A stretch of DNA of 64,000 nucleotides from an uncultured Methylococcaceae bacterium (GTDB lineage Bacteria; Pseudomonadota; Gammaproteobacteria; Methylococcales; Methylomonadaceae). Positions within the stretch are counted from its first letter, which is position 1, and each line of letters begins with the position of its first letter. The notes below the pieces were generated by a model. The model ran no database searches, was not told the DNA's origin, and saw only the letters and a program-made list of their open reading frames with translations. Where the stretch lies: contig CAIXAE010000043.1 in the NCBI GenBank assembly GCA_903917345.1, positions 1-64,000 of the forward strand, read 5' to 3'. Below, piece after piece: positions 1-64,000 of this stretch. The translations under genes were made by a program, and so were the position numbers.

Positions 1-139
1 ATGCCTTAACTGCACCACCGTGCAATTTTGCCATTACGGTCGTTAATGCCGCTGTTAATGTTGTTTTACCGTGGTCAACGTGGCCAATTGTACCTACGTT
101 TACGTGGGGCTTACTACGTGAAAATTTTTCTTTAGCCAT
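1..139 (-). CDS. tuf: Elongation factor Tu, N-terminal 46 residues (cut by window edge)
   Basis: EF-Tu delivers aminoacyl-tRNA to the ribosome as a GTP complex. Only the first 46 codons are present, starting at the ATG whose first base is 139; a strong AGGTG ribosome binding site lies just upstream. The G1 loop [14 protein letters not shown] is intact, which makes the identification secure. In gammaproteobacteria a tuf copy (tufB) normally follows tRNA-Tyr, tRNA-Gly and tRNA-Thr in one transcript. Here those tRNAs lie 36 kb away, because an integrated element occupies the tRNA-Thr/tuf junction, so this copy has lost direct read-through from its usual promoter. Confidence 0.97.
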
Positions 140-166
140 GATTACACCTAATTTTTTAAATTATTA

Positions 167-213
167 AATGGAGCTCATAACCGGATTTGAACCGGTGACC
201 TCTTCCTTACCAA
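167..213. repeat. Left attachment site (tRNA-Thr 3' end duplicate)
   Basis: These 47 bp are identical to 36362-36408, which covers the 3' part of the tRNA-Thr(GGT) gene including the encoded CCA, the T arm and the 3' side of the anticodon stem. Identity stops on both sides: A166 against T36361, and A214 against G36409. This is the expected footprint of a tyrosine integrase that uses a tRNA 3' end as attB. No tRNA 5' half is present here, so this copy is not a functional gene. Confidence 0.95.
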
Positions 214-288
214 ACAAGTACTTAACTGAGGAGGTGAGCAAAATCAACAGGATAGAACGGAGCACAATCCATTCCCTACAGTCGAACC

Positions 289-317
289 ACTATACACTAC
301 TTTGCCCGTTTTGTGTA
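289..317 (-). promoter_or_regulatory. Possible outward promoter toward tuf
   Basis: Read on the minus strand, TACACA (317-312) and TATAGT (294-289) are separated by 17 bases. They match the sigma70 hexamers at 4 and 5 of 6 positions. The site lies inside the element, 150 bp upstream of tuf and pointing at it, and it overlaps an inverted TACTACAC motif that may bind integrase. It could replace the tRNA-operon promoter lost through insertion. This is a sequence match only. Confidence 0.35.
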
Positions 318-338
318 GTAGAGACAAATTTACTACAC
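313..338. repeat. Candidate integrase arm-type sites, left end
   Basis: TACTACAC occurs at 331-338 and inverted at 313-320. The same octamer occurs at 36309-36316, and a one-mismatch copy at 36327-36334, close to the other attachment site. Short repeats restricted to both ends of an element, within 50-130 bp of the cores, are typical of arm-type binding sites of tyrosine integrases. The assignment rests on position and repetition only. Confidence 0.5.
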
Positions 339-460
339 AGCAAGCTTAGGAATTTAAAGGCGTTAAGAAAACATGTACAAAAAACCGAGACAATCAATCC
401 GTCTATATATAAAGAGTGTCGCTCTGCTAAAAATTAAGCATAGCATCGCCAGCGACGTAG

Positions 461-883
461 CTAACCTACCTCTTTACTTTGTTTATGAGCCGAATTAACA
501 AACGTCTCAGCCACGGTCTCGAGCACGACACGCTGCTCTTTCGATAAATCCAGAATAAGATTAGCCAATGCGCGCGCCTCGCGTTCTCTTCTGGATACAG
601 CGGTCGTGTCTCCGCATCCCTCGGGTAACAGATCATTGATGTCTGGCATGATTTCAGCGGGATGAACCGCCAACACTTTGGCCAAACGCAGTACTGCCTC
701 CACATTTAAGGGCACGATGCCACAGAGATATTGCGAAAACGCGGATTGCCCATTCCAGCCGCAGGCATGTCCTGCGATCTCTTGGGTCAATTTTAAAATC
801 TGTTTCTTTTCCAACCAGATGCTCTTAAAGCGTTCTAAGTTAGCTAGTTCTATTTCGTTTAAGGGTCGTCTTTTAGTCGCCAT
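461..883 (-). CDS. Phage-type HTH transcriptional repressor
   Basis: This 140-residue protein probably acts as the CI-like repressor of the element. Residues about 28-80 resemble a phage XRE-type DNA-binding domain, with segments such as SAFSQYLCGIVPLN and VEAVLRLAKVLAVHPAEI. The C-terminal part is short and helical and shows no S24/LexA-type autocleavage domain, so any induction would need another route. It is divergent from the cro-like gene at 1043, with about 160 bp of operator-rich DNA between them, the classical lambdoid switch layout. Repeated ACTA/TAGT half-sites lie in that gap. The role is inferred from domain type and context. Confidence 0.8.
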   Translation of the reverse strand: MATKRRPLNEIELANLERFKSIWLEKKQILKLTQEIAGHACGWNGQSAFSQYLCGIVPLNVEAVLRLAKVLAVHPAEIMPDINDLLPEGCGDTTAVSRREREARALANLILDLSKEQRVVLETVAETFVNSAHKQSKEVG

Positions 884-931
884 GTTTGCACTTTTAAAGG
901 TAAAAAAATGTATTCACATTATTAAATTATC

Positions 932-993
932 ACTATTGCTAGTAAATTTCCACTATCAATGCTATTGAGAATTAGCACTAGCTATGCTAGTAT
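932..993 (+). promoter_or_regulatory. Operators and cro promoter of the immunity region
   Basis: A perfect 15-bp palindrome, ACTAGCTATGCTAGT, lies at 977-991, and a related ACTATTGCTAGT at 932-943. The 977 copy sits between TTGAGA (965-970) and TAGTAT (988-993), which are 17 bases apart and form a credible promoter for the cro-like gene. A near-identical operator/promoter arrangement lies upstream of the ardA-like gene at 34294. Either the repressor at 461 or the Cro-like protein probably binds here. Confidence 0.75.
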
Positions 994-1042
994 TAAGTTC
1001 TCGCCTATTTACACAAATTACTCATCACTTCTGGTAGCAATC

Positions 1043-1273
1043 ATGCAAGTAATACAGGTTTATCTTAATCAACAAGGCATGTCACAAGCCGAGTTTGGTC
1101 GCAAAGTAGGCGTCGGCCAAACCATGGTTCAACAATGGATTTCGGGCAAACGGCCCATCAGTATTGTTAAAGCACTCGACATAGAAGCGACGTGCTCTAT
1201 TGATGCTCATTTATTAAATAACGAGATTTCTTTATTAGAAGATCGTTTGCGTGCGCGCGAACTTTCTAAATAG
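1043..1273 (+). CDS. Cro-like HTH protein
   Basis: This small DNA-binding protein of 76 residues has a clear helix-turn-helix: MSQAEFGRKVGVGQTMVQQW followed by ISGKRP. Proteins of this size divergent from a repressor usually serve as Cro/YdaS-type antirepressors. The ATG at 1043 is preferred to the in-frame ATG at 959, because the longer version would run through the operator and promoter region and encode an unconserved-looking leader. The replication gene follows after 30 bp, as in lambdoid early operons. The C-terminal third is a charged helix that may serve in dimerisation. Confidence 0.78.
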   Translation: MQVIQVYLNQQGMSQAEFGRKVGVGQTMVQQWISGKRPISIVKALDIEATCSIDAHLLNNEISLLEDRLRARELSK

Positions 1274-1303
1274 TGTCGCTAGTATTTTTGCGCCACATAA
1301 TCC

Positions 1304-2251
1304 ATGAAATCTCCCCAACTTGCCAATGGTTACACCCCAATCGCCAACGAACTCCTAGAGGGCCTGATATGTTACAAATTCACTCAGAACGACTATAAAG
1401 TGTTACTCGCTATCATTCGTAAAACCTATGGCTACCACAAGAAATGGGATGCCATCGGCAACTCACAACTAGCCACGATGACGGGCTTACAGCGCACGCA
1501 TGTCGCCCGTTCTATTCGCTCTTTAATTGCTCAGAACGTCTTAATCACGGACGATTCCCAGTACAAAAACACCCTAGGGATTAACAAGCATTATCAAAAC
1601 TGGGGTAAAACAAATATCGAAACCCCTCAGCCAAAAACCGACCCGCAAACTGTGACCAATCTGGTCATAGTTCCAGAATTAAACTGTGACCAAGTTGGTC
1701 TCGATGATGTGACCAATGTGGTCATACTTAATAACCAAAACTGTGACCACATTGGTCATACACAAAAGAAAGTAAAAGAAAGTATAAATAAAACACCACT
1801 ACTACTCAGCAATGCACCGATTAACGGCACTGCAAAAAACGGCCTCAGTCGTGGTGGTTTTATAAATGGTATGTCAGGTGCAGAGCAAAGCCCTGCAGCA
1901 GACAATCCTCTCATCTTTCCCAAAAGCCTCAGCGAAGTAGAAACAAAAGCGGCTTTACAGTTACTCGTGCATTGTTCGGATTCATCACAAGCCCTACTTG
2001 ATGTGGTTGCCGCCACCATCAAAGCCGGCAAAGTACAAACCTCTCCCCTCGCCTTACTTGGGGCATTAATTCGTAGACAAACCGCCGGCACCTTTGACCC
2101 CAGCCCCGGCTTAAAAATAAAACTCGATCGAGAACGGGTCATCATTACTCAGAAAAAAGTGCCTCCCTCTCTACCGATTGATAAAGAAGCTCAACGCCAA
2201 AACATGGCTAATTTTTTAAGTGCTACGAATATCCGACTCAGCAAACACTGA
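1304..2251 (+). CDS. Phage replication protein O-like
   Basis: This 315-residue protein has an N-terminal winged-helix domain (residues about 5-100) of the phage replication protein O family. It includes LLEGLICYKFTQNDYKVLLA and a TYGYHKKWDAI segment typical of that domain. Such proteins bind origin iterons and recruit the host helicase. Four 19-bp palindromic iterons lie inside the gene (1651-1760) and encode the variable linker at residues about 117-152, exactly as the lambda origin lies within O. No P-like helicase loader gene follows; the C-terminal part could recruit DnaB directly, or a host loader may be used. Confidence 0.85.
   Translation: MKSPQLANGYTPIANELLEGLICYKFTQNDYKVLLAIIRKTYGYHKKWDAIGNSQLATMTGLQRTHVARSIRSLIAQNVLITDDSQYKNTLGINKHYQNWGKTNIETPQPKTDPQTVTNLVIVPELNCDQVGLDDVTNVVILNNQNCDHIGHTQKKVKESINKTPLLLSNAPINGTAKNGLSRGGFINGMSGAEQSPAADNPLIFPKSLSEVETKAALQLLVHCSDSSQALLDVVAATIKAGKVQTSPLALLGALIRRQTAGTFDPSPGLKIKLDRERVIITQKKVPPSLPIDKEAQRQNMANFLSATNIRLSKH
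1651..1760 (+). other. Candidate replication origin: four iterons inside the O gene
   Basis: Four 19-bp units start at 1651, 1685, 1708 and 1742. The first reads TGTGACCAATCTGGTCATA. Each holds the inverted half-sites TGACCA and TGGTC around two or three variable bases. Spacings are 34, 23 and 34 bp, roughly whole helical turns. An A-rich tract (about 1762-1796) follows directly, matching the unwinding region beside the lambda origin. Both the position within the O-type gene and the layout point to a theta-type origin. Confidence 0.8.
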
Positions 2252-2301
2252 GCCAAAAGAACCCTTAAGCCTGTCCATGCACCACGACCGCGAGAACGAC
2301 C

Positions 2302-2637
2302 ATGCTTAAATTTAACACCGATTCCATCCTGCCTTATCTTACGGCCATGTGGGTTTTTGCCTTATCTTTACTCTCATCGATCGTGACTTATTTCAATCAC
2401 GAATGCTCAGGGGAAGTCATAAAAAATCATACGATGACCTTTTTTAGGGACTTCTTTTATTGCCAAATGGCCGGTTTAGTCACTTACTTTTTAGCCGCAG
2501 CCGCCGATTATGAACCCCTGGTGATTGCCGCCCTCGTTTCAGCTGGAAGCCACATGGGAGCTCGCTTGATCATCGCCATAGAGGAGTTTGTACTTAGGGC
2601 AATACACCTCTGTAATATCGAAAAGGAACAAAACTAA
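2302..2637 (+). CDS. Holin, superfamily III / LydA-like
   Basis: This 111-residue membrane protein has hydrophobic segments at about residues 9-28 (TAMWVFALSLLSSIVTYF), 54-70 and 74-92. The segment AALVSAGSHMGARLI resembles the conserved C-terminal transmembrane motif of LydA-type holins. Holins make the membrane lesions that release endolysin at the end of a lytic cycle. It overlaps the next gene by one base and opens the long operon that runs to 7285. The matching endolysin is probably the M15 peptidase at 8827-9252. Confidence 0.65.
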   Translation: MLKFNTDSILPYLTAMWVFALSLLSSIVTYFNHECSGEVIKNHTMTFFRDFFYCQMAGLVTYFLAAAADYEPLVIAALVSAGSHMGARLIIAIEEFVLRAIHLCNIEKEQN

Positions 2638-2951
2638 TGGTTAGAGTCAAGGGTCCCTTATTTTCAGTAGCCGCTTCCGGTATTTTTAACGGCCTGATGG
2701 AATACCGCACAGGGCAAGGAAAAACCACCGTGCATGGTATTCGCCGACCTAACCCGACACGCTCTGTCGCACAGGTCGAGCAATCCCTACGCTTTAGCCA
2801 TGCCGTCATAGGTTGGCAAGCGCTTAACACGAGCCAAAAAACCGCTTGGAAAACGGCGGCCTTAGCCACGCCACATAACGGGTACCAGCTCTACATTTCA
2901 GAATACCAAACCCAAAACATCCAGCCACCTAACCAGCCGATCGCGCCATGA
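2637..2951 (+). CDS. GPL-family small protein 1 (candidate structural protein)
   Basis: This 104-residue protein has an N-terminal signature, VKGPLFSVAASGIFNG, shared with the proteins at 4663, 5285 and 7371. A second shared block is a tryptophan-based motif, VIGWQALNTSQKTAWKTAA, ending in NGYQLYI. Proteins with this W-L-Q-W-A plus aromatic-I pattern are encoded in many phage-like elements but have no assigned function that I know of. Translational coupling to the holin (TAATG overlap) and to the next gene suggests co-production. A virion or assembly role is inference from the operon and from the multiplication of the family. Confidence 0.75.
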   Translation: MVRVKGPLFSVAASGIFNGLMEYRTGQGKTTVHGIRRPNPTRSVAQVEQSLRFSHAVIGWQALNTSQKTAWKTAALATPHNGYQLYISEYQTQNIQPPNQPIAP

Positions 2952-3184
2952 ACCGCCTAAACTTTAGAAAGCTGTATCAGAAGTACCGTATTTGGTTACG
3001 CCGGAGCAAAACGAACGAGTGTCGGTGGATTCGCTTTAATCATGAATTCGATTACGAAACCGACTGTTCGCATTATTACGAAATGATCGAACCCAATGGC
3101 CAAAAACAAACCCGCTTTGATTACTGCCCTTTTTGCGGAAAGCCCATGGTCGAAGAAGTCCTAATGGATTGCGGGAGTTTCTAA
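2948..3184 (+). CDS. Small zinc-ribbon protein
   Basis: This 78-residue basic protein overlaps the preceding gene by four bases (ATGA). Its C-terminal half carries RFDYCPFCGKPM, a CxxC knuckle typical of small phage zinc ribbons, with further cysteines at residues 25, 40 and 75 that could complete a metal site. Such proteins are common in phage early and accessory regions and are usually of unknown function. Nothing in the sequence indicates a specific partner. Confidence 0.7.
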   Translation: MNRLNFRKLYQKYRIWLRRSKTNECRWIRFNHEFDYETDCSHYYEMIEPNGQKQTRFDYCPFCGKPMVEEVLMDCGSF

Positions 3185-3186
3185 AG

Positions 3187-3720
3187 ATGCTCAATAAAAA
3201 AGGCGTCATCGTAGCCGATGCCAACTTAACCTTACTCACCGGTGATGACTGGGCCCCGTGGTTTGAACAAGCCATCAACGAGGCCACCGATTCAATTCAT
3301 TTATCCATATACATGATTTCAGATCATTGGCGTTCACCCGAAGTGGGCCAATTAAACTTAGTCAAGACTTTAGCCCTAGCCGCTAGGCGTGGCCTCAACT
3401 GCCGCATCATTATTGATCAACAAAAAGTGCTCAATCGCCGGATTCGGTTCAACACCCAAGCCGCGCTTAAGTTACAGGCCGCCGGCTGGAAAATACGCGT
3501 CATGCCAGCCAACAAAACCCTGCATGAAAAGGTGATGTTGATCGATAAACACACCACCATCATAGGTTCACACAATATTTCAAAAGCCAGTGCCGTCAGT
3601 AACTACGACAGCTCTCTGGCCATCGATTCAGAACAACTAGCCCTTAAAATTTACCGACAATTTTGGGAGAGGTGGCGTGTCGCCACACCTTTCACCGGTG
3701 ATGTATGGCAAATGTCTTAA
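3187..3720 (+). CDS. PLD-superfamily nuclease-like protein (single HKD motif)
   Basis: This 177-residue protein has one phospholipase-D-type motif, LHEKVMLID (HxKx4D), followed by IIGSHNISKASA, in its C-terminal half. Single-HKD proteins of this size, such as Nuc, work as dimers and cleave DNA or RNA phosphodiesters without metal. The ATG at 3187 is chosen because GGGAG lies about ten bases upstream; an in-frame ATG at 3133 overlaps the previous gene by more than 50 bases. There is no signal peptide. It may process element DNA or degrade host or rival nucleic acid; the context does not decide between these. Confidence 0.8.
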   Translation: MLNKKGVIVADANLTLLTGDDWAPWFEQAINEATDSIHLSIYMISDHWRSPEVGQLNLVKTLALAARRGLNCRIIIDQQKVLNRRIRFNTQAALKLQAAGWKIRVMPANKTLHEKVMLIDKHTTIIGSHNISKASAVSNYDSSLAIDSEQLALKIYRQFWERWRVATPFTGDVWQMS

Positions 3721-4670
3721 GGCAATCTATCCCGCCCAGCCTAATAGCGGCTTACAAAACCGTTTTAAATACGCCCTATAAAGCGACCAGCAACGCCGTG
3801 CGTCTAGGTTTAAACACAAAAGCGACCCAAGCACAGCCGGTCAAACCAGCTAATAAACTGCTAAAAGTCCAAACCGAAGCGGCGCATTGGCTCACCGATC
3901 AATGGCAACCCGCCCACGCCGCGGCCTTTTATGCCGAGCGTTTGCAAGAATTAAAGACCCAACTCATTAATCCTGATTATTGGTACACCGTTTCACCCAG
4001 TGCAGACCGCACCGAATGGGGCACGCCCGAACTATTAGCCTATGAAAGACCGGTTAACGGTCAATATGCAGATCCGCTCAGAATACAAAGCAACTGCGTT
4101 TATACCCAGTGGTCAAAGACTTACCCAACACCGTTAGACGCCGGCACCGACACCGAACCCGCCCCCGGTTGGGAGGGTTTAGTCACCGATCAAATCTGGC
4201 AAGACCTCTGGTTTGCGCAACGGCGCTTAAGTTACGCCCTGCCGGTGTCAGTCAGCAAAACCGACAGCCGACCTGTATTAATTGACCTTAACAGTACCGT
4301 TGACGCGATCGCCACCTTTAGAGCCAATACCAGTTGGTTTGCCCGTGGCGTTTATGCCGAGTTCAGCCACACCCATACACCGCCCACGCCAATCGAAAAT
4401 TACCTAATCACAAAATGGCGCAAGCAAGATATTTACCCCATGGACTTGCTCAACACAGACCCGCACTATTTCACCTGCACAAATACCGTGCGGGTATTGC
4501 TCAGCGCCCGCGCTTCAAGGCGTTTTGATCATCTACCCAGTGCTAATTTACTCAGCCTCATCGTGACCACGCCACCCGCCAGAGGCGTGTATTTCGCCAG
4601 AAACGATCATGTCAAAGTCACGCACCACGAAACCTTAAACCTCATGATAGGAAAAACACCGCATGGTTAA
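3705..4670 (+). CDS. Unknown protein in the structural-like operon
   Basis: I do not recognise this 321-residue soluble protein. It has no membrane segments or signal peptide. It is rich in tryptophan, proline and threonine and has many aromatic residues spread along the chain, a composition common in virion surface proteins. The start overlaps the PLD gene by 16 bases and the end overlaps the next gene by eight, so it belongs to the same tightly packed transcript. A structural role is possible but rests on context alone. Confidence 0.72.
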   Translation: MANVLRQSIPPSLIAAYKTVLNTPYKATSNAVRLGLNTKATQAQPVKPANKLLKVQTEAAHWLTDQWQPAHAAAFYAERLQELKTQLINPDYWYTVSPSADRTEWGTPELLAYERPVNGQYADPLRIQSNCVYTQWSKTYPTPLDAGTDTEPAPGWEGLVTDQIWQDLWFAQRRLSYALPVSVSKTDSRPVLIDLNSTVDAIATFRANTSWFARGVYAEFSHTHTPPTPIENYLITKWRKQDIYPMDLLNTDPHYFTCTNTVRVLLSARASRRFDHLPSANLLSLIVTTPPARGVYFARNDHVKVTHHETLNLMIGKTPHG

Positions 4671-4923
4671 GATCACTCGCCCCCTGTTTGCAGAGGCAGC
4701 GACCGGCAAAATAGGCGACATTGGCACGTTTAGAAACGGGCAACACGGCCCCGAATTCATGGTGATCAGCACACCGATTGATAGGAAAACCCCTAAACAA
4801 GTGGGTATCAGAACCTGTTTTAAAACAGCCATAAAAACATGGGCAACGCTCAACAGAACCACCCGCCCCAGTTGGCAAGCCTATTGGCGCACCTGGTTAA
4901 CACAACACCCGGAGTGTAAATAA
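4663..4923 (+). CDS. GPL-family small protein 2 (divergent, short)
   Basis: This 86-residue protein starts VKITRPLFAEAATGKIGD, aligning with the GPL signature of the proteins at 2637, 5285 and 7371, and contains the family's W block (TWATLNRTTRPSWQAYW). It stops before the aromatic LYI ending seen in its relatives, so it is either truncated or a minimal version. It overlaps both neighbours: eight bases upstream, and one base (TAATG) downstream. No function is known to me. Confidence 0.7.
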   Translation: MVKITRPLFAEAATGKIGDIGTFRNGQHGPEFMVISTPIDRKTPKQVGIRTCFKTAIKTWATLNRTTRPSWQAYWRTWLTQHPECK

Positions 4924-5282
4924 TGCAACTCAAAGCCCACCAGATCACCGAACGCGTTCGCGGTTTATTGCACAGCGGCTACGACCCCTTTACTAAAAAA
5001 GCCTTAAAGATGGTTTACCAAAAGGTTAGACAAGGCTTGGGTAACGTAGAACAAGACGACTGCGACAATCTGCAATTACGCATCCAAGCCAAAATCAGGG
5101 ACAAAAAAAGCCCCGCTCAGTTGCAATGTCGTGCGCGTATCCGCGCAGCGACTACCGCATGGCATGGCTTAGATGACCACCAGAAAAACACCTATCGACA
5201 GTATGCCGAGTTCAAACACATGACCGGCTTTAATTTGTTTATTCGTAATTACTGCCAACTTCACCCTTTAACGGAGTTTTAA
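4923..5282 (+). CDS. GPL-family-related protein 3 (replaced N-terminus)
   Basis: This 119-residue protein lacks the GPL signature at its N-terminus. Its C-terminal half carries the family's second block: SPAQLQCRARIRAATTAW, GLDDHQKNTYRQYA and TGFNLFI. It therefore looks like a paralogue in which the N-terminal half was exchanged for a basic helical segment. Translational coupling by TAATG links it to the previous gene, and two bases separate it from the next. Function unknown. Confidence 0.7.
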   Translation: MQLKAHQITERVRGLLHSGYDPFTKKALKMVYQKVRQGLGNVEQDDCDNLQLRIQAKIRDKKSPAQLQCRARIRAATTAWHGLDDHQKNTYRQYAEFKHMTGFNLFIRNYCQLHPLTEF

Positions 5283-5284
5283 TC

Positions 5285-5665
5285 ATGGCAAAAATATCCG
5301 GGCCTTTATGCTCACAAACCGCCCAAGGCAATTACGGCAAGGGTGCGATTCAGTTTAGATTAGGGCTAGGCGGAGCCCATGCCTATAAACCCCTCAGCCC
5401 AGCTAAACAAAACCAAGCGTTAGCAACACAAGCCCAAAACGCGCAGCGCTTAAAGTTCCAAGCGGTGCGCGATGCGTGGAAATTATTAACGCTCGAGCAA
5501 AAGGCTGATTACAAAATCGAAGCCCGAAAACTAGGCACCCTGTCCGGCTGGAACCTGTACATATCACTCAATATCAATCATCCGATGTGGCCCATCGAGG
5601 CGCTATTAAGCTCAGATGGCACGCCGTTTTATACGCAGTTAAACCAAACATTACTCATCGACTAG
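5285..5665 (+). CDS. GPL-family small protein 4
   Basis: This 126-residue protein shows the full family pattern: KISGPLCSQTAQGNYGKG at the start, then AWKLLTLEQKADYKIEA and SGWNLYISLN. A 30-residue tail follows. Three full-pattern paralogues, plus the short copy and the chimaeric one, within 5.3 kb is a strong sign of lineage-specific duplication in an assembly or decoration module. Base composition matches its neighbours. Function unknown. Confidence 0.75.
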   Translation: MAKISGPLCSQTAQGNYGKGAIQFRLGLGGAHAYKPLSPAKQNQALATQAQNAQRLKFQAVRDAWKLLTLEQKADYKIEARKLGTLSGWNLYISLNINHPMWPIEALLSSDGTPFYTQLNQTLLID

Positions 5666-5673
5666 GTAACACC

Positions 5674-6261
5674 ATGCCCCATATTAATGAATTACCCACG
5701 CTCAATAGAGCCGTAGAACAAACCGACCAACTCATCGTAGAGGCCGCCGAGGGCACCCGCCGTATCAATGCCACCGCCTTTAAGGGCACGGATGGCGAGA
5801 ACGGCACCAACGGCGCAACGGGCGCCACCGGCCCACAAGGTGAAACCGGCCCGCAAGGCGAACCGGGGGGAGGTGGCGAAGGCGGTTCTACACGGGTGAC
5901 AACTGGATTTGTCACCGGTGTCATCAACCAGTTTGCAACCGGTACGGGTGTTTTTGCTCTACCAAAAAGTAGCGAGATTTTAAACGTGGTTTTATCCGGT
6001 TTTGCCAGACTTAGGCTGTACGATACAGCAACGGCGCGGGATGCAGACCTAGGCCGTTCGGTTTATCAAACCCCGATAGCCGGCAAAGGCTTAATACTCG
6101 ATATCAATAGCACGGTGGTTTTGAGTCAAAACTTAGATCCACATGCACAGGCGTCTAATGCTGATAACCCACCGGCCACCGCTATTTATTACGCGTTAGA
6201 AAATCATGGCGCCACGGGCGCACTATCAATTTCATTCACTTACTTAACCAAGGAAATCTAA
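5674..6261 (+). CDS. Collagen-like repeat protein, phage fibre type
   Basis: This 195-residue protein has a helical N-terminus (about 35 residues), then roughly nine Gly-X-Y triplets (GATGPQGETGPQGEPGG) and a C-terminal beta-rich domain of about 130 residues. Collagen-like stretches trimerise and are common in phage fibres and spikes, where the C-terminal domain binds the receptor. The ATG at 5674 is chosen because AGGTAAC precedes it; an upstream in-frame ATG at 5587 lies inside the previous gene. The stop overlaps the next start (TAATG). Confidence 0.78.
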   Translation: MPHINELPTLNRAVEQTDQLIVEAAEGTRRINATAFKGTDGENGTNGATGATGPQGETGPQGEPGGGGEGGSTRVTTGFVTGVINQFATGTGVFALPKSSEILNVVLSGFARLRLYDTATARDADLGRSVYQTPIAGKGLILDINSTVVLSQNLDPHAQASNADNPPATAIYYALENHGATGALSISFTYLTKEI

Positions 6262-7121
6262 TGGCACGTTTAATAAAGCACGACTTATATGACTGGAATT
6301 ACACCGATGAAAAGTTTAGGGCATGGTGTGGTTTTATCGATGAACTGTTTATGCTCGGTATGATCAATGTCACCGATGCCGGGCAGATGGATTTAAGCAC
6401 TGTTGCACATCCAGTGAGTGGTGATGTCAGCAGTGGCTATAAGATTTATCAAACCGATGACGCCTTAACACCGGTTTTTTTTAAGGTCGAATTTGGCGGT
6501 TATTATTCCCCAACAACGCCTTGTATTTGGATGACCATCAGCACGGAATATACTGTGGGCGGTACGATGGGCGGCAGAACATTGCTCGCTAGAACCCAAC
6601 TATTTACCCTAGCTCAAAGTGAAACACAACTACAAACCTGTATGGGTAGCGCAGGCCCCAACCGGATTTGTTTTGCGATGTTTACGGACATAGCGACCGC
6701 GCCCTTTTGGTTTAGCTTTGAACGTAGAAAAAACAGCAGTCTTGAAGATGTCGATACCGGCGTGTTAATCGATTGGGGTGAATCTACAAACCAACACTAC
6801 AGCTTATGTGCACCCTTTGAAGGGCCTATTCCAGTACAAGAATATGGCTTTCAGTTTATTTTAACCACCCTAAATCCGGGCGTTTACGGCAGTGAAGTGC
6901 CGGTCGGTTTAAGGATTCCCTGCTTAGGCCCAAGTGAAGCACCGGGTAAAAATATCGGCTTCTGTAACGCCGCAGATTTTGGGGATTTTGCAGAACCCAT
7001 GCTCACCCTAGGCACAGAAGAAATCGCCTTTAAACACTGCGGGCCTAATATACATTCCCTGCGTGGCGCAAATACAACATGGGTAGATAGCCACACCCGC
7101 TTATTATTGAGGTTTGACTAA
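6261..7121 (+). CDS. Probable virion surface protein
   Basis: This 286-residue, beta-rich, cysteine-containing protein has no signal peptide. Segments such as YKIYQTDDALTPVFFKVEFG and SAGPNRICFAMF resemble phage-encoded particle or fibre-associated proteins that I know only as hypothetical families. It follows the collagen-like protein with a one-base overlap and is in turn coupled to a 54-residue gene. The position next to a fibre-like protein favours a surface role; no catalytic motif is visible. Confidence 0.65.
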   Translation: MARLIKHDLYDWNYTDEKFRAWCGFIDELFMLGMINVTDAGQMDLSTVAHPVSGDVSSGYKIYQTDDALTPVFFKVEFGGYYSPTTPCIWMTISTEYTVGGTMGGRTLLARTQLFTLAQSETQLQTCMGSAGPNRICFAMFTDIATAPFWFSFERRKNSSLEDVDTGVLIDWGESTNQHYSLCAPFEGPIPVQEYGFQFILTTLNPGVYGSEVPVGLRIPCLGPSEAPGKNIGFCNAADFGDFAEPMLTLGTEEIAFKHCGPNIHSLRGANTTWVDSHTRLLLRFD

Positions 7122-7285
7122 TGGCAGTTGATACCGGTTTATACACCGGTTTTAATCATGCTTTTCAGGCGAATTATCATCGACGTTTTAGAGGCGGGCA
7201 AATTTGGCGAGCGTTTACGATGCGGCGTTCCAGTTTTGGCAATCTTTATGGGGCCATTACCGGCCAGTTATGGCCGCGTTATTGA
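7121..7285 (+). CDS. Small unknown protein, last gene of the operon
   Basis: This 54-residue basic protein starts at an ATG that overlaps the preceding stop (TAATG). It begins MAVDTGLYTGFNHAF, contains a central stretch rich in arginine, phenylalanine and glycine, and has no transmembrane segment. The coupled start and undisturbed frame make it probably real despite its size. Function unknown. Confidence 0.55.
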   Translation: MAVDTGLYTGFNHAFQANYHRRFRGGQIWRAFTMRRSSFGNLYGAITGQLWPRY

Positions 7286-7302
7286 TATTTCAAAGACTTA
7301 GC

Positions 7303-7333
7303 TTGACAACCGTTCGATTCGTAGGGGTAAACT
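7303..7333 (+). promoter_or_regulatory. Candidate promoter for the 7371 gene
   Basis: A consensus TTGACA (7303-7308) is followed after 19 bases by TAAACT (7328-7333). The spacing is long and the -10 match is 4 of 6. The downstream gene has a clear AGGTG ribosome binding site and its own terminator, which supports separate transcription. Confidence 0.5.
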
Positions 7334-7370
7334 CAGCTTAGTTTTTTAATTTACTCTATGAGGTGTCAAA

Positions 7371-7919
7371 ATGGCTAAAGTATCAGGTCCTTTAATGTCT
7401 ATGGAAGCGAGCGGAAAATTTGGTGGTACTTTGGTATTCACTAAATGGAAAGGTCGCCCTGTAGTACGTCAGTTAGTTAAACCCGCGAATCCAAAAAGCG
7501 CGGACCAAGAGTTAGCGCGTAATAGAACCCGCGTGACCGGTGCAGTACAAAGCTGGTTAAATAAAACACTCTTAAAAGCGACTGCGCAAACTTTAACCCA
7601 AAAAGCCCGTATTAAAGCGGTCACTCCGGGTGGTTATGCGTGGAACGGTTTCATCACAGCCACTATTATTGGGGCCGGTGGTTTAGCTTATACCGCAGCA
7701 ACCGCGGCTTATGCAGAATTAGAAGTGCTAGAAAAAACAGCATGGGATGATGCGGCAGCGGCCTTGGTTCCTGCTATTAATGATGTTTATCAAACCGTAG
7801 CCGGGGGTGGAGCGGGTGTAGCCATCAAACAAGGTGAAGTGTTTTTTATTCAGCAATACGGCTTAAGTTTAATCAGCTTGGCTACTGCACCCGGTGCAGT
7901 ACCTCCGACTTATGCTTAA
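7371..7919 (+). CDS. GPL-family protein 5, separately transcribed; candidate major structural protein
   Basis: This 182-residue protein begins AKVSGPLMSMEASGKFGG, the clearest version of the family signature, followed by VRQLVKPANPKSADQE. A glycine/alanine-rich hydrophobic centre (about residues 92-120, containing FITATIIGAGGLAYTAATAA) and a second W block (YAELEVLEKTAWDDAAAAL) follow. It is the longest family member and the only one with its own promoter candidate, a good ribosome binding site and a strong terminator. That is the expression pattern expected for an abundant virion protein. The structural role is inference; no homologue with known structure is recognised. Confidence 0.75.
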   Translation: MAKVSGPLMSMEASGKFGGTLVFTKWKGRPVVRQLVKPANPKSADQELARNRTRVTGAVQSWLNKTLLKATAQTLTQKARIKAVTPGGYAWNGFITATIIGAGGLAYTAATAAYAELEVLEKTAWDDAAAALVPAINDVYQTVAGGGAGVAIKQGEVFFIQQYGLSLISLATAPGAVPPTYA

Positions 7920-7973
7920 TAAAATCGGAAAAAACTAAAACAGACTTGTTAGGCTAGTAGCAAAACTGTTTTC

Positions 7974-8008
7974 AAAACCGCGACTCGAAAAGGTGGCGGT
8001 TTTTTTTT
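7974..8008 (+). terminator. Rho-independent terminator after the 7371 gene
   Basis: Stem AAAACCGC (7974-7981) pairs with GCGGTTTT (7996-8003), and a nine-T run covers 8000-8008. It ends the monocistronic transcript of the GPL-family gene. Confidence 0.85.
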
Positions 8009-8389
8009 GCCTAAATTTTTAGGCCGTTTTAACGGAACAGCTTAAAACCTTCAGCGTACCATCATAGTGTGAAAGCGAAGGCGGCCTATTGTAATGGTAG
8101 CGCAGAAAAGGCGGGGTATTAGATAGAAAGACCCAAAAAGAGCCAAGGCGGCACGATAAACATACCGGCAACATTAGTATCAAACTTAAGTGAAAAAGTA
8201 GCGTGGTGAGAGGCGAAAAACCAGCAATTTAGTGTTAAACGCTAAAAATGGGCGGGCAGAGCGAAAAGCGCGTGCAGAGAGAGAAGAAGCGAACGCGGCC
8301 CATTAATACGCGGGAAGTAGTGCCGAGTGATGACAAAACAACCAGAAAACAACCTAAAAACAAGCTGAACTATAAACGGGGGTGTAAAA
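8009..8389. other. Gene-poor, purine-biased stretch
   Basis: I see no convincing gene here. The plus strand is unusually rich in A and G from about 8060 to 8360, with many GCGG and GAGA blocks, unlike its flanks. An open frame at 8248-8445 encodes a very basic peptide without a ribosome binding site and overlaps the lipoprotein gene. A short frame around 8233-8300 reads as a charged alpha-helix with an early stop, which could be a decayed spanin-like gene. A structured RNA is also possible. Confidence 0.4.
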
Positions 8390-8668
8390 ATGAGGTTAAG
8401 AGCAGTGGTGGTGTGTTGGATATTACAAGGGTGTGCAGTGATTAATGTCGAGAGCTACCCCAACGGCCTCAGTCGAGTGGGGATTTATACACTGGGTACA
8501 AATCAAACCCTACAAGGCTTCAAATCCAGTATAAAAACGAATGGCGATAGAGTACTTACCATCGACAAATACACAGAGAACGAGTCCACGGGCATTATGC
8601 AGCTCAATAAGAGCCTTGAAGCGATAGTGACCAGTGTATTAGACGTGCTGAGCTTTGGTGCACTCTAA
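8390..8668 (+). CDS. Small lipoprotein
   Basis: This 92-residue protein begins MRLRAVVVCWILQGCAV: a short charged start, a hydrophobic stretch and the lipobox LQGC, predicting cleavage before Cys15 and lipid anchoring. The mature part is polar and of unknown fold. CGGGGGTG lies upstream as ribosome binding site. Lying between the structural-like genes and the endolysin, it could be an outer-membrane spanin-like or superinfection-exclusion lipoprotein. Neither is shown by sequence. Confidence 0.65.
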   Translation: MRLRAVVVCWILQGCAVINVESYPNGLSRVGIYTLGTNQTLQGFKSSIKTNGDRVLTIDKYTENESTGIMQLNKSLEAIVTSVLDVLSFGAL

Positions 8669-8826
8669 CAAACATGAATAGAGCCATAGCGAAACCAAGA
8701 GGCTAAATTACAAACCCACGTCTACATGGAATGCTAATTAAAAACGCTGGATAAAAAAGATGAAGCTTCCTCAATAAGTACAATGCGGCAAAATATCAGT
8801 AAAACAAACCTCACTACATATCCAAC

Positions 8827-9252
8827 TTAAACCACAACTACCTTATGCGCAGTATCCCTATAAAACTGCAGAGGCTTACCCAGCAGATTCTGACAGTGGA
8901 CAAGCTCAGGGAAACTTACCCAATCACCAGCCCATTCCAGACCGACAGACTTAGCGAGGGCACCACATCGGGCATACAAGTGCGGATTATTCCACTCCGC
9001 CTTACCATTCACCACCGCGCAGAAATCAAACGCCAAGCGATAATTATGTGCCGATTGACCCGGGCGGGCATGTGTGACTTTTGGACCATCAACCGTTCGC
9101 CCCTGAGCATATAAGAATTGCTGAGCTTGATTATCACGATACGTCGAGGTAATGATCACATCAATATTCTGAGACTTACACGCCGCTATAAAATCATGAC
9201 ACTGACCCATGACCGTAGGATTTAAATCATTAACATCTCGGCTATTAATCAT
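8827..9252 (-). CDS. M15-family peptidoglycan endopeptidase (phage endolysin)
   Basis: This 141-residue protein carries the M15_4-type zinc site: SAHNYRLAFDF supplies SxHxxxxAxD, preceded by VIITSTYRDNQAQQFLYAQG, and LEWAGDW lies near the C-terminal zinc histidine (LVHCQ). L-alanyl-D-glutamate endopeptidases of this class are endolysins of T5-like and other phages. There is no signal peptide, so release would rely on the holin. The gene is on the strand opposite to the holin and structural-like operon and converges on the lipoprotein gene, which is unusual for a lysis cassette. Confidence 0.85.
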   Translation of the reverse strand: MINSRDVNDLNPTVMGQCHDFIAACKSQNIDVIITSTYRDNQAQQFLYAQGRTVDGPKVTHARPGQSAHNYRLAFDFCAVVNGKAEWNNPHLYARCGALAKSVGLEWAGDWVSFPELVHCQNLLGKPLQFYRDTAHKVVVV

Positions 9253-9361
9253 GAATTTAGAAGGAGATTAGCAAGGAGTAGTCTAGGGATTCTATAGTAA
9301 TTAGCCAAGATAAGCGTATAAATAACAGAATCCTAAAATAAACTTAAACAGGTAACGGCTC

Positions 9362-9619
9362 ATGGACTACGAACGCCCCTATTGCTTCATTCGAGGGGGC
9401 TATCAGATAGCCACCGAGCGAGTCATCATGCAGTTCAATGATTATTCGATCTACGCCTTTAACGAACTCACCTTAGACGATTGGAATAACTGGGTAGACG
9501 CCTATCCACACGGCACCTTTTTCAACCTAGAGTATCGGAATACCGACATAGAATTTTTAAAACTTAAAACATACCCTGACAATTTATATAACGAATTCAG
9601 AGAACCATCATCGCCCTGA
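9362..9619 (+). CDS. Small acidic protein of unknown function
   Basis: This 85-residue acidic, aromatic-rich protein contains YAFNELTLDDWNNWVDAYPH. AGGTAAC lies seven bases before the ATG at 9362; an alternative start is at 9428. It has no membrane segment or known motif. Its neighbours are the endolysin and a large helicase, both on the other strand, so it stands alone. An acidic small phage protein could be an inhibitor, but nothing specific supports that. Confidence 0.5.
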   Translation: MDYERPYCFIRGGYQIATERVIMQFNDYSIYAFNELTLDDWNNWVDAYPHGTFFNLEYRNTDIEFLKLKTYPDNLYNEFREPSSP

Positions 9620-9717
9620 GTAATGATTAAAATGCAGCGGGATAAGTACCCTAACCGGGAGAGGCTATTCAAGGTACCCACAAAAAATATCTGCGAAAGC
9701 GACAAGTCTGGCTTCAG

Positions 9718-12435
9718 TCATGTTATTTTAACACGCCCATTTGTTAGCGTAAGGCTACGACGACAAGAGATAAGAGCAGCGTCTTTTCTATTATTGCAAC
9801 GGCTGAGTCTCTTCAAAACACCTTGTTGCGTCTCAGGAGTCCAGAATATTTGCAGACGATCACGCGCCCGAGTGATAGCTGTATAAAAAATGCTATGCGT
9901 TATATCTTCTTCGTTTGCATCGGTAATGACAATCTTAACAGAGTCGTACTCAAGTCCCTGAGCCTTGTGAATCGACACTGCATAGGCCACCTGAAAGGGC
10001 ACGGAAGTGTTCAGAGCGTCATCGTCGTCATCGCTGGTGTCATTGTCTTCATAGACCGTAAACCGCACAGTCGAACCAGCTATCCATATGAGTTCATCAC
10101 AAACGACATCGAACTCACTGAGCGGTCGATCAAGCTCGACATCAAACTGGATCTGACCTGAGGTATGACAAATATCGACGATTATACCTTTCAGATTGTT
10201 ATAAATCACTGGTCGGAAACGCTCAGTCTCATTGAAAAGAACAGGATCGCCAATTTTGTAGGTGGAGACGCCCCAGGTGCTAGCTAAACCTGGGTTACTA
10301 CTCTGCAAAAATCGATTAATGTTATTAATACCATAGAGACCATCGTAGTTCAGACAAAGAATGATCTCATCCTTACCTTGGGATTCAAACAATGTTTTGT
10401 CGAGTACAGTTGAATACCCATTTCGTGCCATGACCTCTGTAATATCATCATCAATATTCCGAACCTTGTTCCAAAATTCTAAGAGTGAGGCATTCTTGTT
10501 TCTGAAAGGCGTCTTTAGCTCGAACAACGATGTGCATGGGATGAACGAGCGAATAATTTCAAACCAGTTGCCGAACTGGATTGACTCAATTTGGTAGACG
10601 TCTCCGACGAGCACAAGTAGTTTGAAGGAAGTTTTCTCCAGTACATTTATCAAGTCTGCGTTGCTCACCGTACTACACTCATCGATAACAAGAAGGTCAT
10701 AATCATGTCCAGAGCCCCCCCTGCCAATCTGGCTTTTGATCGTCAAGAAGTCAGAGCTCTGCGCAGTTACTTTGCGCTTGAGATTATCTATCGCTGGGTT
10801 TGTATGCGCGAGGAAGAGCTTCTGCTTGTCGTTGAAGTAGTGCGCAATGTGGTCCACCATCGTTGATTTTCCAGTGCCAGCCGCCCCATAAATCAGAGCT
10901 ACGCGAGACTGACTGAACAAATTCTTGAGCACATCAATCTTCGCTTGATCGTCAATACGATTTGGTGTTTCATCGAGCCAGCGCTCGACAGCTTGGGTGT
11001 AGCCGTCAATCCGTAACGATGCGTACTTCTGGAGGGTCTGGACGATAGAGACAGTTTCATCTTCATAACCACGAATGAAGATATGCTCCTTGTCACAAAT
11101 GAGTTGACGATCAGTATGATTGTAGTAGAGATCCTTATTGTAAGTTGAGATCAAGTTTTTGACGTCTCCAAATTCACCAAGATCCGCCACGGGCGTATAG
11201 AGAATTCCATGACGCTCCACGCTATTCTTCACGTGTCGAACCAGCAGTTCATGATTCCGCCCTGTCGAATCAAGGCTCTCGACGAGATCCCAGTAACGAG
11301 GATTGTGCCCCGGTAGCGATGTACAAAACGGCATGGTGTCGAAAGGAATGCAACCATATTTGAGTTTCATATCGGAGAGTCGGTTACAGCCATCCCGGTA
11401 ATACTGTGCCTTGAGGATTTGGTTATGCATCCGAAGCATGAGATATCGGAGGACGTTTTGAGATGGTGGGGCAGTCCTCACGATGCGACGCGCTTCATCC
11501 AGCACTTGAAAGATCTGCGGTTTAGCTACATCATCCATGCCTGCGGACCTAAACGTCACGTATTTATCATCGGGCATATCAAGCAAGTCGAGTAAACTAC
11601 CGAAGTCAGTTGTCAACCACTGCATTAAATAACGATACTCTTCTGAGTTGCTATGAACGGTTATGAATAGACCCAGCAGTCGCGCGAAATTGTTAAATTC
11701 ACACGGGCGAATTGAGACCTCCCAGTTGAGGATAATCGTGATTGGCATAGTCTGATCAATCACTTCGATAGAATCCCGCTGGAGTATCAACATGGCCGCA
11801 TACTTATCAGTAATCTCGATATCGGTGAAAGCAATAATGCGGTCAAACTTGCTCACCTTGTTAATGGCGCGGTATAAAGTGACTTCGTAATAGATGCGCC
11901 CTCTGACGAAAAACGGACGTATTTTGTAAATGTAGTATCTACATTGAGAACTGCTGTCCGGTCGAAATGTGCGATTTGCATCAATTTTTAGTGCGATCTT
12001 CTCGTGGTACTCTCGCAAGGATGGGTCTAAATCGATCGGAAAATCTTCTAGGTTTGCCAACACCCTCATGTCATAGCTGTCTCGAAGCAAGCTACGAATA
12101 CGATAAAGATACTCATAGTACTTGAGCATTAAACGCTCTGAAGTATCGCCGTCCAAGGTGTAATGGGAAGCACTTATTTGGATAAGTTTGTGGAACTTGC
12201 CTAGGAAGTTGTACTTTGCCTTGCTCGTGACGAAGGCGAGTCCTAGCGTTATTGCTTCATATTTAAATTCAACATCAGGTGCATCTGTGTGAATACGGAC
12301 TGAAACTCCTTCGACAAGGTTTCGGAGCTGTGAAAGAACGTTCTGTGAGAGTAATGCCCGCTGGTCAGCAAGCAATGCGATATTTCGACATATCGCTTCG
12401 TCAGTGTTCTGAATCTGCTTAGTGACCGTAACCAT
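9718..12435 (-). CDS. Superfamily 1 helicase with long unknown N-terminal region
   Basis: This 905-residue protein has a RecD/UvrD-type SF1 core in its C-terminal half: Walker A IYGAAGTGKST (about residue 520), Walker B LLVIDECSTVS, motif III VLVGDVYQIESI, and the C-terminal VSIHKAQGLEYDSV and YTAITRARDRL. The first 480 residues match nothing I recognise and carry no visible nuclease motif. It is a single gene with almost 1 kb of gene-free DNA upstream. Within a defence island it may be a stand-alone antiviral helicase; a replication role for the element is the alternative. Confidence 0.82.
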   Translation of the reverse strand: MVTVTKQIQNTDEAICRNIALLADQRALLSQNVLSQLRNLVEGVSVRIHTDAPDVEFKYEAITLGLAFVTSKAKYNFLGKFHKLIQISASHYTLDGDTSERLMLKYYEYLYRIRSLLRDSYDMRVLANLEDFPIDLDPSLREYHEKIALKIDANRTFRPDSSSQCRYYIYKIRPFFVRGRIYYEVTLYRAINKVSKFDRIIAFTDIEITDKYAAMLILQRDSIEVIDQTMPITIILNWEVSIRPCEFNNFARLLGLFITVHSNSEEYRYLMQWLTTDFGSLLDLLDMPDDKYVTFRSAGMDDVAKPQIFQVLDEARRIVRTAPPSQNVLRYLMLRMHNQILKAQYYRDGCNRLSDMKLKYGCIPFDTMPFCTSLPGHNPRYWDLVESLDSTGRNHELLVRHVKNSVERHGILYTPVADLGEFGDVKNLISTYNKDLYYNHTDRQLICDKEHIFIRGYEDETVSIVQTLQKYASLRIDGYTQAVERWLDETPNRIDDQAKIDVLKNLFSQSRVALIYGAAGTGKSTMVDHIAHYFNDKQKLFLAHTNPAIDNLKRKVTAQSSDFLTIKSQIGRGGSGHDYDLLVIDECSTVSNADLINVLEKTSFKLLVLVGDVYQIESIQFGNWFEIIRSFIPCTSLFELKTPFRNKNASLLEFWNKVRNIDDDITEVMARNGYSTVLDKTLFESQGKDEIILCLNYDGLYGINNINRFLQSSNPGLASTWGVSTYKIGDPVLFNETERFRPVIYNNLKGIIVDICHTSGQIQFDVELDRPLSEFDVVCDELIWIAGSTVRFTVYEDNDTSDDDDDALNTSVPFQVAYAVSIHKAQGLEYDSVKIVITDANEEDITHSIFYTAITRARDRLQIFWTPETQQGVLKRLSRCNNRKDAALISCRRSLTLTNGRVKIT

Positions 12436-13417
12436 TAAGTGTAAAATTGAGCTTGATTAAAGAAATTCATGAGTATCCTCTTATTACTATTGGTCATCCT
12501 ACTGTAATCGAATCTTCATGTGGTTAATGAAAATTCAAATAGTTAGAACTATAATAAAATTCAACATATTAATAAAATGTTAACGGCATAATAATCACAA
12601 AACTTGTCTGTCTAAAATAAGTGTTTTTATTGAATCGAATTATCATTTCTGTATATCATTAAAAATAAGATAAACATAGCTATTTGAACTTGTCATGACT
12701 ATCCGCTCAAACATGCCTAAATCAAAAACAATTAAGTGGGAGTAATTGGTCAGTTTCTACCAGATTTGATCTTAGCAAATACACATAAATATCATATCAG
12801 GTTCGGACTTTTATATTTTACTGCAAAGAGAATAGTGCCGAATTAATCACTAGCGGAATTCGCTGAGAGTCTTTAGTAGCCCTTACGGTCTACCCACCGC
12901 CTCCCCCACCCGCCCAAAAAAACCCACGCTAAGTTACAGGCAAGTGCAATCTAGGCTCGAACCTTAGCCGCACCTCTCAAAATACACAGCATGGGTTTTT
13001 TGGTGTCGGTGTGTCGCGGGTTTTATCTTTTGCGCTAAAGCGCAAAAAGAAAAGAGCAGACCAAAGTCAAAGGCATGGGATGCTACGCACCCCAGCACGA
13101 GCAAAAGCGTGGATTGCTACGCAACCCCCTAAAATCAAAACCATGGATTGCTACGCAAACCACCGAAAGTAAATACGCAAAGATTTAAAAGCCTGTTTAA
13201 GTCGGCGAGAAATCTAACAGCCAAACACAGCATGCTAAAAAATGATGCGCCTTTAATGTAGCGCCAAAGTCATCTAGTATTAATATAACATTACTAAAAA
13301 TGACAAATTACTCTCATCACCCTTTGCACTTAAATTACTTATTTTTGAAACTTTAGAAATCCCAAGGACAAAAATAAATATAAATATTCCCCACATCTAA
13401 ATTAGTAATTTAATATT
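12436..13417. other. Gene-free spacer with inverted and tandem repeats
   Basis: No gene is visible in these 980 bases. The first 400 bases are very AT-rich and probably hold the helicase promoter. From about 12905 composition changes: a 12-bp inverted repeat (CCAAAAAACCCA type) brackets about 80 bases, ending near 13002. A perfect hairpin (TTTTGCGC, loop TAAA, 13028-13047) follows, then a three-copy 34-bp tandem repeat. The end (13200-13417) is AT-rich again. Confidence 0.6.
13073..13163. repeat. 34-bp tandem repeat, three copies
   Basis: The core GGATTGCTACGCAACC recurs with TGCTACGCA at 13081, 13115 and 13149, exactly 34 bases apart each time. Intervening bases are partly conserved (CCC, then A-rich). 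Three copies at an exact period, not a multiple of three, suggest a non-coding minisatellite or protein-binding array. It is not CRISPR-like, since the spacers are also related. Confidence 0.65.
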
Positions 13418-14299
13418 CTAATCTTCATCGATTCCTTTAGAATCATTAACACTAAGTGATATGTAATCAAAATTCCACCGCATAAAATGATCACGTAATG
13501 CAATACTCACCTCAATTCGCCTCATAGCTGGCGCAACTTCTAAGAAAACTGAGTTTTCTTCAGTTTCAATAAAAGGGCAAGTCAACCCATCTATTTCATT
13601 AATAGCATCAAGGATTGATTCCATTTTAGTGTAAAGCGCATCAAATTTATCTTCTGAAGAGCCCCGCTTAAGCAAAGCAAATAAGCGAACAATGTAATGA
13701 TCTGACGGTGCAAAAGGATCAATATTGAGATATAAACCACCGGCATGTTCTAAGTCGCTGTCAAATGTGCCATTATCAATTAAAGATTTAACCTTATTAT
13801 TGAAATCATCAGGCAACGCTTTGCGCATGTAACGATTTGCTCGCCATCTTGCCAAAACCTCTATATCTTTATCTTCTAAGCAATTCGATGACAAATTATG
13901 AGCACTTACCTGATCAAAAAAAATTTGTTTTGGTATTTGAAGTGTTTTATTTGCTTCAGCTTTATACCAAGTTCCATTTAAATTCAATTCAAGGTAACGA
14001 GTACTTCGTGCATCAAGATTCCTAAAATGAGGTTGAGATGCTTTCTTAGGTCGTCTAGCAATAACAAATTCAAGATCTGACTCATGATTAGTCGCAGCAA
14101 CAATATCACAAGCTTGTGTCAATAAAACTAAGACATTCCTTCTATCAGCCAACATAGTTGAAAAATCACTTTGTAAGACTTTATTAGCTGTACTACAAGC
14201 ATCTCGCATATCTTCTGATAACTCAGAACAGGCGATATAAGAACCTTGTTTCCAACCTAGCTCATGTAATTTAAATCCTACCGAAGTTTCATGTTCCAT
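13418..14299 (-). CDS. Unknown protein, third gene of a TIGR04255-type operon
   Basis: This 293-residue soluble protein is not recognised. Near the N-terminus it has VLVLLTQACDIVAATNHE, a hydrophobic strand ending in a QxCD motif that could be catalytic or metal binding. The rest is mixed alpha/beta with no membrane segment. It starts eight bases after the HTH gene and is the last of three genes transcribed together from about 15800. The operon lies between defence genes, so an effector role is a reasonable guess, not a finding. Confidence 0.72.
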   Translation of the reverse strand: MEHETSVGFKLHELGWKQGSYIACSELSEDMRDACSTANKVLQSDFSTMLADRRNVLVLLTQACDIVAATNHESDLEFVIARRPKKASQPHFRNLDARSTRYLELNLNGTWYKAEANKTLQIPKQIFFDQVSAHNLSSNCLEDKDIEVLARWRANRYMRKALPDDFNNKVKSLIDNGTFDSDLEHAGGLYLNIDPFAPSDHYIVRLFALLKRGSSEDKFDALYTKMESILDAINEIDGLTCPFIETEENSVFLEVAPAMRRIEVSIALRDHFMRWNFDYISLSVNDSKGIDED

Positions 14300-14307
14300 A
14301 AAACCCT

Positions 14308-14913
14308 TTATATGGCGTTAAATGAATCAATAAACTCCTGGTTTTTTATAACACTTTCAGGAAGACTGGATTGTTGTTGTAATCGAATATGCTCATTAAT
14401 TTTCTCAGTAAAAGATTTCACTTTCCCAAAATCAATATCATCATTAATTAGCACATCAAACAATCGATCTCCATTATTTCTGTATGTCAACGTACTGGCA
14501 CCAAGCTTATGCGGATAAACTCGATGAATAATATCCAGAGCCTTTTTAACATTAATAATCCGTTTTTGTGTATCAGGTCTTGGTATTTTTTCGTTATTTT
14601 TGAGCAAGTAATCCAAGTTTTGACGACTCATTTTAAAAATCAGCGCTAAATGTGTCTTACTAATACCTAGAACATTTTGTGCTTCTACAATAATATCTTT
14701 GAAAACTAAAATTGATTTAGATTTCTGCTCAGGCAAATAATTACTGATCGGCTTAGCTTTATCACTAAATTTTACACGCACATCTAACTTATTAGGTAAA
14801 ACCCAAATGCGAATCGGCTCATTATAAGAAGCTGTTACAAAAGATGGCCTATAATTCTGTTTATTAGGCCATTGATTATAATTTGTAGATGTCGTCATCG
14901 GAAAATTAGACAC
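14308..14913 (-). CDS. HTH protein, second gene of a TIGR04255-type operon
   Basis: This 201-residue protein has a helix-turn-helix at about residues 78-105: VLGISKTHLALIFKMSRQNL followed by DYLLKNNEKIPRP. The C-terminal part (LFDVLINDDIDFGKV) resembles antitoxin-type proteins that pair an HTH with a binding domain. It overlaps the upstream gene by eight bases. It may regulate the operon or act as antitoxin to one of its neighbours. Confidence 0.75.
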   Translation of the reverse strand: MSNFPMTTSTNYNQWPNKQNYRPSFVTASYNEPIRIWVLPNKLDVRVKFSDKAKPISNYLPEQKSKSILVFKDIIVEAQNVLGISKTHLALIFKMSRQNLDYLLKNNEKIPRPDTQKRIINVKKALDIIHRVYPHKLGASTLTYRNNGDRLFDVLINDDIDFGKVKSFTEKINEHIRLQQQSSLPESVIKNQEFIDSFNAI

Positions 14914-15784
14914 TTATAACCCCCCATTCTTCTTCTGCGGTATCTGTTATCGCACCCCAGAAAGCCCGACTAGATAAATCATATAAATTATCAAGATTGT
15001 TTAAACTATCGTGTATAGACCATTTTGGTGTATCAGGTAAATCAACTTGATGATCAATACTTAAGATCCCATAATTTTTTTTTGAATCATAACCATCAAT
15101 TACTGGATTGAGTAGCAAACTTGCATGAGGATCTGGCTCCATAAGATCAACAGGTAGCCAACGACCTGGAAAGCCGGATGGTAGCGGTTCAAGTTCTTCC
15201 ATAAGAAGAACCATAGCTCTATTATCACCCGTAGAAGCTAAAGACTGTGAGACTCCAATCGTTTGACTTGCAAAATCAGGATGAAATGGTAAAAAAGCAG
15301 GATGTATATAATCTTTTAATTCATACTGCTCACTCGGCAAGACAATATCAACATACCGAAGTGATATCTGCTTCATAAGGACTTTTCCTAAGTCCTTTAT
15401 ATTGTTATGGACTGCATCTAAAATACTACTCACAAAATCTCTAAAATCCTCATAAGTAGTATATTCAGTCGTTTTTATAATCAAACGATTATGTGTCAAC
15501 TCAGCCGCGCGATGCGAGCCAAAGCCTCTAAATATCAAGCGGTCTCTAGAATTTTTTTCTTGTTTTACCTGAAAATACCCATCATTCGAATTATTTTGAT
15601 TGAAATGAAACCCCATTTCAATGACTTCAGAATTAATGCGATCAGCTAAGCCTATATCCATCATGGCTTTATGAAGACTTTCAAGTTCTTGTTCAGACCC
15701 CAATTGGGGAGAAGGCAAATCAGTAAAATGGAATTGTGCCTGAGAGAAAACCAGTGGCGCTTTTTCCAATCGTTTTTTTATCAT
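14906..15784 (-). CDS. TIGR04255-family-like protein, first gene of a three-gene operon
   Basis: This 292-residue protein resembles the sporadically distributed TIGR04255 family. It shows an N-terminal strand region (PLVFSQAQFHFTDLP) and, near the end, WSIHDSLNNLDNLYDLSSRA followed by FWGAITDTAEEEWGVI, the conserved family ending. No catalytic residues are known to me for this family. The patchy distribution and position in defence islands suggest an immune role. AT-rich DNA upstream (15785-16080) probably contains the operon promoter. Confidence 0.75.
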   Translation of the reverse strand: MIKKRLEKAPLVFSQAQFHFTDLPSPQLGSEQELESLHKAMMDIGLADRINSEVIEMGFHFNQNNSNDGYFQVKQEKNSRDRLIFRGFGSHRAAELTHNRLIIKTTEYTTYEDFRDFVSSILDAVHNNIKDLGKVLMKQISLRYVDIVLPSEQYELKDYIHPAFLPFHPDFASQTIGVSQSLASTGDNRAMVLLMEELEPLPSGFPGRWLPVDLMEPDPHASLLLNPVIDGYDSKKNYGILSIDHQVDLPDTPKWSIHDSLNNLDNLYDLSSRAFWGAITDTAEEEWGVISV

Positions 15785-16134
15785 GAAATACCTACCCTAA
15801 AGGCCTAAATTGATACTAATCCGAATTAACAGGAAAGCCATTTTACAGTTTAGTTTACACTTTTGTCACCCGTTAATTCGAACTATAAATTTAAACATCA
15901 CAATTATATTTACATAATTTCAACCATACCTTCAATTCCCTCAATAAATGTTAATAAGATCATATTTGAATAACTCTATTTAGAACATTAAACTTGAATC
16001 GAGATTTAATATTTATAGCCAATAGCACAATATTAAAGACGAATCCGTTGAATTATAAAAGCTAAGCATCCCATAATTTACCAATATGATGTGAGACACC
16101 CTGCACTATCAAACAGCCCCATCTAACTCGGCAT

Positions 16135-16251
16135 AAAACCCAACAGCGCAAACAACAGCGCTGAAAGGTTTTACACCTCTAAAGTGGCTTCGCAGTTATT
16201 AGAGCGTAACGCCTAACAAACCAAGCGGAAAAACACCCGCATGGCTTGTTA
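16135..16251. repeat. Paired-hairpin module A
   Basis: Hairpin one (16135-16172): AAAACC, CAA, CAGCGC, 8-nt loop, GCGCTG, AAA, GGTTTT. Hairpin two (16214-16251): TAACAA, mismatch, CC, AA, GCGG, A-rich loop, CCGC, AT, GG, mismatch, TTGTTA. A 41-nt linker containing GCTTCGCAGTTA joins them. The same architecture, with different but still paired stems and a similar linker, recurs at 16498-16652. The outer ends GGCATAA (16130) and TTATGCC (16249) are also complementary. Confidence 0.75.
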
Positions 16252-16267
16252 TGCCTACACATTGCCA

Positions 16268-16326
16268 CTTATTTATTAAGCCCAATACAGCGAAAAAGCA
16301 CGCTGATTTAGCCTTTAATAAATAAG
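16268..16326. repeat. Hairpin with 12-bp outer stem
   Basis: CTTATTTATTAA (16268-16279) pairs perfectly with TTAATAAATAAG (16315-16326). An inner stem CAGCG/CGCTG (288-292 and 301-305 past 16000) carries an A-rich loop of the same type as the neighbouring hairpins, separated from the outer stem by an unpaired region. Confidence 0.7.
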
Positions 16327-16345
16327 GGTTCTAGCTAGTTTCATA

Positions 16346-16381
16346 AAGCCCAACAGCGGAAAAAGACCCGCTGAAAGGCTT
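16346..16381. repeat. Hairpin of the CAA/AAA-bulge family
   Basis: AAGCC, CAA, CAGCGG, loop AAAAAGAC, CCGCTG, AAA, GGCTT. The layout matches the first hairpin of module A with different outer-stem bases that remain fully paired. Confidence 0.75.
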
Positions 16382-16405
16382 AACAAAACAATCAAAGTCT
16401 ACAGA

Positions 16406-16458
16406 TAACATCAGATGGACAGCGCTCCGGCGATGCCGGGCACTGCCCAACTGTGTTA
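16406..16458. repeat. attC-like imperfect hairpin
   Basis: TAACA (16406-16410) pairs with TGTTA (16454-16458), then CAG/CTG with an extra-helical T at 16411, then TGG/CCA, CAG/CTG and a GC-rich apical stem CCGGC/GCCGG. Short paired boxes broken by mismatches and a single bulged base are the architecture of integron attC sites. No integron integrase is present in the window, and the outer boxes match the attC consensus only partly, so this is a resemblance. Confidence 0.45.
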
Positions 16459-16497
16459 CTCATTAATCAGAGAACAAAAGCCTATCTACATCGGCGC

Positions 16498-16652
16498 AAA
16501 ACCCAACAGTACAACAATTTTTGCTCAGTTTGTTTACGTCCATAACCAAACATCACAAAAACCAGTACTGAAAGGTTTTACACCTCTAGTGTAGCTCCGC
16601 AGTTAGTTAAGCAACGCACTAAACCACAATGGAAAAGCACCATAATGGTTTA
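16498..16652. repeat. Paired-hairpin module B
   Basis: This is the second copy of the module A design. AAAACC-CAA-CAGTAC (16498-16512) pairs with GTACTG-AAA-GGTTTT (16565-16579) around a 52-nt loop. After a 40-nt linker, TAAACC-ACA-ATGG pairs with CCAT-AAT-GGTTTA (16620-16652). Compared with module A, both halves of each altered stem changed together. Confidence 0.75.
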
Positions 16653-17154
16653 TTACTTATGCAGTCTTGCCACCAACCACCCTTGTTTTAACTCACTTCC
16701 GGCCATGCCTTCAGCTCAAACAAAGGCGCGGGGCTATACAACATCATGCCAAGATACATAATACTGACGGTTTATGCGAAATTGCCCCGCCAATAAAGCA
16801 CCGGCGGTTCAAAGTCGCATAATCTGTACTATGTAAAATGGCATTAATGTTGTTAATTCCCGCTCTGGTGTTAAGTGGGTCAGCCTGCCCCAAACCCTGG
16901 TATGTATTCTCGCCTCCGGCTACTCAGTTAAACAGCGGGCGTCGTGCCCGCCCCCGCATCCCTGCGGGGTTCGTTAGGGCCGTGTTTAAAACTCCCGTCC
17001 GGCTCCGCCTACCTGTCAAACAAAAGCGGTTAAACCCAATAAATATCGACAACAGAATAAATCATAAGATGTATCATTATCCATAAGCTCGAACCCAGTA
17101 AAATAAACTAACGCATCATCAGATCAAATTTTTTGTAAACTATAAGTTGACTAA

Positions 17155-17238
17155 TACCCATCTAATGACTATCATTTATCCAACGACACCCCTCACGCAT
17201 TCCGTCAGATCTGCGCACCCCGAGGGGTTTTTCATTTA
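17155..17238 (+). repeat. Terminator-containing repeat, copy 1
   Basis: This is the first of three copies of a sequence holding ACCCCTCACGCATTCCGTC and a terminator: stem ACCCCTC/GAGGGGT followed by TTTTTC. It lies just before the Abi gene. Copies 2 and 3 are at 18695-18778 and 21120-21152. Confidence 0.75.
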
Positions 17239-17250
17239 AGGGCCTTTGAA

Positions 17251-18147
17251 ATGCCAAAACTGCCCTACACAAAACCTGCCTTAAGTATTGATCAACAAAT
17301 TGATCAATTACTCGACCGAGGCATGGTCATAAAAAACCGCCCCCACGCTACGCATTTTCTTAGCCAAATAAATTACTATCGTTTGAGTGCTTATTGGTTA
17401 CCTTTTGAAGAAGATAACAAAACGCATACCTTTAAAAAAGACACCCACTTTGAGCTAGTGCTTGACCTCTATAGCTTTGATCGGGAATTACGCTTATTAG
17501 TGCTTGATGCGATAGAACGCATAGAGGTCGCCATCCGCACGACCTTAGCCTTTCAACTCAGCCATCGTTACGGAACACACCCGCATTTAGACGCAGAATT
17601 ATTTTATGATAATGGGGTCTACCTAGAAAGTCTCAATCGATTACAAAAAGATGTTACCCAAAGCAAAGAAGTATTTATTCAATATTTATTAGAGAACTAC
17701 TCTGAAGCATTGCCGCCTATCTGGGCCGTGGTAGAACTAATGTCACTGGGGCAATTATCTAAATGGTATGCTAATTTAAAAAGCAGAAGTGATCGCAACC
17801 TTATTGCGCATAAATATAATTTTGATGATTTGAATTTGGTATCTTTTCTGCATCATCTAACGATAGTGCGTAACCTCTGCGCACATCACAGTCGCTTATG
17901 GAATCGAGAATTTAGGTTTAGCTTCAAGATACCTAAAAGACGTCCAGACGATCTAGTAGAGGATTTTAACCAGTCATCACAAAAGCGCATTTATAACACC
18001 TTGGTCATGATGCTTTATCTAATGGATAAAATTTCCCCTGATCATCATTGGCGCAAACGCTTAATTGAGAAAATTGACCAACATCAGATAGATACTACGC
18101 GCATGGGCTTTCCAGCCGATTGGAAAACCAAGGCTATTTGGCGTTAA
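17251..18147 (+). CDS. Abi_2 / AbiD-AbiF-type abortive infection protein
   Basis: This 298-residue protein starts LPYTKPALSIDQQIDQLLDR, continues with FLSQINYYRLSAYWLPFEE and LDLYSFDRELRLLVLDAIER, and carries TIVRNLCAHHSRLWNREF, the RxxxxH-type motif of the Abi_2 family. Members (AbiD, AbiF) stop phage growth by abortive infection and are thought to be HEPN-type RNases. The length is normal for the family and all key residues are present. It is preceded by a copy of the terminator repeat. Its 3' 50 codons and downstream DNA are duplicated at 21309-21569. Confidence 0.9.
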   Translation: MPKLPYTKPALSIDQQIDQLLDRGMVIKNRPHATHFLSQINYYRLSAYWLPFEEDNKTHTFKKDTHFELVLDLYSFDRELRLLVLDAIERIEVAIRTTLAFQLSHRYGTHPHLDAELFYDNGVYLESLNRLQKDVTQSKEVFIQYLLENYSEALPPIWAVVELMSLGQLSKWYANLKSRSDRNLIAHKYNFDDLNLVSFLHHLTIVRNLCAHHSRLWNREFRFSFKIPKRRPDDLVEDFNQSSQKRIYNTLVMMLYLMDKISPDHHWRKRLIEKIDQHQIDTTRMGFPADWKTKAIWR

Positions 18148-18236
18148 AGTCTGGCTAGTGATTAGCTACAACTAACTACTCATTAAAATCTCGCTATACC
18201 CCACCAAACCCAACAAAACTTTTTTCAAACTAGCCG
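17976..18236 (+). repeat. Duplicated segment, left copy (3' end of abi plus flank)
   Basis: About 260 bp, nearly identical to 21309-21569 with a constant offset of 3,333 bases. It covers the last 57 codons of the Abi gene and 90 bases downstream. The intact gene is at this copy. Confidence 0.9.
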
Positions 18237-18334
18237 TGCAATTCTATCAACACCATGGTTTTCGTCCCCTTATCGACTTACCCAACGTGCTATTTTTACC
18301 CTTAGCCACAGCAGAAAAGGTATTATTGGCTTAA
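18212..18334 (+). pseudogene. 3' remnant of a GNAT acetyltransferase toxin
   Basis: The frame reads TFFKLAVQFYQHHGF followed by RPL...FLPLATAEKVLL and a stop: the C-terminal end of GNAT-type toxins (TacT/AtaT-like), which acetylate charged tRNAs. The upstream part, including the acetyl-CoA loop, is missing; the fragment joins directly to DNA following the Abi gene. A remnant without function. Confidence 0.65.
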
Positions 18335-18397
18335 CATAAGTCCAGCATACGCCCACACACAAAGCCCTCATTAATCCTAATATCCAACAAATTTGCG

Positions 18398-18598
18398 ATG
18401 ACTCAATTACTCACAGAAAAAATAGCGGCATTATCACCTGAAAGACAGCAACAAATAGCGCGGATGACAGCCGAATTAATAGCTGATGAAACAGCTCAAG
18501 AAGTTAAAGAATGGACTGAAATTGAGAAAATATCGCCTATCGGACACCGCACAGATGCCGACATTAATGAGGCAATACAAGCGTTAAGAGATGAGTAG
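18398..18598 (+). CDS. Small antitoxin-like protein
   Basis: This 66-residue protein begins MTQLLTEKIAALSPERQQQI and has an acidic C-terminal half. The pattern of a short helical antitoxin is suggested by the overlapping start of a second, broken frame (ATG at 18591, eight bases before this stop), the usual antitoxin-toxin layout. No ribosome binding site is obvious. Family not named with confidence. Confidence 0.5.
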   Translation: MTQLLTEKIAALSPERQQQIARMTAELIADETAQEVKEWTEIEKISPIGHRTDADINEAIQALRDE

Positions 18599-18719
18599 TA
18601 AACGGCATGAAGTTTTAGAGGCATGCACCCTCAACCTTATTGAATCAAAACACCATCAAGGCCAAGCCCCCCGCGCATTATTTACGTTGACCCATACCCA
18701 TCCAAAGACTACTATCTAA
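18591..18719 (+). pseudogene. Truncated toxin-like partner
   Basis: The frame starts MSSKRHEVLEACTLNLIESK, overlapping the antitoxin-like gene by eight bases, and runs into copy 2 of the terminator repeat at about 18695, where it stops after 42 codons. It looks like the first third of a second operon gene cut by the repeat. The original family cannot be told. Confidence 0.45.
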
Positions 18720-18778
18720 CCAACAACACCCCTCACGCATTCCGTCTGAACTGCGCACCATGAGGGGTTTTTCATTTT
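18695..18778 (+). repeat. Terminator-containing repeat, copy 2
   Basis: Almost the full length of copy 1 is conserved, including the stem ACCCCTC/GAGGGGT (loop bases differ: ACCATG against ACCCCG) and the T run. It ends at the stop codon of the minus-strand gene that follows. Confidence 0.75.
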
Positions 18779-18959
18779 AGGAATGAGTAACCTGCTCGTT
18801 GGTGTGGTAGATATGCACTATCTCACCGTTTTCAACTACCACGATTGCGGTATTCGTTTGTCTAGCAATTTCTCTCGCACGCAGTGCCGCACGTTCCAAC
18901 GCCACTAAAACGTAACGCATATCCTCATCTTTTGCTTCTGATAAAGGTCTTGGTATCAC
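18777..18959 (-). CDS. Small conserved-looking protein, antitoxin-like
   Basis: This 60-residue protein uses a GTG start at 18959, supported by GGAG six bases upstream. It reads LERAALRAREIARQTNTAIV followed by VVENGEIVHIYH, a helix plus beta-hairpin also seen in small antitoxin-like proteins of toxin-antitoxin loci. No toxin gene adjoins it. It converges on the terminator repeat. Confidence 0.55.
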   Translation of the reverse strand: MIPRPLSEAKDEDMRYVLVALERAALRAREIARQTNTAIVVVENGEIVHIYHTNEQVTHS

Positions 18960-19146
18960 TTGTCACTCCAATCAATCAATTTAGGCACACTATTCGAGTT
19001 TTCGAATCTATTATAGTGGCTACAAAAACTTCTAGACAGAATTACTAATAGTCATATCCCCAGTGATTTAGCTTTAAAATAAAAAATAACTTGATTTATT
19101 GCAGTAAAATTACCAAAATACAGTTAATTTTTCAGTGGAGAGCAAA

Positions 19147-20418
19147 ATGCTAGTCGAATTTAGGGTAAAAAACTTCCGCTCAATCCGCGAAGAGCAATGC
19201 CTGAGTTTCGTAGCGTCGAGCGACAATCTACACCAAGAAACACATTGTCTAGAAACAGGTAAACCGGGGATAGCCCGCTTACTCCGCTCGGCAGTCATTT
19301 ATGGTGCCAACGCCAGTGGCAAAAGTAACCTAATCTATGCCCTGATGACGATGCAACAACTCGTCCTCAACTCCACACGTTTACTTGAAGCTCAGTTTCG
19401 GGAGCATTACACGCCCTTTCTACTGGACAGCGATTCCCGCCAAACACCCACCCAGTTCGAAATAACCCTCATCATTGGCGAACTGCGGTACCAATATGGA
19501 TTCAGTTTTGACGCCGAGCGCATTCATGGTGAATGGTTACTGGTTTATCACTCCAGCAAAGCCCAGCACTGGTTTGAATACCACTATAACCCCGACATCG
19601 GTAAAAATGAGTGGGAACGATTTTCGGTATACTTCAAAGGTGAGAAAAAAGGCCAACGCGAACTCTGGAAGGCCAGTACCAGTGTGCGGTCACTATTTCT
19701 TACCCAAGCCGCGCAGTCCAATAGTCTGCAATTACACCCCCTCTTCAACTGGTTTGCTAATGACCTAACAATTTTCTCTACGCAGGCACCGGTTAACCTC
19801 TTGCCAACCTTGCATAGGTTAGAAGAACCCCAGTACAAAGAATGGGTGCTACGCTTGATGAATGCCGCAGACATTCACATTAGCGACATTCGCGTAGAAA
19901 GTCGTAAAGGCCAGCAGTTTGAATTCAAGTTTGAACCCGGCAAAGCACCCGAACTTAACTCATTTGATGGTGACATGCCTGTCATCGAATTTGGACATAA
20001 AACCAGCGATAACCAAGAGCAATGGTTTGATGCCCGCTTTGAGTCATTCGGCACCCTGCGCCTATTAAGTTACGCCGCCCCGCTACTGGATGCATTGGAA
20101 AATGGCAAACTGATTGTTGTGGATGAATTCGATACCAGTCTACACCCGCTCCTCACCCGCTACATTCTGCGTATGCTCCATAACCCATCACTATCGACTA
20201 AAGGTGCGCAGATGTGGATGACCACGCATGACACCTCATTGCTTGATCCCTATCTAATAAGACGAGACCAAGTTTGGTTTGTCGAAAAAAAGAAAGACCA
20301 AAGCACCGAATTTTACGCACTGATGGACTTTAGCCCACGCAAAAATGAAGCGATTGAACGCGGCTATCTGCAAGGCCGGTACGGCGCCATTCCTTTCCTC
20401 AACGACTTTTTATTTTGA
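19147..20418 (+). CDS. AAA15-family ATPase, partner of RloB
   Basis: This 423-residue ABC/SMC-like ATPase has an N-terminal MLVEFRVKNFRSIREEQ, Walker A VIYGANASGKSNLIYAL and Walker B LIVVDEFDTSLHPLLTRYIL followed by a TTHDTSLL segment. The ATG at 19147 is chosen over the upstream GTG (19135), because the GGAGAG in between is a well-placed ribosome binding site. AAA15 ATPases sense invasion and license a nuclease in OLD, PARIS and related systems. The RloB gene starts nine bases after the stop, so the two surely act together. Confidence 0.9.
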   Translation: MLVEFRVKNFRSIREEQCLSFVASSDNLHQETHCLETGKPGIARLLRSAVIYGANASGKSNLIYALMTMQQLVLNSTRLLEAQFREHYTPFLLDSDSRQTPTQFEITLIIGELRYQYGFSFDAERIHGEWLLVYHSSKAQHWFEYHYNPDIGKNEWERFSVYFKGEKKGQRELWKASTSVRSLFLTQAAQSNSLQLHPLFNWFANDLTIFSTQAPVNLLPTLHRLEEPQYKEWVLRLMNAADIHISDIRVESRKGQQFEFKFEPGKAPELNSFDGDMPVIEFGHKTSDNQEQWFDARFESFGTLRLLSYAAPLLDALENGKLIVVDEFDTSLHPLLTRYILRMLHNPSLSTKGAQMWMTTHDTSLLDPYLIRRDQVWFVEKKKDQSTEFYALMDFSPRKNEAIERGYLQGRYGAIPFLNDFLF

Positions 20419-20427
20419 GGTCTTGGC

Positions 20428-21099
20428 ATGCGCGATAAAAGCATAAAAAACAAACAGCTTGCCAAAGAACGCGCCATAACAGAACGTAAACAAGCAAATC
20501 GCCGCGAAACGGGTTCAGCCCTCATCGTGTGTGAAGGCGAATGCACTGAACCCTATTACCTCAATGGCTTACTCCACCACTTAGGCATCAACAGCGCCAG
20601 TGTAGAAATCATTCAGGGGCAGGCAAAAAGCAATGCCGTGGCCGTGGTAAACCGAGCTCGCGAGCGTTTTAATCAAGCGCCCCGTGATCGCATCTTTGTT
20701 CTAATCGATGCCGAGCAAGATGATCTCAATAAAGCACTTAAACTCTGCAACACACCTTTACAGCGCAGCAATAAGAAAAAAGATTTATCAGAAATACGTA
20801 TCGAACCCATCATCAGCACCCCCTGCTTTGAAGTATGGCTACTCTTGCACTTTCGCTTCTGTGATCAACCTTTTGCGACCTACGACAACGTGCTACCCAT
20901 ATTACAAAAAGAACTATCCAATTACACTAAATCTGATCGAGACATTTTTACCAAAGTTGGCGGAGCAGAAGGGCTACAACGGGCATTACAAAACGCACCA
21001 CGACTGAGGGATTCGATAAATCAAACAGGCGCCACCAGCCCAAGCACCTATATGGATAGCTTGGTAGTAGCACTACAGGATATCGCCCCTAAAGACTGA
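20428..21099 (+). CDS. rloB: RloB family protein (TOPRIM-like nuclease)
   Basis: This 223-residue protein has IVCEGECTEPYYLNGLL near the N-terminus and IFVLIDAEQDD at about residue 90. Together they form the glutamate plus acidic-pair pattern of the TOPRIM-like RloB family. RloB genes were first noted linked to restriction-modification loci. Paired with an AAA15 ATPase it resembles the AriA-AriB layout of PARIS, in which the ATPase cages a TOPRIM nuclease until a phage trigger appears. The exact target here is unknown. Confidence 0.85.
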   Translation: MRDKSIKNKQLAKERAITERKQANRRETGSALIVCEGECTEPYYLNGLLHHLGINSASVEIIQGQAKSNAVAVVNRARERFNQAPRDRIFVLIDAEQDDLNKALKLCNTPLQRSNKKKDLSEIRIEPIISTPCFEVWLLLHFRFCDQPFATYDNVLPILQKELSNYTKSDRDIFTKVGGAEGLQRALQNAPRLRDSINQTGATSPSTYMDSLVVALQDIAPKD

Positions 21100-21119
21100 C
21101 ATAATCCACAGAGAAAACA

Positions 21120-21152
21120 CACAACACCCCTCACGCATTCCGTCAGAACGGC
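21120..21152 (+). repeat. Terminator-containing repeat, copy 3 (truncated)
   Basis: ACAACACCCCTCACGCATTC and a few following bases match copies 1 and 2, but the right half with GAGGGGT and the T run is missing. It lies just after rloB. Confidence 0.65.
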
Positions 21153-21257
21153 ATAAATTAACAAGCCGATTGACATAGATTCCAAGGAGTATAGAATCAA
21201 GTCACTAGCCACGGGACTTGTTGATGAAAATCTCCCCCCGAGGACAGACGACAAATT

Positions 21258-21298
21258 AAAAAAGCCCGCTTTATTTAATATAAAGTGGGCTTTTTTTT
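21258..21298 (+). terminator. Rho-independent terminator after rloB
   Basis: AAAAAAGCCCGCTTTA pairs with TAAAGTGGGCTTTTTT around a short AT loop (one G-T pair), ending in eight T. It could end transcription from both sides, because the A run on the left gives a T run on the minus strand. Confidence 0.85.
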
Positions 21299-21308
21299 GG
21301 TTGTTTTT

Positions 21309-21569
21309 AACACCAAAACGCATCTATAACACCTTGTTCATGATGCTTTATCTAATGGATAAAATTTCCCCTGATCATCATTGGCGCAAACGCTTAATTG
21401 AGAGAATTGATCAACATCAGATAGATACTACACGCATGGGCTTTCCAGCCGACTGGAAAACCAAGGCTATTTGGCGCTAAAGTCTGGCTAGTGATTAGCT
21501 ACAGCTAACTACTCATTAAAATCTCGCTATACCCCACCAAACCCAACAAAACTTTTATCAAACTAGCCG
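21309..21569 (+). repeat. Duplicated segment, right copy
   Basis: Nearly identical to 17976-18236. The copy ends within the GNAT remnant, a few bases after ACTAGCCGT. Together the copies bracket 3.1 kb with the small antitoxin-like genes and the AAA15-RloB pair. Confidence 0.9.
21310..21480 (+). pseudogene. 3' fragment of the Abi_2 gene
   Basis: This open frame encodes the last 57 residues of the protein at 17251-18147, including MMLYLMDKISPDHHWRKRLI, with three or four substitutions. It has no start, no RxxxxH motif and no upstream sequence of the gene. It is a duplication scar. Confidence 0.85.
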
Positions 21570-21741
21570 TATAATACCCATCAACGGGTTAATCTCTGCG
21601 TAGCGGGGGTTGGCTCGTTTTACACCTCATCCCTTATACATCGCTAGATACATGATTATTCAATCAAATATTGTTAGTTATTAAACTTGTAACGCGAACT
21701 TAGCTTTAAGGTACCCAATACTTTGACATGTTTTTAGCGCT

Positions 21742-22311
21742 CTAACATGAATAAAAGTATTTACTAGCTTTACATTTTGTATTGGCCATAAAGTCACTAT
21801 CTTTAAGGGCTTTTTCAATAAGCACTTTCGAATTTGGGATATGAAGTGTAGGGACTTTATACATAGAATCTCTAAACTTCGGGAGGTTATCCCACAAAAC
21901 TTCAATTTGTGGCTTTATCCTCTTACTTTCACAATTAATGATGTCGCTTTTTTCTGTGTAATCTGGATAAACTACAATCACAGGAAGTCCGTTGGTGTTT
22001 ATTCCAAAATCAATTTCCTCTCTCAACGCTTGTGAGTTAGTAGTATATTTACTTAAGAAAAGAATAATATTTTTGGAATTGTTTAATCGTTCACGAAGTC
22101 TAGGTTTTAAAGTACCTTCCCAATTACTTCCATCGCGAACATTGTAATTTTTATCATGTGAGTCAATAAACGGAAAGCCCGCATCTTTAGCTTTCCATGC
22201 CTTCAATAAATTGTAAGAAACAAAATCACGTGCAACATTTGCCCCTAAGTTGTTTAGATTAAAAGGTTCTTTCACGTAAAAAGCTGCATAATTTCCGTTT
22301 TTATATGCCAT
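21742..22311 (-). CDS. thsB: TIR-like protein, ThsB of a type II Thoeris system
   Basis: This 189-residue protein belongs to the MTH538/ThsB-type TIR-like family. It shows YNLLKAWKAKDAGFPFIDSH, LRERLNNSKNIILFLSKYT and ALREEIDFGINTNGLPVIVV; the glutamate in REEI is the likely NADase residue. In Thoeris, ThsB detects phage and makes a cyclic or modified ADP-ribose signal that switches on ThsA. The gene starts two bases after the membrane Macro-domain gene, as in type II Thoeris, where the signal is histidine-ADP-ribose. Family membership is clear; function here is by homology. Confidence 0.85.
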   Translation of the reverse strand: MAYKNGNYAAFYVKEPFNLNNLGANVARDFVSYNLLKAWKAKDAGFPFIDSHDKNYNVRDGSNWEGTLKPRLRERLNNSKNIILFLSKYTTNSQALREEIDFGINTNGLPVIVVYPDYTEKSDIINCESKRIKPQIEVLWDNLPKFRDSMYKVPTLHIPNSKVLIEKALKDSDFMANTKCKASKYFYSC

Positions 22312-22313
22312 AT

Positions 22314-23147
22314 TTAACTGCCTATAGTATTAAATAATATTTGTGTTGAGGTTAGATCAATTTCTTTTTTAATTGATTCATGCAGCACGACATCAACACC
22401 ATTGATAAGGGTTAAATCATCTTTTAAGGAAATTGAAAAAAGCAAAAATTCCAGCAACTTTTGTTTGCTTAGCTTCACTCCCGAATGGCCTGCACCAATA
22501 AGCGGTATGCTAACTTTTCTTCCTTGTGAATTTTGCTCGATGTAAGAGAAGAGGTCGCATAAGACTCTTTGATATTCAGAATTATTAACTTCCGCTCGAT
22601 GATTAGAGTTAAATCTAGTTAAGGCAACCAAATAAAATATCTTGTTGTCACTGATGACCTCACATACTGTACCAAGAGGGTACTTGACCTTATTTCCAGA
22701 CTTTCTTTCTGAATTAATTTCTAGTGGTTTATATTGTGATAGGCCATTCGTAAGTTGTCTTTTTAAATCAACTTCATTACCACCAAAAAACTTTTTAATA
22801 AATTTACCATGTATAGTTTTAGACGATATGATTTTATCGTCAACTGTAGTATCAAAATATTCGTTTACTGGTATGACAATAATTTCATTAGATTCAAACA
22901 GGTCACCAAAAAATATTTTAGCCTTTACATGATCTGATAGGTTTAACTTAATCTTGTTTTTTGATCGATTTGTATAATACGCGAAGATTAGAGACAGAAT
23001 AAAAAGACCAATTAAAAAACTAACAGGACATTTATTTGCCAACTCAGTCATGTTATTTGGCAAAAAAGCCCAAAAAATCGTGACAAAACTACTGATATAA
23101 CCAATTGCCACAAATGTGCTTTCTATAAAATTCGAGATTTTTCGCAT
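22314..23147 (-). CDS. thsA: Membrane-anchored Macro-domain protein, ThsA of type II Thoeris
   Basis: This 277-residue protein has two N-terminal transmembrane segments (FVAIGYISSFVTIFWAF, and CPVSFLIGLFILSLIFAYY), then a Macro-like domain with IIVIPVNEYFDT and VSIPLIGAGHSGVKLS, the ADP-ribose-binding loop. Type II Thoeris effectors have this double-TM plus Macro layout and disrupt the membrane after binding the TIR-made nucleotide. AGGAATA precedes the ATG. A direct neighbour encodes the TIR protein, which makes the pairing convincing. Confidence 0.82.
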   Translation of the reverse strand: MRKISNFIESTFVAIGYISSFVTIFWAFLPNNMTELANKCPVSFLIGLFILSLIFAYYTNRSKNKIKLNLSDHVKAKIFFGDLFESNEIIVIPVNEYFDTTVDDKIISSKTIHGKFIKKFFGGNEVDLKRQLTNGLSQYKPLEINSERKSGNKVKYPLGTVCEVISDNKIFYLVALTRFNSNHRAEVNNSEYQRVLCDLFSYIEQNSQGRKVSIPLIGAGHSGVKLSKQKLLEFLLFSISLKDDLTLINGVDVVLHESIKKEIDLTSTQILFNTIGS

Positions 23148-23286
23148 TATTCCTCATATGCTCTAACAAGTGATTGCCTAAATAATTCATACTTTTTTGA
23201 ATTCTATGGAACATAAGTATCGTTCATTTAATCGCCCCTTATTAACTCCGACCTTCGGAATAATCAACACAAGGCACGTAAAATCA

Positions 23287-26200
23287 CTATCCCGCCACTC
23301 TATCCATAAAAGTACCGAAATTATCAGCGACCATAAACTGAACGGGCACTTGTAAAGCTTTAAAATGTTGCCTACCACAATCAATTTTTGCTTTCTCAGC
23401 GGGCCTTAAAAACTCATCTGAAATACTGCCCTTAGATTCGACCACAAAATACAGTTTTTCTTCATCATCCTGATTAACCAATACCGCCCAATCTGGATTA
23501 TAACTACCCAGTGGGGTATCAATCTTAAACCAGGCCGGTAACTTGGCATACACCTTCACATCCGCACTTTTTTCAAAAGCACTGGCAAATTCAGCCTCAA
23601 CACCCGAGTCATAAATCACATGATCATAAACAGACTTCGTGGCCTCCAGCATATTCTTGTTTAAATAGCCTATTAACTCTTGCTCTTCAAACAGCTCTTG
23701 CGCGTAAAAGTGCTCATTACCAATCTTAGTATAAGAAATACCATCTACAATAAACTGGCGCATTTGACGCTTAATAATAGCGGCCACCTCATCAACAAAC
23801 TTTTGTGGATTGTTTTTAAAGTCTTGCAGACGACCACACTGCAACAAAATATCCACTACCGTTTTACGGGTTAATTGCGTTTCATTTTGTAAATAACTCA
23901 CCACATCTGGCAAGATAAAGTCATGACTATCAAATACATGCTGTTGCTCATGTACCTCATTAATCGTAATACCATCTTGGCCTATAACCGTTTTACCTTT
24001 CTCATAAATAAACTTAGCTTTACCCACCACTAATTCATTTTTAATTTTTTCGACACAGGCCTTAACTAAAGCATCCACATCAAAATTGAGTTTAAAAGTC
24101 GTTTTGTATTTGATCAGTTCCCAAAGCTGTTTAAAGTCCTCACCCAAATAAACGGCTTTATTTAATAACACCTCACCCTTATCGGCCGCATTCTTTACAT
24201 TCAAATTACCCGCCACTTTCTTCAGGGTCGCCGTAATTTGTGGCGCATAATCCGTTAGCTCAGCCGGCAAATCAACCGCATTTTCTTTAATATCAATGCG
24301 TAATTTATCCTGTAACTTACCCTGCTTATCAATATAGCCGACATTCAATAAATGTTCCCAGAGCTTCTCAGACGGCTCAGCCCCTAAAAAAGCTTGCTGA
24401 TGATCTGCCGTTTCAATCAGGATATTGGCGAAAGTATGCTTTTCCACCACACCAAATTTAATACCCTCATCCTCTTCAATTTCCTTTTGCAACTGAGTCA
24501 CAAAATCTTCATAAGACTCATTGGCCATCACTGTTAAGGTATTTACCTCAAAACCATGCACGCGCTCACCATCTTGATTAACGGCAATACGCAAACCTCG
24601 CCCTATTTCCTGCCGTTTCTTAATCACCGACTTGGTTTCATTCAGAGTACAAATCTGAAACACATTAGGATTATCCCAACCCTCTTTAAGCGCCGTATGC
24701 GAAAAGATAAACTTTAACTTAGAGTTAAAACTCAATAACTTTTCTTTATCCCGCATAATCAAGCGATAAGTATCTTCATCCGCTTGCGTCACACCATTAG
24801 TGTCTTTATATTGATCTTTAGATTTACCCGACTTATCACTGGAAAAATACCCATCATGCACAGCGTCGACCAGGCTCTCTACATCCACATCGCCAAACAA
24901 AGATTGATATTTCGGTTTCTTAATTAACTTGCGATACTCTTCCTCAAACATAACCGCATACTTGCCTTTTTGAGCCTTACCCTCGGCATCATAAAACCGA
25001 TAATTAGCTACTTTATCGATAAAGAACAGACTGAGCACTTTAATCCCTAGCGTCGTCAGTTTTAGTTCTTTATTTAAGTGCTCCTCGATGGTTTTCTGTA
25101 TTTGTAAGCGCTTATATTCATCCTGATTTACATCACCAATCTGCTCACCTAAACGCAGAATTTCAGGCTTACTAGTAAAATCAATGTACTCATTGCCAGA
25201 CTCACAATAAATATCATTAACCACGTAGCCATCATAAACGTCGCGTCCACCCGACAGGGCTAATAAGTCATCACCACTTTTAACTTGTTTACTCAGCCGT
25301 TTAACTTGGCCTTTTTGAATGGCATCAAACTCAATCTTCGCGGTAATAGGGCTTTTCTTGTTATCGACACTCAGCAACTTAATATAAGCCCGATTATGCC
25401 CATCTTTAACCACAATAGATGCCACTTCAATTTGTTTCACTAACTTGCGTTCATAAGCATCAATCGAATCCAGCTTATACATTAAATTGTATTTTTCTTT
25501 ATGCGTCGCCGAATAACGCAAAGTACATAAGGGGTTTAAAGAAGCAATCGCTTCCTTGGCTTTATCCGTATTATCAACACTCTGGGGCTCATCAATAATC
25601 ACTATGGGTTGGGTATCGCAGATAAACTCAATAGGCTTCATGCCATTCATGCGATCATTAGGGCGATGGATAATATTAGCGCTGGTTTCTTTTGCCGGAT
25701 CCGTAAAGCTTTTACGAAACGCGTCAATATTAATCACCATAATCTGTATGGCATCATTGGTCGCAAAGCTCCGTACTTCACCTAATTTTGCCGAGTCATA
25801 CACAAAATAGTCATAAGGCGCATTATCGTAAAGGCCTTTAAAATGTTGCTCGGTGATTTGTAACGATTTGTAAACGCCTTCTTTAACGGCAACAGACGGC
25901 ACTACGATAATAAACTTGGTAAAACCAAAACGCTGATTCAGTTCAAAAAGGGTGCGCAGATATACATAGGTTTTACCGGTACCGGTTTCCATTTCTATCG
26001 TAAAGTTACGTGAAATTTTACCCTTAACTTGCCCAGACCAATCCGCCTCTGCAGTCTGCTTTAACCCTAATTTGAGTTGTATATGCCGGATATTTTCCAG
26101 TAGCTCATCATCTAAAAGCTCAAGCCGATTACCCACGCCTAATTCGGTTTGGCTAGAAAATAAGTCATGTTGTGGGCCATTCACGGCTCTAGAGACAGAG

Positions 26201-26298
26201 AAATTAGTTTGTAGCGAATCTTGGCCTTTAAAAATATCGGCAATCGCATTAATGGCATCCGTTTGGTAATCGAGTTCAGCGTTAAATTGTAATTTCAT
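23287..26298 (-). CDS. res: Type III restriction enzyme, Res subunit
   Basis: This 1003-residue protein starts MKLQFNAELDYQTDAINAIA, typical of type III Res. The SF2 helicase core shows FTIEMETGTGKTYVYLRTLF (Walker A), VIIDEPQSVD (DEPQ box) and RQEIGRGLRIAVNQDGERVH (motif VI). The C-terminal nuclease has YNPDWAVLV and LYFVVESKGS, the PD-ExK pattern. Res needs Mod for recognition and assembly. The mod gene lies upstream in the same direction, separated by a Fic gene, and carries a frameshift, so this intact subunit may currently be silent. Confidence 0.95.
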   Translation of the reverse strand: MKLQFNAELDYQTDAINAIADIFKGQDSLQTNFSVSRAVNGPQHDLFSSQTELGVGNRLELLDDELLENIRHIQLKLGLKQTAEADWSGQVKGKISRNFTIEMETGTGKTYVYLRTLFELNQRFGFTKFIIVVPSVAVKEGVYKSLQITEQHFKGLYDNAPYDYFVYDSAKLGEVRSFATNDAIQIMVINIDAFRKSFTDPAKETSANIIHRPNDRMNGMKPIEFICDTQPIVIIDEPQSVDNTDKAKEAIASLNPLCTLRYSATHKEKYNLMYKLDSIDAYERKLVKQIEVASIVVKDGHNRAYIKLLSVDNKKSPITAKIEFDAIQKGQVKRLSKQVKSGDDLLALSGGRDVYDGYVVNDIYCESGNEYIDFTSKPEILRLGEQIGDVNQDEYKRLQIQKTIEEHLNKELKLTTLGIKVLSLFFIDKVANYRFYDAEGKAQKGKYAVMFEEEYRKLIKKPKYQSLFGDVDVESLVDAVHDGYFSSDKSGKSKDQYKDTNGVTQADEDTYRLIMRDKEKLLSFNSKLKFIFSHTALKEGWDNPNVFQICTLNETKSVIKKRQEIGRGLRIAVNQDGERVHGFEVNTLTVMANESYEDFVTQLQKEIEEDEGIKFGVVEKHTFANILIETADHQQAFLGAEPSEKLWEHLLNVGYIDKQGKLQDKLRIDIKENAVDLPAELTDYAPQITATLKKVAGNLNVKNAADKGEVLLNKAVYLGEDFKQLWELIKYKTTFKLNFDVDALVKACVEKIKNELVVGKAKFIYEKGKTVIGQDGITINEVHEQQHVFDSHDFILPDVVSYLQNETQLTRKTVVDILLQCGRLQDFKNNPQKFVDEVAAIIKRQMRQFIVDGISYTKIGNEHFYAQELFEEQELIGYLNKNMLEATKSVYDHVIYDSGVEAEFASAFEKSADVKVYAKLPAWFKIDTPLGSYNPDWAVLVNQDDEEKLYFVVESKGSISDEFLRPAEKAKIDCGRQHFKALQVPVQFMVADNFGTFMDRVAG

Positions 26299-26391
26299 AC
26301 TAGATTTCCTTTTTCAACCCCATAAAACAAGGTGCATTAGCTTAAGAGGCTTTTAATTCAGACGGCCTTTTCTATGTGTGATTTTTATTAT

Positions 26392-26455
26392 TTGTGTCCC
26401 GTAAACCAGCATCAACTTTCGTTGTGTCCTGTATTATTTAAAATGCCGGACACAA
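26392..26455. promoter_or_regulatory. Three TTGTGTCC motifs between fic and res
   Basis: TTGTGTCC occurs at 26392-26399 and 26422-26429, and inverted (GGACACAA) at 26448-26455. The 190-bp gap between the two genes contains no other structure. The motifs could form an operator or a hairpin affecting res transcription. Confidence 0.3.
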
Positions 26456-26489
26456 GTGACGTTGTGTATCAAAAACCGGACGCTAAGAC

Positions 26490-27593
26490 CTACAATATTT
26501 TTCTGCCCTCAGCGATATTCAATAATGCTGAAAACGCTAATGTCGCGGCACGTCGGCCACTTGCCTCTCTCACAACCCTCAAATGCCCAGACTCCCTAAT
26601 CTGCCTAATTAAAGGCATGAGTGTCTGCTTAGGTATATCAGTTCGAATAACTAAATCTGTAGTTTGAAAAACTGGATGATCAAATAAAGCATCTAGTATC
26701 TGAATGGCATATTGAGAACGCGTAATCTTAACAATGCTCTGCTTCATATCTTCATATAACGTTAGAATTTGATGCACTTTTTCCGAGTTTTCAGTGGCCT
26801 GCACGGTAATGGCTTTTAGAAAAAACACAATCCAACCATCCCAATCATTTTCCTTTGATATTTTCCCTAAACGCTCATAATACTCATCACGGTTTTCTTC
26901 CAGATAAGCACTTAAATAAAACATCGGTGCGGCCAACTTCTTTTTTTGAAAAAGAAATAAAGGGATAAGTAACCGACCAATACGCCCATTCCCGTCTTTA
27001 AAGGGATGAATTAATTCAAACTGAGCATGAACTACTGCAAGTTGAAGTAAAGGGTCAATATCGTCACTTTGAATATAGCTTGCCAAATTATCTAACGATG
27101 TATGCAGTTGCAAAGGTGATACCGGCACAAACGTGGCTTGCTCAATCTTACATCCTTTAGAACCAATCCAATTTTGATCTTGTCTAAACTCACCGGGTTC
27201 TTTATCACGTCCACGCACACTATCAAGCAACAATTTATGCATTTCCCTAATCAATGCTAAAGAAATGGGGCGATCTAATAAATAGTCTGAGGCCAACATC
27301 AGCGCTTTGCGATAATTGACGATTTCTTGGATATCCTGTGTTTTAAACAAGTCCATTTCCATACCCGCCTCATGCTCTAACACCTCATCCAGCGTTGCCT
27401 GAGTCCCTTCAATTTTAGAAGACAGTACCGCTTCTTGGGTGGTAATAGGCGAAAGTAAAACAGAAGGATTAACAATTCCCTGCAACAATCCGTCATACCT
27501 TGCTAGGGCGGCATTGGCTTGACCAACATGACTCAGCAAACGCCGATAATCAAGTGCTTCTAACGGTAATACTTTCGAAATATACGGTTGCAT
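26490..27593 (-). CDS. Fic family protein
   Basis: This 367-residue protein has an N-terminal Fic_N region (LLSPITTQEAVLSSKIEGTQ, with the S/T-x-x-E-x-E/G-N-like inhibitory segment replaced by SSKIEGTQ) and the catalytic loop IHPFKDGNGRIGRLLIPLFL. A C-terminal winged-helix-like domain (QTTDLVIRTDIPKQTLMPLI) follows. Fic enzymes transfer AMP or another group from a nucleotide to hydroxyl groups of proteins. Lying between mod and res in the same direction, it may be an extra toxin or a regulator of this restriction locus. Confidence 0.9.
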   Translation of the reverse strand: MQPYISKVLPLEALDYRRLLSHVGQANAALARYDGLLQGIVNPSVLLSPITTQEAVLSSKIEGTQATLDEVLEHEAGMEMDLFKTQDIQEIVNYRKALMLASDYLLDRPISLALIREMHKLLLDSVRGRDKEPGEFRQDQNWIGSKGCKIEQATFVPVSPLQLHTSLDNLASYIQSDDIDPLLQLAVVHAQFELIHPFKDGNGRIGRLLIPLFLFQKKKLAAPMFYLSAYLEENRDEYYERLGKISKENDWDGWIVFFLKAITVQATENSEKVHQILTLYEDMKQSIVKITRSQYAIQILDALFDHPVFQTTDLVIRTDIPKQTLMPLIRQIRESGHLRVVREASGRRAATLAFSALLNIAEGRKIL

Positions 27594-27603
27594 TATTTAG
27601 TCC

Positions 27604-28290
27604 TTACAAGCTCTTCACGTCATCAATGCCAAATTGCTTTAAGATTTGAATCGCATTGGTTTTAACCACATCATCTTTAAAACCGCTGTCTTTAAAAACC
27701 ACTCGCATTACTTCCGGTGCCAACTCAGCTTTTAAATGCCCAATGCCTTCAACGACCTCTAAACTAATGTCATCCGCTAAACACACCACTAAAGCCCCAA
27801 AGCCTATGGCGTAAACCGTTTTTCCATTCACTTGATGGACTTCAATGGGCACGGTTAAATCCAGACCGTATTTAAGCAAGATCTCTGTCAGCACATCGTC
27901 TTCGCTACGGTCTTCTTTAATGTTATCGACAATATTGAGTAAGGTATCTTCCAGGTTATCAAAATCAGCATCCCAGGGTTTGATGTTAGAAGAATCGAGT
28001 TTGAAGACTTTAAAGCCGATGTCGAGGTTTTCAATGGTACTGGGAATTTTTTCACCTGCACGTCGTATACGCTCTTTACCAATATCCGCAATCGTTTTAA
28101 AGCCCGCTTTATAGGCTTCTGTTTTTTCAGTACACGGCTCAGGGAGTTGCACCATAATAAATTGTCGATTGCCACTATCTTCAGCATTGAGCTGCATAAC
28201 GGCATGGGCAGTAGTGGCTGAGCCACAAAAAAAATCCAGAATGATCTCATTACTTGATACCTGAACCATTTCAATCATAATTTTTAACAT
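27604..28290 (-). pseudogene. mod: Type III DNA methyltransferase Mod, C-terminal part (after frameshift)
   Basis: These codons continue Mod after a one-base frame change: IILDFFCGSATTAHAVMQLN carries motif I (FxGxGxT-like, S-adenosylmethionine binding), and RQFIMVQLPEPC follows. The true frame extends upstream to about 28373; the ATG at 28290 is internal. Both halves together would give about 646 residues, normal for type III Mod. On its own this fragment has no catalytic DPPY motif and cannot be active. Confidence 0.88.
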
Positions 28291-28352
28291 ATCTAATGGC
28301 TTAGGATTCTCAAAAACAAGCCTCCCGAATTCAGATTTACACCACCTTGTAT

Positions 28353-29543
28353 CTATGGAGTTATCAAAATACCAAAATTATCTGGCACAGATACATCATC
28401 TGGATTTATATAATCCTTTAATCCGGGAGGTGTATCATCTGAACCATACCAAATTAGACCTGCTTCTTGAAGGCGCTTAAGCTCATCTTCACTTTTACCC
28501 CATCCTCTATTTGGTATTACACAAGGCAGTCCTGTATGGGGATTAGTAATTGTATAATTCTTTGCGCCACCTTCCCTTGAAAGATCTGCGTCTTTAAAAA
28601 CACCATGCTCATCTACTTTGTTCCATCTACTTAAATGGGAGTATTTTGAGCGTTTATACATCTCCTTAACTTCTAATTCTATTTCTGAAATAGGCAATCC
28701 TTGCTTACTAAGATTATTAAATAAATTGGCAACATCTTGAGCCCCTTTTTTTCTTACACGCCAATTTACTTCTTTAAGTGCATTTTTGTTTTTTGCATAA
28801 CAATAAAAGTATTCAGTTGAAACACTAACTAATTTGGCTTGATTCTTACTTGAATTATTTTTATGAATGTATTGCGCGATAAAATTCTCTTCTCCAAAAA
28901 TTTCATCACTTAATTTACGCAGATTAGTTACCTCATTATCATCAATAGAGATAAAAATAACTCCATCATCACGCAACAGGTTCCTCGCTAATTTCAAACG
29001 CGGGTACATCATGTTCAACCAGTTAGTATGATAACGGCCTGAGGTTTCGGCATTAGTACCAAATTTACGGCCAGCTTCATCTTGCTGATGGGTGTATTGC
29101 AGGTAGGTATCGAGGTTATCCTGATAATTATCGGGATAAATAAATTCATTACCGGTGTTGTAAGGTGGATCGATATAAATCATCTTCACTTGTTTATGAT
29201 ATGACTTTTGCAATAGCTTTAGCACTTCTAGGTTATCGCCTTCGATAAACAGATTTTGAGTCGTGTCCCAGTGTTTACTTTCTGCTTTACACGGTCTTAA
29301 AGTGCCCGTAGACGGTGTTTGTGCAATGCGCTTAGCCATGGCTTTACCGTTCCAAGTAAAGTTATAGCGCTCTTCTTGGGTTTCGACCGCATCACCCAAG
29401 GTCTCCTTGAGTTTATCAAAATCGATTTTTCCTTCACTGAAAACTTCAGGAAATAAGGTTTTCAGTTGCTCGATATGACTCTCCACGATATTAAGGCTAC
29501 TACCGTCAGATTCTTTTTTTAATTGTTCCATGCCATTTTCCAT
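28353..29543 (-). pseudogene. mod: Type III DNA methyltransferase Mod, N-terminal part (frameshifted)
   Basis: This 396-codon frame contains motif IV, IYIDPPYNTGNEFIYPDN, and the target-recognition region, in the order of beta-class type III Mod enzymes. It ends with VPDNFGILITP and a stop. Shifting by one base at the AAAA run 28374-28377 (TTTT in the coding strand) restores WYFDNSIDTRWCKSEFGRLV and a continuous frame into the C-terminal part. One T is missing from a run that should have five. This could be natural inactivation, phase variation or a sequencing error. Confidence 0.9.
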
Positions 29544-29546
29544 TGC

Positions 29547-30299
29547 TTAAATTCTCGCTTTATCGCGTTCTAATGTTTGCGTTAATTGTTTTATCTGGAT
29601 ATTAAGTTGCACTTGCCGATTAAACTGGCTCTCTTTTTTTAAATCCGCTCTTAGACTTTGTAATTTCTGTTCTGTTTGACGTATTTTATTAAGCCAATCA
29701 ACTTGTTCATCCCTAGTTAAAGCCGTATCCAAGCAATATTGACCGCTGACTTGACTGCAATTAAGGGCAATAACCCTAGCCAGTAAATCACTGTAAAACG
29801 CATAAAAATGCTGATAAGAAAACTGGCTACAAACACAGCTATCAATAAAAGCCGCTTCCGTAGCGGTCAAGTTAGCTAAATCCAACCACTCCGTATCATA
29901 AAAAGCCTCCACCCGTATTTTGTCTCGATCAGCTTGGTTAATCCGCTTATCAGCCATATTAAGTGCAAAGCGTGAGCCTTCGGTAAACGCAATCAGTAAC
30001 GGATAAGGAATCGCCTTTTGTATAATTTGAGCCAATCGCTTTCTATGTTGGGGCGTTTTTAAATTCACCTGCATCAAGGCAATTTCATGATATTCCCGTT
30101 CATGATCCTCATAACGCGCAATAGCAATGGTGTCCGGCTTTAAGGTATAGCTCCACTGTATATCCACTACATCTTCAATAAAATACTTTTTATCAAGCGC
30201 ACTTAAGCTGGCGTTTTCATAAAACAGCTTTTTATAAACCCGTTTACCTAAATAACAAGCGTCCGGTAAAGCCAGTTTTTGATAAAAATCTGCGATCAT
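29547..30299 (-). CDS. DUF4391-like protein linked to type III restriction
   Basis: This 250-residue protein has a globular N-terminal domain (DVVDIQWSYTLKPDTIAIAR, YPLLIAFTEGSRFALNMADK) and a C-terminal coiled coil (about residues 205-250). It matches my memory of DUF4391 proteins, which recur between PLD/SNF2-like helicases and type III mod genes. The start overlaps the helicase stop by four bases and mod follows three bases after its stop, so the four genes form one transcript. It may bridge helicase and methyltransferase. Confidence 0.75.
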   Translation of the reverse strand: MIADFYQKLALPDACYLGKRVYKKLFYENASLSALDKKYFIEDVVDIQWSYTLKPDTIAIARYEDHEREYHEIALMQVNLKTPQHRKRLAQIIQKAIPYPLLIAFTEGSRFALNMADKRINQADRDKIRVEAFYDTEWLDLANLTATEAAFIDSCVCSQFSYQHFYAFYSDLLARVIALNCSQVSGQYCLDTALTRDEQVDWLNKIRQTEQKLQSLRADLKKESQFNRQVQLNIQIKQLTQTLERDKARI

Positions 30300-33200
30300 T
30301 CCGCCGCTTTGATGAGTAAATAGCTGATCACTTCAAAATCTTCAATCCCTTTAAAACTATCCTTAGTTAATACAGTACCGCCACGACTAAACAAACTTTC
30401 GACGCCTTTTTCTTCAGTTTTACCGATAATACTGTTAATCGCCACTTCCAATAAATGCCGATAATGACTCATATCCTTACCTTGATCTGTCTCATTCTGA
30501 AACAACTCAATCGCTTTAGGGTTGGGGTGTTGCCAACTAAGACTCTGTTTTTTGAGAATATCTAATATCTTTTTAGCTTGGGTAAAAGGGTACTTCACGG
30601 CACCGGTATCCGAAATATAAAGCAAATAATAAGGGGCCAAGGCATAAGACGCATCATGACTGGCTTTACCGGCAATATTCTTTAAACAAAAGATAACCCC
30701 AGGTTCAATTTCTTGATTCGAAAAACTCGCATCCTGCGTAGTCACCGCAAACAAACCGGTTGGGGCTGACTCTAAACTCGCCATCCGCTCTTTCATAAAA
30801 GTGGATAAATCCATTTTAAAATCATTCAGCGTTAAATCGGTAATAGAAACCCCGCCAGTCATGTCTTCTAAATTGACCACATCATGTTGTAGTTGTTGAA
30901 GTTGCTTACGACGATATTCCAAATCATTCATGCGTTTTTTATCATCATACTCAATGATATTTTCTTCGCCCGTCGCCGAAATATCTAACAACACCATTCG
31001 ACCACTAACCCGTGCTTCTAAATTGATATATTCGTCCAACTCCATGTTAGGCCAAAAATTAATCAACTGAATAAATTGGTTTTTTGAACCCAAGCGATCA
31101 ATACGTCCAAAGCGTTGAATAATCCGCACGGGGTTCCAATGAATGTCATAGTTAACCAAATAATCGCAATCCTGTAAGTTCTGACCTTCAGAAATACAAT
31201 CCGTGGCAATCAACAAATCAATCTCAAACGTAGCCTCCGCATCAATCTTATGTCGCTCTTTAGAGACCGGCGAAAAATGCGTCAAAATACTATTCAAATC
31301 TTTATTAATACCCACTAAAGTGGTTTTATTAGTGCCACTTCCAGTCACTAATGCCGCATGCAGTTGATGTTCTGTTTGTGCCCATTGCACGATATTTTCA
31401 TAAAGATAATTTGCGGTATCCGCAAACGCCGTGAATACAATCAACTTTTTATTACCCGCATTAACCGGATGTTGGCACTTATGGGTAATCAAATCTTTTA
31501 AAAGCTGTAATTTGGCATCACGCTTCGGCACAATAAGACTAGCCTCGTTGAGTATCGTGGCCAAACGTTCCCGATCTTCTTCTAGGTCTTGTTTCCAGCG
31601 AACAACATCCACATCCTGTATCAGCACTTTAACCTTACGACCGATTAAAAAAGCCTCAAAATCGGGATCTTCAATTTGAATATCTTCGATACCTACTTCT
31701 TCAATCGCATCCGTATCATGTTGCTCAATTTTATTGAGTAGAAAATCAATTTCGCTCAGTAGTTTGCCGACGGTTAAGGCAAAAGAATTAATCGAACTTT
31801 CCATCCGTTTGAGCAAATTAATACGTATTAAATGGATAAGACTTTGCTCACGATCGACCTGTTTAAATACGGATGAACCATTACCGACTTTCATATCATA
31901 TTTACGACTATACTCTTCCCGCTTATCCATACGCACATATTTAAGTGGCGCATAAGCACTTAAATGCAGTCTACGAATGGTTTGATTAATATCTTTTAAA
32001 GGTGGAAATTGCCCATCGCCATCAATATCGGCTTTTATATTTAGGGGCTTTAAACGTTCAGGAAAAGCGCCTATTTCCGCAATGTCATAGTATTTCTCAA
32101 TATGCTTACGAGAACGGGCAATCGTCAATAAATCCAATAACTTAAAATAATCAAAGTTCATGCGCTCCAGCAAAACTTCGACTTTACGCTCGTGATCTTC
32201 TAGGTCTAACCATTGATTAAATCGCGTTTGGGCTTTTTTTAAGGTTTGTTCAATACTGGCAATACCCTGCTTTGAAAAGGCATCATCAACCCCCTCAGCA
32301 ATAAAAGACACCTGATTTTTTAGGTCATTCATCCGACTATTAACCGGCGTTGCTGACAACATTAAAACCTTGGTTTTAACACCCGATTTAATAATGTCAT
32401 TCATCAACTTTGAATAACGTGTAGCCCCTTCTTTACGCAGATTATTGTTTCTGAAGTTATGTGACTCATCAATAACGATCAAATCATAATTACCCCAATT
32501 TAAGGTTTCCAGATTAATCTCACCAGACTTACCGGTACTACGCGTTAAATCAGTGTGGTTTAACACATCATATCTAAAACGATCCGCTTCTAAAATATTG
32601 CGTTTGTCATTTACCGTGAAAATCGTCCAATTTTCGCGAAGCTTTTTAGGGCATAACACCAACACCCGCTCATTGCGTAATTCGTAGTATTTAATCACGG
32701 CTAAGGCTTCAAAGGTTTTACCCAAGCCTACGCTATCGGCAATGATGCAGCCATTGTATTTTTCCAATTTATCAATGGCACCCAACACACCATCACGCTG
32801 AAATTTATACAGCTTTTTCCAAACCAGCGTTTCCTTAAATCCGGTTTTAGTTTTAATAATGCGCTCTTCATCGAGCTCTTCAATAAAATCTTTAAAGAGA
32901 TTAAATAAGGTTAGAAAATAAATAAAAGCGGGGGCTTGCGGGTCTATCAACCGATCTAATTCATGCAAAATGAGCTGCTTAATATCTTCGACTGCCGTTG
33001 CATCTTGCCAAATACCGTTAAACCACTCTAATAAAGCCGTGGTGCTTTCGGTTTCAGTCAGACACATATTCATATCGTATTTATCTGACTCAGCAAAACC
33101 TAAACCGGAAGACGTGAAATTTGAACTACCCTGCACGGCGACTGAGCTGCTTTGGGCTTTTTGGACATGAAACAAGTTTTGATTAACGCTATACGGATTA

Positions 33201-33517
33201 TTGACACGCCTGATTTCAGCTTTTTTAATCAGCCAATCTGCGCATTCTTTAGCGATTTGATGTTGATTGAGTTGGTTTTTAAAACACCGTTCAAAAACGT
33301 CGCCATTTAAACCCGGAAAGGCCAGAGTATCACCCGGCACATTTTGAATTTTTGAAAACAACAACCGCACTTGCTCAACACGATTGAGTTCTTTTTTTAA
33401 GACATCAAAGCCATAAATTGAGAATAAACCCGTAATTATGGCGAGACTGGAACCCGCTTGTAAATTGTCACGGAGTGTATCACCGACTTTTCCATTCTTT
33501 CTATTATCCAGTAACAT
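30296..33517 (-). CDS. PLD-like/SNF2-type helicase of the type III restriction locus
   Basis: This 1073-residue protein has an N-terminal PLD-like region (residues about 1-180) with VQGSSNFTSSGLG but only HVQK in place of the HxK motif. An SNF2-type helicase core follows: CIIADSVGLGKTFEALAVI, LIVIDESHNFRN, LMLSATPVNSRMND, and NYDIHWNPVRIIQRFGRIDR. Such helicases accompany type III modification genes in defence islands and may translocate on DNA or remodel it to help restriction. It is the first gene of the operon with DUF4391-like, mod, fic and res. Confidence 0.88.
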   Translation of the reverse strand: MLLDNRKNGKVGDTLRDNLQAGSSLAIITGLFSIYGFDVLKKELNRVEQVRLLFSKIQNVPGDTLAFPGLNGDVFERCFKNQLNQHQIAKECADWLIKKAEIRRVNNPYSVNQNLFHVQKAQSSSVAVQGSSNFTSSGLGFAESDKYDMNMCLTETESTTALLEWFNGIWQDATAVEDIKQLILHELDRLIDPQAPAFIYFLTLFNLFKDFIEELDEERIIKTKTGFKETLVWKKLYKFQRDGVLGAIDKLEKYNGCIIADSVGLGKTFEALAVIKYYELRNERVLVLCPKKLRENWTIFTVNDKRNILEADRFRYDVLNHTDLTRSTGKSGEINLETLNWGNYDLIVIDESHNFRNNNLRKEGATRYSKLMNDIIKSGVKTKVLMLSATPVNSRMNDLKNQVSFIAEGVDDAFSKQGIASIEQTLKKAQTRFNQWLDLEDHERKVEVLLERMNFDYFKLLDLLTIARSRKHIEKYYDIAEIGAFPERLKPLNIKADIDGDGQFPPLKDINQTIRRLHLSAYAPLKYVRMDKREEYSRKYDMKVGNGSSVFKQVDREQSLIHLIRINLLKRMESSINSFALTVGKLLSEIDFLLNKIEQHDTDAIEEVGIEDIQIEDPDFEAFLIGRKVKVLIQDVDVVRWKQDLEEDRERLATILNEASLIVPKRDAKLQLLKDLITHKCQHPVNAGNKKLIVFTAFADTANYLYENIVQWAQTEHQLHAALVTGSGTNKTTLVGINKDLNSILTHFSPVSKERHKIDAEATFEIDLLIATDCISEGQNLQDCDYLVNYDIHWNPVRIIQRFGRIDRLGSKNQFIQLINFWPNMELDEYINLEARVSGRMVLLDISATGEENIIEYDDKKRMNDLEYRRKQLQQLQHDVVNLEDMTGGVSITDLTLNDFKMDLSTFMKERMASLESAPTGLFAVTTQDASFSNQEIEPGVIFCLKNIAGKASHDASYALAPYYLLYISDTGAVKYPFTQAKKILDILKKQSLSWQHPNPKAIELFQNETDQGKDMSHYRHLLEVAINSIIGKTEEKGVESLFSRGGTVLTKDSFKGIEDFEVISYLLIKAAE

Positions 33518-33644
33518 AGGTCATCCCTGATAACGACTCAATATTAAATGCAACACTAAGATATACATGAGTCATGGTTTAAAAGATCAATTAATAGGCA
33601 ATGGGGCACGTATCAAATTAAGGATTTAAGTTTTACACACTGAT

Positions 33645-33836
33645 TTATTTATCTAAGGCAATGCTAATAACGGCATTATGAAAGTGATTAACCAAGTATT
33701 CATGCATGGCTTGACGGATTAACCAGGCACTTGAAAGATTACTTTTTTTTGCCATCGCTTCAATGGAGCCGTAGTCTTCAGGATCAACACTCACAGTCAC
33801 TCTAACTAATGTTTTAGCTTTTTTAATATTCGCCAT
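33645..33836 (-). CDS. Ribbon-helix-helix (CopG-like) protein
   Basis: This 63-residue protein reads TLVRVTVSVDPEDYGSIEAM followed by AKKSNLSSAWLIRQAMHEYL: a beta strand and two helices of the RHH fold used by antitoxins and plasmid regulators. The ATG at 33836 is chosen because GGGGTG lies about eight bases upstream; a GTG at 33845 is the alternative. It precedes the restriction operon on the same strand and may regulate it. No toxin gene adjoins it. Confidence 0.72.
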   Translation of the reverse strand: MANIKKAKTLVRVTVSVDPEDYGSIEAMAKKSNLSSAWLIRQAMHEYLVNHFHNAVISIALDK

Positions 33837-34039
33837 AAAGGCCACACCCCAGAACTACATAAATAAAGCATATAAGTGATGTATATATTACCGCATTAAT
33901 TAAGTGCGTATAGGTGTTTATAAATAAAGGTTTAAATTAGAATGATTACTTCTAAAAAATAACTCTCGATGCAAAACATATCGTTAGCCTTGGACATCTG
34001 AACCAAACAAATATAATCAGCAATACTAGTGCTTATTAT

Positions 34040-34258
34040 TTAATCCTTCACCACACCACACACCCAAAAAATCAAAATCTCGTTCGCCACTAGGCAATCC
34101 CCCCGCCCCTTATCAGGGGCAGAGGGCTTAGCCTGAGCTTGTAAATCATCAATCAGTACAAGGGTTCGCGGTGCTTTCAGCAAAACAAACGGTAGAGCTA
34201 TTTCTTTAGCTGAACCCTTGACTGCCCCACACTTCGTAGTCCACCCACGCAAAATCAT
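34040..34258 (-). CDS. Possible small protein, element-specific
   Basis: This 72-codon frame reads MILRGWTTKCGAVKGSAKEI, and then APDKGRGDCLVANEILIFWV near its end. It diverges from the ardA-like gene and begins about ten bases from the operator region. I cannot name a family, and coding capacity is uncertain. The rest of 33846-34370 holds the ardA promoter and AT-rich spacer only. Confidence 0.3.
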   Translation of the reverse strand: MILRGWTTKCGAVKGSAKEIALPFVLLKAPRTLVLIDDLQAQAKPSAPDKGRGDCLVANEILIFWVCGVVKD

Positions 34259-34268
34259 ACTGTAAATT

Positions 34269-34310
34269 ACTAGCATTGCTATTGACCTATATTACTAGCT
34301 ATGCTATTAT
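34269..34310 (+). promoter_or_regulatory. ardA promoter with two immunity-type operators
   Basis: ACTAGCATTGCTATT (34269-34283) and ACTAGCTATGCTATT (34294-34308) match the immunity palindrome ACTAGCTATGCTAGT of 977-991 (the second at 14 of 15). A promoter TTGACC (34282-34287), 17 bases, TATTAT (34305-34310) overlaps them in the same geometry as at the cro promoter. The gene downstream is therefore likely repressed in the integrated state. Confidence 0.75.
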
Positions 34311-34370
34311 TACCCCTTAGTAAAAGCATTTTAATTAAGTAACTGTCACTCAAATATCAGGGACAACATT

Positions 34371-34973
34371 ATGAATATCACTCTCTATCCACTTGGTGCT
34401 TATGTGTCAGGTTACTGTCTGCCCTTCACTATCGATCTGGATGATATTAGCCTGCCAGAATTTGGCCAAGCGATATCAACCGGTCTATTCGAAACCGATT
34501 ACCAAACCACCGGTGGCTCTGTTTTATCCTCGCGCTGTTTGCAATGTAAAACGGTCTTTATCGGCACCGTTGAAAAAGAATGCCCCTGCTGTGGTCATAT
34601 TGGTTTTGAGCTCAAATGTACCGATGAAGAATGGATTGTGTGCGACTCAGAAGATGTGCCCAGCGACTATGTGGGCGAATACAGTTTGAGTGATGATTTT
34701 TTTGAGTATGCCGAATTAATCAAGAATACCTATCTCGATGCGGACACCATTAAAGCCGGTCTCGCGTGTGGGCTGGATCTGGCGGCTATTGAAGGGGCTT
34801 ATCAAGGTAAATTCGATTCTGATGCAGATTTTGCCGAACACTTCGCAGAACAAACCGGCGAGTTTAACGAAAAGCTCAACTGGCCGTTTACCTGTATCGA
34901 TTGGCAATGGGCATCCATCGATTTAATGCACGACTATACAGAACACAAGCAACATTATTTTTATCGGCATTAA
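34371..34973 (+). CDS. ArdA-like antirestriction protein with inserted zinc ribbon
   Basis: This 200-residue acidic protein ends with WPFTCIDWQWASIDLMHDYT and YFYRH, the C-terminal pattern of ArdA DNA mimics that block type I restriction enzymes. The N-terminal ITLYPLGAYVSGYCLPFTID also fits. Unusually, residues about 54-75 form a four-cysteine knuckle pair (CLQCKT, CPCCG) between the two, which classical ArdA lacks. Its promoter carries two immunity-type operators, so expression probably rises on induction or transfer, when protection against host restriction matters. Confidence 0.72.
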   Translation: MNITLYPLGAYVSGYCLPFTIDLDDISLPEFGQAISTGLFETDYQTTGGSVLSSRCLQCKTVFIGTVEKECPCCGHIGFELKCTDEEWIVCDSEDVPSDYVGEYSLSDDFFEYAELIKNTYLDADTIKAGLACGLDLAAIEGAYQGKFDSDADFAEHFAEQTGEFNEKLNWPFTCIDWQWASIDLMHDYTEHKQHYFYRH

Positions 34974-35038
34974 GCCACAGGTCGGCCGTCGCATTAAGTC
35001 GGCGGCAGGCACTCTCTAACCCAAACTCAGGCGGAAGT

Positions 35039-35353
35039 ATGCAAGCATTAGGTTTAATAGAAGCGGCAGATTTTTTGCTGATGAACGCAGAGGTTCTACG
35101 TCGCAAAGCAAACAGAGGCGATGTGCCGGGGCGCAAGGCCGGCAAGAAGTGGGTATTTATCAAAGAACACCTTGCCGACTGGGTAAGCGGTCGTTATCCT
35201 GACCGCGGCCAAACCTTGCGAGTCATTGATGGAGGCTTAACGACAACTGGGGTTATAGAAACATGTCAATTTACAGACGCAAAGATACGTGGTGGATTCA
35301 AATTACCACAGCAAACGGCGAGCGAATACAACGCTCTTCTGGGACTAAAGTAA
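35039..35353 (+). CDS. Excisionase-like HTH protein
   Basis: This 104-residue protein has an N-terminal MerR/Xis-type winged helix: GLIEAADFLLMNAEVLRRKA, followed by PGRKAGKKWVFIKEHLADWV. That is the standard fold of small excisionases. GGAAGT precedes the ATG at 35039; a longer frame from 34901 would overlap the ardA gene. It overlaps the integrase start by 91 bases in another frame, so the pair is translationally linked, as xis-int pairs often are. Confidence 0.8.
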   Translation: MQALGLIEAADFLLMNAEVLRRKANRGDVPGRKAGKKWVFIKEHLADWVSGRYPDRGQTLRVIDGGLTTTGVIETCQFTDAKIRGGFKLPQQTASEYNALLGLK

Positions 35354-36270
35354 AACAAGAAGCCCAAGAACTGCATGACAAATTAAAGGCTGAAAGTTGG
35401 CGTGTTAAGAAGTTAGGCGAGAAACCACGCCGGTCGTGGCAAGACGTGGTGATTCGATGGCTCACAGAACACAAAGACAAAAAGAGCATCGAAACCGATA
35501 AAGTCATTTTGCGGTGGTTTAACCCAAGGTTACAAAACAAGTTCATCGATGAGATTAACAAAGAACTGGTCGAAAAGTTTAAGCAAGACAAACTTAACGA
35601 GGGTTCGTGTAACAGCTCGGTAAACCGCTATATTGGCGTTTTAAACGCAATGCTTAGAAAAGCGAAAGATCAATGGGAATGGATAGACGATGTCCCAAAA
35701 ATCACTTTATTACCCGAACAAAGCAGACGTCTACGCTGGTTATCGCACGAAGAAGCTAAAAGACTACTCAAAGAATTACCAGAGCATTTAAACGCGATGG
35801 TGCGCTTCTCTTTAGCCACAGGTTTACGAGAAGCCAATGTTTGCGGCTTGCAATGGTCTCAAGTGGATATGCAAAGAAAATGCGCATGGATACACGCCGA
35901 CCAAGCCAAAGCCGCTAAAGCGATTCCTGTCCCTTTAGGCGCAGAAGCATTAGCCGTTATTCGTGAACAGATTGGTAAGAATCACAATTACGTTTTCACT
36001 TATGAAGGCAATCCTGTCAGCCGTGCAAATAATCACGCTTGGCGAAAGGCTTTAATTAGAGCGGATATAACAGAGTTTCGCTGGCATGATCTACGCCACA
36101 CCTGGGCAAGTTGGCATGTACAGAACGGCACGCCTTTAAATATCTTAAAAGAACTGGGTGGTTGGGCTGATTTAAAGATGGTGATGCGTTACGCTCATCT
36201 ATCGAGCGACCATCTAAAAGAATTTGCAGACAATACGAGTTTAAAACAGAAAAGTAGAGTACTTCTTTAG
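35263..36270 (+). CDS. int: Tyrosine integrase
   Basis: This 335-residue phage-type integrase has an SAM-like core-binding domain (about residues 60-145) and the catalytic residues: Arg in ATGLREANVCGLQWSQ, HxxR in WHDLRHTWASWH, and Tyr in MRYAHLSSDHL, with HDLRHTWAS diagnostic. It lies 90 bases from the right attachment site, beside the intact tRNA-Thr, and catalyses integration and, with the excisionase, excision. The N-terminal MSIYRRKDTWWIQITTANGE is the arm-binding-like beta sheet. It appears intact. Confidence 0.95.
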   Translation: MSIYRRKDTWWIQITTANGERIQRSSGTKVKQEAQELHDKLKAESWRVKKLGEKPRRSWQDVVIRWLTEHKDKKSIETDKVILRWFNPRLQNKFIDEINKELVEKFKQDKLNEGSCNSSVNRYIGVLNAMLRKAKDQWEWIDDVPKITLLPEQSRRLRWLSHEEAKRLLKELPEHLNAMVRFSLATGLREANVCGLQWSQVDMQRKCAWIHADQAKAAKAIPVPLGAEALAVIREQIGKNHNYVFTYEGNPVSRANNHAWRKALIRADITEFRWHDLRHTWASWHVQNGTPLNILKELGGWADLKMVMRYAHLSSDHLKEFADNTSLKQKSRVLL

Positions 36271-36308
36271 CCCTAAAATTGAAGTGCTCTCGAAGGACGT
36301 TACAAAGT

Positions 36309-36334
36309 TACTACACGGGGAATTTTTACTACAA
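36309..36334. repeat. Candidate integrase arm-type sites, right end
   Basis: TACTACAC (36309-36316) and TACTACAA (36327-36334) lie between the integrase stop and the right attachment core. They match the octamers at 313-338 near the left core. Confidence 0.5.
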
Positions 36335-36361
36335 GAGAAAAGAACGTAAGCCCTTGATTTT

Positions 36362-36408
36362 AATGGAGCTCATAACCGGATTTGAACCGGTGACCTCTTC
36401 CTTACCAA
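36362..36408. repeat. Right attachment site (within tRNA-Thr)
   Basis: This 47-bp copy is the functional 3' end of the tRNA-Thr gene and is identical to 167-213. The crossover lies somewhere within these bases, and the tRNA remains complete after integration. Confidence 0.95.
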
Positions 36409-36440
36409 GGAAGCGCTCTACCTACTGAGCTATATGAGCT
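36364..36440 (-). tRNA. thrT: tRNA-Thr (GGT)
   Basis: The minus strand gives a full cloverleaf: acceptor AGCTCAT/ATGAGCT, D arm with AGCTCAGTAGGTAGAGC, anticodon loop TTGGTAA (anticodon GGT, Thr ACC/ACT), T arm GGTTCAAATCC and an encoded CCA. It is the last of three tRNAs in an operon that normally continues into tuf; the element is integrated at its 3' end. Confidence 0.95.
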
Positions 36441-36453
36441 TAATCTCAGAATT

Positions 36454-36527
36454 TGGAGCGGGTGATGGGAATCGAACCCACGTGATCAGCTTGGAAGGCT
36501 GGAGTTCTACCATTGAACTACACCCGC
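36454..36527 (-). tRNA. glyT: tRNA-Gly (TCC)
   Basis: GCGGGTG/CACCCGC acceptor stem, anticodon loop CTTCCAA (anticodon TCC, Gly GGA/GGG), T loop GGTTCGATTCC and an encoded CCA. It lies between tRNA-Tyr and tRNA-Thr as in the enterobacterial tyrU-glyT-thrT-tufB operon. Confidence 0.95.
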
Positions 36528-36550
36528 AGATAATTTGTATAAATTTAAGA

Positions 36551-36635
36551 TGGTGGAGGGGGGAGGATTCGAACCTCCGAAGGCAGAGCCGGCAGATTTA
36601 CAGTCTGATCCCTTTGGCCGCTCGGGAACCCCTCC
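36551..36635 (-). tRNA. tyrU: tRNA-Tyr (GTA)
   Basis: An 85-base class II tRNA with GGAGGGG/CCCCTCC acceptor, anticodon GTA in CTGTAAA, a long variable arm, T loop GGTTCGAATCC and an encoded CCA. It is the first gene of the tRNA operon. Confidence 0.95.
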
Positions 36636-36654
36636 GATATCGGGTAAGCTGATT

Positions 36655-36683
36655 ATTATCAGCTATTAGAATTCTTATGTCAA
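36655..36683 (-). promoter_or_regulatory. Promoter of the tRNA-Tyr/Gly/Thr (tuf) operon
   Basis: Read on the minus strand: TTGACA (36683-36678), exactly 17 bases, GATAAT (36660-36655), 20 bases before tRNA-Tyr. This is an almost perfect sigma70 promoter and would originally also have driven tuf. Confidence 0.85.
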
Positions 36684-36771
36684 TAGAGCAATATTTTTTA
36701 TTTCCACTTTAAAACGAGAAGATAATAAATTTACTTCAAATATCATTCATATAACACTGTTTTACACAGAA

Positions 36772-37338
36772 CTAAACATTAATCTTGTTCATCAAAATTG
36801 ACAAATCACCATTAACTATCTGAGGCACAAATGATAGCCCCAAGGACAGCGCTTTATCTATCTCAGTATATTCAACTTTTGACGGCGCAGACAACACAAA
36901 GTCAGCAACCAATTTACCTGCTGACGGCCTTCCAATCCCTACCCTAAGCCTGTAAAAGTCATTAGAATCCAGATGACTAATAATATCTCTCAATCCATTA
37001 TGTCCCGCGTGCCCACCACCTTTTTTAAGCCTTAACATCCCAGGATTAAAATCAAGCTCATCATGAACAACCAAGATTTCTTCAGGTGTAACTTTATAAT
37101 ATTTGGCGACCTTACCAACTGACTGACCACTTCTGTTCATGAAAGTTGTTGGTTTCAACAAAAGAACCTTAGTCCCAGAAATAACTGACTCAGCAAGCAG
37201 TCCATCGAATTTTGATTGCATTGACCATGTAACCTCTGTTTCACGTATCAAATCATCCAAAAACAAAAACCCGACATTATGTCGGGTTTTTTCGTAGCCT
37301 TGGCCAGGATTCCCCAAGCCAACAATAAGCTTAATCAT
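36772..37338 (-). CDS. pth: Peptidyl-tRNA hydrolase
   Basis: This 188-residue enzyme releases tRNA from stalled peptidyl-tRNA. It shows LIVGLGNPGQGYEKTRHNVG (catalytic His in TRHNVG), LLKPTTFMNRSG, VHDELDF and GGGHAGHNGLRDI, all standard. It follows rplY by 21 bases, as in most gammaproteobacteria. Length is normal. Confidence 0.97.
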   Translation of the reverse strand: MIKLIVGLGNPGQGYEKTRHNVGFLFLDDLIRETEVTWSMQSKFDGLLAESVISGTKVLLLKPTTFMNRSGQSVGKVAKYYKVTPEEILVVHDELDFNPGMLRLKKGGGHAGHNGLRDIISHLDSNDFYRLRVGIGRPSAGKLVADFVLSAPSKVEYTEIDKALSLGLSFVPQIVNGDLSILMNKINV

Positions 37339-37359
37339 TCTAAAACACTGTACTCAACT

Positions 37360-37962
37360 TTATTCAGCAGAATTCTCTTTTGTTGCTCTTGAAGCCAAAA
37401 TAGAAACTACTGATAAGTTATGCTCTTCACCTTGCGATAATGAAACAATCTCAACACCTATCGGCAGCACTATATCTGACAAATGGATAGACTCACCCAC
37501 ATCTAAACCACTCAAATCAACCTCTATAAATTCTGGCAATGCAGAGGGTAAGCAAGCAACCTCAATATCAGTTAAAGAATGTGCCGCAATACCGCCTTTT
37601 TTAACCCCTACAGATATTTGCTCATTAATAAAATGCAAAGGAACATGAACTTTTAGTTTTTCAGATTGACTTACACGTAAGAAATCTAAATGTAATATCT
37701 GTACTTTAGCCGGATGACGCTGTACACCTTTAAGAATAGCTTGTTCAGTTTTACCGTCAACAACAACATCTAACACATGAGAGTAAACTGCCTCATGGTC
37801 AAGATGCTTGATTACTTCGTTATGATTTAAAACCAACATTTGCGGAGCAACAGATCCACCATAAATCACAGCAGGCACATTACCTTGACGACGCGCTCTT
37901 CTCGCTACATTCTTACCTGATTGCTCACGGCTTTCGGCAACAAATTCAAATACTTTAGACAT
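37360..37962 (-). CDS. rplY: 50S ribosomal protein L25 (Ctc/TL5 form)
   Basis: This 200-residue long form of L25 has the 5S rRNA-binding N-terminal domain (VAESREQSGKNVARRARRQG, VPAVIYGG) and a C-terminal TL5 domain from about residue 100. It lies between prs and pth, the usual order. The region binds 5S rRNA in the large subunit's central protuberance. Confidence 0.95.
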   Translation of the reverse strand: MSKVFEFVAESREQSGKNVARRARRQGNVPAVIYGGSVAPQMLVLNHNEVIKHLDHEAVYSHVLDVVVDGKTEQAILKGVQRHPAKVQILHLDFLRVSQSEKLKVHVPLHFINEQISVGVKKGGIAAHSLTDIEVACLPSALPEFIEVDLSGLDVGESIHLSDIVLPIGVEIVSLSQGEEHNLSVVSILASRATKENSAE

Positions 37963-38026
37963 CTTTCCTCACTATTTTTCTGAAGTCCGTGCCCAAGAGC
38001 ACCAACATTAAATTCTATTTACAACC

Positions 38027-38980
38027 TTAATCTACGTAAAGCGAACTAACCGATTCGCCTACTGAAATACGTCTTATCGTTTCAGCTAGCATTTCCGCAA
38101 CACTCAACTGTCTTATCTTCCCTAAATCGGTCGCTTCCTTACTCAATGGAATTGTATCTGTAACCACCAACTCATCAAGCTCAGAGTTTCTCAAATTATT
38201 CATCGCCGCACCTGACAACACGGCATGCGTACAATAAGCAACAACCTTAATAGCGCCTCTTTTTTTCAGAGCCGCCGCAGCATGACATAATGTACCAGCA
38301 GTATCTACTAAGTCATCTATCATCACACACGTACGACCTTCAACATCTCCAATAATATGCATTATTTCAGAGACATTTGCCTTTGGCCTGCGCTTATCTA
38401 TAATTGCAAGATCAGAATCATCTAATCTTTTAGCAAGTGCTCTTGCCCTTACTACTCCACCAACATCTGGAGAAACAACTATTAAATCTTTATATTGTTG
38501 ACGCCATACATCACCCAAAAGTATGGGAGATGAATACACATTGTCAACCGGTATATCAAAAAAACCTTGTATCTGATCAGCATGTAAATCAACCGTTAAG
38601 ATTCTATTTGCACCTGATTGCTCGATCATTCTCGCCACTAATTTAGCACTTATTGGCACTCGCGCAGATCGAGATCTTCTATCTTGCCTAGCGTAACCAT
38701 AATATGGTAGCACTGCGGTAATTCGTGAAGCCGAAGCTCTCTTAAGAGCATCCGTCATCACCAACAATTCCATTAAATTCTCATTGGTTGGCGAGCAAGT
38801 TGGCTGAATGATAAAAACATCCTTACCCCGGACATTTTCTTCAATTTCTACAGCTACCTCACCATCGCTAAACCTTCCTACAGTAGCCATACCTAAACGC
38901 ATGTTTAGCTTTTTAACTATACCGTCAGATAGAGCGAGATTAGCATTTCCAGAAAACACCATCATAGAGGTGTCATTCAT
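38027..38980 (-). CDS. prs: Ribose-phosphate pyrophosphokinase
   Basis: This 317-residue enzyme makes PRPP from ribose 5-phosphate and ATP, feeding purine, pyrimidine, His and Trp synthesis. It shows [20 protein letters not shown], the [19 protein letters not shown] flexible loop and the PRPP loop [18 protein letters not shown]. It lies directly upstream of rplY-pth, with tRNA-Gln just ahead of it. Confidence 0.97.
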
Positions 38981-39019
38981 TCAAGCACTCCCATACGAGT
39001 TTAACATAATGGATATAAA

Positions 39020-39094
39020 TGGCTGGGTCGCAAGGATTCGAACCTTGGTATGCGGAGATCAAAACCCCGTGCCTTACCGCTTGGCGACGACCCA
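39020..39094 (-). tRNA. tRNA-Gln (TTG)
   Basis: The minus strand folds into a tRNA with acceptor TGGGTCG/CGACCCA, anticodon loop TTTTGAT (anticodon TTG, Gln CAA), T loop GGTTCGAATCC and GCCA at the 3' end. The position between ispE and prs is conserved in many gammaproteobacteria. Confidence 0.95.
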
Positions 39095-39106
39095 ATAATT
39101 ATGAAT

Positions 39107-39988
39107 TTAGTTCCAGTCATTTAGCTTTGTTATCAAGGGCGACTCATTCAACCCTTTAGCTAAGTATATCTGCCACTTATTATTTTTTAGCGAATTATAT
39201 GCAACTTCAGCTAATTCTTTAGAATCAAACTGAGCAAAGACACATGCCCCTGTGCCAGTTAGCCTAGCCTCTGAAAACTCAGACAGAATTTGCATTGCCT
39301 CTTTAACCGAAGGATACTGCTCACTCACCACCTCAACACAATCGTTTTGGTGCTGACCCGCTATAAAGTCGGCTATTTTGATCGATTTACTATTTCGTGT
39401 CAAATTTTTAGCAGAAAATATTTCTTTTGTGTTTACATGACACTGTGGCTTGATTACGACACACCATTGTTCTGCAGGACTTATTTTCTCTAATACCTCT
39501 CCCACACCTTCAGCCCAGGCAGCATAACCATTTACAAATACCGGAACATCCGCACCTAACGTTAAACCTAGCTCAAGCAACCTATTAGTTGATAAGCCCA
39601 AACCCCACAACTTATTCAACACCACTAGTGTCGTTGCCGCATCTGAACTCCCCCCCCCTAATCCGCCACCCATAGGCAAATTTTTCTCAACCTCTATACA
39701 CACACCTAACTGACAACCCGTTTCAGATTTAAGTAAGTTTGCTGCCCTTACTGTAAGATCTTCTGACTCTGCCACGCCCGGTATTGTATGCAACAAACCA
39801 ACCGCCCCCCCCTCAACCGGATGAAATGTAATCCAATCACATACATCTACGAACTGAAAAACCGTTTGTAATAAATGATAGCCATCGTTTCTTTGCCCAA
39901 CGATTCTCAACATTAAATTTAATTTAGCCACTGCAGGCCATCTTTCAGCCCACATCAACATCAGAGACTTATTTTGTACTTGCGTCAT
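39107..39988 (-). CDS. ispE: 4-diphosphocytidyl-2-C-methyl-D-erythritol kinase
   Basis: This 293-residue GHMP kinase of the MEP isoprenoid pathway has AVAKLNLMLRIVGQRNDGYH at the N-terminus and the ATP loop LPMGGGLGGGSSDAATTLVV. The start at 39988 overlaps lolB by 20 bases; ATGs eight to eleven codons later would match the usual length better. It sits in the conserved lolB-ispE-tRNA-Gln-prs block. Confidence 0.96.
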   Translation of the reverse strand: MTQVQNKSLMLMWAERWPAVAKLNLMLRIVGQRNDGYHLLQTVFQFVDVCDWITFHPVEGGAVGLLHTIPGVAESEDLTVRAANLLKSETGCQLGVCIEVEKNLPMGGGLGGGSSDAATTLVVLNKLWGLGLSTNRLLELGLTLGADVPVFVNGYAAWAEGVGEVLEKISPAEQWCVVIKPQCHVNTKEIFSAKNLTRNSKSIKIADFIAGQHQNDCVEVVSEQYPSVKEAMQILSEFSEARLTGTGACVFAQFDSKELAEVAYNSLKNNKWQIYLAKGLNESPLITKLNDWN

Positions 39989-40562
39989 TTATATTCCATT
40001 GATCTATAACTAACTTCAATTTTAACTGTGCATTCGTTACCGTTACTTTTCTTGGCATTGAATAATTACCCGCCTCCTGCATTTGATCATATTCAACCAT
40101 CCACTCAGCCTGCTTAAACCCACCTGCCATTTCTATATAACGATTACTTGGATCAGGAACGCCAACCACCCAGTATCTCAATGCTCTTACAGGAACAAAC
40201 AACCCTAATTGTTGATTAATAAACTCTTCAGGACGATCCGATGCCAAAACCTTACCGTCTCCTCGCTCAATAGCCACTTTATTACCATCCAAACGAATAA
40301 AAGTTGCTCCCTGACCTAGAGGGCCTGATAATTTAATTGAGTCCTCATTCACTGAATGTTTCCAAGAGATATTAGCCTGCCATGAATCTATCTTTGTTTT
40401 TAAAGCTAATCTTCCATCAAAAGCCCATTGATTTAAATGATACAAACTATCTTTAGAACCTTTTGAATAAAATTCAGTTTCTTTAACTTGCTCAGGAGAA
40501 CAGGCAACAACCAATAAAGATAACAAAAAAATAAAAACGCACTTTAATTCTTTAATAGCCAT
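39969..40562 (-). CDS. lolB: Outer-membrane lipoprotein insertion protein LolB
   Basis: This 197-residue lipoprotein (signal ending LLSLLVVACSPEQ, lipobox VVAC) accepts lipoproteins from LolA and inserts them into the outer membrane. WAFDGRLALKTKIDSWQANI and LGLFVPVRALRYWVVGVPDP are typical. Four bases separate it from the upstream TPR gene, and it overlaps ispE. Confidence 0.92.
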   Translation of the reverse strand: MAIKELKCVFIFLLSLLVVACSPEQVKETEFYSKGSKDSLYHLNQWAFDGRLALKTKIDSWQANISWKHSVNEDSIKLSGPLGQGATFIRLDGNKVAIERGDGKVLASDRPEEFINQQLGLFVPVRALRYWVVGVPDPSNRYIEMAGGFKQAEWMVEYDQMQEAGNYSMPRKVTVTNAQLKLKLVIDQWNINDASTK

Positions 40563-40565
40563 TAA

Positions 40566-42317
40566 TTATTTTGCGCCTTTGAAAATTCTTTTCTCAACAT
40601 CCTTAAGATACTCATCAGCGGGATTTTCACGAATCAATCGACTGACCAACTTCTCTGCCTCATCTCTTTTTCCAGACACCCACATAACCTCTGCCAAATG
40701 AGCAGCGATTTCAGGTTCTTTTTGCTTGTCGTAAGCCTGTTGCAAATAATTTAAAGCACCAGAAAAATTACCCAACTTAAATTGTAACCAGCCATAACTA
40801 TCTATTATTACAGCTTCGTTAGGTGACAAACTTAATGCCTTTTTCAAGAACTTCTCTGCATCAACATAACGACTTGGATTGTTTAATAAACTATAACCCA
40901 ATGCATTTAAGGTCTCGACATTATCGGGTTCTATCGCCAAAATTTTATTTAAATCACCTTCCACCACATCTAATTTACCTAGATGCTCTGCAATTAATGC
41001 ACGGGCATACAAATATTCTTTTTGATTGAGATTTTCAGCAAGGGCTTTGCTTAATATCTCAAATGATTTTTCATAATTCTTTTGCTGACTAAACAACTCA
41101 GCTTGTATTAAAGTTAAACGTACTATTTGCTTAGGGAACTTCGATTGCAAGGCAGACAATCTGGCATTAGCTTCATTAACTTGCTTATCTCTTTGCAACA
41201 ATGAAATGGCTGATAACGACGCATCAAAAACAAAAGCACCATCAGAAACCTTATCATAAAATTCTAAGGCCTTTTTATAACTCCCCTGCTTTTCTTTAAT
41301 TTTGCCCAAATAAAAATCAGCCTGATATTTCCACTCAGCCTGGCCCTCTAGTTTCTTAAAAATACCTTCTGCCTCATCCTCCTGATTTAATTGTAGATAG
41401 ATCAAACCTTCTGCGAACTGACTTTCCACATCCGATGGATTATTACTGATCATCTTATGATACAAATCTAAAGCTTCTTTGTAATGCTCATCCTTAATAA
41501 ACACCTGAGCAAGCATCTTGCTCATCTTTAAGTTATTTGGATATTTAACCAAGGCTTTCTTTAACAAGGCGCTAGCTTCACTTAAATCACCTGCATAGAT
41601 AGCAATCTGCGCCTGACAAAGTAAAGCCTTATCCCAATCTGGCCTATACTTTAAGGCTTGCTTTATCTTCGCCTCTGCTAAATCTCTATCTTTGTTTTGT
41701 ATTGCCAATAATGATTGAATAAAATAAATCTCAGCAAGATTAGGATGTTGAATCAACATAGCATCTAAAGCATCGGATACTAAAGCTTGCTTTTCTTCTT
41801 TCTCTAAAACCGTCGTTATTTCAAGCAAAACCCCTTCAAAAGTCGCTTGATCAAAATCCAAAAGTGCATTTAAATGAGTTAAAGCCAATGCTTTATCGCC
41901 AGACCTCAGGGCCATTAACGTCGCTATTTTTCGGGCACTTTGATTTTTAGGGTCTTGCGTTAACCACAACGATAAAGCTTCATTAGTTCTTGAATTATCC
42001 TTAATATACATAGCGATCATCACCGCTCTTTCTGAAAACCTAGGATCCTTTGTCTTTTTTGCAGCCAGTAAATAACCTTCTAAAGCAATATCATATTGTC
42101 CTCTCTGGCCTGCAAGCTCGGCAGTTAATAGGATATAAAGCACATCAGGCTCAATTGATTTATTTAACTCTTTTGAAGGTATCTTTTCTTTAACTTCAGC
42201 AGATTTATTTGACCCTACTGACTCTTCTAAAGCTTCAGATTTTAATGAAAAATAGCTACAGCCACTCAGTAAAACCAAAGTAACCACAGAAAATATTCTA
42301 AAAATTAACACACCCAA
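40566..42317 (-). CDS. TPR-repeat lipoprotein
   Basis: This 583-residue protein has a lipoprotein signal (VVTLVLLSGCSYF, lipobox LSGC) and then about a dozen tetratricopeptide-like repeats, for example AEIYFIQSLLAIQNKDRDLA and EKFLKKALSLSPNEAVIIDS. Proteins of this type directly upstream of lolB are common in gammaproteobacteria and probably act as envelope scaffolds. Specific partners are unknown. It is divergent from hemA. Confidence 0.88.
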   Translation of the reverse strand: MGVLIFRIFSVVTLVLLSGCSYFSLKSEALEESVGSNKSAEVKEKIPSKELNKSIEPDVLYILLTAELAGQRGQYDIALEGYLLAAKKTKDPRFSERAVMIAMYIKDNSRTNEALSLWLTQDPKNQSARKIATLMALRSGDKALALTHLNALLDFDQATFEGVLLEITTVLEKEEKQALVSDALDAMLIQHPNLAEIYFIQSLLAIQNKDRDLAEAKIKQALKYRPDWDKALLCQAQIAIYAGDLSEASALLKKALVKYPNNLKMSKMLAQVFIKDEHYKEALDLYHKMISNNPSDVESQFAEGLIYLQLNQEDEAEGIFKKLEGQAEWKYQADFYLGKIKEKQGSYKKALEFYDKVSDGAFVFDASLSAISLLQRDKQVNEANARLSALQSKFPKQIVRLTLIQAELFSQQKNYEKSFEILSKALAENLNQKEYLYARALIAEHLGKLDVVEGDLNKILAIEPDNVETLNALGYSLLNNPSRYVDAEKFLKKALSLSPNEAVIIDSYGWLQFKLGNFSGALNYLQQAYDKQKEPEIAAHLAEVMWVSGKRDEAEKLVSRLIRENPADEYLKDVEKRIFKGAK

Positions 42318-42560
42318 TCCTATTAATTACACATCACACATTTAACAATAGATTATCATAAAAAAACGCGTCAGATTAGACGTCTGATTTATCACTTCCT
42401 AAATAATGTTATTATAGTTGCAAATCAGCAGATCATAGGCGACATAGGTTATCCTAAAAAATATAAAATGGCTGCATAACTCAAATAAAACAAAATCTTA
42501 AGTAGATTACCTGCTATTTGCATAGACTCACTATTTAATCGCACTACCATCCACCATACT

Positions 42561-43820
42561 ATGACTTTTCTTGCAGTAGGCATCAATTACAATACCGCAC
42601 CTGTTTCGGTTCGTGAGCGCCTATCATTTCCTACTGAAATACTAGAATCATCACTTAAAGGATTATTGCGCGTTAAAGACATTGAAGAAGCAGCCATCCT
42701 TTCAACCTGTAATCGCACCGAATTCTATTGCTCATCTAATCTTAACAACGAACAGACTTTAATTAACTGGGTTTCAGAAACAAAACAAATCAATATTGAA
42801 GACTTTGCACCTTATTTATATTTTCATACAGACAGATCTGTATGCAGACATATTTTTAGAGTCGCCTGCGGACTTGATTCAATGGTTTTGGGTGAACCAC
42901 AAATACTTGGGCAAATGAAAACCGCCTATCAAGCTGCTTTTGATGCTGGCGCTTTAGGGAAAAACCTAGGCACATTATTTCAACACACCTTTACCGCCGC
43001 AAAAAAAGTACGTACTGATACTGCAATAGGATCTAGCCCAGTATCGGTTGCCTTTGCTGCCGTTCAATTAGCACAGCAAATTTTTGATAAATTAAGTGAA
43101 CAGACCGCGTTATTAATAGGCGCAGGAGAAACTATCGAACTCGCTGCTCGACACTTCTCCCAACAGGGCATTGGTCGTATTATTATAGCTAACCGCACCT
43201 ATGACAAAGCCCACGCATTAGCCACACAATTTAATGGCTATGCGATTTCTTTATCAGAATTACCTAATCATCTTGAAGAAGCCGATATCGTTATATCCTC
43301 TACAGCAAGCCAATTACCCATCTTAGGCAAGGGTCGCGTAGAAAGCGCCCTAAAGAAGCGTAAACATAAACCCATGTTTATGGTCGACTTAGCAGTACCG
43401 CGCGACATTGAAGCAGAAGTTGATCAACTCAGAGATGTTTATCTGTACACAGTCGATGACTTACAAAATACAATTGATCAAAATATGAACTCACGCCGAC
43501 TTGCGGCAACACAAGCAGAAGAAATAATTGATACCCAAGTTGATTACTTTCTTGCATGGCTGCGTGTTCAAGGTGCTCAATCAACCATTCTCGATTATCG
43601 TACTCAAGCCGAACTAGCTCGTGACGATGCCTTACTAAAAGCATTAGCGTCATTAAAAAATGGTATTCCTCCAGAAGACGTTATAAACCGATTAGCCTAC
43701 AGCTTAACCAACAAATTAATACATACACCCAGCACACAAATTAGAGCAGCGGCCGAAAATGAACGCCATGATCTCATCAACGCTGCCAGAGAAATTTTTA
43801 AATTAACTAAATCTTCATGA
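42561..43820 (+). CDS. hemA: Glutamyl-tRNA reductase
   Basis: This 419-residue enzyme reduces Glu-tRNA to glutamate-1-semialdehyde, the first step of haem synthesis. [20 protein letters not shown], the catalytic Cys in [31 protein letters not shown] and the NADPH loop [13 protein letters not shown] are all present. The stop overlaps the prfA start by four bases, the standard hemA-prfA-prmC operon. Confidence 0.97.
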
Positions 43821-44902
43821 AACAATCTATACAACTTAAACTCGAAAGTCTCTGTGAACGCTACGACGAAATCGCTGCACTACTCTCAGAACCTGAAGTA
43901 CAAAACAACCAAAACAAATTCAGATCATTAAGCCAAGAATATGCCCAAATTGCCCCTTTAGTCGATTGCTATAAACGCTATGAGCTAGCTCAAGAATCTC
44001 TAACATCTGCTCAAGAAATGGCTAATGACCCAGATCCTGAATTAAGAGAAATGGCTAAAGAAGAGGTCAATGAAGCACAAGAAGTTATAGAATCATTAGA
44101 TCATGAACTGCAAGTTTTATTACTTCCTAAAGATCCTAACGATAACCGCAATATCTTCTTAGAAGTCAGAGCTGGTACCGGCGGAGATGAGGCTGCGATA
44201 TTTTCTGGTGACCTTTCGCGCATGTATCAGCGCTATTCAGAAAGAAAAGGTTGGCAAACCGAAATCATTAGTGAAAATCAAGGCGAACACGGTGGCTATA
44301 AAGAAGTCATTTTGCGCGTATCAGGGCGTGATGTTTATTCGCAATTAAAATTTGAATCCGGCACGCATCGAGTACAACGGGTGCCAGAAACCGAATCACA
44401 AGGCCGCATTCACACTTCAGCATGCACTGTAGCTATCATGCCTGAAGTTGAAGAAGTGGATGCAATTGATATAAATCCATCTGACCTTAAAGTGGATACT
44501 TATCGTGCATCGGGCGCTGGCGGACAGCATGTTAATAAAACAGAATCCGCCATTCGCATTACACATATTCCTACGGGTGTAGTGGTTGAATGCCAAGACG
44601 AACGCTCACAACATAAAAATCGTGCCCGCGCCATGTCTTTATTAGCATCACGATTGTTATCTGCGGAACAAGAAAAACATCATGCCGAACAATCATCAAT
44701 CCGTAAGCTCCAAGTAGGCAGTGGCGACAGATCAGAACGTATTCGCACTTATAATTTCCCTCAAGGACGCTTAACTGACCATCGCATCAACTTAACACTC
44801 TATAAATTAGAAGACATTATGCAAGGTGGTTTAGAACAAGTCATACAACCCCTGATTAGTGAGCATCAAGCAGAACTACTTACCCAACTGGGCGAAGATT
44901 AG
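43817..44902 (+). CDS. prfA: Peptide chain release factor 1
   Basis: This 361-residue protein recognises UAA and UAG stop codons. The GGQ motif lies in [20 protein letters not shown], and the codon-recognition PxT region in [18 protein letters not shown]. It overlaps hemA and is followed by prmC, whose product methylates the GGQ glutamine. Confidence 0.98.
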
Positions 44903-44907
44903 GCTTA

Positions 44908-45759
44908 ATGGCCAGCATTAAAAATTTATTGATCGACGCGGCAAGCCTACTTGCCGCAAGCTCAGACTCTGCTAACTTAGACGCCGAAATTTTACTGTGC
45001 TTAGCGCTTAACAAACAGCGTAGTTATCTTAGAGCATGGCCCGATAAAGAACTCACACTTAACCAAGAAAACCTTTTTAAACATTATTTAGAAGAGCGAC
45101 TCCTAGGTAAACCTATTGCCTATATCACGGGTTACAAAGAATTTTGGTCACGCGATTTTAGAGTAACATCGGATGTATTAATCCCTAGGCCTGATACAGA
45201 ATTAATCATTGAACTGTGTTTAGACCTACTAAAACCCCATTCAACTGCAAAAATTCTTGATCTTGGAACAGGTTCAGGCATCATAGGTATCACATTAGCC
45301 GCAGAGCTTCCCCATTCCCACGTTATTGCCAGTGACTTTTCTTTAGATGCTTTAAACATAGCCAAATTGAACGCCCAAGCTCATCACATTAACAACATTG
45401 CGTTCCATCAAAGTGATTGGCTGACAGAGATCCCTGAACAGCCATTTAATGTCATTGTGAGTAACCCGCCTTATATTGCTAAAGATGATGTGCACTTAAC
45501 TCAGGGCGATCTTCGCTTTGAACCCAGCAGCGCTTTATCCGCTAATGAAAGTGGCCTTAGTGATATAAAAACGATCATTAATCATGCTCGCAATTACTTA
45601 ATACCAAATGGATACTTGTTAATTGAACATGGTTATGATCAAGAGTTCGCCGTTCAAAATCTCTTTAAAAACGCTAACTACCAACATATACAGACACACA
45701 TAGACCTATCTGGACAGCCTCGAGTGACTCGTGGCCAATGGCAATCACATTCAATATAA
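44908..45759 (+). CDS. prmC: Release factor glutamine methyltransferase
   Basis: This 283-residue SAM-dependent methyltransferase has motif I ILDLGTGSGIIGITLA and the catalytic NPPY in VIVSNPPYIAKDD. It methylates the glutamine of the GGQ motif in release factors. It starts five bases after prfA and overlaps the next gene by 22. Confidence 0.97.
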   Translation: MASIKNLLIDAASLLAASSDSANLDAEILLCLALNKQRSYLRAWPDKELTLNQENLFKHYLEERLLGKPIAYITGYKEFWSRDFRVTSDVLIPRPDTELIIELCLDLLKPHSTAKILDLGTGSGIIGITLAAELPHSHVIASDFSLDALNIAKLNAQAHHINNIAFHQSDWLTEIPEQPFNVIVSNPPYIAKDDVHLTQGDLRFEPSSALSANESGLSDIKTIINHARNYLIPNGYLLIEHGYDQEFAVQNLFKNANYQHIQTHIDLSGQPRVTRGQWQSHSI

Positions 45760-46184
45760 AGAACATGACACAAGAAATACTGCTACCTCGTAAACTCGCT
45801 AATCAACTGCTTCATTTAGCCCAAGTATCACCGGATCAAGAAGTCTGCGGTCTGATTAGCGGTAAAAATGGCTACGCTCAACGTTACTATCCAGTGCTTA
45901 ATGTTGCGGAACACCCCGAAACTCAATTCTTGCTCGATGCTCAGCAACAAATCACAGCGATGACTAAAATGCGTGATAATGGAGAAGAATTATTCGCTAT
46001 TTATCACTCACACCCCACCACAGCCGCTCAACCATCAATAACTGACATCAGCTCAGCAAACTACCCCAACGCATTAACCTTGATCATTTCTCTTAACACG
46101 AAAGGGGTTTTAGATATGCACTGTTTCAAAATCATAAATGATTCAGCCACTGAAATTGCTTTAGTCATGCGAGATGATGCTTAG
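45738..46184 (+). CDS. JAMM/MPN-family metallopeptidase (M67)
   Basis: This 148-residue protein has the JAMM zinc site HSHPTTAAQPSITDIS, with an upstream glutamate in EVCGLISG. Bacterial members cleave isopeptide-like or C-terminal bonds of ubiquitin-like sulfur carriers. The position after prmC is seen in several gammaproteobacteria. An ATG at 45765 is an alternative start that avoids the prmC overlap. Confidence 0.88.
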   Translation: MAITFNIKNMTQEILLPRKLANQLLHLAQVSPDQEVCGLISGKNGYAQRYYPVLNVAEHPETQFLLDAQQQITAMTKMRDNGEELFAIYHSHPTTAAQPSITDISSANYPNALTLIISLNTKGVLDMHCFKIINDSATEIALVMRDDA

Positions 46185-46356
46185 ATATTACAATTTTGCT
46201 AATAACCTAGTAAAATGCCCGATGTTATATTGTCTGAAAAAAAGATAATCATCTAAAAAGCCACTAACTGTATTTAAAAACCAAAGACTTATCAGTCATT
46301 TAAAAAATACTTTAATGGCTCAAATTAAAAGAAATCATGTTTATTGAGGTGTTAGC

Positions 46357-48093
46357 GTGGAGCTAAACGGGGCACAAATCGTAGTTCAAAGTCTTATTGA
46401 TGAAGGCGTAGAGTATATTTTCGGCTATCCTGGTGGAGCCGTATTACATTTATACGACGCAATATTCCAGCAAGAAGAACTCAAACACATATTAGTTCGT
46501 CATGAACAAGGTGCAACACACGCTGCTGATGGCTATGCGAGAGCCACAGGAAAACCAGGCGTTGTATTGGTTACTTCAGGCCCTGGTGCTACTAATGCTA
46601 TTACAGGCATAGCAACTGCCTACTTAGATTCAATTCCCTTAGTAGTTATTTCTGGTCAAGTTTCTTTACCTGTGATTGGTAGTGATGCTTTTCAAGAAGT
46701 AGATATGGTCGGTATTACCCGCCCCTGTGTAAAACATAATTTTTTAGTGAAAGATGTTACTAAGCTAGCTGAAACCATTAAAAAAGCTTTTTATGTAGCG
46801 ACTAGTGGTCGCCCTGGGCCAGTGGTTATTGATATTCCAAAAGATATTACTGCACCCCACATTAAAGTGCCTTATTCATACCCAGACAGCGTCAGTATAA
46901 GATCTTACAATCCCATTGTGACTGGGCATAAAGGTCAAATTAAAAAAGCCGTTGAATTATTACTGAGTGCTAAAAAACCTATTATTTATTCAGGTGGTGG
47001 CGTTGTTTTAGGTGAAGCGAGTGAGCAATTAATCGAGTTCACACGTACGCTAGGCTACCCTATTACCAATACACTGATGGGCTTAGGTTCCTACCCTGCA
47101 ACCGATAAGCAGAATGTAGGCATGTTAGGTATGCATGGTACATACGAGGCTAATATGGCCATGCACGAAAGCGACGTGATTATTGCTATCGGCGCCCGCT
47201 TTGATGACCGCGTCACTGGAAAATTAGATTTATTCTGCCCTAACGCAAAAATCATACATATTGATATCGACCCTGCGTCAATCTCTAAAACTGTTCGAGT
47301 CGCCATCCCTATAGTGGGCGATGTAAAACCCGTACTTGAACAGATGCTAGAGTTAATAAAAGCCAGCACCATAAAAATTGATGCCGATGCACTTGCGCAA
47401 TGGTGGAAACAAATCAGCGAATGGCAAGCCATTAACTGTCTAGAATTTGATAGAAGCAGTCCTTTAATCAAACCCCAATATGTGATTGAGCAACTCCATG
47501 AAGTAACTCAAGGGAATGCTTATGTAACCTCGGACGTAGGTCAACATCAGATGTGGGCTGCGCAATATTACAAGTTTAATAAACCCCGTCGTTGGATAAA
47601 CTCAGGTGGTTTAGGCACCATGGGCTTTGGCTTACCAGCGGCTATTGGTGTTAAATTAGCTTTTCCAGATGAAGATGTTGCCTGCGTCACCGGAGAAGCC
47701 AGTATCCAAATGTGTATTCAAGAATTGTCGACAGCCTTACAATATAAAACACCGATTAAGATCCTTAATCTTAATAATCGCTATATGGGCATGGTTAGAC
47801 AATGGCAAGAATTTTCTTATGAAAGCCGCTACTCTCACTCCTACATGGACACTATTCCTGAGTTTGTTAAATTGGCAGAAGCCTATGGCCATGTGGGTAT
47901 ACGTATCGACAAACCAGAAGAAGTCAGACCGACACTAGAAGCAGCCTTTGCTATGAAAGATCGTACTGTGTTTATTGACATAATGACAGATAGAACTGAA
48001 AACGTTTACCCCATGATTGAAGCCGGCAAAGGCCATCATGACATGAAACTACGCGTTGCCATCGGCACATCTACAGACAGAGAACTGGCTTAA
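46357..48093 (+). CDS. ilvB: Acetolactate synthase, large subunit
   Basis: This 578-residue ThDP enzyme catalyses the first common step of branched-chain amino acid synthesis. The GTG start is supported by GAGGTG six bases upstream. [38 protein letters not shown] and the ThDP loop ending in [14 protein letters not shown] are typical. It is the first gene of ilvBNC and overlaps ilvN by one base. Confidence 0.97.
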
Positions 48094-48587
48094 TGATGAG
48101 ACACATTATTTCAATTTTAATGGAAAACGAATCTGGCGCTTTATCTCGTGTTGCCGGTTTATTTTCTGCCCGTGGTTACAATATTGAATCACTCACCGTT
48201 GCCCCGACCGAAGATCCTAGTCTATCTAGAATGACTTTAGTCACGCGAGGTAATGATGAAATCATTGAACAAATCACTAAACAGCTCAATAAATTAATTG
48301 ACGTTGTTAAATTAATCGATCTAGCAGACTCATTTCATATTGAGCGCGAATTACTGATGATTAAAGTAAAAACAACACCCGAAATGCGCGATGAGATTAG
48401 AAGCATGGCCGATATATTTCGTGGCAAAATCATCGATGTTACACCAACAACCTATATTATTGAGATGACAGGCCCATCAGAAAAGCTTGATGCTTTTATA
48501 GCGGCTATTGACCCAGAATCAATCATTGAAGCCGTGCGCTCAGGTCCAACAGGTATTTCTAGAGGTGAGCTAGGCTTACATCTATAA
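48093..48587 (+). CDS. ilvN: Acetolactate synthase, small regulatory subunit
   Basis: This 164-residue ACT-domain protein (ISILMENESGALSRVAGLFS, RGYNIESLTVAPTEDPSLSR) confers valine feedback inhibition on the large subunit. The length corresponds to the IlvH/IlvN long form with a second C-terminal domain. It is translationally coupled to ilvB. Confidence 0.96.
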   Translation: MMRHIISILMENESGALSRVAGLFSARGYNIESLTVAPTEDPSLSRMTLVTRGNDEIIEQITKQLNKLIDVVKLIDLADSFHIERELLMIKVKTTPEMRDEIRSMADIFRGKIIDVTPTTYIIEMTGPSEKLDAFIAAIDPESIIEAVRSGPTGISRGELGLHL

Positions 48588-48598
48588 CCTTTTTATAA

Positions 48599-49642
<1,044 letters not shown>

Positions 49643-49664
49643 AATCTACTCAACGTTAGTTAAT

Positions 49665-49695
49665 AAAAAAGCCTATCACTTGATAGGCTTTTTTT
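49665..49695 (+). terminator. Rho-independent terminator of ilvBNC
   Basis: AAAAAAGCCTATCA pairs with TGATAGGCTTTTTT around CT, followed by a T run. It lies 23 bases after ilvC. Confidence 0.92.
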
Positions 49696-49798
49696 GGGTG
49701 AAATTTATCTAAAAAACCTTAGATTGCCCCTTAGGGTAATTCCAAAAAAATAAAATACCAGCAAACTTAACCTTACATTTAATAAAAGTATTTTAATA

Positions 49799-50082
49799 TA
49801 CAACTTACACCCTCGAGAACTGTTCGATGCACCATTACTCCAACTTGAGCAAAGCATGATTATTAAATTAGGCTGGTTGATGGTCGTTGCAATAGGAGCA
49901 GTTGCAATATAGTAAAAGTCTTATAAAGCACTTTGAGCACGTTAATAAGCGGCTTGAACAATTCGATAGCGGATCTGAGCAAGTCAAAAGCATTTTGACC
50001 TACTCACTTCACGTATGGATCATTTTATGATTTGGTACTCACTGTGGGTGGTATCGTTATAGCCGCCATTAAGTTTGTTTAA
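49799..50082 (+). pseudogene. Remnant of small coiled-coil/TM protein genes (DUF1640-like)
   Basis: Frame pieces read RELFDAPLLQLEQSMIIKLG followed by WLMVVAIGAVAI and a stop, then HFEHVNKRLEQFD and, after a frame change, LVLTVGGIVIAAIKFV. These are the coiled-coil plus single C-terminal transmembrane pattern of small DUF1640/CCDC90-like proteins. Stops and shifts make them non-functional. The remainder of this gap (50083-50784) is AT-rich and holds no gene I can support. Confidence 0.45.
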
Positions 50083-50784
50083 AAATACCGATAATGCCCC
50101 CCTATCTTGCTAACGAAGTGACAGATTAGTTTTTAAACGTTTTCAATTCTTATTTTCGTTATACCTATCATGACTATTGGCTAGTCTAAACTGCTTTTTT
50201 AGGGGCTATTTTGGTTTTTTGACCACCTATTTTTAGTTTTGATCAGCCTCATTTAATTTTTAGCGCTCGTCTTTTGATTTTTGAAGGACTGATTTTTAAT
50301 ACGCCTAGCCGATTCTCTGTTTTGACTGCTAAAAATTGACTTTAGGGAGCAAATAACCTTTTTTAGAAGCGCCGATTTTGCTTTTTGCCGGGCCTATTCA
50401 AATTTTAATCTGTTTAAAACGTAAATTAAGGGAACTGCTAACGACTTAAGGTGATGTCTTTTTAAAATATAGCTCGCCTACCAAAAAATGGCTTACGATT
50501 TTGGGGAAATAGGACAAACCCTCTGAAAAATTGCGTAAATAATTTACAATAAAAAACAATTAATTAGAAAGCCTAATTATCTCATTCTACATAATATTTT
50601 ATCATTACAAGGTGTTGCAGTTAATGATGGGGCGCTTAGTGGTAGCGTTGTGGTGGTTTTAAAGCAGCCTTAGGTGCGGTGGCTTATGTATTGCAATACC
50701 GATTTTAGTACCGCCATCTCTAAAATAGTTATTTGAAGCCCACTACTAATCACATGCACCTAGCGGTGTATGTGATTTTTGCAT

Positions 50785-51897
50785 TCAAAACCTGCTCGGT
50801 AACCAACCGTTTTTAACACAGTCTTTAAAACTCCAAGCCGGTGCAGTCTCGGTTTTATAGCTCCAAAAGAACCAGCCTAAATACTTCTCAAAGGTCAATA
50901 ATTGTGCGGTTGCATAGCTTTTATAAAGCAATCCTTTTTGAAACTCATCAATAGTGTCTATGGGATAATCAAACACCGCTTGTTGCCATAAAGTTTCGGT
51001 TTTTAAATCTAACCCTAAACTCCATTCACCAATATAACTGGCACGCCCAGAATGGGTGATAACGTCATCTGCCTCTTGTTTCCAGTCAGTAATGCTTTTA
51101 TTGATGTGTCCGTAGATATCTAAATCTAGATCCTCTTGGGTAAAACACTGATAGCGGTGCATATCAAATACCACATTGCTAAATGTCGGTGCTGTTAAAA
51201 ACCCCTCATATTCATGAAATGATCTAAAGCCATCATGAAAGACAATCGCTACCTTTTCGGCTGTGCAATATTTTCTTATGCGTTGGTAAGCGTCTTGGGT
51301 GTAGGTTTTTAATAGATCCGTAGCAATATCCCAACGCGGTTCATTGAGTACTTCAATTGCATGTAACGCAGAATTGTATTGATAGCGCTTAGCAAGGCGT
51401 TCTAAGACCTCTAAGGAATAATTGATATAAGGAGGATTAATAGGCCAATCACAGACATTTACAATACCGCCATTATCAAAGCCATTTTGACATCCTGGGG
51501 CGGCATGTAAATCTAAGACCACTTTTAACCCATACTGCTCTGCCCAGTCAAACGCCTGATCTAAGATCGCTATACCTCCTTTTACATAAGGCTGCCGACA
51601 TTCACCATACGCCGGATGATAAGGGTAATCATCACCAAAGATCCAATGCCCAATCGGGATTCTAACCGCATTTATACCTATACTGGCTAACCAAGCAAAG
51701 TCTTTAATCGTAATAAAATTTTGCCAATGAGCCGTTAAGGTCTGCTGTGCACGAGCACCTAACTCAACACAATAACTGGTCTCATCAACGGCTTGTAATC
51801 CCTCAAATAGACTGGGCGTCATCCATTTTTCTAAGACCAACCAGCCCCCTAAATTAACACCACGCAGCTTTAAGATGGGTTGCTTAGACATTATCAA
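50785..51897 (-). CDS. Glycoside hydrolase family 5 (exo-beta-1,3-glucanase/cellulase-like)
   Basis: This 370-residue protein starts LRGVNLGGWLVLEKWMTPSL, the hallmark of GH5 exo-1,3-glucanase-like enzymes. The acid/base glutamate is in IEVLNEPRWD and the nucleophile in YIGEWSLGLD. There is no signal peptide, so it is probably cytosolic or acts on internal glucans. It follows the ABC gene by five bases. Confidence 0.88.
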   Translation of the reverse strand: MIMSKQPILKLRGVNLGGWLVLEKWMTPSLFEGLQAVDETSYCVELGARAQQTLTAHWQNFITIKDFAWLASIGINAVRIPIGHWIFGDDYPYHPAYGECRQPYVKGGIAILDQAFDWAEQYGLKVVLDLHAAPGCQNGFDNGGIVNVCDWPINPPYINYSLEVLERLAKRYQYNSALHAIEVLNEPRWDIATDLLKTYTQDAYQRIRKYCTAEKVAIVFHDGFRSFHEYEGFLTAPTFSNVVFDMHRYQCFTQEDLDLDIYGHINKSITDWKQEADDVITHSGRASYIGEWSLGLDLKTETLWQQAVFDYPIDTIDEFQKGLLYKSYATAQLLTFEKYLGWFFWSYKTETAPAWSFKDCVKNGWLPSRF

Positions 51898-51902
51898 GGC
51901 AC

Positions 51903-53597
51903 TTATAAAACAATATGCCGGGTATGAAACGCTTCTGCTGTCGGTTGATTAGATAGGGTTATCAAAGTTGCATCCGGTAATTGCTGACAAATAGTCCGTA
52001 ACATTAAAGCTTCGCTTTCTGGATCTAACGAGTCAAAAGCCTCTTCAATTAAAATCCATTTGGGCGCGTATAACAATAAGCGCACCATACCTAAGCGTTG
52101 TTGTTGCTCTCGGGTTAAGACTTTATCCCACTCATCCACTTGATCTAATTGCGCTAATAACGCCTCTAGCCCCGCCAGTTTAAAGAAACTATCTAACAAG
52201 ATTGCTCGGCAGCCCTCTGGCAAACAGGGATAACAGATTGCCGCACGTAAGGTACCATCTGGTAAAAAAGGGCGCGGTGCCATAAAAAACATAGGATCGC
52301 CATCTGGCAACTCTATACGACCAGAACCCCATGGCCAAAGCCCGGCAATGGCCTTAAATAGTTTTGATCCATTTCCCGTATCACCTTTAATTAAAATATG
52401 TTCGCCTTGGGCAATTCTTTCATTTAAGTGGGATAAGACAACTTCTCCATTCAGTTTTGACAAACAAAGATCATCAAACACTAAAACATTTTGTTCGGGC
52501 TTTTCTATTAAAATTCTTTGTGGATCAGGTCTGGCAATTTCTATTTCCAAATCATCTAGGGCTTTAACCAAGCTCAATACACGCTCAACAGAAGCACGCC
52601 ATTGCGCAATTGCCGCCATGTTATTGGCAGGCCAAGATAACGCCGTCGATACCTGCTGAAATGCCTGTACCGATTGCATTAAAGCACCTAATGTGAGGGT
52701 GCCCAAAATATATCGGGGGGCCGCTATCAGTATAGGAAAAGCCATGGACAATACTGAATACCCTGAATTAAAAACTAAGATATTAGACCAAGCGTTAGTC
52801 TGATGGTTATAGGCTGTGGTGATATGTTGAAAGAAGTCATGGAAGCGTTTTTTCTCGTTACTCTCACCCCGTATCAAGGCAATTGCTTGTGAATGTTCTC
52901 GTGCTTTGACTAAACTGAATCTAAAATCAGCTTCTGCTGTTTGCATAGCATTGGTAGCTAAGGTTAAGGGCTGCCCTACCCACCAACCTAAAACCGAAGC
53001 TAAGGATGAATAAATAATAGCCACAATAACTAAATAACCGGAAATGGGTAATGTGAACAAGCCTAAATTTAACTCAATTCGGCCAGAAAGCGTCCACAGT
53101 ATCTCAGTAAAACTAATCAATAATAATACGCTGTAAAATAAAGAATGCGATAAGGTGATCGCTTCATCCGTTGCAATTCTTATATCTTCGGCAATACGCC
53201 CATCAGGATTATCGTGCTCTGCAGTCTGTATATGAGTAACTTGATAATGACGGCCTTTGTCCATCCATTGTCCGATCACCCGCTCAGTTAACCAAGCCCG
53301 CCAAGCAATTTGTATCTGACGTTTCACTTTTAAGTGATAAGCCGTCACCGCTAAACTGGCTACAAAGATTAAGACAAGATAGCCAATCTGCGTCAACAAC
53401 TCAGGCATTGAGTGTTGTTCGATGGCATTAAATAATGCGGCACTCCATTCGGTGATAGTCACCGCGAGCACCATTTGAAGTAGGGTTAAACCAATAAAAA
53501 CGAATGTTTGTTGGCGTATAACGACCTTATTTTCTGAGCGCCAAAAAGGACCGGCCAAGTGTAAAAATTGTATAAAAAATCCGCTCTGTGCTTGCAT
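51903..53597 (-). CDS. SbmA/BacA/YddA-like ABC transporter with atypical ATPase domain
   Basis: This 564-residue fused membrane/ATPase protein resembles YddA: five or six transmembrane segments in residues 25-330 (LTLLQMVLAVTITEWSAALF, WRAWLTERVIGQWMDKGRHY), then an ATPase domain with AIAGLWPWGSGRI. The Walker A reads GDTGNGSKLF where GxGKS/T is expected, and the signature is LTREQQQRLG rather than LSGGEQQR. ATP hydrolysis may therefore be impaired. Walker B-like WILIEEAFDSLDPES is kept. Confidence 0.82.
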   Translation of the reverse strand: MQAQSGFFIQFLHLAGPFWRSENKVVIRQQTFVFIGLTLLQMVLAVTITEWSAALFNAIEQHSMPELLTQIGYLVLIFVASLAVTAYHLKVKRQIQIAWRAWLTERVIGQWMDKGRHYQVTHIQTAEHDNPDGRIAEDIRIATDEAITLSHSLFYSVLLLISFTEILWTLSGRIELNLGLFTLPISGYLVIVAIIYSSLASVLGWWVGQPLTLATNAMQTAEADFRFSLVKAREHSQAIALIRGESNEKKRFHDFFQHITTAYNHQTNAWSNILVFNSGYSVLSMAFPILIAAPRYILGTLTLGALMQSVQAFQQVSTALSWPANNMAAIAQWRASVERVLSLVKALDDLEIEIARPDPQRILIEKPEQNVLVFDDLCLSKLNGEVVLSHLNERIAQGEHILIKGDTGNGSKLFKAIAGLWPWGSGRIELPDGDPMFFMAPRPFLPDGTLRAAICYPCLPEGCRAILLDSFFKLAGLEALLAQLDQVDEWDKVLTREQQQRLGMVRLLLYAPKWILIEEAFDSLDPESEALMLRTICQQLPDATLITLSNQPTAEAFHTRHIVL

Positions 53598-53633
53598 AAC
53601 TTACTCTCCACCTGCGGTAAAAAAACATCACAC

Positions 53634-53924
53634 TTAATCTTCTAATGCTACCCAGTCTTCTAAAGCGGCAATAATACTTTTTGCTTGATCTTTACTTGAT
53701 ATATTAAATTTTGATTTTTGTTGATACTCACCATTCCGTTTTTGATAACGACGAATGGTGTATTTATCGGGGCCGTATTCTTCTTTAGCTCGGTTCCAAT
53801 CTTGGTAACGGTACATTACGGTTGCCCAAGCCCCTTTTGTTAATACCTTTTTATCCAGTTCTTTAACGGTCTCAACGCCACCGTCTTCGTAAGTTACCGT
53901 TAACTCTTCTACTGTTTCAGCCAT
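53634..53924 (-). CDS. Small conserved-looking protein, unknown function
   Basis: This 96-residue acidic protein contains GAWATVMYRYQDWNRAKEEY, then DKYTIRRYQKRNGEY and a C-terminal helix ending ALEDWV. It looks well folded and intact but I cannot name a family with a function. AGAGAAT lies upstream of the ATG. It precedes the ABC gene by about 40 bases. Confidence 0.72.
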   Translation of the reverse strand: MAETVEELTVTYEDGGVETVKELDKKVLTKGAWATVMYRYQDWNRAKEEYGPDKYTIRRYQKRNGEYQQKSKFNISSKDQAKSIIAALEDWVALED

Positions 53925-53977
53925 TTTATTCTCTTTTATTAATTATCCATTAAGCATTTAGCGTAGCAATTGTAGTC

Positions 53978-54937
53978 TTATTTACCAAAGAACTGTCCAA
54001 AAGCTCTACTCCCCTTACCCGTTTTTATAGTATTTACCACTTTAAGCGTTTTAGCATCAATAATCGAAACAGTATTATCAAACCAATTAGCGACATAAAC
54101 ATGACGGTCATCTGGGTGGGTATTAATGCCTTCGGGTTTAGTACCCACTTCTATTAAACCCAGGTTTTTTAATGTCTGTGTGTCAATAACAGAGACAGAG
54201 CCATCATCTTGGTTAGTCACAAATAAGCGCGAATCGTTTAAAGCCAAAGCCGTTGCATAAGGCAAAATACTCACCTTGATAGTTGCAATATTTTGTAAAC
54301 TTCTCGTTTCTAAAACCGAAACATCATCGCTCTGTACATTGGCCACATAAATTCGCTGACCTGTGGAGTCGATGGTTAACCCAAAAGGATGGGCCCCCAC
54401 AAAAGTGGTTTTAACAACGATTAATGAGTCTAAATTAATTTTAGAAACCGAATTACTCAAGCGATTAGCGACATATAACCAATGATTATCAGGACTCACG
54501 ACTAAACCTGATGGCGACTTACCGACGGCAATTGTTTTGATTACTTTTAAACTCTGCGCATCTACCACGTCAACATTATTGTTATACCAATCAGCCACGT
54601 AGATGTGCTTACCCTCAGTGCTCACTGCAATGCCTAAAGCCCCCTCACTCACTGGGACAGTATGAGTAACGGCCTGTTTTTGGGTATCTAGCACTGCGAA
54701 GCCGTGGGCTTCTGGCGTGCTGATATATACTTTATCGCCCAGAGGTGACACCGCAACACCGGCAGGTTTACCTTGTACATGAACGCTACCCACTACTTTA
54801 GCTTGCTGTGTATCAATAATAGAAACACTGTCATCCAATTGATTAGTAATATAAGCAAAGGGACTGGCCATGAGTGGCGTGCAAAAAAAAGTGGTAGCAG
54901 CTAATGCCACTACCACTGGGTATTTTTTAAAAAACAC
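53978..54937 (-). CDS. Periplasmic YVTN-family beta-propeller protein
   Basis: This 319-residue protein has a signal peptide (VVALAATTFFCTPLMASPFA) and about seven propeller blades, each with a YVTN/YVAN-type strand, for example HIYVADWYNNNVDVVDA and WLYVANRLSNSVSKINL. Such proteins accompany PQQ dehydrogenase and cytochrome clusters in methylotrophs, but the ligand is unknown. It follows the MxaD-like gene by 11 bases in the same direction. Confidence 0.88.
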   Translation of the reverse strand: MFFKKYPVVVALAATTFFCTPLMASPFAYITNQLDDSVSIIDTQQAKVVGSVHVQGKPAGVAVSPLGDKVYISTPEAHGFAVLDTQKQAVTHTVPVSEGALGIAVSTEGKHIYVADWYNNNVDVVDAQSLKVIKTIAVGKSPSGLVVSPDNHWLYVANRLSNSVSKINLDSLIVVKTTFVGAHPFGLTIDSTGQRIYVANVQSDDVSVLETRSLQNIATIKVSILPYATALALNDSRLFVTNQDDGSVSVIDTQTLKNLGLIEVGTKPEGINTHPDDRHVYVANWFDNTVSIIDAKTLKVVNTIKTGKGSRAFGQFFGK

Positions 54938-54948
54938 CGGTTAAATCC

Positions 54949-55512
54949 TTACTTTTCAGCAAGTGCTTTAAGGTTAAATAAACCTGTTTTCAATACTTCG
55001 TTGACTGCCGCATTTGCAGTTTCTTCGTTCATTTCTACCGGAGGATTGTTGTTTGTGTATGCGCGGTAATAACCGGCGGTCCAAGAAACCACAGTGGTTG
55101 CACCTTTAGCTTCTACTTCAATACTTGCAGAGTAATTATCAACAGGTAGTGCAGGTACTTTTTCTTCTAGGCCCGCATGTACGATTGTTTTTGCGATACT
55201 GATATCAGTAATTTTGTAGGCATATGACATTTTAGCTTCGTCATATTTTTTTAATTCTTCAGTAATAGTGCCACCGTCTTTTAATGTTAAAACGCGTGTT
55301 GCACCTTTAGTGTTACCACCATTAATAGTTGTGCTAAAAATAAGTGGGTGCCAAGACATATCACCAAAATCTTTGATTAATCCCCAAACTTTTTCAGCGG
55401 GGGCATTAATAGTAATTTGTTCTTCAGCTTTTTGACGAACAGGGCCATGTGCGTGAGCAACAGCGGCAAATAAAAACATTAAACTTGTTGCGATCAATGT
55501 AACTCTTTTCAT
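54949..55512 (-). CDS. MxaD-like periplasmic SRPBCC protein
   Basis: This 187-residue protein begins MKRVTLIATSLMFLFAAVAH, a clear signal peptide; the upstream in-frame ATG at 55575 is rejected because it would bury this signal. The mature part (ITINAPAEKVWGLIKDFGDM) is a polyketide-cyclase/START-like fold as in MxaD, a periplasmic protein that stimulates electron transfer from methanol dehydrogenase to cytochrome cL. The neighbouring YVTN gene strengthens a methylotrophic reading. Assignment is by resemblance. Confidence 0.8.
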   Translation of the reverse strand: MKRVTLIATSLMFLFAAVAHAHGPVRQKAEEQITINAPAEKVWGLIKDFGDMSWHPLIFSTTINGGNTKGATRVLTLKDGGTITEELKKYDEAKMSYAYKITDISIAKTIVHAGLEEKVPALPVDNYSASIEVEAKGATTVVSWTAGYYRAYTNNNPPVEMNEETANAAVNEVLKTGLFNLKALAEK

Positions 55513-55606
55513 TCTAACTCCCAATATAAACATAAAAAACTTCGGTATTATAAGCCAACTCACCAGAGCAAGCATCCCTTGTAAAATTTAAAACAAATCG
55601 ATCTTA

Positions 55607-56812
55607 CTATTTTTCAATAATCGCTAATCGATCTACATCTATGCCTAACAATAACTGACCTTTTATGAGACCCACTAACTCTTTACCCGCCATGCTGTAT
55701 CGCCAGCCATGTAATAAAGGTAATTCTTCATCACCATTCAACAACAAGTCTTCTAAATCTTTTCGAGATGCTAAAATGCTGGGGTTTAACGCATTTTCTT
55801 CTGCACGGACCCTAACCAAAGCCGTCAAAATATCTAAGATAGCTTCTTGTTGTTGCGTTTTCTTTGCCGACTTATCCTTATCATTTAGCGGTTGAGGTGG
55901 ACGATTTTTAGCCTCATTAATTAATTGACACAACTCTTTGCCATAGCGATTAACTGATCGCTCATTAATCCCTCTAACACCCGCCAATTCTGGCACTGTT
56001 TCGGGTTGCAACTTAGCTAAATCAAATAATAATTCATCACGCAACAACCAACTTTTAGGCCTATCTTCTGCTTGCGCCATTTTTTCACGCCAAGCGGCTA
56101 GGGTTTGAATAATTGACAGTTGTTTACCCGTCAATTTATTTTTACCTTTAACTTTAAACCATGCCTTTTCAGGATCTACTTTATAGTGATCTGGATTTGA
56201 TAGGTCTGCAAAGTCTTGTATTAGCCAATCAATACGACCTAATTCAGTCAGTTTTTGCACCATGACTTGATAAATCTTACATAAATAAATCACATCATCT
56301 GCTGCATATTCAATTTCTGCTGGCGTTAACGGACGCTTACTCCAATCTGCTCGGGTATGTGCTTTATTAAGATTAACACCTAAAAAGCTGGATACTAACA
56401 TGGCATACCCTGGATTATCCTGAAAACCCAATAAAGGCGCGGCCACTTGTGTATCAAATACGGGCGTAGGTAATTTACCTGTCGCTTGAAAGAAAATTTC
56501 TAAATCTTGGCGACAAGAATGGAAAACTTTAACAATTTCAGGATTGTAAATTGCATCAAATAATTGATCCAAATTAGGTAAAGCAATAGGATCAACACAA
56601 GCCACCCACTCTGGTGTTGCTATTTGTAATAGACAAAATTTTGGATAATAAGTCTTCTCACGCAAAAACTCTGTATCCAGTGCTAACCAAGGCTCCTTTT
56701 TTATCTGCTCACATAGTATTGCTAATTGATCGGGGGTATTAATGTATTGTATGGGAGTCATTGGTATGCACGAGCCACTATTTAAATTATCCAAAACCAA
56801 AGAGTTGCTCAT
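55607..56812 (-). CDS. rnd: Ribonuclease D
   Basis: This 401-residue 3'-5' exonuclease matures tRNA 3' ends. The DEDDy residues are in WLALDTEFLREKTYYP, VFHSCRQDLEIF and YAADDVIYLCKIY; two HRDC domains follow (from about residue 225). The start at 56812 or the ATG at 56761 are both possible; the second matches the usual N-terminus better. Confidence 0.95.
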   Translation of the reverse strand: MSNSLVLDNLNSGSCIPMTPIQYINTPDQLAILCEQIKKEPWLALDTEFLREKTYYPKFCLLQIATPEWVACVDPIALPNLDQLFDAIYNPEIVKVFHSCRQDLEIFFQATGKLPTPVFDTQVAAPLLGFQDNPGYAMLVSSFLGVNLNKAHTRADWSKRPLTPAEIEYAADDVIYLCKIYQVMVQKLTELGRIDWLIQDFADLSNPDHYKVDPEKAWFKVKGKNKLTGKQLSIIQTLAAWREKMAQAEDRPKSWLLRDELLFDLAKLQPETVPELAGVRGINERSVNRYGKELCQLINEAKNRPPQPLNDKDKSAKKTQQQEAILDILTALVRVRAEENALNPSILASRKDLEDLLLNGDEELPLLHGWRYSMAGKELVGLIKGQLLLGIDVDRLAIIEK

Positions 56813-56882
56813 CTCTATGAATGAGTAAAATCAGTCAGTTGGGTTATATATCTTTTTTTGCCAGCACTGGCGTGTTCTTACT

Positions 56883-57737
56883 TTAATATTCTAATACGTC
56901 TAACCCAGCAGGAGCTGATTGAGAGCTCTCTTCTGTGTTCGTTTCTTGCATCAAGTTAACAAAATCAAACAAATTTCTATCCACTAACTGTGAGGGAGCA
57001 ATATTCTGTAAACTGGTGAAAATTGTTTCCAATCGCCCAGGAAATTGCTTATCCCAGGTTGTCAGCATCATTTTCATAGCTTGTCTTTGCAGATTCTCCT
57101 GAGAACCACATAAATTACAGGGAATAATAGGGAAATCTTTAAAAGCAGCAAAACGCTCTATATCTTTCTCACGTGTATAGGCTAGGGGCCTAATAATGAT
57201 ATTCTTTTTATCATCACTTAATAGTTTGGGTGGCATTGCTTTTAGTTTGCCACCATAAAAAATATTAAGAAAGAACGTTTCTAAAATATCATCACGATGA
57301 TGGCCTAATGCAATCTTGGTCACACCATTGGCTTCTGCATAACCATATAAAGTGCCCCGTCGTAGTCGCGAACATAAACCACACGTTGTATTTCCCTCAG
57401 GAATGACACGCTTAACTACGCTGTACGTGTCTTTCTCAATAATATGATAGGGCACCCCAATGGACTCTAAATACGCAGGCAATACATGTTCAGGAAATCC
57501 GGGTTGTTTTTGATCCAGATTAACAGCAATAATTTCAAAATTAACCGGCGCGGTCTTTTGTAAATTCATTAACACATCAAGCAGGGTAAAGGAGTCTTTA
57601 CCGCCTGATAGACACACCATGACCTTATCGCCATCTTCGATCATATTATAGTCAGCAATCGCATCGCCAACCGTATGTCTTAAACGTTTCTGGATCTTAT
57701 TAAATTCGTATCGGGCTTTTTGCGTTGGATCTGACAT
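56883..57737 (-). CDS. ttcA: tRNA 2-thiocytidine(32) synthetase TtcA
   Basis: This 284-residue iron-sulfur enzyme thiolates C32 of tRNAs. The PP-loop [13 protein letters not shown] and the cluster cysteines in [12 protein letters not shown] are present, with CNLCG further on. The start at 57737 ([14 protein letters not shown]) is preferred; a longer frame from 57803 would run through the fabB terminator hairpin. Confidence 0.95.
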
Positions 57738-57776
57738 GGTCAGAATATATTGAATGAGATAAGGGGGAAAGAAACC

Positions 57777-57798
57777 GAGGCCTATTTTAATAGGCCTC
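57777..57798 (-). terminator. Hairpin terminator after fabB
   Basis: GAGGCCTATT pairs with AATAGGCCTC around a two-base loop, 13 bases after the fabB stop. On the minus strand GGTTTCTTTC follows, only moderately T-rich, so termination may be partial. Confidence 0.7.
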
Positions 57799-57810
57799 GA
57801 CAAGGAATTA

Positions 57811-59031
57811 TTAACCGTTATAACGCTGAAAAACTAAAGTAGCGTTAGTGCCGCCAAAACCAAAACTGTTAGACATAATAGTGTTTAGCGTAATGTTATC
57901 TTGACGCTCACGCACTATTGGAATGCCCTCAGCAGCAGGATCTAACTCAGTAATATTAGCTGATGCACTTAAGAAGTTTTCTTGCATCATGAGTAGTGAA
58001 TAAATCGCCTCATTAACACCTGCAGCACCTAAAGCATGACCTGTTAATGATTTAGTAGAGCTCACGCTAGGCACGTTACCTGCACCAAATACGGCACGTA
58101 AAGCTTCTAATTCTTTAGTATCGCCCACCGGCGTACTCGTGCCGTGCGCATTAATGTAATCAATCTTACCTTCTACCGTAGCCATTGCTTGTTGCATACA
58201 ACGAATAGCACCTTCACCAGAAGGTTGTACCATGTCATAGCCATCTGAAGTAGCACCATAGCCTACTAGTTCTGCATAAATCTTAGCACCACGCGCTTTA
58301 GCATGTTCTAGTTCTTCAATGACTAAAACACCACCCCCACCCGAAATTACAAAACCATCACGGGTTGCATCATAAGCTCTTGATGCCGTAGCAGGCGTAT
58401 CATTATATTTAGATGATAAAGCACCCATCGCATCAAATAAAACAGACATAGTCCAATGTAATTCTTCACCGCCCCCAGCAAAAACAACATCTTGCTTGCC
58501 CATTTGAATTAACTCCATGGCGTGACCAATACAGTGCGCACTGGTTGCACACGCTGAGCTGATTGAATAATTGACGCCTTTAATTTTAAACGGGGTCGCT
58601 AAACAAGCCGTATTTGTACTCGACATGGTTCTTGGCACCATGTAAGGACCGACTTTTTTAACACCTTTTTCACGTAATATATCAGCCGCTTCAACAATAT
58701 TTGATGTTGATGGGCCACCCGACCCCATGACCAATCCCGTTCTAAAGTCAGACACTTCTGAATCGTTTAATCCAGAATCAGCAATCGCTTGCTGCATCGC
58801 AATATAATTGAATGCCGCACCATCACCCATAAAGCGTTTAACTTTTCGATCGATGGCTTCATCTAAATCAATATTGATGGCACCGTGTACATGACTACGA
58901 AAACCTAAGTCTGCGTAGACTTGAGAAAAACTTAAACCAGAACGACCTTCCTTTAAGGAATCAATCACTTCTGTTGAATTATTACCTATACTAGAAACAA
59001 TACCTAAACCTGTAACAACCACTCTTTTCAT
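57811..59031 (-). CDS. fabB: Beta-ketoacyl-ACP synthase I
   Basis: This 406-residue condensing enzyme elongates acyl-ACP and is needed for unsaturated fatty acids. The active-site Cys is in [15 protein letters not shown], the histidines in [14 protein letters not shown] and [14 protein letters not shown]. It follows fabA by 10 bases, the usual fabAB operon. Confidence 0.97.
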
Positions 59032-59041
59032 TGCTGTTATC

Positions 59042-59557
59042 CTAAAAATCGGCTGTAGATGTAAATAAACCTACTCGAAGATCTGTCGCTTCGTAGATGA
59101 CCTTGCCATCAACTTCCATAGTGGCATCTGCGATTCCCATCACAAGTTTACGCATAATTAAACGTTTTAGATTGATCCGATAAGTGACTTTTTTAGCAGT
59201 AGGTAATACTTGACCGGTGAATTTAACTTCGCCCACGCCCAATGCGCGACCTTTGCCTGGACCACCCATCCAGCATAAATAAAAGCCCACGAGTTGCCAC
59301 ATGGCGTCCAAACCTAAACAACCTGGCATCACAGGATCACCTTGAAAATGACAATCAAAAAACCATAAATCAGGCGTTACATCTAACTCGGCAACAATCT
59401 CACCTTTACCGTAAGTACCACCTTCATCAGAGATATACGTGATACGATCCATCATCAGCATATTCGGCAAGGGTAATTGCGCATTCTTAGGCCCGTATAA
59501 CTCGCCCCTGCCGGACTTTAATAGTTCTTCGCGCGTAAAACTATGCTGTTTCTCCAT
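59042..59557 (-). CDS. fabA: 3-hydroxydecanoyl-ACP dehydratase/isomerase
   Basis: This 171-residue enzyme introduces the cis double bond of unsaturated fatty acids. The hot-dog motif [20 protein letters not shown] holds the catalytic His, and the active Asp is in [13 protein letters not shown]. It is first of the fabAB operon, with an AT-rich upstream region (59558-59700) likely containing the promoter. Confidence 0.97.
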
Positions 59558-59769
59558 GTTCTTCGTATACCTTAAAGTAATTATTATTATAAATATAAGT
59601 TGATATTATCTAACAGTCACTAAAAAAAATCAGCTCAATTTTTAATCTGCATGCACATCTATTCAAAATACTGTTATTTTTAGTGGTTTTTAACGCTAAT
59701 GCTATGAGTTATGACCAATAAATGAAGTGTATTTACGCTTTAATTTTGATCTTAACTGTAGCTAACTGA

Positions 59770-60804
59770 CTAATAACGCGACTTAATTGCTTGAGCTAAC
59801 TGATGAACCGCCATCGCATATTTATTGCTATTATTGTACTTCTTAATCACTTTAAAATTAGGATAAGTCTCCCAATATTCATTTCCTTCATAAGTACTCA
59901 ATTCTATAACGTTGGGATCTTTAGACAGACCCACTCGCTTTGTAACCGGCTTATGCATTTGCCAGCCACTCTTAGAAAAGTAATGTGCGACGCTTCCCAC
60001 CGCATCATGAGGATGCCATAAATCACGCTTGCCATCTTTATTAAAATCTACCGCTAATGTCTTAAAATTACTGGGCATAAATTGGCCATAACCCATCGCC
60101 CCTGCCCATGAACCTTGGGGCTGCAGTGGATCAAAGTGCTCATCCCTTGCCATTAGCAAAAAACTCTCTAACTCCGACATAAAATATTTAGAGCGCCTTT
60201 CAGTATCGAAAGACAGGGTTGTTAGTGCATCAAATATACGAGTCTTACCAAAATTTCTGCCGAAATAAGTTTCTACACCAATAATACCCACAATATATTC
60301 TGGATCAACGCCATAAATTAAGCTGGCTTGTTGAATAGTTTCAGCATTATTACGCCAAAACGCTACGCCATTGTTAATGTGATCATCGGTAAGAAATTTA
60401 TTACGATAACGCGTCCAACTGCCGATACTTGGTTTTACAGGCCCCACTGATGGCTCTGGTGTTTCCAATTTTATAACCGAGTCTAATCGATTCGCTTTTG
60501 AAAATAATCCGTTTAAATATGTTTCTGAAAATCCATGCTGATGAACCATGTGTTTAATAAACTTTATTACTGCGGGCGAATGCGAGTATGTTCCTGTTAA
60601 TACAAATGCTTCATAATTAGATGAATAAGGCGGTTTAACGCCACTTTGGCTTGGGTCTAAAATATCCTCAGAAAAATTCGCAGACGTTACCTTTGATGAT
60701 TCACCCACACTTACGGGCAGTTTAGTCGCTTTTTCACTTGCACATCCTGTCAACAAGGCAATTAAAAAGCCTTTAATTACAGTTTCACAAATCAAATGTG
60801 TCAT
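59770..60804 (-). CDS. mltB: Membrane-bound lytic murein transglycosylase B-like
   Basis: This 344-residue lipoprotein (LIALLTGCASEK, lipobox LTGC) cleaves peptidoglycan glycan strands. The catalytic Glu lies in VGIIGVETYFGRNFGKTRIF, and AMGYGQFMPSNFKTLAVDFN follows. The size fits the MltB family. It is divergent from ampD; the pair suggests a murein-recycling grouping. Confidence 0.93.
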   Translation of the reverse strand: MTHLICETVIKGFLIALLTGCASEKATKLPVSVGESSKVTSANFSEDILDPSQSGVKPPYSSNYEAFVLTGTYSHSPAVIKFIKHMVHQHGFSETYLNGLFSKANRLDSVIKLETPEPSVGPVKPSIGSWTRYRNKFLTDDHINNGVAFWRNNAETIQQASLIYGVDPEYIVGIIGVETYFGRNFGKTRIFDALTTLSFDTERRSKYFMSELESFLLMARDEHFDPLQPQGSWAGAMGYGQFMPSNFKTLAVDFNKDGKRDLWHPHDAVGSVAHYFSKSGWQMHKPVTKRVGLSKDPNVIELSTYEGNEYWETYPNFKVIKKYNNSNKYAMAVHQLAQAIKSRY

Positions 60805-60978
60805 AAAATTTCTCTAAGTACTCTATCAACGAAAGGTAAAAATAAAAAACGCCCATCAAATCAAACATTGCCGATATATTGATAAATCATTATGATCTAA
60901 AGTTACAAGCAGGCCTATTAAGGTTATTTTATCGCAGAACTATTAATTTGTTTTTGATTTAACTGACTTTTTAACGAC

Positions 60979-61509
60979 ATGAATATAGATAATCATTGGC
61001 TCACAGAGATAAACCACAACCCCTCTCCAAATTATGACGATAGAGCCAATGAGTCAGATATATCCTTAGTGGTTATTCACTGTATTAGCCTACCGCCGAA
61101 TCAATTTGATACTCCTTATATCGATCAATTATTCTGCAACCAACTTAATCCAGATGACCATCCCTACTTTAAAGAGATATACCAACTTAAAGTATCCGCG
61201 CACTTGGTTATCAAACGTGATGGCAGTTGCGTGCAATATGTTCCTTTTAATAAACGCGCTTGGCATGCGGGCGCCTCGAACTATCAAGGCCGAGAAGGCT
61301 GTAATGACTTTTCTATCGGTATTGAACTAGAAGGCTCAGAAACCATAGCCTATACAGATGCGCAATACCAAAAACTTAACAAAATACTAACACTCTTAAT
61401 AGAATATTATCCGAAGCTATCTAAGCAAGATATTACCGGTCATAGCGACATTGCACCCAGCCGAAAAACGGATCCGGGTGCTACATTTGACTGGCAACGC
61501 ATAAAGTAA
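60979..61509 (+). CDS. ampD: 1,6-anhydro-N-acetylmuramyl-L-alanine amidase AmpD
   Basis: This 176-residue cytosolic amidase recycles anhydro-muropeptides. Zinc ligands are in VVIHCISLPPNQF and in AWHAGASNYQGREGCNDFSI, with GHSDIAPSRKTDPG near the C-terminus. The length is normal. It converges on lspA. Confidence 0.95.
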   Translation: MNIDNHWLTEINHNPSPNYDDRANESDISLVVIHCISLPPNQFDTPYIDQLFCNQLNPDDHPYFKEIYQLKVSAHLVIKRDGSCVQYVPFNKRAWHAGASNYQGREGCNDFSIGIELEGSETIAYTDAQYQKLNKILTLLIEYYPKLSKQDITGHSDIAPSRKTDPGATFDWQRIK

Positions 61510-61518
61510 ACAGTGCTT

Positions 61519-62007
61519 TTATTCCGACTGTTTTGAACCGACTAAACCAAAAGATTCCAGTAGCATTAATACCACCCCCAGCGTAATAGCTGAATCCGCA
61601 ATATTAAAAGCTGGCCAATGCCAAGTTTGATAATAAACATCTAAGAAATCTATAACATAACCATAGGCTAGGCGATCAATCAAATTACCAATTGCTCCAC
61701 CCAACACTAAAGATAGCGCTACAGCTAACAGCGTTTCATGTTGTTTTAAGCGCGCCAACCACACAGCGATAACAATACTAATAACAATTGCTAACCCAGC
61801 AAAGAACCAGCGCTGCCAGCCACCCGCTTCACTTAAAAAACTAAAAGCAGCCCCCGTATTTCGTACATACGTTAAATTAAAATAAGGTACTAACGGAATG
61901 GACTGATAAAGCTGCATTGAGCTGTCCACAGCCCATTTACTCGCTTGATCTAAAACCACAGCTAATAAAGATAACGCTAACCACTTCAACATTTTTAAAT
62001 TATGCAT
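61519..62007 (-). CDS. lspA: Lipoprotein signal peptidase
   Basis: This 162-residue inner-membrane aspartyl protease removes signal peptides of lipoproteins. Four transmembrane segments are visible; the catalytic aspartates are in GNLIDRLAYGYVIDF and FNIADSAITLGV. The ATG at 62007 overlaps the ileS stop by eight bases; upstream ATGs lie deep inside ileS. Linkage ileS-lspA is conserved. Confidence 0.95.
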   Translation of the reverse strand: MHNLKMLKWLALSLLAVVLDQASKWAVDSSMQLYQSIPLVPYFNLTYVRNTGAAFSFLSEAGGWQRWFFAGLAIVISIVIAVWLARLKQHETLLAVALSLVLGGAIGNLIDRLAYGYVIDFLDVYYQTWHWPAFNIADSAITLGVVLMLLESFGLVGSKQSE

Positions 62008-64000
62008 AGTGTCTATGCTCACCATCACCCACAATATTTTCAACACAACGACCACACAACTCTGGATGCTCTGCATGCACGCCAACGTCAGGGCGCTGAT
62101 GCCAACAACGCACACACTTATGTTGTTCTGATACTAATACTTTTAATTTAAGCCCATCGACTTCAGTTTGAATTGCATCGGCCGGTGCTTCTTGTTCAGA
62201 CTTAACAGTCGCTGTGGATGTAATAAAAATAAACTGTAACTCTCCAGATAATTGGCTTAAAGCACTTAAGTATTCGGCATTACCATACAACTCAAGTTCT
62301 GCATTTAAGGAAGATCCAATATCACCTTTTGCACGACTCTTCTCTAGTTCTTTACTTACCGCCGTTCTAACTGACATTATTTTTTGCCAGAAATCACGAT
62401 TTAAAGTCGCACTGTCATCCAATGCCACTAAACCTGGGTACCAAGTTTCTAAGAATACGGACTCACTGCGTTCACCCGGAATATACTGCCAAATTTCATC
62501 AGCCGTATAACTAATAATAGGGGCCAACCAACGCGTTAATGCCTCAATTACATGATACATAGCCGTTTGTGCGGAACGACGTGCTAAACCGTTAGTTTTA
62601 GCGGTATATTGTCGATCTTTTACAATGTCCAAATAAAATCCACCTAAATCTATCACGCAGAAATGATGAACTTTTTGGAAAATTTGCTGAAATTGATAGG
62701 TTTCATAAGCCGCTTTAACTTCTTCTTGCAAGTTAAAGGCTCTATCTAATAACCAACGATCTAAGGCCAATAAGTCTTCTGTTGCCACTAAGTCTTGCGC
62801 AGGATTAAAATCGTTTATGCTAGATAATAAGAATCGAGCCGTATTTCTTAAGCGTCTATAGCCATCAGAGGTTCGTTCTAGAATCTCATCAGATACACGC
62901 ATTTCACTGCGATAATCAGAAGATGCAATCCATAAGCGTAATACATCCGCACCCAAGTTTTTCATAACCGCTTGTGGTGGAATGACATTACCTTTTGATT
63001 TAGACATCTTCTCACCGTTTTTATCAACGGTAAATCCATGGGTTAACACGGCTTTATAGGGCGCCACATCATGCATGGCAGTCGATGCTAGTAATGATGA
63101 TTGGAACCAACCACGATGCTGATCAGAACCCTCTAAATATAAATCAGCTGGATAAGTTAATTGCGCACGTTTAGCCAATACGCAAGCATGAGTAACCCCA
63201 GAGTCAAACCACACATCTAAGGTATCGGACATTTTGTCGTAATCATCAGCTTCAGCACCCAATAATTCAGCTTTATCTAATTCAAACCACGCTTCTATAC
63301 CTTTTTCTTCAATGCGTAATGCCACTGCTTCAATTAATTCTGCGGTGCGTGGATGCAATTCTCGTGTTTCTTTATGAATAAAGAAAGTAATCGGCACACC
63401 CCAAGTACGCTGACGAGAGATACACCAATCAGGACGACCTTCTAACATACTTTCGATACGCGCCTGACCCCAATCTGGAATCCACTCTACTTTTTTAACT
63501 TCAGCTAACGCTAAATCACGCAGATGATTTTTATTCATCGAGATAAACCACTGCGCAGTGGCTCTAAAAATAATCGGGGTTTTATGACGCCAGCAATGCG
63601 GATAACTGTGCAAGATTGCGTGATGATGCAACAATTTTCCTTGGGCTTCTAAAACTTCTAATACTTTTGCGTTCGCATTAAAAACATGCTGACCCGCAAA
63701 AATCTCAGTGTTAGCTAAGAATACCCCATCAGCACCCACCGGATTTTCTACAGGTAAACTATATTTTTGACCCACCACATAATCTTCTTGTCCGTGACCT
63801 GGTGCTGTGTGAACAGCACCCGTACCCGCATCCGTTGTTACATGATCGCCTAAAATAATGGGTACTTGACGATCATAGAACGGATGTTGAACTAATTGAT
63901 GTTCCCAAGCCGACCCCAGGGCATAAGCTAATACGTGATAAGTCTCTACGCTATAACGTAGCATAGTGTCTTTTAGTAAGGCTTCCGCAACAACTAAACG
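62000..64000 (-). CDS. ileS: Isoleucyl-tRNA synthetase, C-terminal 666 residues (cut by window edge)
   Basis: This class I synthetase charges tRNA-Ile. The editing domain (GDHVTTDAGTGAVHTAPGHG), the KMSKS loop (NGEKMSKSKGNVIPP) and the C-terminal zinc ribbon (CVRCWHQRPDV, LCGRCVENIV) are present. The N-terminal third, including HIGH, lies beyond the window. It precedes lspA with an overlap. Confidence 0.97.
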   Translation of the reverse strand, partial: RLVVAEALLKDTMLRYSVETYHVLAYALGSAWEHQLVQHPFYDRQVPIILGDHVTTDAGTGAVHTAPGHGQEDYVVGQKYSLPVENPVGADGVFLANTEIFAGQHVFNANAKVLEVLEAQGKLLHHHAILHSYPHCWRHKTPIIFRATAQWFISMNKNHLRDLALAEVKKVEWIPDWGQARIESMLEGRPDWCISRQRTWGVPITFFIHKETRELHPRTAELIEAVALRIEEKGIEAWFELDKAELLGAEADDYDKMSDTLDVWFDSGVTHACVLAKRAQLTYPADLYLEGSDQHRGWFQSSLLASTAMHDVAPYKAVLTHGFTVDKNGEKMSKSKGNVIPPQAVMKNLGADVLRLWIASSDYRSEMRVSDEILERTSDGYRRLRNTARFLLSSINDFNPAQDLVATEDLLALDRWLLDRAFNLQEEVKAAYETYQFQQIFQKVHHFCVIDLGGFYLDIVKDRQYTAKTNGLARRSAQTAMYHVIEALTRWLAPIISYTADEIWQYIPGERSESVFLETWYPGLVALDDSATLNRDFWQKIMSVRTAVSKELEKSRAKGDIGSSLNAELELYGNAEYLSALSQLSGELQFIFITSTATVKSEQEAPADAIQTEVDGLKLKVLVSEQHKCVRCWHQRPDVGVHAEHPELCGRCVENIVGDGEHRHYA

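Follow-up and report, generated by a model that had tools for sequence, protein, structure and literature searches.

Five related small proteins lie in a conserved, putatively particle-forming module of integrated elements with no recognisable capsid or terminase genes

Within the window, i.e., the whole 64,000-nucleotide stretch of Methylococcaceae DNA analysed here, five small proteins form one family, GPL, whose genes belong to a conserved module of a 36.2-kb element that sits in a tRNA gene adjoining its own integrase and carries repressor-like genes, a RepO-type gene, a holin and an endolysin. In our view this module quite probably functions in some form of transfer particle, and the odds that such a particle belongs to the element itself are about even. 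The same balanced weight is given to the fuller reading, in which the GPL genes would form the heart of a particle-and-lysis module carried by an undescribed temperate, integrating, phage-like family making its own particle. The putative particle may be the element's own or use a borrowed head. The features are listed by window position.

169..213, plus strand: attachment-site copy (3' end of tRNA-Thr), left element end; exact 45-bp match to 36364-36408
461..883, minus strand: repressor-like HTH protein (phrog_4 repressor 4e-4; HTH_31 0.0017, below cut-off; a protein of the G018 element is 35% identical over 63 aa)
1043..1273, plus strand: Cro-like HTH protein (HTH_3 1.8e-9)
1304..2251, plus strand: RepO-type replication initiator (PF04492 6e-28; phrog_277 4e-30)
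2302..2637, plus strand: holin (PF16083 1.1e-6; phrog_6384 1e-7)
2637..2951, plus strand: GPL1, 104 aa, basic (GPL profile 5e-39)
2948..3184, plus strand: small Cys-containing protein (39% over 56 aa in G018 and G034)
3187..3720, plus strand: PLD-family protein, Nuc-like (PF13091 1.7e-23; single HKD motif by reading)
3705..4670, plus strand: 321-aa conserved core protein (35-56% identical in five relatives, 32% in Contendobacter)
4663..4923, plus strand: GPL2, 86 aa (GPL profile 5e-14)
4923..5282, plus strand: GPL3, 119 aa (GPL profile 1.7e-13)
5285..5665, plus strand: GPL4, 126 aa (GPL profile 1.5e-25)
5674..6261, plus strand: collagen-like fibre protein (tail-fibre PHROGs to 4e-8 on collagen stretch)
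6261..7121, plus strand: 286-aa fibre-associated, putative receptor-binding protein (47-56% in five relatives)
7121..7285, plus strand: small protein with a TGQLWPRY C-terminus (by reading, G016, G018, L014 and L015 have a TGQLWP ending at this position)
7371..7919, plus strand: GPL5, 182 aa, conserved best among the GPLs (six relatives at 59-72% identity)
8827..9252, minus strand: endolysin, VanY/M15 peptidase (PF02557 1.9e-11; endolysin PHROGs 5e-24)
9362..9619, plus strand: 85-aa KTSC-like protein (KTSC 3.6e-4, below cut-off; relatives in G016, G018 and G034 at 47-54% identity)
34371..34973, plus strand: ArdA-like antirestriction protein (PF07275 9e-7; 63% in G016 and G018)
35039..35353, plus strand: HTH_17 putative excisionase (PF12728 1.7e-5, just under Pfam's cut-off; 83% in the G018 element)
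35263..36270, plus strand: tyrosine integrase (PF00589 9e-36; the two further complete elements have it at 74% and 47%)
36364..36408, plus strand: attachment-site copy (45-bp repeat) inside the intact tRNA-Thr at 36364-36439

The original prediction had postulated a shared small-protein family and proposed a profile search. A GPL profile built from 17 relatives, all from outside the window, was compared with 264 six-frame window ORFs (40 aa or longer) and matched exactly the five named proteins, at E 5e-39 to 1.7e-13, with the next window match at only E 2.9 and the best reversed-sequence control at 0.71; the kinship of the five proteins is far beyond chance. Moreover, BLASTP connects 8 of the 10 pairs: GPL1 with GPL4 (3e-9), GPL2 (9e-9), GPL5 (4e-7) and GPL3 (1e-5), as well as GPL4-GPL5 (4e-6), GPL2-GPL5 (2e-4), GPL2-GPL3 (8e-4) and GPL3-GPL4 (0.002), with no match at E 10 for GPL2-GPL4 and GPL3-GPL5. 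GPL3, correctly said to keep only the second half, aligns there with GPL1 and GPL4, and in the alignment of its relatives the N-terminal half is kept but degenerate. All five window proteins are basic; across the sequences computed, the pI is 9.1-11.5 for GPL1-4 (22 of 22 basic) and 7.9-9.8 for GPL5 (six sequences). With a pI of 8.8-9.8 the 321-aa protein is likewise basic, hence charge alone does not single out the GPL proteins. Structure prediction, also proposed originally, gave a moderate AlphaFold model of GPL1 (pLDDT 75, pTM 0.51) with short strands and three helices, and no fold match to it in PDB or BFVD.

The W-block spacing presumably resembles that of an HMG box, a likeness extended by the three predicted helices. 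HMG-box membership was not supported, as profile matches reached E 0.14 or worse (TFAM 0.14-0.95, no better than superoxide dismutase matches) and none was among the best 50 of 61 Foldseek matches. DUF6266 (PF19781), which the GPL-like protein L050 weakly matches at its GPL domain (E 0.013; 0.003 in its genome), was likewise not supported as a family for GPL, the best score being 15.7 bits vs Pfam's cut-off of 23.4 and 13 of 14 genomes or records giving no match at E 0.1.

From 2302 to 7285 the intergenic gaps are -16 to +8 bases (with starts at 3187 for PLD and 5674 for the fibre), and 85 bases then precede GPL5 at 7371, in agreement with the predicted operon containing a holin, a collagen-like fibre and all but the last GPL gene. 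The holin, also present in L014 and L015, and the fibre were both correctly recognised; the collagen-like repeat of the latter scores 9.9e-4, under Pfam's cut-off, and the protein is 48-54% identical in G016, G018 and G034. A profile of five PLD relatives matches Nuc 1byr at 1.3e-10. The 321-aa protein has no Pfam, PHROG or PDB match and a structure model of very low confidence (pLDDT 31), and the small Cys-containing protein, for which Pfam and PHROG matches are all weak, was not seen in G016. The 286-aa protein (pI 4.7-6.4 in five sequences) shows 23-25% identity to four tandem proteins downstream of the tail fibres of the tailed phage Tunturi_5.

The gene order GPL1, PLD nuclease, ~321-aa protein, GPL2-4, fibre, 286-aa protein and GPL5 is kept in methane-eating and other bacteria, and the ordered module recurs within the genus of the window's bacterium, in Ca. 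Contendobacter and in the IMG/VR contigs L014 and L015, which carry extra GPL copies; the 286-aa gene was not seen in L014. Three elements are complete (36.2, 37.3 and 21.7 kb) and occupy three tRNA genes (Thr, Lys and Ser). By BLASTP (non-overlapping ORFs, 60 aa or longer), all three share integrase, Rep, GPL1, PLD, the 321-aa protein, GPL4, fibre, the 286-aa protein and GPL5, while GPL2 and GPL3 were recovered in all three by profile and a repressor-like gene is shared by the window-G018 and G018-Contendobacter pairs only; past the core module, integrase and replication gene they have little in common. Purifying selection was detected in the nine module genes tested (all other than the fibre; omega 0-0.215), and GPL5 of G018 and G034 differs by 0 nonsynonymous and 24 synonymous changes. 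The six lysins of relatives belong to three families (M15, GH108 and M23). In IMG/VR (2.9 million contigs), two GPL5-type scans of low sensitivity yielded 3 distinct contigs, and a single-protein scan yielded 0.

The 36.2 kb of the element lie between its tRNA-Thr repeats, exact over 45 bp, with 0 expected by chance. Since these repeats, the intact tRNA-Thr and the integrase are all present, the element is complete and the contig end does not cut it. The original prediction made no mention of the PLD nuclease, the RepO-type gene or the defence cargo, nor of the opposite-strand endolysin.

No capsid, portal or terminase was found in 39 element ORFs compared with Pfam, nor in 22 compared with PHROGs, as originally claimed; the accompanying claim that no tail gene is visible calls for a caveat, given that the 286-aa family adjoins the Tunturi_5 tail-fibre genes. 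The fibre's PHROG matches, confined to its collagen stretch, include tail-fibre and three 'virion structural' families, among 25 of 44 families listed, and the endolysin has a tape-measure PHROG match at 0.003. Tail tube, sheath and baseplate families gave no match in the Pfam and PHROG scans. GPL1 matches Phage_tail_terminator (PF23840) below threshold (E 0.044, 14.1 bits vs a cut-off of 27); if genuine, this match would speak for a tail rather than a coat. A Walker A motif is absent from 9 of 9 modules (non-overlapping ORFs of at least 70 aa), therefore any terminase would lie elsewhere or be without this motif. The window's genome (99.8% complete) has no match to Terminase_3, Phage_capsid or TerL_ATPase, the three families searched, and TerL_ATPase was not found in 6 of 7 carrier genomes; the G018 genome has a TerL gene ~190 kb away from its element. 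The G018 and Contendobacter elements were read, with a few of their proteins scanned, and a capsid that has diverged beyond the reach of Pfam and PHROGs may exist. Because recognisable shell and packaging genes are missing despite the lysis and attachment genes, the module may build an unknown particle or ride another phage's shell. Profile searches revealed neither a known non-structural family for GPL nor a hidden capsid or terminase. Hence, the proposed virion, assembly or satellite set is strengthened by the constrained module, conserved across distant hosts with its lysis and attachment genes.

A satellite, which we regard as a plausible though somewhat unlikely explanation, would have its DNA packed by a helper terminase into a helper head, the GPL, fibre and 286-aa proteins decorating or retargeting the particle and its own lysis genes aiding release. 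The undetected capsid and terminase, the integrase with a putative excisionase, the use of the 286-aa family by a tailed phage, the TerL gene of G018, the sub-threshold tail-terminator match and a heavy anti-phage cargo (PDC-S53, AbiD, an AbiL-like pair, Thoeris and type III RM) all agree with it. The literature describes PICIs as about 12-15 kb with no structural or lytic genes (PMC6092414), P4-like satellites as having psu, delta, sid, alpA, epsilon and alpha, with sid found by custom profile (PMC8628076), PICMI as having int, AlpA (PF05930 or PF12728), a DUF3987/DUF5906 primase and a fis site (PMC10803314), and cfPICI as having own capsid genes (PMC11389934). The element, about twice the usual PICI size, was rejected as a PICI for its length, holin and endolysin; as P4-like, with no match in 39 ORFs to PF07455, PF04606, PF05930, PF10554 or PF03288, the five families covered; as PICMI, in that int and HTH_17 are present but no primase occurs in 39 ORFs and the site is tRNA-Thr; and as cfPICI, with no capsid match in Pfam or PHROGs. 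The genes psu, delta, epsilon and alpha, the PICMI primase and terminase had no Pfam match in the 39 ORFs. Like PICI, cfPICI, PLE, PICMI and P4-like satellites, the element has an integrase, its own replication gene, defence cargo and no full head-tail set; unlike them, it has its own holin, endolysin, fibre and conserved multi-gene module. The lack of matches to the three capsid or terminase families searched in the window's genome, the lack of TerL_ATPase in 6 of 7 carrier genomes and the presence of GPL proteins in a 5.4-kb Rep replicon also argue against a satellite.

A defective or domesticated prophage that lost its head genes, its fibre-lysis block serving as a bacteriocin-like killing or DNA-release device, is improbable: lysis and attachment genes without head genes, and a defence cargo kept by the host, would suit it, but the same head-less set occurs at three different tRNA sites in distant hosts, integrase and Rep are conserved, the nine module genes tested are constrained, and tail tube, sheath and baseplate are unmatched, with only the sub-threshold GPL1 match. 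Still less probable is a tailed phage or temperate element whose capsid and packaging genes are present but escape recognition through divergence, with the 321-aa protein as capsid; this protein occurs in every gammaproteobacterial and IMG/VR full-module copy examined and matches nothing, but no module has a Walker A motif and the possible counterpart in Patescibacteria (293-316 aa) bears the GPL W-block (E 4e-5 to 3e-7), though it aligns only weakly with the 321-aa protein (13-19% identity).

Lambda-type temperate phages share with the element repressor-like genes, a RepO-type initiator (PF04492), a PF16083 holin, an endolysin and an integrase, a likeness extended in L014 by RecT and YqaJ genes; unlike in these phages, no head, portal, terminase, tail tube or tape measure was found. 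Head and packaging genes lend no support to membership of the Caudoviricetes, as no HK97 capsid, portal or terminase was found in 39 (Pfam) or 22 (PHROGs) ORFs and no module has Walker A; on tail-fibre or receptor-binding proteins, the observations are the 286-aa homologues beside the Tunturi_5 tail fibres and the PHROG matches of the collagen stretch. Charybdis elements, compared by description, are likewise virus-like; they lack hallmark genes for capsid and packaging, have a conserved putative structural module with protrusion or tail-like proteins, and in some cases integrate. They are about 4.6 kb, marine, of archaeal host and described with other proteins, whereas the present elements are bacterial, 22-37 kb, integrated and equipped with lysis and Rep genes (PMC12324425).

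GPL proteins also occur in other settings. Patescibacteria loci L019, L021 and L039 have a reshuffled module (PLD, GPLs, the 293-316-aa protein and fibre-like genes). GPL proteins dominate a replicon of 5,405 bp, circular with a 141-bp terminal repeat, which encodes three of them, an HUH Rep (PF23343 1.6e-10) and a 112-aa protein; one of its ORFs reads, we presume, like a Y1 transposase, and the replicon could be a plasmid. Another 5.4-kb contig, of no evident circularity, has an amidase (5e-12), a weak Rep match (0.01) and two GPL-like proteins (5e-6 and 0.004). Short GPL proteins (~110 aa) were found in 11 of 22 genomes from the class of Moorella mulderi, and in the six of those 11 whose surroundings were read the genes are lone and chromosomal; thus the GPL domain is not only a virion component.

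If the element does make its own particle, induction would lead to its excision and replication, and the five GPL proteins, the 321-aa protein and the PLD nuclease would be made together. Together they would coat or enclose the DNA, with neither an HK97 capsid nor a packaging ATPase being needed. Fibre and 286-aa protein would protrude as attachment proteins, and lysis by holin and endolysin would release the particles. More tentatively, and with a probability short of even, we speculate that an undescribed bacterial virus lineage spans circular Rep elements of 5 kb in Patescibacteria and integrated elements of 20-37 kb in Gammaproteobacteria. Its virion would consist of several paralogues of the small, mostly basic GPL family that coat DNA and do without both an icosahedral HK97 shell and ATP-driven packaging, while its replication and fibre modules would be exchangeable and its cargo defensive.

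Virus finders lean largely on capsid, portal and terminase hallmarks, and a conserved family of elements equipped for lysis, attachment, integration and replication yet devoid of these hallmarks would be easily overlooked. One relative sits in the named strain Methylobacter psychrophilus Z-0021, hence the particle question is directly testable. An own particle would represent a new way of building a virion, and a satellite would be one with its own lysis and attachment set; under either reading, the element appears to carry anti-phage systems between bacteria.

The original prediction grouped five small proteins of the window into one family, and this was borne out: a profile built from 17 relatives outside the window retrieved exactly these five ORFs (GPL1-GPL5) from the 264 window ORFs, with E values from 5e-39 to 1.7e-13, and found no sixth GPL among them, while BLASTP connects eight of the ten possible pairs. 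An alignment of 31 members has as its consensus a G-P-L-x-S-x-D-A-S-G start, a short region, the motif P-x-x-P-x-S-x-x-Q-x-x-x-R and a tryptophan-containing block, and GPL1-GPL4 are basic in all 22 sequences computed. An AlphaFold model of GPL1 based on 27 sequences (pLDDT 75) predicts three short strands between residues 15 and 35, then helices at 44-62, 65-75 and 82-91, the helices with a pLDDT of about 90; a Foldseek search of PDB and viral structures returned no fold match better than E 0.45. Among other identities considered for the family, the profile matches to HMG-box and superoxide dismutase were not significant, and DUF6266, considered as a similar family, matched only weakly, in just one of the 14 genomes or records searched. 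At E 0.01 the profile counts, per locus, five GPLs each in two genomes of the same genus (G016 and G018) and in the Ca. Contendobacter locus (L018), seven each in the IMG/VR contigs L014 and L015, four each in L039 and L049, three each in L019, L021 and L051, and two each in L050, L025 and L020, where the counts for L019, L021, L039 and L049 include one 293-316-aa protein with a weaker GPL match. In L049 (2096-4887), from a genome of a patescibacterial phylum, a run of three GPLs precedes a 295-aa protein whose match to the GPL profile has an E value of 1.9e-5.

The contig is 157 kb long, of which the window takes the first 64 kb, and belongs to a 2.48-Mb genome (99.8% complete). The element is complete: its 36.24 kb are bounded by a 45-bp repeat whose two copies, at 169-213 and 36364-36408, match exactly. 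The right copy lies within an intact tRNA-Thr, with the integrase adjoining, and the sequence left of 169, read in reverse, is presumably the start of an EF-Tu gene. One filter gives 43 non-overlapping ORFs of 60 aa or more in the element; the module forms its left end and cargo fills much of the remainder. Dense anti-phage cargo spans 9718-33517, where PADLOC, run on 10 proteins, called the defence genes (a PDC-S53 helicase, AbiD, an AbiLi/AbiLii-like pair, Thoeris ThsA/ThsB, type III RM and an HKD+Snf2 protein). The type III methylase is split between two ORFs (27604-29543), one matching positions 398-620 of a single PADLOC model and the other positions 5-344, and a Fic gene sits between the methylase and the restriction gene. 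GC content is 0.43-0.51 across the module (window 1-8000) versus 0.34-0.42 at 12-18 kb; most of the flanking chromosome lies at 0.36-0.42.

Full-length homologues of the 321-aa protein (321) occur in three further genomes of the genus at 51-56% identity, and there the order holin, GPL1, PLD (a Nuc-like nuclease), 321, GPL2, GPL3, GPL4, collagen-like fibre, 286 (a 286-aa protein), GPL5 is preserved downstream of a replication gene, which in G016 is of a different type; in the third genome, G034, the module is divided between two contigs. The G016 module is perhaps on a plasmid, since its contig, on reading, bears ParA-like and Rep-like genes. The order is also held in L015 and in Ca. Contendobacter, as well as in L014, which has extra genes and another protein in the 286 position; in Patescibacteria the module is reshuffled (one Falkowbacteria genome supplies L021 and L039, and another genome of that class L019). 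Nine module genes, with the fibre left out, were compared between G018 and G034, giving omega values of 0.07 (GPL1), 0.02 (PLD), 0.16 (321), 0.22 (GPL2), 0.05 (GPL3), 0.12 (GPL4), 0.08 (286) and 0.08 (holin), and of 0 for GPL5, which has 24 synonymous and 0 nonsynonymous changes. Judged from these substitutions, the module is functional and not decaying.

Two further elements are delimited by repeats, that of G018 by a 52-bp tRNA-Lys repeat enclosing 37.29 kb and that of Contendobacter by a 77-bp tRNA-Ser repeat enclosing 21.66 kb. BLASTP finds integrase, Rep, GPL1, PLD, 321, GPL4, fibre, 286 and GPL5 in all three complete elements, and the profile adds GPL2 and GPL3; in Contendobacter no holin is recognisable, its place being taken by a different small protein, and a GH108 lysozyme is present. 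If the elements alone make a particle, this shared list should therefore contain the particle proteins. No capsid, portal, terminase, tail tube, sheath or baseplate family was found in the window element, either among 39 ORFs scanned against Pfam (a set not identical to the filtered 43) or among 22 scanned against PHROGs, which agrees with the absence of capsid, portal and terminase genes noted in the original prediction. The matches that do bear on structure were a GPL1 match to Phage_tail_terminator (E 0.044, well under the family cut-off), an endolysin match to a tape-measure PHROG (0.003) and matches of the collagen stretch of the fibre to tail-fibre and three 'virion structural' PHROGs. 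ORFs of at least 70 aa in nine modules contain no Walker A motif; the elements in G018 and Contendobacter were inspected by reading, and a few of their proteins by profile scan. The window's own genome has no match to Terminase_3, Phage_capsid or TerL_ATPase, and among seven carrier genomes TerL_ATPase occurs in G018 only, where it lies at 4.30 Mb, with roughly 190 kb separating it from the element.

We infer the part-by-part roles from the sequences alone. The holin and the endolysins of the M15, GH108 and M23 families point to lysis. The 286 protein is likely a receptor-binding protein, because its homologues in the 309-kb phage Tunturi_5, four tandem proteins at 23-25% identity (L027, 7974-11392), directly follow the tail-fibre genes. 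PLD has the Nuc endonuclease as its nearest solved structure, and a model of 321 from four sequences was uninformative.

The module and GPLs are rare among the genomes scanned. The 321 protein is found in 5 of 151 near relatives, counting the own genome and one weak match, and GPL profiles detect 1 of 369 genomes in the class of the window genome (its own) and 3 of 286, 11 of 22 (short GPL genes), 1 of 251 and 2 of 380 in further sets. In another genus of the family (G055), L006 1501-1686 matches 321 residues 41-102 weakly (E 9e-4) within a 600-aa frame. Tblastn found nothing for GPL5, GPL1 or a Chloroflexota GPL in 50,697 phage records and nothing for 321 in 72,556 plasmid records; PLD matched one fecal 7.5-kb record (25%), on which no other module gene was seen on reading. 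In the IMG/VR viral contigs, three single-protein scans and the alignment A2 returned nothing and the alignments A1, A5 and A8 found contigs. Judging by titles and abstract openings of the matches listed, we recognised no literature on such elements apart from the kindred Charybdis. The patescibacterial and methylotroph phages in the accessible part of PMC13059738 are terminase-bearing or filamentous and do not correspond to this element. Charybdis, virus-like without hallmark genes, is the nearest precedent in kind, but the part of its description available (PMC12324425) sets it apart in size, host and proteins.

GPLs also occur outside the module. L051 (1-5546), from a Falkowbacteria MAG, is a circular 5,405-bp replicon with an HUH Rep, a 112-aa protein and three tandem GPLs as its largest block; one of its ORFs, on reading, resembles a Y1 transposase. 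Another contig, of 5.4 kb, encodes two GPL-like proteins and an amidase. The circular Rep replicon and the amidase contig suggest that GPLs may also serve as structural components of small replicating elements. Against a structural role count the lone short GPL genes in the class of Moorella mulderi, found in 11 of 22 genomes (L052-L068, L038, L069-L075), some with two copies; those listed are about 110 aa long, and in the six genomes whose surroundings were read no other module gene lies nearby. Perhaps these were domesticated or belong to another small element.

HK97 capsid, portal and terminase, the tested hallmarks of tailed phages, were not detected among the ORFs scanned from the window element. 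After a particle of the element's own, the next reading, and a less likely one, is a satellite that brings along lysis and attachment genes of its own. In tested features that define PICI, P4-like and PICMI satellites, as given in the accessible parts of their descriptions, the element departs from these groups. Our first choice, held with about even confidence, is that the element would form its own particle without an HK97 head. That the module serves an extracellular transfer particle is likely.
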